The position numbers were made by a program, and so were the translations under genes. Below, one piece after another: positions 1 to 32,977 of a stretch of DNA of 32,977 nucleotides. Position 1 is the first letter of the stretch. Every line of letters starts with the position of its first letter. Below the pieces are notes generated by a model. The model was not told where the DNA came from and searched no databases. It saw only the letters and a program-made list of their open reading frames with translations. The stretch is from contig JAOACQ010000049.1 in assembly GCA_026417755.1 (NCBI GenBank), forward strand, positions 1-32,977, read 5' to 3'. This DNA is from Brevinematales bacterium. Its GTDB lineage: Bacteria; Spirochaetota; Brevinematia; Brevinematales; JAOACQ01.

Positions 1-349
1 CACCAATATGAATAATATTTTCATCTTCAAATAGCCGAACTACCTGAACTATAGCATCCACATTTCTTATGTTTGCGAGGAATTGGTTGCCAAGGCCTTC
101 TCCTTTGCTTGCACCTTTAACAAGTCCAGCTATATCGACAAATTCTACAGTTGTAGGGGTTATTTTTTTTGATTCTGCAAGGTGGGCAAGCACTTCGAGA
201 CGTTTGTCTGGAACATTTACTATTCCTACATTTGGGTCAATCGTGCAAAATGGAAAATTTGAACTTGGAACACTTAATTTTGTTAAGGCATTGAAAAGTG
301 TAGACTTTCCTACATTTGGGAGTCCAACAATTCCACAACTAAAACCCAT
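1..349 (-). CDS. ychF: YchF/OLA1 family ribosome-associated ATPase (N-terminal part, cut by window edge)
   Basis: This is the first 116 codons of YchF, a TRAFAC-class P-loop protein of the Obg family that binds ribosomes and prefers ATP over GTP. Translating the minus strand from the ATG at 349 gives [19 protein letters not shown], with the P-loop at about residues 9-17. It is followed by the family-specific [11 protein letters not shown] switch I region near residues 37-47 and [20 protein letters not shown] (DxAG, Walker B/G3) near residue 75. The start is supported by a GGAGAAG ribosome site just upstream. The rest lies outside the window. It is divergent from rlmB across a 198-base gap. 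The identification is firm because the switch region sequence is distinctive for YchF. Confidence 0.95.
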
Positions 350-378
350 AAAACTTCTCCTTGAAAAAATAGACATTA

Positions 379-407
379 ATTATAAAATATATATAAAAAT
401 AAGACAA
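379..407 (-). promoter_or_regulatory. Sigma-70 type promoter for ychF
   Basis: On the minus strand TTGTCT (402-407) and TATAAT (379-384) are separated by 17 bases. The -10 box ends 29 bases before the ychF start codon, so the leader would be roughly 20-25 bases. Background AT content is high here, so chance matches are possible, but the spacing and the perfect -10 box support it. Confidence 0.5.
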
Positions 408-501
408 ATTATTTTATCTTTTTAAATGAAAATAATAAATCTATCTTTTTAATATTTTTATCACAATTTGTTTTTTTAAATAAATTTTAAAACTTAAAGT
501 T

Positions 502-530
502 TTGACAACTTTTTACTAAAAGGTTAAAAT
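502..530 (+). promoter_or_regulatory. Sigma-70 type promoter for rlmB and the genes after it
   Basis: A perfect TTGACA (502-507), a 17-base spacer and TAAAAT (525-530) lie ahead of rlmB. The -10 box ends only 17 bases before the TTG start at 548, so transcription would begin almost on the GAGGAGG ribosome site and the leader would be about 11 bases. A perfect 15-base palindrome with one central base (489-503, arms AAAACTT) abuts the -35 box. It could be an operator, or just AT-rich chance. Confidence 0.6.
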
Positions 531-547
531 AATTGAGGAGGTTAAGT

Positions 548-1267
548 TTGTTTATTTATGGTAGAAATTCTGTTTCGGAGGCTTTGACTGATAGTATTGA
601 GATTGATTCAATTTACATTGATAAGCAGAAAAAGAAAAAGTTCATTCCAATTATAAAACAGGCTCAAGAAAAGGAAATAAAGATTGTTTTTGTTTTTGAA
701 AATGAGATTGAAAAACTTTCTCATACCCAGAAGCATCAAGGTATATGTGCGAAGATTTCATTACCTCAAAATATTTATGAAAATGAAGAGGATTTTTTGC
801 TTACAGAAGATATAAAGAATATTCTTATACTTGATGGAATTACGGATACTGGTAATCTTGGGGCAATAGTACGCTCTGCTTTATTACTTGGTTGTGATTT
901 AGTTATACTGCCAAATGATAATTCAGCAAGAATTACTCCTCAGACAATAAAGGCATCCGCAGGTGGAATTTATAAACAGAAGATTTTATATGTAAATAAC
1001 TTAAATAGTTGGATAATGAACTTAAAGGAAGAAGGTTTTTGCGTAGTTGGTTTTGCGGGTGAGGCTAATAAAGTTTTATCTGAACTTAAAAATTTTGAGA
1101 AAATCGCTTGCATAATCGGAAGCGAGCATAAAGGTTTAAGGAAATCCACAAGAAAAATCTGTGATGAGTTAGTTAAAATTCCTACTACTGGTAAACTTGA
1201 TAGTCTTAATGCTTCTGTTGCTTCTGCGATAGTAATGTGGGAAATTTTTATGAAAAATAGAGGATAG
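548..1267 (+). CDS. rlmB: TrmH-family 23S rRNA (guanosine-2'-O-)-methyltransferase RlmB
   Basis: This is a SPOUT-class methyltransferase that uses S-adenosylmethionine to 2'-O-methylate a guanosine of 23S rRNA. The protein of about 239 residues opens with the substrate-binding L30e-like domain (FIYGRNSVSEAL). It carries the three TrmH-family motifs: NLGAIVRSALLLG near residue 103, IIGSEHKGLRK near 189, and IPTTGKLDSLNASVASAI near 211, which form the trefoil-knot cofactor site. I chose the TTG at 548 because GAGGAGG lies just before it and because RlmB proteins begin with this IYGRN motif. A start at 533 would place the ribosome site inside the gene. It heads the transcription unit. The alternative assignment is TrmH acting on tRNA Gm18, but the L30e-type N-terminus favours RlmB. 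Confidence 0.9.
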   Translation: MFIYGRNSVSEALTDSIEIDSIYIDKQKKKKFIPIIKQAQEKEIKIVFVFENEIEKLSHTQKHQGICAKISLPQNIYENEEDFLLTEDIKNILILDGITDTGNLGAIVRSALLLGCDLVILPNDNSARITPQTIKASAGGIYKQKILYVNNLNSWIMNLKEEGFCVVGFAGEANKVLSELKNFEKIACIIGSEHKGLRKSTRKICDELVKIPTTGKLDSLNASVASAIVMWEIFMKNRG

Positions 1268-1268
1268 A

Positions 1269-2129
1269 TTGAGGTTTTTATTTCTATCTTTTACTCTTTT
1301 TTGTAGTAATCTTTTTTCTTTGGATATTGATTTTTTATCGGAAATTAAAACTCCATATCTTATTTTACTCAAAGATTGTGAAAAGGATGAATGGATTATA
1401 GAAATTGATGAATACAATCTTAAATATAAAACTTTTTCTCTTGGTTCTCTTATAAAGATTTTTACAATCATTTCAAAATTCAAAAATAGAAGTGTTGATA
1501 TAGAAGAAAGACATAGATGTAATGGATTTAATGCTAATGATTATAGTGTTTGTTGGCTTAAAGATGGTCATAAAGAGCTATCATTAATTCCGGCTTTTGC
1601 ACAATCGTGTAATTCATATTTTTATTATTTTGCAAAAGAAATTGATTTTAAGTTATTTCTTGAGGTATTGAGGGAGTGGGATTTGTATTATGGAATAGAA
1701 AATAAAGGTAGAGTAATTCTTAATAGAGAAGAAGAGATTGCGGCAATGATAGGGAAGAATAATTTTATTAAGATAAGACCAATAGATTTTTTCATAGCAA
1801 TGGAAAATTTTATTTTCAAAAAAAAATATTTGCCAGAAGATTTATATAAAGTCCTTATTTCGGCTATGAATTTTGTTTATATTAACGGAACTGTAAGAGA
1901 AGTGAGAGAAAAACTTTATCTTTCTTCAAGTCAAAACATTATATGTAAAACTGGCACCGGTCAGTATGAAAAGGACGGAAAACCTGATATAAGAAAGGTG
2001 AATGGATTTTTTGTTGGTTGTTTGAACAATAGATTTCTATGTTTTGTAATGATTGAAAACACAAGAGGGATTGTTGCTGCGGAAGTAGGGCTTAAAATTT
2101 TTAAAAATATTTTATCTGAATATAATTGA
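1269..2129 (+). CDS. Exported small penicillin-binding transpeptidase-domain protein
   Basis: The predicted protein of 286 residues has a signal peptide (residues 1-17) followed only by a penicillin-binding transpeptidase or class D beta-lactamase-like domain. The three active-site motifs are all visible: S60-L-I-K63 (SxxK, with the GS that usually precedes it), S113-C-N115 (SxN) and K227-T-G229 (KTG). Family knowledge predicts acylation of Ser60 by a peptidoglycan stem peptide or a beta-lactam. There is no transglycosylase or PASTA domain, so it is much shorter than PBP2 or PBP3. Translation probably starts at TTG 1269, one base after the rlmB stop, with AGAGGAT as ribosome site; this keeps the signal peptide. 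It lies just upstream of a macroglobulin operon, and some bacterial macroglobulin genes are paired with the penicillin-binding protein PBP1C. D,D-carboxypeptidase, transpeptidase and OXA-like beta-lactamase are all possible. Confidence 0.75.
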   Translation: MRFLFLSFTLFCSNLFSLDIDFLSEIKTPYLILLKDCEKDEWIIEIDEYNLKYKTFSLGSLIKIFTIISKFKNRSVDIEERHRCNGFNANDYSVCWLKDGHKELSLIPAFAQSCNSYFYYFAKEIDFKLFLEVLREWDLYYGIENKGRVILNREEEIAAMIGKNNFIKIRPIDFFIAMENFIFKKKYLPEDLYKVLISAMNFVYINGTVREVREKLYLSSSQNIICKTGTGQYEKDGKPDIRKVNGFFVGCLNNRFLCFVMIENTRGIVAAEVGLKIFKNILSEYN

Positions 2130-2154
2130 CATATAGTTTTAGTAGTGTTAATAT
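2126..2154 (+). promoter_or_regulatory. Extended -10 promoter for the macroglobulin operon
   Basis: TTGACA (2126-2131) is followed after exactly 17 bases by TAATAT (2149-2154), with TG one base upstream of the -10 box (2146-2147), an extended -10 element. The -35 box shares its TGA with the stop codon of the preceding transpeptidase gene. The start codon is 24 bases after the -10 box, and the ribosome site AGGGGTG lies at 2169-2174. This is the best sigma-70 match in the window and would make genes 2179-11374 a separately controlled unit. Confidence 0.7.
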
Positions 2155-2178
2155 TATTATAAAAATCAGGGGTGTCTT

Positions 2179-3552
2179 ATGAAGAAAATAATTTTATTAT
2201 TTGTTTTTTCTATTGCGTTTGGGATTGAGTTACCGGAGTATAGTGAGCTTTTATATGTCAAAAATTTTAAAAGTTTGAGATTTGAGTTTCAGAAGTATTA
2301 TATGAATTCTATTGATCAAAAGTATTCTGATTTTTTGTTTGATTATCTTTTTTTTCTTAATACTTCATTTTATGCTGATATTGAAGATTTTTCAAAAGAG
2401 GTTAACTCACCAGTTTTTAATATTTTAAAAGATGTTTTTTATATCGTTAAGACTAAAGATGGAATTATTTTTCTTATTGAGTTTCAAGACACAAAAGGGT
2501 CTCAATTAATTAATGAACTTTTAAAGGTTGCTAATGCAAAAGGTATGAAGGGAGCATATTATGTTTCTGTATATGACAATCTTCTTGTAATTTCAAAAAA
2601 CAAAAATCTTTCCTACAATTTCAAAAGAATAGCTAAAAAACCTTCCAAACAGCTTATCGAAGCCTTTGATTCTAAATCTGATATAGTTATAGCTAAAAGA
2701 GGAAATGAAATTCTTGATAAAAGTATAGATGAGTTGATTATTAATAAACCGGAAAAATCTTCTCTTTTCTTTGGTAAACAGATTCCTGAAGCTACATTTT
2801 GCTGGAATTTGAAAACTAAAAAATTTACCTTTTATATATCTCCTGCCTCAAAGAAAGAGAGTGAATATATTGAAAAAGACTTGGCAAAAGGTTTCCCATC
2901 TGATTTTATGATATTTTTTCATTTAGCTAAGAATCCATATTTGTTCTTTTCTGCTATTTCATCTTCTGAGGTTATGAATAATTTTGAAAAAGATTTTAAA
3001 GCAAATTTTTATAATCAGATTGTTTTTGGTTATAGGGTGAAGGAGAAAAAAGGCAATTTTCTTATATCAATGAAAATGAAAGAAAATTTTTATAAAAACT
3101 CAGAATATTTTATGCAAAATTTTGTGGAAAATTTTGTAAGTCTTACTAACCTAAGGGATAAAAGCTGGGTGATTAAAAAGTACAAGAATTCTAGAATATA
3201 TCAAAATCAAAAAAATGAAGTAGCTTTTTACATTCGAGAGCCATATGTTTATTTAGCAAGTGATATTAAATTAATAGTAGAACTTATAAATACTCTTGAG
3301 GGGAATAAAAAAACTATTCTTGATACCTTTTCATTTGGTGATGTTAAGGATTTTTACATTAATAATATTGGAGTTTTCAGATTTAATTTTGAGTCTTTTA
3401 GCAGTGAATTTTTATTTTCAATGAAAGATTATACTACTATTTATCCAGAAGATGTAGAGGAATATTCAAAATGGTTGAAATCTTTGGGGGCTATAAGTGG
3501 TAAAGGTGTTTTAGATAAGGATTTTGATAAGTATGAATTTTATATCAGGTAA
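2179..3552 (+). CDS. Exported protein of unknown function at the head of the macroglobulin operon
   Basis: This protein of 457 residues begins with a clear signal peptide (MKKIILLFVFSIAFG). No catalytic motif was recognised. The remainder alternates short hydrophobic strands with charged turns and includes two similar segments built on a 'Y-V-S-V-Y-D-N-L-L-V-I-S' type strand (near residues 130-145 and 350-370), so an internal duplication of an alpha/beta unit is possible. Start: ATG 2179 after AGGGGTG. It ends 12 bases before the macroglobulin gene. In E. coli the corresponding position next to the yfaS cluster is held by yfaA (DUF2138), and it may be a distant relative or a DUF3352-like protein. 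This is suggested by position only, not by a motif. It is probably a periplasmic partner of the macroglobulin. Confidence 0.7.
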   Translation: MKKIILLFVFSIAFGIELPEYSELLYVKNFKSLRFEFQKYYMNSIDQKYSDFLFDYLFFLNTSFYADIEDFSKEVNSPVFNILKDVFYIVKTKDGIIFLIEFQDTKGSQLINELLKVANAKGMKGAYYVSVYDNLLVISKNKNLSYNFKRIAKKPSKQLIEAFDSKSDIVIAKRGNEILDKSIDELIINKPEKSSLFFGKQIPEATFCWNLKTKKFTFYISPASKKESEYIEKDLAKGFPSDFMIFFHLAKNPYLFFSAISSSEVMNNFEKDFKANFYNQIVFGYRVKEKKGNFLISMKMKENFYKNSEYFMQNFVENFVSLTNLRDKSWVIKKYKNSRIYQNQKNEVAFYIREPYVYLASDIKLIVELINTLEGNKKTILDTFSFGDVKDFYINNIGVFRFNFESFSSEFLFSMKDYTTIYPEDVEEYSKWLKSLGAISGKGVLDKDFDKYEFYIR

Positions 3553-3564
3553 GGGGAGGATGGT

Positions 3565-6500
3565 ATGAAAAAATTTGTTTTTTTATTTTTGTTAATTACA
3601 ACTAATTTGTTTTCTTTCTATCTTTCTACTGAGAAAAGTTTTTCTCCTGAGGAGGAATCAGTTATCAAAATAGAAAGTTCTTATGAGAAAAGTGTCAATG
3701 TTAGATTATACCAGATTACTGATATGGAAACCTTCTTATCCTCTGCAAAGGAACTTGATAGAATTTATTTTGGAGATTCAAATATTAAGGACAATCCAAC
3801 AGTTTTATTATTTAGGTACTTAAACATAGCCAAGAATGTTTTAAGAGAGATGGGAAGGAGGGTTTTTGGTGGAAATTATAAATTAGCTTCTGAGATAAAA
3901 GCCAAAAATAGCAAAATAATAGAACAAAAGTATTATCCACCTAAAAAAGTTATTGAAAAATTGAAGTACAAAGTAGTAAAAGAATTTAAAATTGATCTGG
4001 AGTCAAAATTTTCGAGTTGGAGTTATAAAGTAATTAATTTTGGAAAACTTCCATCTGGACTTTATCTTGCCGAGGTTTATAATGATGAACAGCTTGCTTA
4101 TACACTTATACTTGTCAGTCAAAATGCTCTTTTGGTTAAAAAGTCTGATAAAGAGCTTTTTATTATGATGGTTGATAAAAAAACAGGAAATTTTGTTCCT
4201 GCTAAGATAGAGATTTTTAATTATAAGACTGGTAAAAAAGTTGGGGGTGGAAATTCGACATCAGAAAAAGCCTTTATATATGATTTAAAGAACAATGAAA
4301 ATTCTGATTTTCTTGTTTTCGGAGAAACAATCGATAAAAATAAAGAAAAGGTTTTTTATAAGTTTTCTACTTTTCCATCTCCTAAACTAGAAAGGATGGT
4401 TTATGTTTATACTGATTCTCCCGTTTACAAGGAAGGTAACGATGTAAATATAAAAATGGTTGTGAGAGATTATGAAGGTAGTGTCTATAAAATACCGGAA
4501 GGACTGGATTTTAAATCGTATATAGTTGATCCCTTGGGCACTCGATACAATATTGAAATAACAAACAAACTTGATGAGTTTGGTTGTAGTGATTTTAAAT
4601 TTTCGGTTCCGGAATATGCTAGCAAAGGTATCTATAAAATAATATGTGAAATAGAAGGAAAGAAGTATATAGGTGAATTCAGGGTTGAGGAATATGTTGC
4701 CCCTGATTTCTCTGTTAATGTTACTACAACGAAGGATATTTTAGTTGCAAATGCAGGTAAACTTGATTTTAAGATTAGTGCTAAATATTTTAGTGGTGAA
4801 ATTCTCAAGTCTGGCGAAGTTGAGTATGCTATATTCAGGACACCTATGAGTGAAGATATTTTTGAAACTTCAAAAGATGTTTTTGAAGATCCTTCATATG
4901 CAGGTCGAATAGAGTTTGTTCATTCTGGTACCGCAAAACTTGATTCAAAAGGAGAACTTAAAGTTGATTATAATTTTGGTGTTGTTTATAGAGATTATAT
5001 TTACATTATCAGAGCAAAGGTAAGCGATGAATCATATTCTCATAGTTTTGGTTCTACAAAAATAAAGATAGTTAATAGTTTTATATTTCTTAAGGCGGAT
5101 TTTTCTAAAATGGTTTATAAAGTTGGAGAAAATGTCAGTTTAAGAGTAAATGCAAGATTTGCCAGTGGTAAGAAGGCTTCCGATCAGGAGATAGAATATA
5201 TAGCTGAAGTTGAAGAGACAAAATCTATAATTTCAAAAGGAAAGGTTAAAACTGATAAGGACGGTAATGCTATAATAAATTTCGAGGCTACTGGAAAAGG
5301 TTATATGAAAGTTTCTCTATCTGCTGTAGATATTTTTGGGAACAAGAGAGAAGAGTATGTATATGTATGGGTTGGTTCTGAGGGAGCTACTTATGCATAC
5401 ACTTCGGGAAATATTACGATTGTGTGCGACAAAGAAGAATATGAAGTTGGTGATAAAGCAAGTATTTATGTATTATTACCTGTTAGTGATGCGAATGTAT
5501 TATATACAGTTGAACGTGAAAATATATTTGACTATAAAATTAAAAAATTTAAGGGTAATTCTTCATTTGTAGAGATTCCGGTTAGTTCAAAATTATCACC
5601 AAATTTTTTTGTTTCTTTTCTTATGTTTGCAAATAATCAGGTTTATCAACAAAGTGTAAAGATTAAAGTCCCTCCAAAAGAGAAGGTTTTAAATGTAAAA
5701 ATAACGCCAGATAGTTCAATATATTCTCCAAGGGGTGAAGCTAATGTTGATATATCTGTTTCAGATGCAAAAGGTAATGGGGTTGAAGCAGATGTATCTA
5801 TAGCTGTTATTAATGAGGGTTTATATTCTTTATTTCCGGAGATTGCTCCAGATCCAAGGCTTTTCTTTTATTCTTATAGGTGGAATAGAGTGATAACATA
5901 CAATTCTACAGAACTCAGATTTTATGGTTATTCAAGATATGTAAGAGAAGATTGGTCAATGAAGATTTATAACAAAAGATACTGGAGTTTTAACGATTTG
6001 AGAAGAGATAGGCTTCTTACAGGTGTTAAAGAGGTGTCTGAAGAGGGTGAAGATGAAATGGTAAGAAAAGATTTCAGGGACAATGTGTTATGGATTGGGA
6101 GTCTAAGAACCGATAAAAAAGGAAAAGCAAATTTTAAAATAAAATTTCCAGATAATATTGGAGAATTCAGAATAACAGCTGTGGCTTTTACGAAAGATAC
6201 AAAAGTGGGAAAGGATATTAAAAAAGTAGTTTCAAAGAGAGACTTTTTTATAAGTTTTAATATGCCTCTTAATATAACACTTTATGATAATCCGATGGGT
6301 TATATCAAGGTTTTTAATTCTACGGATAAAAGTAAGAAAGTGAAACTTGAGGCTACAACTTTTGGAGGAAAAATTGATTTAAAGATAAAAGAGACAAATA
6401 TAGCAAAGAAAGATAGTGTAGTTATACCTTTCTCTATTTTGCCAACAAGTGTAGGAAAAATGACTATAAAAATTAAAGCCATAGGAGAAGGGAGTATAGA

Positions 6501-8112
6501 TATTGCAGAGGAAAAATTAAATGTTATACCAGCAACTTTACCAATAGTTTTTAGTGAATCTAAACCTTTTAAAAAAGGAGAAGTTAATTTTAACATAAAT
6601 ATTCCATCTGGAATTATAAAAGAAACTCTTGTAGCAAAGTTAGGTTATATTGAATATGAAAACCCATTAACAGCAATAATGGAAGCTCTGTTATACCTTA
6701 GATCATACCCACATGGTTGTGTTGAACAAACAACAAGCTCATTTTTGCCAAGTTTATATGCAATGGAAGCTGCTCAAAAATTGAATATCAAACTTCCTTC
6801 TGCTTTTGCTATAGATAAAGATTATATTTTAAGAGAAGGGATAAAAAAACTTACAAGCTATCAAAATAAGGATGGAAGCTGGGGATGGTTTAGTGAAGGT
6901 GAAGTTGTTACTTATATGACAGCTTATGTAATGAGTGCCTTGAATTTTGTGAAAAGAATAGACTCTTCTAAACTTGATTCTACTGTTTATTCTAAAGGTA
7001 TTAATGCTCTTACCAAGGCAGTAGATAATGAACAAATTGTTGATTTGAAAATTTATGCTTTGTATGTTCTTTCCGAGGCAAATGTCAAATTTGTTACACA
7101 ATTAAAGAATCTTTTTCCTAATTTTAGGAATTATCCATTAGATACTCTTGCTTTATATGCATTGGCACTTAAAAATTCTGGTCTTGAGAAAGAAGCTCTT
7201 GAAGTTGTTAATTATCTTGAAGGGCTTGCTATCGTTGAAACAGATAGAGCTTACTGGAAAAATCAACGTTACGTATGGTATGATAATGATATTTATACCA
7301 CTGCTCTTGTGTTAAGAGCTATTATTAATATAAAAAAGGATAGCAAAATAGTTCAAAAAGCAGTTTCATATATAATGCAAAATAGAAAAGACTTTAGATG
7401 GGGGTCAACTATCACTACTGCCAATGTTGTTTATACACTTTCTGAGTATGTAAAAAGTTATAATTTAACTGGTAGTGGTAAAGAAGATAGTTTTGATGTT
7501 TACATTAATAATCAAAAACTTGGCACTTATAAAATTCTGTCTAAAGAAGTAGCAACATCTATAATAATACCTCAAGAATTAATGAAGGTCGGACAAAATC
7601 TCATAACAATAAATGGAGAGAATAATTGTTTATATACTCTTAGCTTAAAATATTACAATGAAGGAGTTAATCAACCAATTGTAAAAAATAAGATGTCAAT
7701 AAAAAGAACATTCTATAAGGTTTCAGGAAATAAAATTGAAAAAATGGATAAGATAAAAGTTAGCCCAATGGATGTTGTTTTGGTTGAACTAGAGTTAACT
7801 TCTGATAAAAGAATAGATTATGTGGTAATTGAGGACGGTATTCCTGGTGGTTTTAAACCAGTCTATGAATTAAATGCATATAATAATCTTGGTGTAAAAT
7901 TCTTTGAGGGAACAATTCATCGTGAATTTGCAAGAGGTAAGGCAAATATTTACATTAATCCTCTGATAGGTGGAACAAGGAAATATTATTATTTAATTCA
8001 AGCTGTTTATCCAGGTAAATATTTAGCACTTTGTCCTTATGTTTATGCAATGTATAATGAGGAGTTAAATGCAATTTCTGAAAATACAGAAGTCGAAATC
8101 CTTGAAAAATAG
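3565..8112 (+). CDS. Bacterial alpha-2-macroglobulin with thioester motif (YfaS/MagD-like setting)
   Basis: This 1515-residue exported protein is a bacterial alpha-2-macroglobulin, a broad protease trap of the periplasm. A signal peptide (MKKFVFLFLLITTNLFS) has no lipobox cysteine, unlike many lipoprotein homologues. The MG-type beta domains fill the N-terminal half ('YVYTDSPVYKEGNDVNIKMV' near 283-302 is typical of MG domains). A Tyr/Arg/Lys/Glu-rich stretch near 767-835 is the likely bait region. It is followed by the family hallmark 'LWIGSLRTDKKGKANFKIKF' and the 'PDNIGEFRITA' strand. The thioester motif is G-C1052-V-E-Q1055 in the alpha-helical TED domain, and a receptor-binding-like domain ends the protein. 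The ribosome site GGGGAGGA precedes ATG 3565. Known thioester macroglobulins cross-link proteases through this Cys-Gln bond. To my knowledge, YfaS and MagD, which occupy similar operons, lack it. Confidence 0.93.
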   Translation: MKKFVFLFLLITTNLFSFYLSTEKSFSPEEESVIKIESSYEKSVNVRLYQITDMETFLSSAKELDRIYFGDSNIKDNPTVLLFRYLNIAKNVLREMGRRVFGGNYKLASEIKAKNSKIIEQKYYPPKKVIEKLKYKVVKEFKIDLESKFSSWSYKVINFGKLPSGLYLAEVYNDEQLAYTLILVSQNALLVKKSDKELFIMMVDKKTGNFVPAKIEIFNYKTGKKVGGGNSTSEKAFIYDLKNNENSDFLVFGETIDKNKEKVFYKFSTFPSPKLERMVYVYTDSPVYKEGNDVNIKMVVRDYEGSVYKIPEGLDFKSYIVDPLGTRYNIEITNKLDEFGCSDFKFSVPEYASKGIYKIICEIEGKKYIGEFRVEEYVAPDFSVNVTTTKDILVANAGKLDFKISAKYFSGEILKSGEVEYAIFRTPMSEDIFETSKDVFEDPSYAGRIEFVHSGTAKLDSKGELKVDYNFGVVYRDYIYIIRAKVSDESYSHSFGSTKIKIVNSFIFLKADFSKMVYKVGENVSLRVNARFASGKKASDQEIEYIAEVEETKSIISKGKVKTDKDGNAIINFEATGKGYMKVSLSAVDIFGNKREEYVYVWVGSEGATYAYTSGNITIVCDKEEYEVGDKASIYVLLPVSDANVLYTVERENIFDYKIKKFKGNSSFVEIPVSSKLSPNFFVSFLMFANNQVYQQSVKIKVPPKEKVLNVKITPDSSIYSPRGEANVDISVSDAKGNGVEADVSIAVINEGLYSLFPEIAPDPRLFFYSYRWNRVITYNSTELRFYGYSRYVREDWSMKIYNKRYWSFNDLRRDRLLTGVKEVSEEGEDEMVRKDFRDNVLWIGSLRTDKKGKANFKIKFPDNIGEFRITAVAFTKDTKVGKDIKKVVSKRDFFISFNMPLNITLYDNPMGYIKVFNSTDKSKKVKLEATTFGGKIDLKIKETNIAKKDSVVIPFSILPTSVGKMTIKIKAIGEGSIDIAEEKLNVIPATLPIVFSESKPFKKGEVNFNINIPSGIIKETLVAKLGYIEYENPLTAIMEALLYLRSYPHGCVEQTTSSFLPSLYAMEAAQKLNIKLPSAFAIDKDYILREGIKKLTSYQNKDGSWGWFSEGEVVTYMTAYVMSALNFVKRIDSSKLDSTVYSKGINALTKAVDNEQIVDLKIYALYVLSEANVKFVTQLKNLFPNFRNYPLDTLALYALALKNSGLEKEALEVVNYLEGLAIVETDRAYWKNQRYVWYDNDIYTTALVLRAIINIKKDSKIVQKAVSYIMQNRKDFRWGSTITTANVVYTLSEYVKSYNLTGSGKEDSFDVYINNQKLGTYKILSKEVATSIIIPQELMKVGQNLITINGENNCLYTLSLKYYNEGVNQPIVKNKMSIKRTFYKVSGNKIEKMDKIKVSPMDVVLVELELTSDKRIDYVVIEDGIPGGFKPVYELNAYNNLGVKFFEGTIHREFARGKANIYINPLIGGTRKYYYLIQAVYPGKYLALCPYVYAMYNEELNAISENTEVEILEK

Positions 8113-8122
8113 GGGGAAAGAT

Positions 8123-8764
8123 ATGAAAAGGTTTATAATTATATTTTGTATTATTTCGGTTATGGTTTATGCTATAAATATTGAATCTCCTGAGGGCGGA
8201 CTAAGAAGGGAAAAAATTTTTAATCTTAGAGTTTCAGATATAAATGGATTATTTAAAATTAACTATAATGGAATAGAATTTTGGGCACGTGGTGGTGGAA
8301 ATGAATTTTTTAGAGCGATGGTGCCTGCAAGGGGAATAAATGTAATAACTGTATCGGATTATGATAATCCTCTTAATAAAGATAGCATTACTTTTTATGC
8401 AGATATTCCTCCAACTACACTTAAGGTTCTTTTGTTCTGGGATACTGATAATACAGATATGGACTTGCATGTTGTTGAACCAAGTGGAGAGGAATGTTAT
8501 TATGGGTATAGAAAGACTAAACTCGGAGGATCTTTAGACGTTGATGTAACGACTGGATATGGTCCGGAAATCTACGTTATGGATTATCCAAATCCTGGCC
8601 TTTATGAGATTTACATTCATTATTATGGTGGAGTTGCTCTGACAGAAGCTACTGTGTATGCTATTTTATATGAAGGAACTGCAACTGAAGAAAGATATAT
8701 TTTCAAAATGAAATTAACTAAGCCGGATGACAGGATTTATGTTGGAAAGGTTTACATTAAATAA
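8123..8764 (+). CDS. Exported DUF2135 (YfaP-like) protein
   Basis: This protein of 213 residues has a signal peptide (MKRFIIIFCIISVMVYA) and a C-terminal DUF2135 domain, the domain of E. coli YfaP. The conserved run is visible at about residues 97-175: 'LLFWDTDNTDMDLHVVEPSG', then 'GGSLDVDVTTGYGPEIYVMD', then 'PGLYEIYIHYYGG'. This looks like a beta-sandwich with an Asp-rich metal-binding edge. The start was set at ATG 8123, which follows GGGGGAAAG. An in-frame upstream ATG at 8069 lies inside the macroglobulin gene and would bury the signal peptide, so it was not used. The gene begins 10 bases after the macroglobulin stop. Function is not known; the recurrence of DUF2135 beside macroglobulins suggests a partner of the macroglobulin. 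It overlaps the next gene. Confidence 0.85.
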   Translation: MKRFIIIFCIISVMVYAINIESPEGGLRREKIFNLRVSDINGLFKINYNGIEFWARGGGNEFFRAMVPARGINVITVSDYDNPLNKDSITFYADIPPTTLKVLLFWDTDNTDMDLHVVEPSGEECYYGYRKTKLGGSLDVDVTTGYGPEIYVMDYPNPGLYEIYIHYYGGVALTEATVYAILYEGTATEERYIFKMKLTKPDDRIYVGKVYIK

Positions 8765-9746
8765 AGTTATATTTATTACACTCTTCATAATTTTAATCTT
8801 TCTTCTTATATTTATTTTATATCCAGAAAGAGTTCAGATTTCAATGAACAGAGATGTATTCTATATAAGCAAGAGAGATCCCTTAACTGTCTCATTTGAA
8901 AGGGGTAAATTTTTTCTTAAAAAGATCACTAATGTTGAATTAAATATTTTGCCAGAAGGTTCTTGTAATATATTGGAAAGAGAAAATGATTTTTTAATTT
9001 TTTATAATACAAATAAGGTAATTGATAATATAAAATTAGAAATAAATTATAAAGGTAAGAAATTTATTACCAATCTTTCAGTTGTTCTACCACTCAATGA
9101 TTTTGATAGAGATGGTTATCCAGATTTTATGGAGGAAATAAATAGAAAAAATTTTGTAGAATGGTTCTGTGTGATTGTTGAATCTCAATTTTATTATCCT
9201 TCTGATGAATGGTATGATGTTCATAAGGATTGTGCTGGTTTGATAGAATTTGCTTATAAGATGGCTTTGATGAAACATAGTGAAGATTGGGTAAAGAAGT
9301 TCAAGTATTTGCCAGATGTTTCAATACCCGATGAAAACATTTTTTATTATCCCGATATTCCTTATCTTGGAAGAAGGGTTTTCAGGGTAAGAGAAGGTAG
9401 TTTTAATACCGAGAGCATAGATGTGGATTTCAGTGAAACTGCTTCTGGCTCATTACTTAGGAATTATTCTATGGTGTTTAAAGGAAGAGACTATAGAGAT
9501 GCTGAAAAAGGTGATATTTTTTTCTTTTTTGATGATAATAATCTTAAAATGCCTTCCCACTCAATGGTTTTTTTTAAAGATGTTGAGCCATATTTTATTT
9601 ATCATACTGGACCGGACATAACCAACAAGGGGTTTGTAAAAAAGGTTTTTCTTAAAGAATTACTTAATCATCCTAAAATTGAATGGAGACCAGTTCCTGA
9701 AAATAAAAATTTTGTCGGTATTTATAGATGGAAAATTTTAGATTGA
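8727..9746 (+). CDS. Membrane-anchored DUF1175 (YfaT-like) protein, possible NlpC/P60-type hydrolase
   Basis: This protein of 339 residues has one N-terminal membrane anchor (about residues 14-32) and a periplasmic DUF1175 domain, the family of E. coli YfaT. Visible motifs are 'HKDCAGLIEFAYKMALMKH' around Cys169, 'EKGDIFFFF' near 260, and 'PSHSMVFF' around His278. The Cys...GD(I/V)xFF...His order is that of NlpC/P60-like cysteine peptidases that cut peptidoglycan stems, so a hydrolase role is inferred. Its first 38 bases overlap the DUF2135 gene, which points to coupled translation. ATG 8739, behind AGGA, is an alternative start and keeps the anchor. A segment near residue 125 (DFDRDGYPDFMEEI) resembles a calcium-binding EF-hand/dockerin loop. 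Confidence 0.8.
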   Translation: MTGFMLERFTLNKVIFITLFIILIFLLIFILYPERVQISMNRDVFYISKRDPLTVSFERGKFFLKKITNVELNILPEGSCNILERENDFLIFYNTNKVIDNIKLEINYKGKKFITNLSVVLPLNDFDRDGYPDFMEEINRKNFVEWFCVIVESQFYYPSDEWYDVHKDCAGLIEFAYKMALMKHSEDWVKKFKYLPDVSIPDENIFYYPDIPYLGRRVFRVREGSFNTESIDVDFSETASGSLLRNYSMVFKGRDYRDAEKGDIFFFFDDNNLKMPSHSMVFFKDVEPYFIYHTGPDITNKGFVKKVFLKELLNHPKIEWRPVPENKNFVGIYRWKILD

Positions 9747-11374
9747 TTTTTCTTTTAATTTTTTCTTTTAATTTTTTATACACTGTTGAGTATTCTTTTA
9801 ATGGGGGGATAATTAAATCTGAAGAATTTCTTGTGGCTGAGGAAGTCCAGTTTATAGAAGATACATATTTTGAAGCAAAGAAAATTGTCGAAAATTTATT
9901 TGAGAAAGAATTAAAGAAAGAAAGAATAGAAATAATTTTTTTTGCTTCTACAAAAGAATTTACCGAAAAATTTGGAGTAAATTATAGAGTAGGGGGAATT
10001 TTCAGTGGAAATAATATTTATTTTCAACCATTCAAAGTTTTAAAATCAAAAACGGATTTAAAGAAAATTTTTCTTCATGAATTTTTGCATTTTTGGCTTG
10101 ACAAGGCTATTGATTTGCCGGATTTTTTAGCCGAAGGGATTGCATTATATTATAGTGAATTAATTGTAAAGAAAAGTAACCTAATTTTTCCTGAAGATAT
10201 TGAAAAAGTTAAAGAAAAATATAATGAAAAATATCTTTTTTCTGCTAAAGAATTTGTTAATTACTTAATTAACCAAAAGTTATTAAAAGTTGTTTTAGCT
10301 GACAATAGTTATATCGAATTATATAGAAAGTTTTATTTTGAAAATTCTCAGAAAATAAGAGTTTTAATTAATCCAAGAAAAGAAAAAGAGTTATATCTTA
10401 AAATATATTCTGGTTATGCTAGGGTGATTACAAAAGAGGGGGTTTTTGATATTAAAAAGCCAGAATTTGCTATTTTTATGAATAATGGAAAGTTTTTCCT
10501 TTCGGGCAAGGAAGTTATTTCAATATATTTTTATACTGAGAGATTTAGTTTGAATAACAAAGAGTATAGAGGAAGCCTAATTTTAACAAATGAGCTTGCC
10601 ATAAATATTCTACCGGTAGAATATTATATTTATAGTGTCATAAGTAGTGAAATGCCCCCTTTACAAATTGAAGCAATGAAAGTGCAAGCTGTTTTATCAA
10701 GGACATTAGCTTATTATTTTATAAAGACAAGGAAGAATGAATTATATGATGTGAATTCTTTGACTGATAGTCAGAATTATAGAGGTATGAGTGAAGAAAA
10801 TTATCAAAGTAAAAATGTGGTTAGTGAGACACAGGGTGAAATCATCACATTTGCCGGAATGATTATACCTGTCTACTTTAGTTCTACTTGTGGTGGGAAA
10901 ACTGCAAACAGCGAAGATGTTTGGAATGACTCCCTTCCTTTTTACAGAGGAGTTAAATGTGTTTATAAGGATGAAACAAACTGTAGTGTTTCACCACATT
11001 TTAAAGAATGGGAACGTTTTTTGACAAATGAATTTTTGTATTCAATTGGCATAACAAATTTAGGTTTCGTCTATTCGGAAGAAAGAATTAAAAATGTTGC
11101 TATTGATGGGAAAATAGAGAGTTTTGATTTCTTTAAGGCTAAGATTTCAAAACACCTTGGTTGGAATTTTCTTAAAAGTAATTTGTTTGTAGTTGAAAAA
11201 AGAGAGAATGGTTATCTAATTAAAGGTAGAGGACTGGGACACGGAGTAGGAGTATGTCAGTATGGAGCTATCGGACTTGCAATGAAAGGGAAAAAATATA
11301 AGGATATAATTAAATTCTATCTTTCAGGTGTCGAAATAGAAGAATTTACAAACCAAAATCTCTGGGAATTTTAA
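9728..11374 (+). CDS. Exported fusion of gluzincin-like zinc peptidase and SpoIID/LytB domain
   Basis: This protein of 548 residues has a signal peptide (about residues 1-19) and two parts. Residues about 30-190 look like a peptidase-MA-type zinc peptidase: H117-E-F-L-H121 supplies two ligands and the catalytic Glu, and E136 in 'FLAEGIALYY' is the expected third ligand. Residues about 285-548 are a SpoIID domain: 'NILPVEYYIYSVISSEMPP', 'AMKVQAVLSRTLAYY', 'SSTCGGKTANSEDVW' and the closing 'GRGLGHGVGVCQYGA'. SpoIID of Bacillus is a lytic transglycosylase that cuts glycan strands denuded of stem peptides. The gene overlaps the DUF1175 gene by 19 bases and is the last of the operon. Its 3' end runs 29 bases into the convergent fusion gene. 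E. coli YfaQ has a similar length, but I cannot confirm homology. Confidence 0.85.
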   Translation: MENFRLIFLLIFSFNFLYTVEYSFNGGIIKSEEFLVAEEVQFIEDTYFEAKKIVENLFEKELKKERIEIIFFASTKEFTEKFGVNYRVGGIFSGNNIYFQPFKVLKSKTDLKKIFLHEFLHFWLDKAIDLPDFLAEGIALYYSELIVKKSNLIFPEDIEKVKEKYNEKYLFSAKEFVNYLINQKLLKVVLADNSYIELYRKFYFENSQKIRVLINPRKEKELYLKIYSGYARVITKEGVFDIKKPEFAIFMNNGKFFLSGKEVISIYFYTERFSLNNKEYRGSLILTNELAINILPVEYYIYSVISSEMPPLQIEAMKVQAVLSRTLAYYFIKTRKNELYDVNSLTDSQNYRGMSEENYQSKNVVSETQGEIITFAGMIIPVYFSSTCGGKTANSEDVWNDSLPFYRGVKCVYKDETNCSVSPHFKEWERFLTNEFLYSIGITNLGFVYSEERIKNVAIDGKIESFDFFKAKISKHLGWNFLKSNLFVVEKRENGYLIKGRGLGHGVGVCQYGAIGLAMKGKKYKDIIKFYLSGVEIEEFTNQNLWEF

Positions 11375-13616
11375 GATTTTGTTTGCCTTTTTCTTTCAGT
11401 TCTTTTATATTTTTTATATTTGTTAAAGCCATTGCTTTTTTAAGCTCGTTGGTGATTTTATCTATGTATTGTCTTACTCCTTGACTACCTCCACCAGTAG
11501 CATATATCATTACTGGTCTTCCTATCATTGCGAAATCAGCTCCTAAAGCCAACACTTTATAAACATCATTACCACTTCTTATTCCACCATCGTATATGAT
11601 GAGAGCGTCATTTCCTATAGCTTTTTTTACATTTATCAGAGCTTCAATAGGTGTAATATATGAATCAGAAACTCTTCCGCCATGGTTTGAAACTATAATT
11701 ATTTTTGCTCCTGCTTTTAAAGCTAGTTCTGCATCATATGGGTTTAATATTCCTTTGATAACAAATGGTAATTTTGTTGAAGAGATTATCTCTTTTAACT
11801 CTTCAAAACTTTTAGTAGAAGTATTCTGACCCTTTATCTCCATTGTTAAGAATGAAGCAGCATCTATATCTATGCCTACTCCTAAAGCTCCTGCTTTTTC
11901 TGCAGATTTAATTCTTTCTAGTATCATAGAGTTGTCTACTCTAGGTTTGAAAATTGGGACAGCCATCCCAAAGTTTTCAAGGATAACTTTTAAAGATATT
12001 TTATATTTAGTCGGAGTTGCACCATCACCTAAAAAACCGATAGTTCCTGAGTGGTTTGCACCTTTTACTATAGATCTGGCAAGTTCAAGCTCACTTATTG
12101 CCCCTCCAAGATTTGTTATTGCTCCAGTTATAGGAGCCGGGAAAATAGGGGTTTCAATATTTAAATCTAGAAAGTTAACCCTTGTATCTGGCTTAAAATT
12201 TTGGTGGATATAATAGGGAATAATTTCTATATCTCTTATCTTTTCGATAGTTTTGATAAAACCATTGCCATTTCCAAGAGACCCAACTCCAGGCATCCAG
12301 CCTTTACACTTTTGGCCATCGCAGTCAGGACAAACAGCACATTTGCCATTGAATTTAATCCTTGCTCTGTCTAATATTTGATTTTCAGGCATGTAAATAT
12401 CCGGTTCATATTCATACGAAGTTTTTATTCTTATAGATCGAATAGCTTGATGAGAAGCAAGGATTGCCTCTTCATATGTTGGTGCTGCAACAATTATATG
12501 CCCCTGTTTATCAAGATTATTTTTTGGGGGATATACTTTGTCTTTTATTTTAACATCTAGAAATACATCATTCAGGTATTTAATGTTTTTTGAATTATCT
12601 TCTATCTCATAGACTATTCCTGGGGGAGAGATTATTGCTCTTTCGATTGATACCCAGTTCTTTGTAGGCGTGAGATTTTTTGGTGGTAAGCCAAGAGAAA
12701 TATATATTATATTTTCCATTAAATCTATACCTGATGAGTATGGGAAGGTGTAGGTAGACATAAAGCCGCCTGATAGTCTTGCGGCTATTTCACCTATATA
12801 ACAACCAGAATGTGAAATTTTTATATCTCCTTTTGCTGCACCAATATTTATACCAATTGCCTTTATACCCTTTTTGAAGGTATCAATTGCAAAAGATATT
12901 AAATCTTCACTTAACTGGCTTGGCATTATATGTCCGGTTTCTACAAAATATGGATCATATTCTATAATTCTATCTGCCACTCCGGTAATAAAAATTTCAT
13001 TATTGTATATCAGGGCATCTATTGATAATTCAGGAGCGTCTATATATTGTTCTATCAAAACCTTTCTTTCCTGAGAATATTGCATAGCAAGTTCGAATGC
13101 ATCTTTTAAGTCATTAAGATTAAAAACTCTTCTGACACCTCTTGCTCCCATATTCTTAATTGGTTTTATTACACAATCTGTTCCCATTCTTTCCATGACT
13201 TCACAGGCTTTTGTATAGTTGTCGACTATTTCAAAATCTGGCACAGGAACCTTTGCATTTCTTAAAGCCTTCCTCATTTCGTATTTGTCTGTTGCTTTTA
13301 TAGCTGTTTCTGGAGTTATGCCAGGAAGACCTATTTTTTTAGCAGATAAAGCTACGGTATAGCTTGCATCTGTTCCTACTGTTAAAACAGCATCTATTTT
13401 TTGCTTTTCTTTATCAAAATTTAAAAGTAAATCGCTTGTCAATTCTGCATCGAGAGTGCTTGCTTGAATAAAAAAGTCTGCTTCTTTAACTCCTGGTGCT
13501 AAAGGGTTTCTATCAACTACAACAGTTTTTAAGCCAAGTCTTTTAGCTGTCTTTATAACAGGAAGCTGGAGAAGGCCTCCTCCTATTATAGCTATAGTTT
13601 TACCTTTTATATCCAC
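11346..13616 (-). CDS. Fusion of ATP-grasp ligase and FMN-dependent alpha-hydroxy-acid dehydrogenase
   Basis: One open frame of 756 residues joins two enzymes. Residues 1 to about 405 are a pre-ATP-grasp plus ATP-grasp ligase: 'IAIIGGGLLQLPVIKTAKRLG' type Rossmann start, 'CVIKPIKNMGARGVRRV' nucleotide loop near 150, 'EQYIDAPELSIDALI' near 195 and 'GEIAARLSGGFM' near 275. Such enzymes join a carboxylate to an amine or thiol using ATP. Residues about 420-756 form an FMN TIM barrel of the lactate/glycolate oxidase family, with the catalytic SNH645GGR motif and 'YDGGIRSGNDVYKVLALGAD' as phosphate site. A four-cysteine set (C426, C429, C432, C437) joins the halves; such a set also opens some stand-alone bacterial members of the FMN family. 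The start is GTG 13616, four bases after acpS, with AAGGAG overlapping the acpS stop. Substrate unknown. Confidence 0.88.
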   Translation of the reverse strand: MDIKGKTIAIIGGGLLQLPVIKTAKRLGLKTVVVDRNPLAPGVKEADFFIQASTLDAELTSDLLLNFDKEKQKIDAVLTVGTDASYTVALSAKKIGLPGITPETAIKATDKYEMRKALRNAKVPVPDFEIVDNYTKACEVMERMGTDCVIKPIKNMGARGVRRVFNLNDLKDAFELAMQYSQERKVLIEQYIDAPELSIDALIYNNEIFITGVADRIIEYDPYFVETGHIMPSQLSEDLISFAIDTFKKGIKAIGINIGAAKGDIKISHSGCYIGEIAARLSGGFMSTYTFPYSSGIDLMENIIYISLGLPPKNLTPTKNWVSIERAIISPPGIVYEIEDNSKNIKYLNDVFLDVKIKDKVYPPKNNLDKQGHIIVAAPTYEEAILASHQAIRSIRIKTSYEYEPDIYMPENQILDRARIKFNGKCAVCPDCDGQKCKGWMPGVGSLGNGNGFIKTIEKIRDIEIIPYYIHQNFKPDTRVNFLDLNIETPIFPAPITGAITNLGGAISELELARSIVKGANHSGTIGFLGDGATPTKYKISLKVILENFGMAVPIFKPRVDNSMILERIKSAEKAGALGVGIDIDAASFLTMEIKGQNTSTKSFEELKEIISSTKLPFVIKGILNPYDAELALKAGAKIIIVSNHGGRVSDSYITPIEALINVKKAIGNDALIIYDGGIRSGNDVYKVLALGADFAMIGRPVMIYATGGGSQGVRQYIDKITNELKKAMALTNIKNIKELKEKGKQNLKIPRDFGL

Positions 13617-13620
13617 TTTT

Positions 13621-13989
13621 CTACTCCTTCTTTTCTAGAATTACTACTGCCGTTGCAACAGTTTTACTATGTGAAAGACTTACAAAAATATCGGGTGAAC
13701 CAACACTTTCCCATAATTGCTTAGTTTTGCCATAAAGAACTATATAAGGTTTGCCATTATCCATTTTTTTTACTTCTATTTCACTAAAATGAATCACGCC
13801 CTTACCAATACATTTATAATATGCTTCCTTTGCACAGAATCTGGCTGCTAAATGTAAGTATGGCTCTTTATTGGAAAAGGAGTATTTTATTTCTTCTTCT
13901 GTAAAAACCTTTTCAAGTTTTTTTTGTTCATTAAAAACCTTTTCTATTCTTGAAACTTCTATTACGTCAATGCCTATTCCAACTATCAT
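13621..13989 (-). CDS. acpS: Holo-[acyl-carrier-protein] synthase
   Basis: AcpS transfers 4'-phosphopantetheine from coenzyme A to apo-acyl carrier protein. The protein of 122 residues has the usual length and all landmarks: 'IVGIGIDVIEVSRIEKVF' at the N-terminus with the metal-binding Asp8, 'RFCAKEAYYKCIGKG' around residues 50-64 with the second metal ligand Glu55, and 'FVSLSHSKTVATAVVI' near the C-terminus. It overlaps the upstream ankyrin gene by ATGA (start 13989, ankyrin stop at 13986) and is followed after four bases by the ATP-grasp/FMN fusion, so the genes are co-transcribed and probably translationally coupled. Nothing in the context ties it to a polyketide pathway, so it is likely the housekeeping enzyme. 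Confidence 0.95.
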   Translation of the reverse strand: MIVGIGIDVIEVSRIEKVFNEQKKLEKVFTEEEIKYSFSNKEPYLHLAARFCAKEAYYKCIGKGVIHFSEIEVKKMDNGKPYIVLYGKTKQLWESVGSPDIFVSLSHSKTVATAVVILEKKE

Positions 13990-14624
13990 TCTTGCTCCAG
14001 TAATTCATTTATATTGATATTGTTTTTTATCGTAATGTCTGGATTTTTCTTTAGTATTGCTTTTATTATTGTTGTTTCCTTCTTATTTACTGCATAATCT
14101 AAAGCATTATTTCCTTCATTATCTTTAATAGTTAAGTCAGATTTTTCAATTAAAATTTTTGAAATATTTGTGAAACGATTTAAGATTGCCCACATAATAG
14201 GTGTTTTGCCATCATTATCCTGAATGTTTGGGTTAGCTTTAAGAAAAAGCAATTTTTTTACTATAAATTGATTGTTGTTTAAAGTTGCAATATGAAGAGG
14301 GGTGAAGCCATCATTGTCTTTATGATTTAGGTTTGCTTTTTGATTATAGAGGATATCGATGAGTTTCTCATTGTTGTTTTCTACTGCCCAGAATATAGCT
14401 GTCCAGCCATCTTTGTCAGCTAAGTTTAAATCAGGCTTTCTTGTGAGAAGCCTTTCTATAAGTTCCATTTTATTTAATTTTGCGGCTTTTATAATAGCAG
14501 TTTCGCCTTCTGATTCATCTTGAAGATTTATATTCTTTATCTTTGGAATAAGTGATATGACAGTATTATAATCTTCTTTATCTATTGCTTTAAGTAGTCT
14601 GAAATCTTTTTTGAAGAAAAACAT
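13986..14624 (-). CDS. Ankyrin repeat protein
   Basis: This protein of 212 residues consists almost wholly of ankyrin repeats. About five 33-residue units can be read, for example 'DKDGWTAIFWAVENNNEKLI', 'DNDGFTPLHIATLNNNQFIV', 'DNDGKTPIMWAILNRFTNIS' and 'DNEGNNALDYAVNKKETTII', after a degenerate capping unit. No signal peptide or membrane segment is seen (the N-terminus is MFFFKKDFRLLKAIDKED), so it is probably cytoplasmic and binds another protein. The ATG at 14624 lies two bases from the stop of the upstream SPOR gene and its stop overlaps acpS, so it sits in the middle of a tight operon. Partner unknown; context suggests neither a secreted effector nor a toxin system. Confidence 0.88.
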   Translation of the reverse strand: MFFFKKDFRLLKAIDKEDYNTVISLIPKIKNINLQDESEGETAIIKAAKLNKMELIERLLTRKPDLNLADKDGWTAIFWAVENNNEKLIDILYNQKANLNHKDNDGFTPLHIATLNNNQFIVKKLLFLKANPNIQDNDGKTPIMWAILNRFTNISKILIEKSDLTIKDNEGNNALDYAVNKKETTIIKAILKKNPDITIKNNININELLEQE

Positions 14625-14626
14625 TT

Positions 14627-15073
14627 TTACTCCGTCTTTTTAATTATAGCTTTGATGGTTAATTTATTGATTATTTTTTTTGCTTGCTGTTCTGAAAGAT
14701 TTTTGCCTATACAAACCCTGTAATATGGATAACTATTAATTATATAGGCATCAAAATGTTGTGTTTTTAATTTTTTTACTAGATTTTCAGCAAATTTTTT
14801 GTTTAAGAAAATTCCAGTTTGAATATAATAGCTTCTTAGCTTTGTTTCTATATGGTTTGTAAAAATTATGTAATTAGAAAATAGGTTTGTAGATATATAA
14901 AAGTTGGTAATGTTTTCATGGTTTGTTATAAAATTAGTGAGATAAGTATAATTTGTTATTTCAATATAATTTGTAACTTCAATGTAATTTGTAAGTTTGA
15001 TCTGATTGGTTGTGTTAGTTATAGCAAATATTGGATTTATAATAAGAAAAATAAATAAAATAAGCTTTTTCAT
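14627..15073 (-). CDS. Exported SPOR-domain protein with Thr-Asn hexad repeats
   Basis: This protein of 148 residues has a signal peptide (residues 1-17), a repeat region (about 19-75) and a SPOR domain (about 82-140). SPOR domains bind peptidoglycan stripped of stem peptides, often at division sites. Here it starts 'SYYIQTGIFLNKKFAENLVKK' and includes 'YYRVCIGKNLSEQQAKKII'. In the repeat region Thr-Asn recurs at residues 22, 28, 34, 40 and 46, an exact six-residue spacing (TNYIEV, TNYIEI, TNYTYL), and then less regularly at 56, 62 and 72. Such a pattern suggests a beta-rich fibre or spacer. The start was set at ATG 15073, behind GAGGGAAAA; an upstream in-frame start at 15127 would hide the signal peptide. 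It heads the SPOR-ankyrin-acpS-fusion operon. Confidence 0.8.
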   Translation of the reverse strand: MKKLILFIFLIINPIFAITNTTNQIKLTNYIEVTNYIEITNYTYLTNFITNHENITNFYISTNLFSNYIIFTNHIETKLRSYYIQTGIFLNKKFAENLVKKLKTQHFDAYIINSYPYYRVCIGKNLSEQQAKKIINKLTIKAIIKKTE

Positions 15074-15098
15074 TTTTCCCTCAAAAATCTTCCTAATT

Positions 15099-15127
15099 AT
15101 GATAAGAATATCTGAAAGTTGTGTCAA
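15099..15127 (-). promoter_or_regulatory. Promoter for the SPOR-ankyrin-acpS operon
   Basis: On the minus strand a perfect TTGACA (15122-15127) is followed after 17 bases by TATCAT (15099-15104), five of six matches. It lies in the 58-base gap after the carbonic-anhydrase-like gene, and the -10 box ends 25 bases before the ATG at 15073. The operon may therefore be transcribed both on its own and by read-through. Confidence 0.55.
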
Positions 15128-15131
15128 ATTT

Positions 15132-16289
15132 TTAATACAAAGTTATTGAATCTTTTAGTGTTTCTGTCTTGGTTTCAATAATTTTGTCGCCAGCAAACAC
15201 TGAATATCTGGCTAATATTTTGTATTTGCCTTTAGGCAGATACAGATTTCTCTTGAATTTTCTTCCTGCAAAATAGAATTGAGCTTGTGCCCTTCCATTT
15301 ATAACTTTCAGTGAGGGAAGGCTGAAAACAAGATTTTGTTGTGAAGTTAGAGTATTTAAAGCGTAAACTTGTAATTTTATTTTTTTTGCATTCTTAAAAG
15401 TATTTAAAACCATTGTTATATAAGTTGGTTTTCTTGGGGATGCGGTAAGTTTGTCAATGATAAAATTAATAGAAGTAGTTTTTATTATTTCTTCTTTTAT
15501 AGGTGGTTGTTGTTTTATTTTATCTTGTTTTTCTGGTATTTTTATTTCTTCTTTTTTTGCAGTTTGTTTTTCTTCTTTATTTTTTACCTCTTTGGTTTTC
15601 AGTTTATCTTTATACATCGCTAGGAATTCAAGAGAATTGTATGTCCCATCTACAACTTCCTGTTGCATAGGGTGTTCGTTAAGCCATTCAATAAAACCTG
15701 TTTTTTCGTTGTATATTGCTCCAATAATTTTTATTTTTTTTGTTTCAATTAGATTTTTCACAATTTTGCTGTTTTTAATAATATTTTCCATTGAGTAATA
15801 TACATTTAACACTATTGATTGTTTGTAAAGAGTGTCGGAATAATTTGTCCCATATATAAGTTTAGCTCTTTCTGTTGAAGAGTCAAGAGTTTCTTTGATT
15901 GACTGGATTGTATTTTCCTTGATATTTGATTTGAGAACATCATTTACTATATCACAGGGATAATGTCCTAAAACTACGATTAAAGGGGATTCAAGTTGAA
16001 CAAGAGAGTATTCTAGGGAAGCAATCTCTGGTTCTAAAGCGACGTTACCTAATACATTGACTGTATATATTTTGTCCTTTGTTATATTAAATATTGTGTT
16101 AACCTTTGTATCCATATCAGAACACAGTAAAATTGAAGCTACTACCTGATTTTTTGATGTCTTTTCTGGTATTATAATTTTCTGACTTTTACTTGATCTT
16201 TTGAGTATTTCTATTGCATCATCAGGGCTGACTGAAAATGTAATTTTAAATATTAAAATTAAAAAACTAAAAAATAAGAATTTTTTCAT
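15132..16289 (-). CDS. Exported beta-carbonic-anhydrase-like protein with extra C-terminal domain
   Basis: This protein of 385 residues has a signal peptide (about 1-19), a domain resembling beta-class carbonic anhydrase (about 45-215), a Lys/Glu/Pro-rich linker (about 228-268) and a C-terminal beta-rich domain (about 275-385). The zinc ligands expected for the family can be aligned: C56 in 'ILLCSDMD', then H109 and C112 in 'VVLGHYPCDIV'; 'VNVLGN' fills the usual 'IRNAGN' place, and 'GAIYNEKTGFIEW' fits the 'GwvYdv.tG.l' strand. In active enzymes the first motif is CxDxR; here it reads C56-S-D58-M-D60, so the Arg of the Asp-Arg dyad is Asp. It may be a weak or inactive enzyme, or a binding protein. 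A GAGG ribosome site precedes ATG 16289. Transcribed divergently from nadA. Confidence 0.72.
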   Translation of the reverse strand: MKKFLFFSFLILIFKITFSVSPDDAIEILKRSSKSQKIIIPEKTSKNQVVASILLCSDMDTKVNTIFNITKDKIYTVNVLGNVALEPEIASLEYSLVQLESPLIVVLGHYPCDIVNDVLKSNIKENTIQSIKETLDSSTERAKLIYGTNYSDTLYKQSIVLNVYYSMENIIKNSKIVKNLIETKKIKIIGAIYNEKTGFIEWLNEHPMQQEVVDGTYNSLEFLAMYKDKLKTKEVKNKEEKQTAKKEEIKIPEKQDKIKQQPPIKEEIIKTTSINFIIDKLTASPRKPTYITMVLNTFKNAKKIKLQVYALNTLTSQQNLVFSLPSLKVINGRAQAQFYFAGRKFKRNLYLPKGKYKILARYSVFAGDKIIETKTETLKDSITLY

Positions 16290-16392
16290 ATTTTCCTCAA
16301 TGTAGAAATTTTTGTGTATTATTTTAATTAATCGGAAAAAATATTATTAAACCTAAATTTTTAGTGAATTAATAAATAAAATTTAAAAACTC

Positions 16393-16420
16393 TTGACTTT
16401 TGGGAAATAGTAAATATAAT
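16393..16420 (+). promoter_or_regulatory. Promoter for nadA and the operon behind it
   Basis: TTGACT (16393-16398), a 16-base spacer and a perfect TATAAT (16415-16420) lie 28 bases before the GTG start of nadA. The surrounding gap 16290-16448 otherwise shows only AT-rich sequence. No convincing promoter for the divergent carbonic-anhydrase-like gene was found in it, and no NadR/NiaR-type operator was recognised. Confidence 0.6.
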
Positions 16421-16448
16421 TTATATATAATTGTTTTTAAGGATTACT

Positions 16449-17354
16449 GTGGATACATTAGCTGTAAAGATTTTGGAATTGAAGAAAAAAAAGAATGCTT
16501 TTATTCTGGCACATAACTATCAAATTCCAGAGGTTCAAGATGTTGCTGACTATGTGAGTGATTCTCTTGGGCTTGCCCGTAAGGCTAAAGAGGTTGATTC
16601 TCCTCTTATTGTCTTATGTGGGGTTTATTTTATGGCTGAAACAGCCAAGATTCTTAATCCTGATAAAAAAGTTCTTATACCGGATATAAATGCAGGTTGT
16701 CCGCTTGCTTGTTTTGCAGATGAAAAAATGGTGCTTGAGTACAGAAAGTTATATCCCGATGCTGCTTTTGTTGCTTATGTTAATTCTAATGCTAAAGTTA
16801 AAGCACTTGTGGATATATGTTGTACTTCTTCAAATGCTGTTAAGATTGTTGAATCGCTTGAGGCTAAAAGGGTTGTTTTTTTGCCGGATAAGAATCTTGG
16901 TAGGTATGTGAAAGAAAGAGTCAACAAGGAAGTTATACTCTGGCCAGGTTATTGTGTTGTGCATGAGAATGTCGTGTTAGATGATGTTCTTGCTGTGAAG
17001 AAAAAGCACCCGGGAGCACTGATAATGGCTCATCCTGAATGCCCGGAGGAAGTTGTTAAAATAGCTGATGGGGTATGTAGCACCGGTCAGATGTTTGATT
17101 TTGTTAAGAAAAATGAAAATGTGAAAGAGTTTATTGTGGTTACCGAGTGGGGGATTAACCACGCTCTTAAGAAAATGTTTCCTGAAAAAGTTTTTATTGA
17201 GCCTAAAAAAAGAATGGAATGTGTTAATATGAAAAAAATTACGCTTGAAAAACTTTACAATTCGCTTGAAAAAGAAATTTATGAAGTTAATATTGATGAA
17301 AATATTTCTGAAAAAGCAAGAATTTCTATTGAAAAAATGCTAAACTTAAGTTAG
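16449..17354 (+). CDS. nadA: Quinolinate synthase A
   Basis: NadA condenses iminoaspartate with dihydroxyacetone phosphate to quinolinate in de novo NAD synthesis, using a [4Fe-4S] cluster. The protein of about 301 residues is the short form also seen in Thermotoga. The three cluster cysteines are at about 84 ('NAGCPLACF'), 169 ('WPGYCVVHE') and 258 ('RMECVNMKK'). Other landmarks are 'ILAHNYQIPEVQDVAD', 'VYFMAETAKIL' and 'APDKNLGRYV'-like 'LPDKNLGRYV'. I chose the GTG at 16449 because AAGGAT lies just before it; TTG 16431 would sit at the transcription start. No nadB or nadC is present in the window, so iminoaspartate must come from genes elsewhere (L-aspartate oxidase or dehydrogenase). First gene of a seven-gene operon. 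Confidence 0.95.
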   Translation: MDTLAVKILELKKKKNAFILAHNYQIPEVQDVADYVSDSLGLARKAKEVDSPLIVLCGVYFMAETAKILNPDKKVLIPDINAGCPLACFADEKMVLEYRKLYPDAAFVAYVNSNAKVKALVDICCTSSNAVKIVESLEAKRVVFLPDKNLGRYVKERVNKEVILWPGYCVVHENVVLDDVLAVKKKHPGALIMAHPECPEEVVKIADGVCSTGQMFDFVKKNENVKEFIVVTEWGINHALKKMFPEKVFIEPKKRMECVNMKKITLEKLYNSLEKEIYEVNIDENISEKARISIEKMLNLS

Positions 17355-17373
17355 ACTTTTTTAGGAGGTAAAG

Positions 17374-17526
17374 ATGGCATATAGAGTAACTCTTGACGGT
17401 GCGATGAAAGGTGTAAAATTTGCTTCAAAGGAAGAGGCAATGGATGCAATGTGGGAATTTTATAAAGACAAAATGTCAAGAGAAGAGTTTGATAAGTTTA
17501 TACAATCTCATCTTGAAGAAGCATAG
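17374..17526 (+). CDS. Conserved-looking small protein of 50 residues, unknown function
   Basis: A strong AGGAGGT ribosome site (17363-17369) stands five bases before ATG 17374, which opens a 50-codon frame ending at TAG 17526. The protein starts MAYRVTLDGAMKGVKFASKE and ends in an acidic amphipathic helix (KFIQSHLEEA). The beta hairpin-then-helix look resembles small cytosolic adaptor folds. It has no membrane segment or cysteines. It lies 19 bases after nadA and 3 bases before the phosphoesterase gene, within one transcription unit, and its codon use matches the neighbours. These points argue for a real gene. No family was recognised. Confidence 0.75.
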   Translation: MAYRVTLDGAMKGVKFASKEEAMDAMWEFYKDKMSREEFDKFIQSHLEEA

Positions 17527-17529
17527 GAT

Positions 17530-18204
17530 GTGAAATTGACTTTACTTGCTGTAAGTGATGTTGTTAACCCAAAACTTTATAGTCCTTCTGTGTTGGAGCT
17601 GAAAGATAAGGTGGATTTGATAGTTTCTTGTGGGGATTTGCCGATATATTATCTTGATTATATATCCACTACATTAGGCAAACCTCTTTTTTTTGTATGT
17701 GGAAATCATGATAATTATGATTATAAAAACAAGGATTATGTATTTAAGAATTCTTCTTCAAAATATTTTTTTTCGGATAGAGAAGATATTAAGATGGGGG
17801 GGATAAACCTTGATGGTAAAGTTGAAGAATTTAAGGGTTTTACATTTGCAGGGCTTGAAGGGTCTATGGAATATAATAAAGGAGAACATCAATATTCAGA
17901 TAAAGAGATGAAAAAGAAGATAAATAAACTCAGTGCAAAACTTATAATAAACAAATTAAAAAGTGGTCGTTTTCTTGATGTTCTTGTTACACATGCTCCA
18001 CCACTTGGAGTTCATGATAGGAACGATTTACCCCATCGTGGTTTTAAGAGTTTCATAGAGTTTATTGAAAAGTTTTCACCTGCTTATTTGATTCATGGGC
18101 ATTCGCATATTTATGATAGAAGAGAAGGAAGGGAAACCCTTATTGGTAAAACTAAGGTGATAAATTGTTATGATTATATGATAATTAATATAGAAAGAGA
18201 GTAG
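17530..18204 (+). CDS. Calcineurin-like metallophosphoesterase with altered first motif
   Basis: This protein of 224 residues is a calcineurin-type phosphoesterase that would bind two metals. The motifs are 'SCGDLP' (Asp36), 'CGNHDN' (Asn59, His60), 'VTHAPP' (His155) and 'HGHSH' (His189-His193). The first motif, normally DxH, is 'SDVV' (Asp10-Val-Val12), so one metal-binding His is missing, as in some phosphodiesterases of the YfcE/Rv0805 fold and in relatives active on other substrates. The GTG at 17530 is used because an ATG at 17528 is followed at once by a stop codon. It starts 3 bases after the 50-codon gene and ends 3 bases before the ParB-like gene. The substrate is not evident. Confidence 0.85.
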   Translation: MKLTLLAVSDVVNPKLYSPSVLELKDKVDLIVSCGDLPIYYLDYISTTLGKPLFFVCGNHDNYDYKNKDYVFKNSSSKYFFSDREDIKMGGINLDGKVEEFKGFTFAGLEGSMEYNKGEHQYSDKEMKKKINKLSAKLIINKLKSGRFLDVLVTHAPPLGVHDRNDLPHRGFKSFIEFIEKFSPAYLIHGHSHIYDRREGRETLIGKTKVINCYDYMIINIERE

Positions 18205-18207
18205 CTT

Positions 18208-19116
18208 ATGAGTGATAATACCTTGAATGATATTGATCTCAAATTTAATGCAAAGAAAAAATTTGAGAGAGCAAGAAAAAAGGCCTTTTTAAATGACCTT
18301 ATGTCAAAATTACTTAATAAAGAAAATGAGCTTTTACAACTTGATGAGATAAAGTATCTAGTTCCTCCAAAAGCAATGGTTTATAGAGGTATTAAGTCAA
18401 TACCTATTGATAAAATAGTTGGTAGTGAAGGTAGATACAGGGATTTTGATAGAGATTTTCTTCCCAGACAGGATAATACGAAAGAGAGATGGGAGAATAT
18501 AGAAGTAGCAAAGGAAAAAAATATATCTCTTCCTCCTATTTCTGTATATAAAATTGGAGATCACTATATTGTTCGTGATGGTAACCACAGAGTTTCAGTC
18601 GCAAAAGAGCTTGGCCAAGAATTTATTGATGCGGAAGTTACAGAACTTTTCACACCTGTTAAAATAGAAGATTTTTCTCAAAAAGGGCTTCTTATTGCAG
18701 AGAGTTATAATTATTTTCTTGAAAAGACTGGTTTTAAGACTGTTTTCCCTGATGTTGATATAAAACTTTCAAATCCCTGGGGATATTATAGACTTATAGA
18801 ACATATTAACACCTATAGATATTTTCTTGGAGAAAAGCGAAAAAGAGAAGTATCTCTTTGTGATGCTTTAAAGAGCTGGTATAATGAATTATATCTACCC
18901 ATAACGAAATTGGTTAAAAAGAAGAAAATTTTAAGGTTTTTTCCAGAAAGAGAGGTTGGAGATTTTTATATATGGATTATGGATCACTGGCATTATCTGA
19001 AAGAAAGTGGTAAAGATATTCCTATTGAAGAGGCAGTGGAAGACTATTATGAAAAATATGTAAAAAAAGGTTTTATTAATAAAATATTTTTGTTATTTAA
19101 AAAGAGAAAAAAATGA
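18208..19116 (+). CDS. ParB/Srx-like N-domain protein, unlinked to a ParA
   Basis: This protein of 302 residues has an N-terminal helical segment and then a ParB-N/sulfiredoxin-like fold. The visible signature is 'SIPIDKIVGSEGRYRDFDRD' at about 64-83, followed by 'LPPISVYKIGDHYIVRDGNHRVSVAKELG' split as 'LPPISVYKIGDHY' (108-120) and 'VRDGNHRVSVAKELG' (122-136). The DGNHR loop corresponds to the nucleotide-binding GxxRxxA-type box of ParB proteins. No ParA partner, helix-turn-helix of the ParB core type or centromere-like repeats were seen nearby, so chromosome segregation is doubtful. A Trp/Tyr-rich helical C-terminal half ends in a Lys-rich tail. It overlaps nadK by ATGA. Stand-alone proteins of this kind occur in spirochaetes and Chloroflexi. 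Its role is unknown. Confidence 0.75.
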   Translation: MSDNTLNDIDLKFNAKKKFERARKKAFLNDLMSKLLNKENELLQLDEIKYLVPPKAMVYRGIKSIPIDKIVGSEGRYRDFDRDFLPRQDNTKERWENIEVAKEKNISLPPISVYKIGDHYIVRDGNHRVSVAKELGQEFIDAEVTELFTPVKIEDFSQKGLLIAESYNYFLEKTGFKTVFPDVDIKLSNPWGYYRLIEHINTYRYFLGEKRKREVSLCDALKSWYNELYLPITKLVKKKKILRFFPEREVGDFYIWIMDHWHYLKESGKDIPIEEAVEDYYEKYVKKGFINKIFLLFKKRKK

Positions 19117-19976
19117 AATTAAAAGATGTATTAATAGTTGCAAATATAAAAAATGAATCAACTTCAAAAATAGTAGACGAAGTAATAAAAATCTTAAAAA
19201 AAAGAAATATAACATTTGATGTTGTTTCTCCTACATTTTTTCAACTTGAGAATAAAACAATTCTGACAGATTTGGAACATCCAAAGTTCAGATTTTTTGA
19301 TTTAATAATTGCTATTGGTGGTGACGGAACATTTTTGTTTACTGCTAGATATTTCTATTCATTTGGGTTTAAACTTCTTGGTATGAATGCGGGAAGGCTT
19401 GGTTTTTTGATGGAGATTTCAGCCGAAAAATTTGAAGACGCACTTCTCAAAATAGAAAATGATGAGCTTGCCATTAAGGAAAGATTAATGTTTAATGCTA
19501 GTGTTGTAAGAAATGATAAAGTTGTTTTTCAATCAGCTTTTCTTAATGATGCTGTGATTTCAAAGGGTGTGCTTTCAAGAATGGTAGAGATTTCAGTATC
19601 ACTAATGGGAACACCACTTGCACAATATAGAGCTGATGGTCTTATTATTTCGACTCCTACAGGTTCGACGGCTTATAATCTTGCGGCTGGTGGACCTATT
19701 CTTACACAGGATGTCTCAGGAATGATAATTACACCTATATGTCCACATTCTCTTGGTGTAAGACCTATTGTAAGTGGTGTAGAAAAAGAGCTAAAGATAT
19801 GTTTCTTATCAGGGGGTATTGATACAAATCTTACTATAGATGGGCAGGAGAATTTCTTACTCAAAGTTAATGATAATATTATTGTGAAAAAAGAGGAAAA
19901 ATGTGTTAAAATATACGACTATGGAGAAAGGCAATTTTTCTCTGTTTTAAGAGAAAAACTGGGGTGGCATATATGA
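19113..19976 (+). CDS. nadK: NAD kinase
   Basis: NadK phosphorylates NAD to NADP with ATP or polyphosphate. The protein of 287 residues has the family's GGDGT motif (Gly69-Thr73, with the catalytic Asp71), 'GMNAGRLGFL' near residue 95, and the long NAD-binding run 'ADGLIISTPTGSTAYNLAAG' near 174-193, followed by 'GGPI' and 'ICPHSLGVRPIV'. It overlaps the ParB-like gene upstream by four bases (ATGA) and recN downstream by four bases, so translation is probably coupled. The nadK-recN order is common in bacteria. All residues expected for activity are present. Confidence 0.96.
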   Translation: MKLKDVLIVANIKNESTSKIVDEVIKILKKRNITFDVVSPTFFQLENKTILTDLEHPKFRFFDLIIAIGGDGTFLFTARYFYSFGFKLLGMNAGRLGFLMEISAEKFEDALLKIENDELAIKERLMFNASVVRNDKVVFQSAFLNDAVISKGVLSRMVEISVSLMGTPLAQYRADGLIISTPTGSTAYNLAAGGPILTQDVSGMIITPICPHSLGVRPIVSGVEKELKICFLSGGIDTNLTIDGQENFLLKVNDNIIVKKEEKCVKIYDYGERQFFSVLREKLGWHI

Positions 19977-21661
19977 TTACAAGGCTTTCAATTAAAAACT
20001 ATGCTATAATCGATAATCTTGAGATTGAGTTTAATGAAGGTTTTAGTGTGTTTACTGGCGAAACCGGGGCAGGAAAATCTGTGCTGATTGGAGCTATCGG
20101 TTTACTTCTTGGAGAAAAATGTGATTCTACTGTTATAAGAACTGGAGAAGAAAAAGCTATAATAGAAGGTGAATTTTTGATAAAAAATGAAGCTATTCTC
20201 CAGAAGATAAGAGATTTATCAATTGATATAGACTCTTCTCTTATAATAAGAAGAGAAATTTCAAATCAGGGTAGAAACAGGGTTTTCATCAATGGTTTAC
20301 TTGAGCCACTTAACAAACTTGAAGAGATTGGAGAGTGGTTGCTTGATATACATGGGCAGCATGACCATCAGTTGCTTTTACAACAGAAAGTGCATCTTAA
20401 TATTCTGGATAATTATGGGGTACTTGAAGGGGAGATTAAAAATTTTGCAAAGAATTTTTTTAGCCTTAAAGAGAAGATTGAAAATTTAAATTTTTTGCTT
20501 GAAAATCAAAATAGACTTGAGGAAGAAAGGGTTTTTCTTGAACTTGCATTTAAAGAGATTAATGAAATGAAGTTGGAAGAAAATGAGGAGGAGGAACTTA
20601 CAGAGCTTCTTAAGAGAATGGAAAATGGTGAAAAAATATCAAGAAATTTAAGAGAGGCAAAAAATATTCTGTATGATGATGAAAGAAATGTTTCTGGTAA
20701 TATATTAAAAACCTTAAATTTGATTTCCTCTGTTGAAAATTTTGATAATAGATACGTTGAGTTAACACAAATACTTGAAGATGCTCTTGCTAAGGTTGAT
20801 GAAACTTCTCATCTTATTTCTGATTATCTTAAGGAATTGGACTTTGATGAAAATGAAATGGAGAAAGTAATTGATAGACTTGAAAATATTAAAGATTTAA
20901 AAAGAAAATATAGAAAAAATTCTGTGGAAGAGTTGATTTCTTATGCGAAAGAATGTGGAGAAAAACTAAAATTTCTTGAGAATAAAGAAGAAGATATAGA
21001 TAAACTTAAGAAAGATATTGAAGAGCTTAAGAAAATTGTGCTTGAAGGTGCAACAAGTCTTTCAAAGAAAAGACAAAATGTTGGGGTTGAGTTGTCAAAA
21101 AAGATAAAAGAGGAATTAAAATATCTTGGTATGGAGAAGTCCGAATTCATTGTAGATATTAAATATGTTAAGGATGAAAATAGCCCTATAAGTATAAATG
21201 GTGTTCCTGTTAAAATCGATGAAAAAGGAATAGACAGAGTTGAATTTTTAATAACTACCAATCCAGGTGAAGAACCAAAGCCATTGAGAAAAATTGCTTC
21301 CGGTGGTGAAATATCTAGAGTGATGCTTGCTTTGAAGGCAATTTTTGCAAAAAGTGATCCAGTCGAGACAATGATATTTGATGAAATAGATGTCGGTATC
21401 GGAGGTGTGACTGCAAATAATGTTGGACTTAAAATGGCTGAAATTGCAAAAATCAAACAGCTCTTTGTTATTACCCATCTTCCCCAGATAGCTTCAAAAG
21501 CTGAAAATCATTTTTATATTTCAAAAAATGTAAAGGATAATAAGACTTTTACAACAGCAAAACTATTAAGAAAAGAAGAAAGAATTAATGAGATAGCAAG
21601 AATGCTTGGTGGAGAAAGTGAAGCTGCCATAAAACATGCAAAGGAAATGTTAGGCCTTTGA
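19973..21661 (+). CDS. recN: DNA repair protein RecN
   Basis: RecN is an SMC-like ATPase that acts early at double-strand breaks with RecA. The protein of about 562 residues has the Walker A 'GETGAGKS' at 29-36, the RecN-specific 'LLDIHGQHDHQLLL' near 125, a central coiled coil (about 160-370), the ABC signature 'ASGGEISRVMLALKAI' and Walker B 'MIFDEIDVGIGG', then 'VITHLPQIASKA'. I placed the start at ATG 19973, which overlaps the nadK stop as ATGA and has GGGGTGG in front; GTG 19964 is an in-frame alternative. The length is normal for the family. No LexA-like operator was seen before it; it is internal to the operon, so SOS control is not evident. Confidence 0.96.
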   Translation: MITRLSIKNYAIIDNLEIEFNEGFSVFTGETGAGKSVLIGAIGLLLGEKCDSTVIRTGEEKAIIEGEFLIKNEAILQKIRDLSIDIDSSLIIRREISNQGRNRVFINGLLEPLNKLEEIGEWLLDIHGQHDHQLLLQQKVHLNILDNYGVLEGEIKNFAKNFFSLKEKIENLNFLLENQNRLEEERVFLELAFKEINEMKLEENEEEELTELLKRMENGEKISRNLREAKNILYDDERNVSGNILKTLNLISSVENFDNRYVELTQILEDALAKVDETSHLISDYLKELDFDENEMEKVIDRLENIKDLKRKYRKNSVEELISYAKECGEKLKFLENKEEDIDKLKKDIEELKKIVLEGATSLSKKRQNVGVELSKKIKEELKYLGMEKSEFIVDIKYVKDENSPISINGVPVKIDEKGIDRVEFLITTNPGEEPKPLRKIASGGEISRVMLALKAIFAKSDPVETMIFDEIDVGIGGVTANNVGLKMAEIAKIKQLFVITHLPQIASKAENHFYISKNVKDNKTFTTAKLLRKEERINEIARMLGGESEAAIKHAKEMLGL

Positions 21662-21683
21662 TCAAAATTTTAAAGAGGGAAAG

Positions 21684-23264
21684 ATGTATATCGCTACAAA
21701 AGAGGATGTTTATCATATTGATCAGGAGTGTGAGAGAAGGTTTGAAATTAAAGTTTCAACGTTAATGGAAAATGCTGGAAAAAATTCTTTTGTATGGATT
21801 AAAAATAATATAACTGAATATGATAAAAAGAGAATATTGGTCTTTTGTGCTCATGGCAATAATGGTGGGGATGGGGCTGTTCTTGCAAGATATATTTATG
21901 ATAATGGTGGAAATGTCAAAGTCATTTTCTTAGGTGATGTAATCGGAAAGTCAAAAGATGTTGCAAAAACTAATTTTATAAAACTTAAAGAAAGTAAAGT
22001 CGAAGTTATAGAATTGGATTTAAGAGATAGCTTGATAGTAGAAAAAGTGAAGGACTTAATAAGTGGATCTGATATTGTTATAGATTCAATTTTTGGGGTG
22101 GGTTTTAGTGGAGAATTTTATTCGCCATTCAAGGAGATAGTAGATATTATAAATTCTTCCGGTAAGCTAGTATTGTCTTTAGATATACCTTCGGGTGTTA
22201 TAGCTAATGGTGGTAATTTTGAAACTGCAATAAAAGCAGATTATACGCTTACCTTTGGTTTTCCAAAGTTTGGAATGATAGATTATCCGGGAGCTTATTT
22301 TTGTGGTAAGATTGAAGTTATTGATATTGGTATTCCGGAAAACTTGATAAAAGAACGAAAACTTTTCTTACTTCTGACTGATGAGTATGTAAAGAGATTA
22401 CTTAAAAAACGAGCAAGAGATACACATAAGGGCAATTATGGACATTTGCTGATAATAGGTGGATATGGTGGAGACTTTAAGAAAGGGATTAAAGCTATGG
22501 GAGGAAGTGTTATTCTTTCTGGGCTTGCTGCTTTAAGAAGTGGTGTTGGCTTACTTACCATAGCATGTCATAATAATGTTTTATATAGTATTCAATCTAG
22601 TATACCGGAAGCCATGACATTTGGTTGGCTTGAGAATAATAAATCTATTGAATCAATTAAAAAACTTATTGAGAATAATTTTATAAGAACTGTTTTAATA
22701 GGCAACGGTTTTTTCAATGGGAAATTTCAAAAAAGACTTTTGGAAATGCTTCTTTCTCATCCAATAGTAAACAGGATAGTAATAGATGCAGATGGCTTAA
22801 ATATTCTATCAAAAGATAGTAAACTTTTAAAAGAACTATCTTCAAGTGGTAAAAACATTATTCTTACTCCTCACATAGGTGAGGCATCAAGATTATTAAA
22901 ATTATACCCACACGAGATAAAAAATAAAAAACTTGATGTTATAAAAATGTTAGTTGATTTGACGAATTCAACAGTTATACTTAAAGATAGTGTTTCTTTA
23001 ATATGTGATGGAGAAAATGTTTTTGTTAATAATAGAGGTAGCTCTTCTCTGGCAAAGGGTGGTAGCGGGGATATACTTGCAGGACTTGTTGCAGGATTTT
23101 TAGCTTCTGGTTATGACCCTCTGTATGCTTCCTTACTTGGTAGTTATATACTTGGCGTTGCGGGTGAAAAGTGTGAGCTTAGATTGGGGGCTTATTCTGT
23201 ATTGGGGAGGGATGTCATCATAGAGATAGCAGAGGTTATTAAAGAACTTAATAAGCCGGAATAG
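21684..23264 (+). CDS. nnr: Bifunctional NAD(P)HX epimerase/dehydratase
   Basis: This enzyme repairs hydrated NADH and NADPH. The protein of 526 residues is the usual two-domain fusion. The YjeF_N epimerase domain (about 1-215) has 'LMENAGKNS', 'CAHGNNGGDGAVLARYI' and 'IDSIFGVGFSGE'. The carbohydrate-kinase-like dehydratase (about 235-526) has 'HKGNYGHLLIIGG', 'VIDADGLNIL', 'LTPHIGEASRLL' and the anion hole/ATP loop 'SSLAKGGSGDILAGLVAG'. It begins 22 bases after recN with GAGGGAAAG as ribosome site. It shares an operon with nadA and nadK, which fits a role in NAD(P) upkeep. Its last 17 bases overlap the 3' end of the convergent sensor gene. Confidence 0.96.
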   Translation: MYIATKEDVYHIDQECERRFEIKVSTLMENAGKNSFVWIKNNITEYDKKRILVFCAHGNNGGDGAVLARYIYDNGGNVKVIFLGDVIGKSKDVAKTNFIKLKESKVEVIELDLRDSLIVEKVKDLISGSDIVIDSIFGVGFSGEFYSPFKEIVDIINSSGKLVLSLDIPSGVIANGGNFETAIKADYTLTFGFPKFGMIDYPGAYFCGKIEVIDIGIPENLIKERKLFLLLTDEYVKRLLKKRARDTHKGNYGHLLIIGGYGGDFKKGIKAMGGSVILSGLAALRSGVGLLTIACHNNVLYSIQSSIPEAMTFGWLENNKSIESIKKLIENNFIRTVLIGNGFFNGKFQKRLLEMLLSHPIVNRIVIDADGLNILSKDSKLLKELSSSGKNIILTPHIGEASRLLKLYPHEIKNKKLDVIKMLVDLTNSTVILKDSVSLICDGENVFVNNRGSSSLAKGGSGDILAGLVAGFLASGYDPLYASLLGSYILGVAGEKCELRLGAYSVLGRDVIIEIAEVIKELNKPE

Positions 23265-24747
23265 TTATTGTAAACTTTGTTCCTTCTCCCTCTTCACTTT
23301 GAACTATAATATTTCCACCATACGAGTGAACAAGATTTTTCACCATATACAGGCCAAGTCCGGCTCCTTTCTGGTTTAAAGAAGGAGCAAATTGTCCTCT
23401 ATAGAACTGTTCAAATATTTTTTCTTTTTCTTCTTTTTTTATTCCTTCTCCAGTGTCAATAACTTCAAATTTGTATTTTTCACCATTAAATGTTATATTT
23501 ATTGTTATCATTCCATCCTGTTTATTATAAAATATTGCATTTGATATTAATTCATCAAGTATGGTTTTGAAAATGGTATAATTACCCGATATTATTTTTG
23601 CATCTTCAGATATTGATATTGATATATTTAATTTTTTTTCTTCAATTTCTGATTTGTAACTTTCAAGGATTTTGTTGATTATATTTTCTAGTTCAATTTT
23701 ATCTTTAAATAACTCTTCAGCTGATGTTTCAAGTGAGACAAAATTAATTACCTTATTTGCAAAATTATTTAACTTTTCAACTTTTATTATTAATGCAGAT
23801 AGTATTTTATTTCTCAATTCAAGAGGTAGATTTCCACTTTTCAGAAGGGATTTTAATTCTTCAAGAATGTGAACAATTGGGGCTTTTAAATATTCTGACA
23901 TTTTATTTATAAATTCATTTTTGACGTTTACCAGTTTTATTAATGTTCTATTTTGCCTTCTTATTTCAGAGTAGAGTATTGAGTTATAGAGTGAAATGGA
24001 GGCCTGGGAACAAAAAATTTCACCAATCGCAAAATCAGACTCAGAAAATGTGTCTGTTTCAGAAATCATATCCACATATATAATTCCAAGCAATTTATCT
24101 TTATAACTTAATGGAATGCACATAAAAGACAGTTTTTCATTATTGTTTAATTTTTCGTTTACTACAAGTACACTTTCTCTTTTTCTTGAGGTATCATAAA
24201 TTTTTTCGTATGAAAGTTTGAAATATTCTTTTTTAAGCTCTTCTTGTGAAAAGTTTAAGAATATTGTTGGTATTAGCTTATTTGCTTTTCTTAAGAATAT
24301 TACACCTCTATGTGCACGAACGGATTCTACAAGATATTTTAAGATTTTGTGGAGCAAAATATCGGTATTAAGAATAAAACTTAAATTTTTGTTAATTTCA
24401 AGTATTTTTCTTAAAACGTTTTCTTTATGAAGAAGTTCTTCAAAGGAAAGCTGGTTTACAGCTTCCTGTGCTTTCAGAAATTTTTCTGCTTCTTTTTTCT
24501 CAAGAGCTGTTAATTCTTCAAGATTTTCGTGAGCTTTGAGTGTTTTTTCTATGTCTTTCTTTTCATTTAAAACTATTTCTTGCAAGGCTTCATAAGCCTT
24601 AAGCGTCTTATCAGCCTCTTTTAACTCTTCATTAAAGGCATCGGTGAGTTTGTTGTATGCATCGGCTATTTTTTCTAGATGAGCTATTTTTTCATCTTTT
24701 TCTTCAATTTCTTTTTCTAGTTCTTTGATTTTTTTCTCATAGTCCAT
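23248..24747 (-). CDS. Cytosolic coiled-coil/GAF/HATPase sensor kinase lacking the usual H-box histidine
   Basis: This soluble protein of 499 residues has an N-terminal coiled coil (1-120), a GAF domain (about 125-262), a dimerisation helix pair (about 265-340) and a histidine-kinase-type ATPase domain (about 350-499). The ATPase boxes are intact: N-box 'DELISNAIFYN' (398-408), G1 'DTGEGI' (431-436), F-box 'FEQFYR' and G2 'GAGLGLYMVK' (461-470). In the H-box, where SHE(L)RTP is expected, the sequence is S284-E-Y-L-K-A-P290, so the phospho-acceptor His is absent; His293 lies three residues beyond it. It could still act through ATP binding or serve as a partner kinase. The coil has four 21-residue repeats (from residues 25, 46, 67 and 88). 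A sigma-28 type promoter precedes it. GAGG ribosome site; no response regulator nearby. Confidence 0.85.
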   Translation of the reverse strand: MDYEKKIKELEKEIEEKDEKIAHLEKIADAYNKLTDAFNEELKEADKTLKAYEALQEIVLNEKKDIEKTLKAHENLEELTALEKKEAEKFLKAQEAVNQLSFEELLHKENVLRKILEINKNLSFILNTDILLHKILKYLVESVRAHRGVIFLRKANKLIPTIFLNFSQEELKKEYFKLSYEKIYDTSRKRESVLVVNEKLNNNEKLSFMCIPLSYKDKLLGIIYVDMISETDTFSESDFAIGEIFCSQASISLYNSILYSEIRRQNRTLIKLVNVKNEFINKMSEYLKAPIVHILEELKSLLKSGNLPLELRNKILSALIIKVEKLNNFANKVINFVSLETSAEELFKDKIELENIINKILESYKSEIEEKKLNISISISEDAKIISGNYTIFKTILDELISNAIFYNKQDGMITINITFNGEKYKFEVIDTGEGIKKEEKEKIFEQFYRGQFAPSLNQKGAGLGLYMVKNLVHSYGGNIIVQSEEGEGTKFTITIPAY

Positions 24748-24770
24748 AAAGGCTGACCTCTTACGGATAT

Positions 24771-24798
24771 TTATCGGCTGAAATATGTTATATTTTTA
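24771..24798 (-). promoter_or_regulatory. Sigma-28 (FliA/WhiG)-type promoter for the sensor gene
   Basis: On the minus strand TAAA (24795-24798), a 16-base spacer and a perfect GCCGATAA (24771-24778) match the flagellar sigma-28 consensus TAAA-N15-GCCGATAA, with one extra spacer base. GCCGATAA stands out in this AT-rich sequence, lies in a 66-base intergenic gap and points at the sensor ATG at 24747, 23 bases after it. I saw no other such match in the intergenic regions of the window. Confidence 0.7.
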
Positions 24799-24813
24799 TT
24801 GTTTAGAAAAATT

Positions 24814-25632
24814 TTAAACTATTTCTTTGAAATTTTTTCTTAAAGATGGATCTGGTTCTGGAACACTTGAGAGCAGTAGTTTTGTATATGAATGTTTTGG
24901 ATTTAAAAATACATCTTTTGTTTTTCCGGTTTCTACTATTTTGCCTGAATACATTATTGCGACTCTATCAGAAATATTTTTTACAAGTGCAAGATCGTGA
25001 GCTATGAACAAATATGAAAGTTTGAATTGATTTTTTAACTCCATTAATAATGCAATAATTTGGGCTTGAATTGATACATCTAGAGATGATACGGCTTCAT
25101 CACATATTATAATTTCCGGTTTAAGAGAGATTGCTCTTGCTATTGCAATCCTTTGTCTTTGTCCTCCTGAAAATTCATGTGGAAACTTGTCTATAGAATT
25201 TTCCGAAATACCAACTTTCTTTAAAGTTTCAATTATATAATCTTTTACATCTTTTTTATCGACTATTTTATGTAATATTATTCCTTCAGAAAGAATGTCG
25301 TAAATTGTTTTACGTGGGTTAAGAGAGGTATTTGGATCCTGAAAGACTATCTGCATTTTTTTTCTAAAAGGGAAAAGTTTCTTCCCATAAATATTTGTAA
25401 TATCTACTTCATCGAGAAATATTTTGCCACTATCGGGTTCTATAAGCCTTAATATACATCTTGCAAGAGTTGTCTTACCACAACCAGATTCTCCTACAAG
25501 TGCAAAAGTCTCATTTTTTTCTATAGTTAAAGAAACATTATCAAGAGCTTTATGAAGCATTTTATCTTTTGTAAATAGACCCTTTCTTATTTGAAAATAT
25601 TTACTTAATTCTTTAACTTCAAGAATGGGCAT
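24814..25632 (-). CDS. Oligopeptide/dipeptide ABC transporter ATPase, OppF/DppF type
   Basis: This ATP-binding subunit of 272 residues belongs to a peptide or nickel importer of the Opp/Dpp family. It shows Walker A 'GESGCGKTT', Q-loop 'IVFQDPNTSLNPR', signature 'FSGGQRQRIAIARA' and Walker B 'IIICDEAVSSLD' followed by 'VSIQAQI', which is characteristic of the OppF group. The 'KYFQIRKGLF' N-terminus also fits OppF. The start was set at ATG 25632 because GAGG stands just ahead; an upstream GTG at 25644 overlaps that ribosome site. It overlaps the OppD-type gene by 14 bases. The C-terminal oligopeptide-specific extension is short. No permease or binding protein is encoded in the window. Confidence 0.92.
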   Translation of the reverse strand: MPILEVKELSKYFQIRKGLFTKDKMLHKALDNVSLTIEKNETFALVGESGCGKTTLARCILRLIEPDSGKIFLDEVDITNIYGKKLFPFRKKMQIVFQDPNTSLNPRKTIYDILSEGIILHKIVDKKDVKDYIIETLKKVGISENSIDKFPHEFSGGQRQRIAIARAISLKPEIIICDEAVSSLDVSIQAQIIALLMELKNQFKLSYLFIAHDLALVKNISDRVAIMYSGKIVETGKTKDVFLNPKHSYTKLLLSSVPEPDPSLRKNFKEIV

Positions 25633-26602
25633 TTTTTTCCTCACTATAAAGCCAACATTTTACATATCTATTTTCAATTTTTATAAAAGGTGGATTTTTG
25701 GTTTCACATATTTTCATTTTTCTATTGCATCTTGGATGAAATGGGCAACCGGAAGGAATATTCGTTGGTTCAGGAGGATTCCCCTGTATACTTTTGTTAT
25801 AAGAATAAATTTTTGTTAATGAAGGTACAGAATTAAGTAAACCTATGGTATAAGGGTGTAAAGGATCTTTGAATAATTCAAAAACTCTTGAATATTCAAC
25901 AATTTGCCCAGCGTATAAAACTAAAACATTTTCAGAAATTTGAGCTACAATTCCAAGATTGTGGGTTATAAATAAGATAGAAAGACCATACTCGTCTTTC
26001 AGTTTTTCTATGAGATTTAAAACTTGAGCCTGTATCGTAACATCAAGTGCTGTTGTTGGTTCGTCTGCTATCAAAAGTTTTGGTTTAAGAATTATTGCCA
26101 TGGCTATCATGGCTCTCTGTCTCATTCCCCCTGAGAGTTCATGTGGATAAAGTTCATATTGAATTTTTGGATTTTTAAATCCTACGTGATGTAATAGTTC
26201 GTAAACCATTTCTTTTGAAGTTTTTTTGTCAAAATTTTCATGTATTCTTACTACCTCAGCTATTTGATCCCCTATTTTTTCAACAGGATTAAAACTGGAT
26301 AAAGGCTCTTGAAAAATAAAACCGATCTCTTTACCTCTGATTTTATATAATTCTTCTATGGGTAGACTTAATATTTCTCTATCTTCAAGAAAGATTTGAC
26401 CATCTATCTTGAAAGGTGGCGATGGTAATAATCTAGTAATTGAAAGAGCTGATACAGTTTTTCCACAACCAGATTCTCCTACCATACAAAGAGTTTCATT
26501 TTTCTTGATTGAATATGAAATGTCATCAACAATCTTGATATCTTTCTCTTTATCTGCCAATGTAATTGTCAGATTTTTTACTGTTAGCAAATAATCTTTC
26601 AT
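25619..26602 (-). CDS. Oligopeptide/dipeptide ABC transporter ATPase, OppD/DppD type
   Basis: This protein of 327 residues is the partner ATPase of the OppF-type subunit. It has Walker A 'GESGCGKTVSAL', Q-loop 'FIFQEPLSSFNPV', signature 'ELSGGMRQRAMIAMA' and Walker B 'LLIADEPTTALD', then 'VTIQAQVL'. The C-terminal oligo_HPY extension is present: 'GNPPEPTNIPSGCPFHPRC' with further cysteines at 'KICETKNPP' and 'YVKCWLY', a set that in some DppD proteins binds an iron-sulfur cluster. It has its own promoter and ribosome site AAGG upstream of ATG 26602. The two ATPases lie between the outer-membrane-type gene and the sensor gene, and the membrane subunits must be encoded elsewhere. Confidence 0.92.
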   Translation of the reverse strand: MKDYLLTVKNLTITLADKEKDIKIVDDISYSIKKNETLCMVGESGCGKTVSALSITRLLPSPPFKIDGQIFLEDREILSLPIEELYKIRGKEIGFIFQEPLSSFNPVEKIGDQIAEVVRIHENFDKKTSKEMVYELLHHVGFKNPKIQYELYPHELSGGMRQRAMIAMAIILKPKLLIADEPTTALDVTIQAQVLNLIEKLKDEYGLSILFITHNLGIVAQISENVLVLYAGQIVEYSRVFELFKDPLHPYTIGLLNSVPSLTKIYSYNKSIQGNPPEPTNIPSGCPFHPRCNRKMKICETKNPPFIKIENRYVKCWLYSEEKNAHS

Positions 26603-26627
26603 TAAGTTGCCTTAAGTTATTTTTAAT

Positions 26628-26656
26628 ATTATAAATTCAAGATAAATTTTATTCAA
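26628..26656 (-). promoter_or_regulatory. Promoter for the OppD/OppF pair
   Basis: On the minus strand TTGAAT (26651-26656), a 17-base spacer and a perfect TATAAT (26628-26633) occupy the 59-base gap after the helix-hairpin-helix gene. The -10 box ends 25 bases before ATG 26602. Confidence 0.6.
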
Positions 26657-26661
26657 AAAAT

Positions 26662-28296
26662 TTACCAATCACCTTCTATGTAAAAGGCAAATTTATAATT
26701 CTCTTTTTCTGGATTTATTCTTTTTTCATAACTGTATCCAAAACCTGATGTTATATCTTTTAGTTTTATTTCTCCATAAAGAGCATATTCATAGCCTTGA
26801 CCATAGTAGGCTCGTAAGGTAAAATCTCCAAAATAAAAGTCCTCTTCAGGATAATATAGGGCTGAATAATAGCTATCAGCCTTATAGTATAGATAACGAG
26901 CCTTGATTTTAAAGAAATAGGGATATAATATTAATCTTGTCATAATAAAATTACCAGTTTCATTCTTTAAAATTTCAGTTAAGTTTTGATATCTTAAATG
27001 TAAGACAATTTTATTATCAAAAAAACCAGAATTTAAGTATATGTAATTTCTAAAATTTCTCGTTGTTCTTAAATCAGAATATCTACATTTAAGTTCAATA
27101 GAAAAATCTGAGAATATAAAATTTTTGGTTTTAAAACCACTTTTTAATTCATATTTTTGATAGATGTTTTCGTTTGTAACCCTACTAAAAATGTTCAAAT
27201 AACCCTGAATGTAAAAAGGGGTTAACTTTTGATTGACCCCCAAAAAAACACCCTTTGAATCTTTTTTGTAATCTATTATTTCTTCACCATTAATTGAATT
27301 AAAATTAGTTTCTGAGTAATAAAATAACCCTGAAATTTTTGTTTCTTCAAATGTTGTCTTTATTCCTTGTACGATAGATAATCCATCTGAAATTGCAATT
27401 TCTCCATAAGGATTAAATAAAGGTGTAAGAGGGAAATCATAAAAGAAGCTATATTCATTGGTATTTGTAGAATTGTAACTTAATATACATCCAGCTTCAA
27501 TGTTCTCTCTGTATATTAAGGCTGTTGTTATGTGAAAATTTGTGTTTGTTTTAATAAGTTGTTTGGCAATTGATAAGTAAGGGAAAAATAAGTTTTTTAT
27601 TTTTAAGTTTAATGCTATTCCATCTAGATAGTCAAAAATTTTATTATTATCGGAATCTTTGTTTGGATTTTTGTATCTTACTATTCCTCTTGTCTTTTTA
27701 TGGATTGGATATTTTGAGATGTCATCTATATAATTTATAGAACCTGTTCCAAATAATAAATTTTGCCCAAAAGAAAGCTGATAATGCCCAATAACAAAGT
27801 TAATTAGCTCATTTTCAAATGAAAAATTATATACTGAATTGGAGAGAAAGTAGGACTGTTCTTTCTCAAGAATATTTGTCTTACTATTAATTCCATAGAA
27901 AATATTAAGTTCTTTGATTTGTATTTCTGATTCAAAGATATTTTGGTTGGTATTATTTTTTTCTTTTGTAATATAGCGAAAAAAGAAAAAAAGTTCTTTT
28001 TCCGGTGGGTTTTTTATCCTTATGTATGGAGAGATTTTTTCTATATTTTCAATACTTAGGCCAAAGTTAGTTAATTCATAAATGGATTTAAAAAAATTGT
28101 TTTTTCTGAAATTTTCAAAATTTCTGGATTGTTTTTCATTGAGTTGCAGGAGTTGATTTAGGTAAGAGAATTTTGTTGTGTTAAGATCCATTGGATGGAT
28201 AAGAAGATCTCTATAAAATTCACCTTCTTCTTCTATAGAATATAAAATATTTATAAGTAGAAATATTATTAATAATTTACTCCATTCTCGAAACAT
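26662..28296 (-). CDS. Outer-membrane-type protein with N-terminal helix-hairpin-helix domain
   Basis: This protein of 544 residues has a signal peptide (about 1-20), a ComEA-like pair of helix-hairpin-helix motifs (about 34-92: 'HPMDLNTTKFSYLNQLLQLN', then 'FFKSIYELTNFGLSIENIEK' and 'ISPYI'), and a long region (about 105-544) of alternating aromatic-rich strands ending in 'KFAFYIEGDW', as expected for an outer-membrane beta-barrel. Similar HhH-barrel proteins occur in Bacteroidetes and related groups, without known function. In ComEA this domain binds DNA in the periplasm. It starts inside motB (20-base overlap, ATG 28296), and no good ribosome site is visible, so it probably depends on translational coupling to the flagellar genes. 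A stator accessory role and DNA uptake are both possible; neither is shown. Confidence 0.78.
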   Translation of the reverse strand: MFREWSKLLIIFLLINILYSIEEEGEFYRDLLIHPMDLNTTKFSYLNQLLQLNEKQSRNFENFRKNNFFKSIYELTNFGLSIENIEKISPYIRIKNPPEKELFFFFRYITKEKNNTNQNIFESEIQIKELNIFYGINSKTNILEKEQSYFLSNSVYNFSFENELINFVIGHYQLSFGQNLLFGTGSINYIDDISKYPIHKKTRGIVRYKNPNKDSDNNKIFDYLDGIALNLKIKNLFFPYLSIAKQLIKTNTNFHITTALIYRENIEAGCILSYNSTNTNEYSFFYDFPLTPLFNPYGEIAISDGLSIVQGIKTTFEETKISGLFYYSETNFNSINGEEIIDYKKDSKGVFLGVNQKLTPFYIQGYLNIFSRVTNENIYQKYELKSGFKTKNFIFSDFSIELKCRYSDLRTTRNFRNYIYLNSGFFDNKIVLHLRYQNLTEILKNETGNFIMTRLILYPYFFKIKARYLYYKADSYYSALYYPEEDFYFGDFTLRAYYGQGYEYALYGEIKLKDITSGFGYSYEKRINPEKENYKFAFYIEGDW

Positions 28297-29017
28297 AGAT
28301 ATCTATTCTTCTGTTGTATGCTCTTCCTTCTGGAGTGTCATTTGATTCGAGTGGCTCATGTTCTCCCCTTCCTTCGGCATACATTCTTGAGGGTTTAACA
28401 CCGAGAGCCTCAAAATATCTGACTACAGATGAAGCTCTTGCAGTTGAGAGTTCCCAGTTTGTGGGGTATATTTTTGCCATTTCTGATGCTTTAGGAATTG
28501 GAGAATTATCTGTGTGTCCAACAATTTCAATTTTAACATCGTCACCGGCGTCTTTCAGGAGAAGACCAACTTTTCTTAATACTTCTCTACCCTCTTCAAA
28601 GTCTATTTCTGCACTGCCGGGTCTGAAAAATAGATCACTTGCTATTGTGATTTTATAACCTTTTTGAGTTTCCTGAACACGAACTTTTTTTGCTCTGATT
28701 TCCGGGGTAAGGAGTTGTTCTGCATTTTTCATTGCCTTTGAAAGTTTGGTACCTAAGTCCTGTGATGGTAAACTTTCGATTGTATTTCCAAATTCTGCTA
28801 GAGGTCCTTTGGTAAGTGTATTTCCTCCTTCGAGGGCACCAAGAGATCCTTTAAAAGCTGATAAAATGAGCTGCATTTCTGTGGAAGCTGTGTTTTTACT
28901 CATTGTTGCAATAAGCATAATGAAGAATGTGAGTAGTAAGCTATTCATATCTCCATAGGTTGTCATCCAGGCTGGAGTGGAGTATGTTACCTCGGACTTT
29001 TTTTTATTTCTTGCCAT
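28277..29017 (-). CDS. motB: Flagellar stator protein MotB
   Basis: MotB anchors the proton-driven stator to peptidoglycan. The protein of 246 residues starts with a short cytoplasmic tail, then a single membrane segment carrying the proton-binding Asp23 in 'PAWMTTYGDMNSLLLTFF', then a plug/linker and an OmpA-like peptidoglycan-binding domain (about 110-246) with 'IEIVGHTDNSPIP', 'NWELSTARASSVVRYF' and 'GRAYNRRIDIYV'. It begins one base after the motA stop. It overlaps the HhH gene at its 3' end. The long Ala/Gly-rich stretch near residues 50-75 is usual for spirochaete MotB. All key residues appear to be intact. Confidence 0.96.
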   Translation of the reverse strand: MARNKKKSEVTYSTPAWMTTYGDMNSLLLTFFIMLIATMSKNTASTEMQLILSAFKGSLGALEGGNTLTKGPLAEFGNTIESLPSQDLGTKLSKAMKNAEQLLTPEIRAKKVRVQETQKGYKITIASDLFFRPGSAEIDFEEGREVLRKVGLLLKDAGDDVKIEIVGHTDNSPIPKASEMAKIYPTNWELSTARASSVVRYFEALGVKPSRMYAEGRGEHEPLESNDTPEGRAYNRRIDIYVSRME

Positions 29018-29018
29018 A

Positions 29019-29792
29019 TTATTTACCTTCTTCGGATTTAGGTCTTTGAGCCGGTGGTAGGAATGAATTTAATTTTTCTCTTAATATTGTTGGGTTATCA
29101 CCAGCCTGTATAGAAAGAACTCCTTCAAGAACAATTTCTTTCATTATTACATCATATTGGTTCCATAGATAGAGTTTTGCTGACATTGGTAAGAGAAAAT
29201 GGTTTGCTAAAATAGCTCCATAAAGTGTGGTTATCAAAGCTGTAGCCATATTCTTACCGATACTAGAGACGTCCTGCATGCTTCTTAACATAGCTATAAG
29301 ACCTATAAGTGTTCCTATCATTCCCCAGCTTGGAGCAAAATATCCCCAGTCATCAAATATCTTTCTTGCCTGAGCGTGCCTTGTTTCCATTTGATCCATT
29401 TCTGCATACATTATATTTTTTACAACCTCCGGGTCTGTTCCGTCAACTACAAGTTGCAATGCTCTCTTGAGAAAAGGATCTGGAACCTCTGCAACATCAT
29501 CTTCAAGAGCAAGAACTCCTTCTCTTCTTGATTTTTCTGCAAATGTTATCAAAGTTTCAATAGTTGAAGATGGATCAAAGGCTTTATTTTGAAATGCGAG
29601 ACCAAATAATGTTCTCAACATTTTTATTCTTTCAAATGGAATACATATCATTAAAGAGGCAAAAGAACCACCGATAGTAATTAATACAGAAGGTAAATCA
29701 AAATATATAGAAAGGTCGCCTGTATTAAGCCAGGCACCCCATAACCATAGAATTGTCCCACCTATAACACCAATTAACGTTCCTCTTTCCAT
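29019..29792 (-). CDS. motA: Flagellar stator protein MotA
   Basis: MotA forms the ring of the proton channel of the flagellar stator. The protein of 257 residues has four membrane segments (about 7-25, 32-52, 152-172 and 184-205). It contains the conserved 'GYFAPSWGMIGTLIGLI', with the channel-lining Pro, and 'MATALITTLYGAILANHFLL'. The cytoplasmic loop holds the charged residues that contact FliG (for example 'EKSRREGVLALEDDV' near 85-99). It lies between flbD and motB, three bases after flbD. Length and topology are normal. Confidence 0.97.
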   Translation of the reverse strand: MERGTLIGVIGGTILWLWGAWLNTGDLSIYFDLPSVLITIGGSFASLMICIPFERIKMLRTLFGLAFQNKAFDPSSTIETLITFAEKSRREGVLALEDDVAEVPDPFLKRALQLVVDGTDPEVVKNIMYAEMDQMETRHAQARKIFDDWGYFAPSWGMIGTLIGLIAMLRSMQDVSSIGKNMATALITTLYGAILANHFLLPMSAKLYLWNQYDVIMKEIVLEGVLSIQAGDNPTILREKLNSFLPPAQRPKSEEGK

Positions 29793-29795
29793 AAA

Positions 29796-30005
29796 TTATT
29801 TCTCCCTTGATTTTTCTATTCCTGATTTCACAGATTCACTTAAAAAATCTATAAAACTATTTCTTATATCATTTGTTGATTCTTTTACAATGAACTTTTT
29901 ACCAGATAAAAGTACTATTACAGTTTGTGGGGTTTCTTCAATAGTCTCAATCAAAAATGGATTAATAGTTAATTTTGTTTCATTAAGTCTTGTCAGTGTG
30001 ATCAT
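29796..30005 (-). CDS. flbD: Small flagellar protein FlbD
   Basis: FlbD is a short protein of unknown biochemical role found ahead of motA in spirochaetes and Gram-positive bacteria. This frame of 69 residues has the family pattern: 'MITLTRLNETKLTINPFLIE', then 'ETPQTVIVLLSGKKFIVKES' with the hallmark G-K-K-(F/Y)-x-V. It starts at ATG 30005 behind AAAAAGGAAA and is followed after three bases by motA. The order flbD-motA-motB is one of the main arguments for a spirochaete. It is distinct from the sigma-54 activator of Caulobacter that bears the same name. Confidence 0.92.
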   Translation of the reverse strand: MITLTRLNETKLTINPFLIETIEETPQTVIVLLSGKKFIVKESTNDIRNSFIDFLSESVKSGIEKSREK

Positions 30006-30035
30006 AAATTTCCTTTTTATTAATTTTTCGGATTA

Positions 30036-30064
30036 ATTATACATAATTTGAGTTTTTTACACAA
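30036..30064 (-). promoter_or_regulatory. Promoter for the flbD-motA-motB unit
   Basis: On the minus strand TTGTGT (30059-30064), a 17-base spacer and a perfect TATAAT (30036-30041) lie 30 bases before flbD. It is of the sigma-70 type rather than sigma-28 or sigma-54. The -35 box is one base from the -35 box of the divergent pgi promoter. Confidence 0.6.
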
Positions 30065-30065
30065 T

Positions 30066-32313
<2,248 letters not shown>

Positions 32314-32326
32314 AATGGAGTTTTTG

Positions 32327-32977
32327 ATGCGAAAAAGATTAATGGTAACTGGAGGATGTGGATTTATAGGCTGTAATTTTATAAGATATGTGTTTGAAGA
32401 GACTAATTTTGAAGGGGTGATCATTAATGTTGATAAATTAACATATGCAGGTAATCCTTACTCATTAAAAGATATAAGTGAAAAATATAATGACAGATAT
32501 TTTTTTGAAAAAATAGATATATGTGATGGAAAATCTATCAGAAAAATTCTCGAGATGTATCAAATTGATACAATAGTACATTTTGCTGCTGAGTCTCATG
32601 TTGATAGGTCTATTTTTGGACCTGCTGATTTTATTGAAACAAATATTGTTGGTACCTTTATTTTGCTTGAATGTGCTAAAGACTACTGGAAAGATAGAAA
32701 AGATGTTTTATTTCACCATGTTTCTACGGATGAAGTTTATGGAAGCCTTGGAGAGGAGGGTTATTTTACTGAAGAAACTCCTTATGATCCTCGAAGTCCA
32801 TATTCAGCTTCAAAGGCATCTTCAGATCATCTTGTGATGGCATATTATCATACATATGGTTTACCGGTTACATTGAGTAATTGTTCCAACAATTATGGGC
32901 CATATCATTTTCCAGAAAAACTTATTCCACTTATGATTATTAATATTCTTGAAGAGAAACCTTTACCTGTCTATGGG
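32327..32977 (+). CDS. rmlB: dTDP-glucose 4,6-dehydratase (N-terminal part, cut by window edge)
   Basis: The frame is open from ATG 32327 to the end of the window (217 codons). RmlB converts dTDP-glucose to dTDP-4-keto-6-deoxyglucose in dTDP-rhamnose synthesis. It shows the NAD-binding '[16 protein letters not shown]', '[12 protein letters not shown]', '[13 protein letters not shown]', '[15 protein letters not shown]' with the catalytic Thr-Asp-Glu, '[14 protein letters not shown]' with the Tyr-x3-Lys pair, and '[16 protein letters not shown]'. These are specific for RmlB rather than other epimerase-like SDRs. GGAG at 32317-32320 supports this start; ATG 32315 is in frame just upstream. It belongs to the unit begun by pgi. 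Confidence 0.95.

Follow-up and report, generated by a model that had tools for sequence, protein, structure and literature searches.

The window, a 32,977-nt stretch of DNA from a Brevinematales bacterium, carries six open reading frames on the + strand between positions 1269 and 11374 (1269-2129, 2179-3552, 3565-8112, 8069-8764, 8727-9746 and 9728-11374). The genes are co-directional and tightly packed, with intergenic gaps of 49 and 12 nt and overlaps of 44, 38 and 19 nt. This confirms a preliminary description of the locus as six genes in one direction with overlaps or gaps of 50 bases or less. Other genomes carry the same set of genes, so chance adjacency of the six can be excluded.

The third gene (3565..8112, + strand) encodes an alpha-2-macroglobulin of 1515 amino acids with a signal peptide and MG2, MG3, bait region, A2M, TED and bMG10 domains. 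The bait region spans residues 618-756, the A2M domain residues 841-929 and bMG10 residues 1377-1500, while TED starts at about residue 1041. The thioester motif G-C1052-V-E-Q1055 is encoded at 6715..6729 (+ strand), and the GCVEQ with Cys1052 noted in the preliminary description was an exact match, Gln1055 included. A model of residues 830-1515 (pLDDT 89, pTM 0.83) resembles the folds of complement and of A2M from E. coli and Salmonella in the native state. The thioester domain of the model aligns to native E. coli A2M (5a42) with a TM score of 0.74 and to the trypsin-activated form (4ziq) with a score of 0.44, and as modeled it has a closed, native-type fold. The protein is divergent, showing 30% identity to its best relative and a long branch in the tree.

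The first gene (1269..2129, + strand) encodes a small exported penicillin-binding/transpeptidase-domain protein of 286 amino acids (PF00905, 4.4e-10). The active-site motifs are all present (S60-L-I-K63, S113-C-N115 and K227-T-G-T230), corresponding to the SxxK, SxN and KTG motifs that characterize D,D-transpeptidases/PBPs. In the family alignment SxxK and SxN are conserved and KTG(T/S) is found in 51 of 53 rows, the remaining two being fragments. A penicillin-binding domain had been proposed to lie beside the macroglobulin; a transpeptidase is indeed encoded there, yet as a small stand-alone domain and not as PBP1C.

For the 457-amino acid exported protein encoded by the second gene (2179..3552, + strand) there was no Pfam match, including none to DUF2138 (MagB/YfaA). 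It appears to be a remote relative of DUF3352 and DUF2138. In profile-profile comparison its family matches DUF2138 with 94% probability and an E value of 1.5e-7 over 350 columns, compared to a probability of at most 0.2% for the five other operon families, and the copy of this family at locus L020 matches DUF3352 (4e-11). These profiles suggest that the second gene is a probable MagB counterpart. A structural resemblance to TP0453 (TM score 0.27) was set aside, as it came from a weak AlphaFold model (pLDDT 56). We also rejected the idea that this gene is unique, because homologues adjoin DUF1175 in spirochaetes and Myxococcota.

The fourth gene (8069..8764, + strand) encodes a DUF2135 protein of 231 amino acids (MagA/MagF/YfaP family). 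Its Pfam score for PF09906 is barely above the cut-off (22.9 vs 22 bits), and a phmmer comparison with E. coli YfaP gave 1.6e-31. An alternative start at 8123 instead of 8069 would leave a gap of 10 nt and improve the signal peptide; it is perhaps the true one. The fifth gene (8727..9746, + strand; PF06672, 2.4e-47) encodes an NlpC/P60-like DUF1175 protein of 339 amino acids (MagC/YfaT family) with a membrane-anchored N terminus, in which Cys (DCAGL) and His (HSM) are kept. The family profile matches the MagC structure PDB 7bk8 (5.9e-58). MagC is an NlpC/P60-like peptidoglycan binder described as inactive (PMC10318531), so the DUF1175 protein may only bind.

The last gene (9728..11374, + strand) encodes an exported fusion of 548 amino acids with an N-terminal HExxH metallopeptidase-like half and a C-terminal SpoIID/LytB domain. 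The Zn-peptidase half has no Pfam match; HEFLH at residues 117-121 and Glu136 represent a gluzincin-type motif, and HExxH and the downstream Glu are mostly retained in homologues. The SpoIID/LytB domain (residues 290-538, approximately bases 10595-11341; PF08486, 2e-17; NCBIfam TIGR02669, 3e-54) matches the SpoIID structure 4rwr (1e-26) and retains the motifs SEMP, STCGGKT and GLGHGVGVCQYGA, so the domain, the conserved Glu and the GHG motif that characterize SpoIID are all found in the fusion. SpoIID lytic transglycosylases (PDB 4rwr, 5i1t, 5txu) have the domain, the conserved Glu, STCGGxT and GHG.G.CQ in common with it; the window protein differs in its fusion to an HExxH domain, its encoding with a macroglobulin and its spirochaete host.

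E. coli YfaQ (DUF2300, MagE) matches SpoIID as well (7e-6), retaining the Glu region and having lost the C-terminal GHG.G.CQ motif. From this alignment MagE/YfaQ is a partly eroded SpoIID relative. DUF2300 has no match in the window; the SpoIID segment of YfaQ and the SpoIID domain encoded here are homologous. Given the YfaQ match, a SpoIID domain is not out of place in the mag set, nor are peptidoglycan domains an odd addition to a mag-type operon.

Bacterial macroglobulins have been sorted into type I, with a thioester and PBP1C, and type II, without a thioester and in a mag operon. With the type II systems P. aeruginosa magABCDEF and E. coli yfaAPQST, the window shares a macroglobulin adjoining DUF1175 (MagC/YfaT) and DUF2135 (MagA, MagF/YfaP), the combination characteristic of mag/yfa, as well as a protein homologous to MagE/YfaQ (DUF2300) in its SpoIID part and, apparently, an exported protein distantly related to MagB/YfaA (DUF2138). 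It departs from them in that CxEQ is intact and the SpoIID domain is complete and joined to an HExxH peptidase. In addition, there is an extra stand-alone transpeptidase, DUF2135 is represented by one gene where those systems have two, Pfam finds neither DUF2300 nor DUF2138, and the genes are ordered differently. Type II A2M are defined in PMC5764988 by the absence of CxEQ, whereas GCVEQ is present here. YfhM (ECAM) and Salmonella A2M with PBP1C, which represent type I, have in common with the window the CxEQ thioester in TED, the fold and a penicillin-binding domain encoded nearby. However, the partner in the window is the 286-amino acid transpeptidase domain and not a bifunctional PBP1C, with no BiPBP_C domain found in the assembly, and the neighbourhood is mag-type. 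The macroglobulin also differs from YfhM in having a signal peptide without an evident lipobox and in its placement elsewhere in the tree.

DUF1175-A2M loci of Acidobacteriota encode the same three enzyme domains, DUF1175 and a CxEQ macroglobulin. In these loci the SpoIID, transpeptidase and Zn domains are mostly fused in one polypeptide of 750-1025 amino acids, DUF2135 was not detected, and the macroglobulin gene is followed by one for a predicted multi-pass membrane protein. An acidobacterial protein of about 285 amino acids was considered as a DUF2135 relative and rejected.

We surveyed 101 loci with DUF1175 (MagC), recovered in genome contigs with an alignment query; a single-sequence scan returned none. 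CxEQ was found in 71 of the 78 DUF1175-linked macroglobulins with a readable thioester region. The seven that lack it all belong to Pseudomonadota and comprise E. coli, Superficieibacter and some of the complete mag operons. The motif is retained in other complete mag operons of proteobacteria, and outside Pseudomonadota it is present in every readable mag-type locus. The expectation that mag-type macroglobulins lack CxEQ is therefore true only for some Pseudomonadota, and the type II criterion of a missing CxEQ defines only a subset of mag-type macroglobulins. A passage in PMC3328433, citing Budd et al. 2004, describes the second macroglobulin class as lacking CxEQ "in many species". Inside Pseudomonadota GCVEQ has decayed to GGVEQ or GGV(V/I)N in at least three changes on the tree, with Cys replaced by Gly at each loss, and a single clade of Cys-less macroglobulins was rejected (p-AU 0.004).

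On the same strand within 13 kb of DUF1175, a transpeptidase was found at 40 of the 101 loci, SpoIID at 53 and the Zn domain at 40, with Spirochaetota, Acidobacteriota and Myxococcota positive and several of the contigs truncated. Two spirochaete loci (L022 and L023) have the same complete family set as the window, with Zn and SpoIID as separate genes, and near-complete sets occur in Leptospirales and in Myxococcota/deltaproteobacterial MAGs. The sampled proteobacterial operons with DUF2138 lack both the transpeptidase and the Zn domain, so some versions can do without these. Gene order varies between lineages.

These results bear on the proposal that the locus is an ancestral or hybrid state. 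The ancestral part is supported by CxEQ in all readable loci outside Pseudomonadota and by its piecemeal loss within them; the hook-less version in E. coli and Pseudomonas is, judging from this distribution, derived. A true hybrid would require that a YfhM-type thioester macroglobulin, linked to PBP1C, entered a mag operon of this lineage by recombination, which now appears highly improbable. The macroglobulin tree and neighbourhood survey suggested in the preliminary description were both run, and the outcome was the one it had named as contrary to its proposal: numerous mag-type operons already encode a macroglobulin with CxEQ, and two have the complete set. In the tree the window protein clusters among macroglobulins from other operons of mag type (with L023 at 99% support), apart from the PBP1C-linked L131 and L150 and from the macroglobulins of its own order. 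Consistent with a hybrid, the closest relatives in the same class mostly have macroglobulins without DUF1175, so the operon could have come horizontally, and BiPBP_C is not found in a genome that is 87% complete; yet horizontal arrival of the whole operon would not make it a hybrid. The thioester-bearing mag operon is a widespread arrangement and not a one-off hybrid. The mag-type macroglobulins are not monophyletic in the tree, and a one-clade test was rejected, although this is weak evidence given long branches and a tested grouping that left out nested CxEQ macroglobulins without DUF1175 neighbours. The neighbourhood may therefore have been re-assembled at times.

We interpret the locus as a mag-type operon, probably in its ancestral intact form, encoding a periplasmic, inner-membrane-anchored envelope-defence complex that combines a trap with wall remodelling (probability roughly 0.6). 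Gene content and order, motifs, homologies, fold, distribution and the repeated thioester loss in Pseudomonadota were observed, whereas for this organism we infer complex formation, thioester formation, the enzyme activities and the defence role. An intruding protease would meet the bait region of the macroglobulin, and cleavage would cause a conformational change exposing the Cys1052-Gln1055 thioester, which could then bond covalently to the protease. The macroglobulin would be held at the membrane by the DUF2138-like and DUF2135 proteins, and the DUF1175 (MagC-like) protein would provide its docking to peptidoglycan. Trimming and re-crosslinking of damaged wall, or clearance of trapped proteins, may fall to the SpoIID-type domain of the lytic-transglycosylase family together with the stand-alone transpeptidase and the HExxH peptidase. 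MagD resides at the inner membrane with MagA, MagB and MagF and traps a protease (PMC5764988), and it protects P. aeruginosa from peptidoglycan-targeting T6SS effectors (PMC12663445).

Since MagD guards against wall hydrolases by a mechanism left unexplained by the authors (PMC12663445), the main role may be other than trapping proteases. Another possibility, which we regard as rather unlikely, is that the system centres on its peptidoglycan machinery, with the macroglobulin as sensor or switch and the bait being cut by proteolytic damage. The exposed thioester would acylate peptidoglycan or a neighbouring envelope protein and mark the spot for SpoIID/transpeptidase repair in place of protease trapping. 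Such a role would fit the intact SxxK/SxN/KTG and SpoIID motifs, the fusion with the HExxH domain in Acidobacteriota, peptidoglycan binding by MagC (PMC10318531), and protection by MagD against certain wall-targeting effectors and not against the other effector classes tested (PMC12663445). However, protease-linked activity has been measured for E. coli YfhM-class and MagD proteins. We know of no macroglobulin that acylates peptidoglycan. Less probable still is a loose relation of the six genes, with the transpeptidase and Zn-SpoIID proteins being general wall enzymes adjacent by happenstance. Their domains recur on the DUF1175 strand at the frequencies given above and are fused in Acidobacteriota, which argues against happenstance, while the lack of transpeptidase and Zn domains in proteobacterial and many other mag-type loci and the differing gene order would be in its favor.

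In our survey the mag operon usually encodes a thioester protein, and at least three losses of the thioester occurred within Pseudomonadota, in contrast to the published type I/II sorting. The eroded SpoIID of MagE and the intact transpeptidase in the wider family link macroglobulins to wall remodelling in both classes and provide a concrete lead on why MagD guards against wall-degrading T6SS effectors. Speculatively, the mag system could at root be damage-triggered wall repair, in which a thioester macroglobulin, once its bait is cut, would covalently mark the site of damage (protease or peptidoglycan) and switch on or recruit the SpoIID and transpeptidase activities attached to it; we consider this rather unlikely. 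If true, the proteobacterial mag complex would be a reduced relic after stepwise loss of the transpeptidase, the second SpoIID half and, several times, the thioester. As both CxEQ and GGVEQ operons occur in nature, comparing them would allow the contributions of the thioester and of the wall enzymes to be tested apart.

PADLOC gave no match to known anti-phage defence proteins. Upstream of the operon lies a gene for a SpoU-family RNA 2'-O-methyltransferase (533..1267, + strand; PF00588, 4e-35), which probably has an unrelated function and has other neighbours in two relatives. Foreign origin of the contig was considered and rejected, as the nearest match of this gene lies within the same family (54% identity) and the operon, with a GC3 of 0.18-0.23, is in line with the 0.17-0.28 seen elsewhere in the window. 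The best promoter-like match is found at 502-530, just upstream of the SpoU-type gene, such matches being no commoner than in shuffled sequence. The SpoU-type gene stops 1 nt before the first of the six operon genes, so the transcript may begin upstream of 533-1267.

Six closely packed genes, all in the same direction, were read as open reading frames at positions 1269-11374 of the window. They encode, in order, a transpeptidase-domain protein (286 aa), an exported protein without a Pfam match (457 aa), an alpha-2-macroglobulin (1515 aa), a DUF2135 protein, a DUF1175 protein with a membrane anchor at its N terminus and a SpoIID-domain protein (548 aa) with HEFLH and a downstream glutamate in its N-terminal half. 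An evident hydrophobic signal sequence, as judged by eye, begins four of the six proteins, and the DUF2135 protein has one if its start is 8123. By alignment, residues 1051-1055 of the macroglobulin are GCVEQ, a form of the thioester motif CxEQ. The genome (87% complete) has one macroglobulin gene and one DUF1175 gene, and BiPBP_C, the C-terminal mark of PBP1C, was not detected in this 87%. On the opposite strand, positions 11346-13616 encode an unusual 756-aa fusion of an ATP-grasp/amino-acid-ligase-like part and an FMN-dependent dehydrogenase part.

This neighbourhood is that of the mag operon, yet its macroglobulin keeps the thioester motif, which would assign it to the type I (YfhM) proteins encoded beside PBP1C. 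Because of this combination, the published two-type scheme cannot classify the window operon. The scheme also fails for most of the mag-type loci surveyed here. A passage of PMC3328433 describes the absence of CxEQ from the second class as holding "in many species", and exceptions as such were therefore already known. DUF1175 loci were collected from GTDB genomes (best 80 of 541 relatives, those nearest to the spirochaete query), Pseudomonadota (15 positive of 399 genomes) and the phylum of the window (24 of 393). A macroglobulin lies at most 3 kb from DUF1175 in 83 of 101 loci, and CxEQ is present in 71 of the 78 with a readable thioester region, contrary to the premise of the preliminary description that mag-type macroglobulins lack it; percentages from this survey are not population frequencies. 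Readable loci with CxEQ include 37/37 in Acidobacteriota, 9/9 in Spirochaetota (window counted), 7/7 in Thermotogota, 5/5 in Myxococcota, one each in Deinococcota, Synergistota and Atribacterota, and one unassigned locus (L025). All seven macroglobulins without CxEQ belong to Pseudomonadota, where 9 of 16 readable loci have the motif.

The cysteine-less proteins show GGVEQ (loci L109, L111, L112, L113 and L122) or GGVVN/GGVIN (Superficieibacter and E. coli) at the aligned site, where the other sequences have GCVEQ. L159, another full mag operon from the class of L109, likewise has GCVEQ. Both a 60-row macroglobulin tree, built without the thioester columns, and a separate 13-row tree, carefully built for the proteobacterial clade, need at least three changes of the cysteine; a single clade of cysteine-less rows was rejected (p-AU 0.004). 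Since L122 pairs with the CxEQ-bearing L121 at a support of only 93/94, the count of three rests on present sampling. If regain is rare, CxEQ is the ancestral condition of the mag operon, from which the type II state of the literature derives; the earlier suggestion of an ancestral state stands in this conditional form.

In the 60-row tree the window macroglobulin forms a pair (99% support, but only 30% identity) with the protein of spirochaete GWB1_36_13 (L023). The pair is nested among mag-type proteins of Spirochaetota, Myxococcota, Deinococcota and Acidobacteriota, apart from macroglobulins of the order to which the window genome belongs (L134-L136) and from the PBP1C-linked L131 and L150, which speaks against a YfhM-like placement. 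Most of the 17 sampled genomes of the same class carry a different macroglobulin. DUF1175 was not found in these 17, therefore either the complete operon was acquired or it was retained in the window genome only. Contamination of the contig is unlikely, because the SpoU-type methyltransferase gene, which stops one base upstream of the operon, is 54% identical to that of a member of the same taxonomic family and GC3 is uniform across the window.

The DUF1175 profile retrieves the solved MagC structure 7bk8 at 6e-58 and matches NlpC/P60 cell-wall hydrolases only weakly; DUF1175 is the MagC family. A passage in a classification of papain-like enzymes, after Zouhir 2021, lists it as an inactive, peptidoglycan-binding NlpC/P60 relative (PMC10318531); in our alignment all rows retain the cysteine, and all except one gapped row the HxM histidine. 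Short divergent forms (about 210-290 aa) occur in one spirochaete family (L021, L127-L130), with no macroglobulin recognised nearby, and the family may also act independently of the mag complex. The family of the 457-aa protein adjoins DUF1175 in spirochaetes and Myxococcota. Its profile matches DUF2138 (probability 94%, E 1.5e-7, 350 columns) and the other five operon families at no more than 0.2% probability. DUF2138 is E. coli YfaA, equated with MagB from order and size. Complete six-gene mag operons (L109, L111, L112) have DUF2135 proteins at both the MagA and MagF positions, so these two look like paralogues.

SpoIID, transpeptidase and HExxH domains lie near DUF1175 on the same strand in 53, 40 and 40 of the 101 loci, several contigs being incomplete. 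The transpeptidase motifs SxxK, SCN and KTGT are complete in the window and conserved across the family. E. coli YfaQ (DUF2300) matches Pfam SpoIID at 7e-6 and, in the alignment, retains the SpoIID glutamate and the K-A-x-x-x-x-x-R-[ST] region; it lacks the C-terminal GHG.G.CQ, which the window protein shares with its relatives in spirochaetes and Acidobacteriota. The mag set as known therefore includes SpoIID, though eroded. Within partial literature coverage, we found no paper mentioning DUF2300 and, among the papers listed, none linking macroglobulins to SpoIID. Spirochaetes L022 and L023 have every family of the window operon, with HExxH and SpoIID in separate genes. In Acidobacteriota the three domains mostly form one protein of 750-1025 aa, as at L034:15902-18907, L062:16581-19268 and similar loci, beside DUF1175 and a CxEQ macroglobulin. 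Between the macroglobulin and the fused gene, acidobacterial loci (L035, L038, L044, L062 and others) encode a conserved, predicted multi-pass membrane protein of ~250-300 aa. It gave no match to the operon families tested and may take the place of MagB in anchoring the complex to the membrane. At L151:5738-11107 a spirochaete CxEQ macroglobulin has no DUF1175 in its vicinity, and the next gene encodes a 662-aa protein matching both SpoIID and transpeptidase profiles.

The predicted model of macroglobulin residues 830-1515 (mean pLDDT 89, pTM 0.83) resembles native E. coli A2M (5a42, TM 0.74; 4ziu, 0.70/0.74) and Salmonella A2M (4u48, 0.72) more than the trypsin-activated form (4ziq, 0.44). 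The model thus represents a closed state, where a thioester would be protected.

For type I proteins, one proposal pairs protease trapping with PBP1C-mediated wall repair (PMC3328433). P. aeruginosa MagD is found at the inner membrane in association with MagA, MagB and MagF and traps a protease without a thioester (PMC5764988), and MagD is protective against the peptidoglycan-targeting T6SS effectors VgrG3 and Tae1 (PMC12663445). Judged from its genes, the window operon appears to unite both arms in one mag-type unit. This unit would comprise an intact covalent trap, a membrane anchor, a peptidoglycan binder, and SpoIID and transpeptidase domains that look intact. The explanation with the most support is a complex for envelope defence that would trap intruding proteases and repair or remodel the wall at the same place; that it assembles, forms the thioester and has these enzyme activities in this organism is inferred. 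Elsewhere in the window, MotA/MotB-type stator genes (28277-29792, reverse strand) fit a motile spirochaete.
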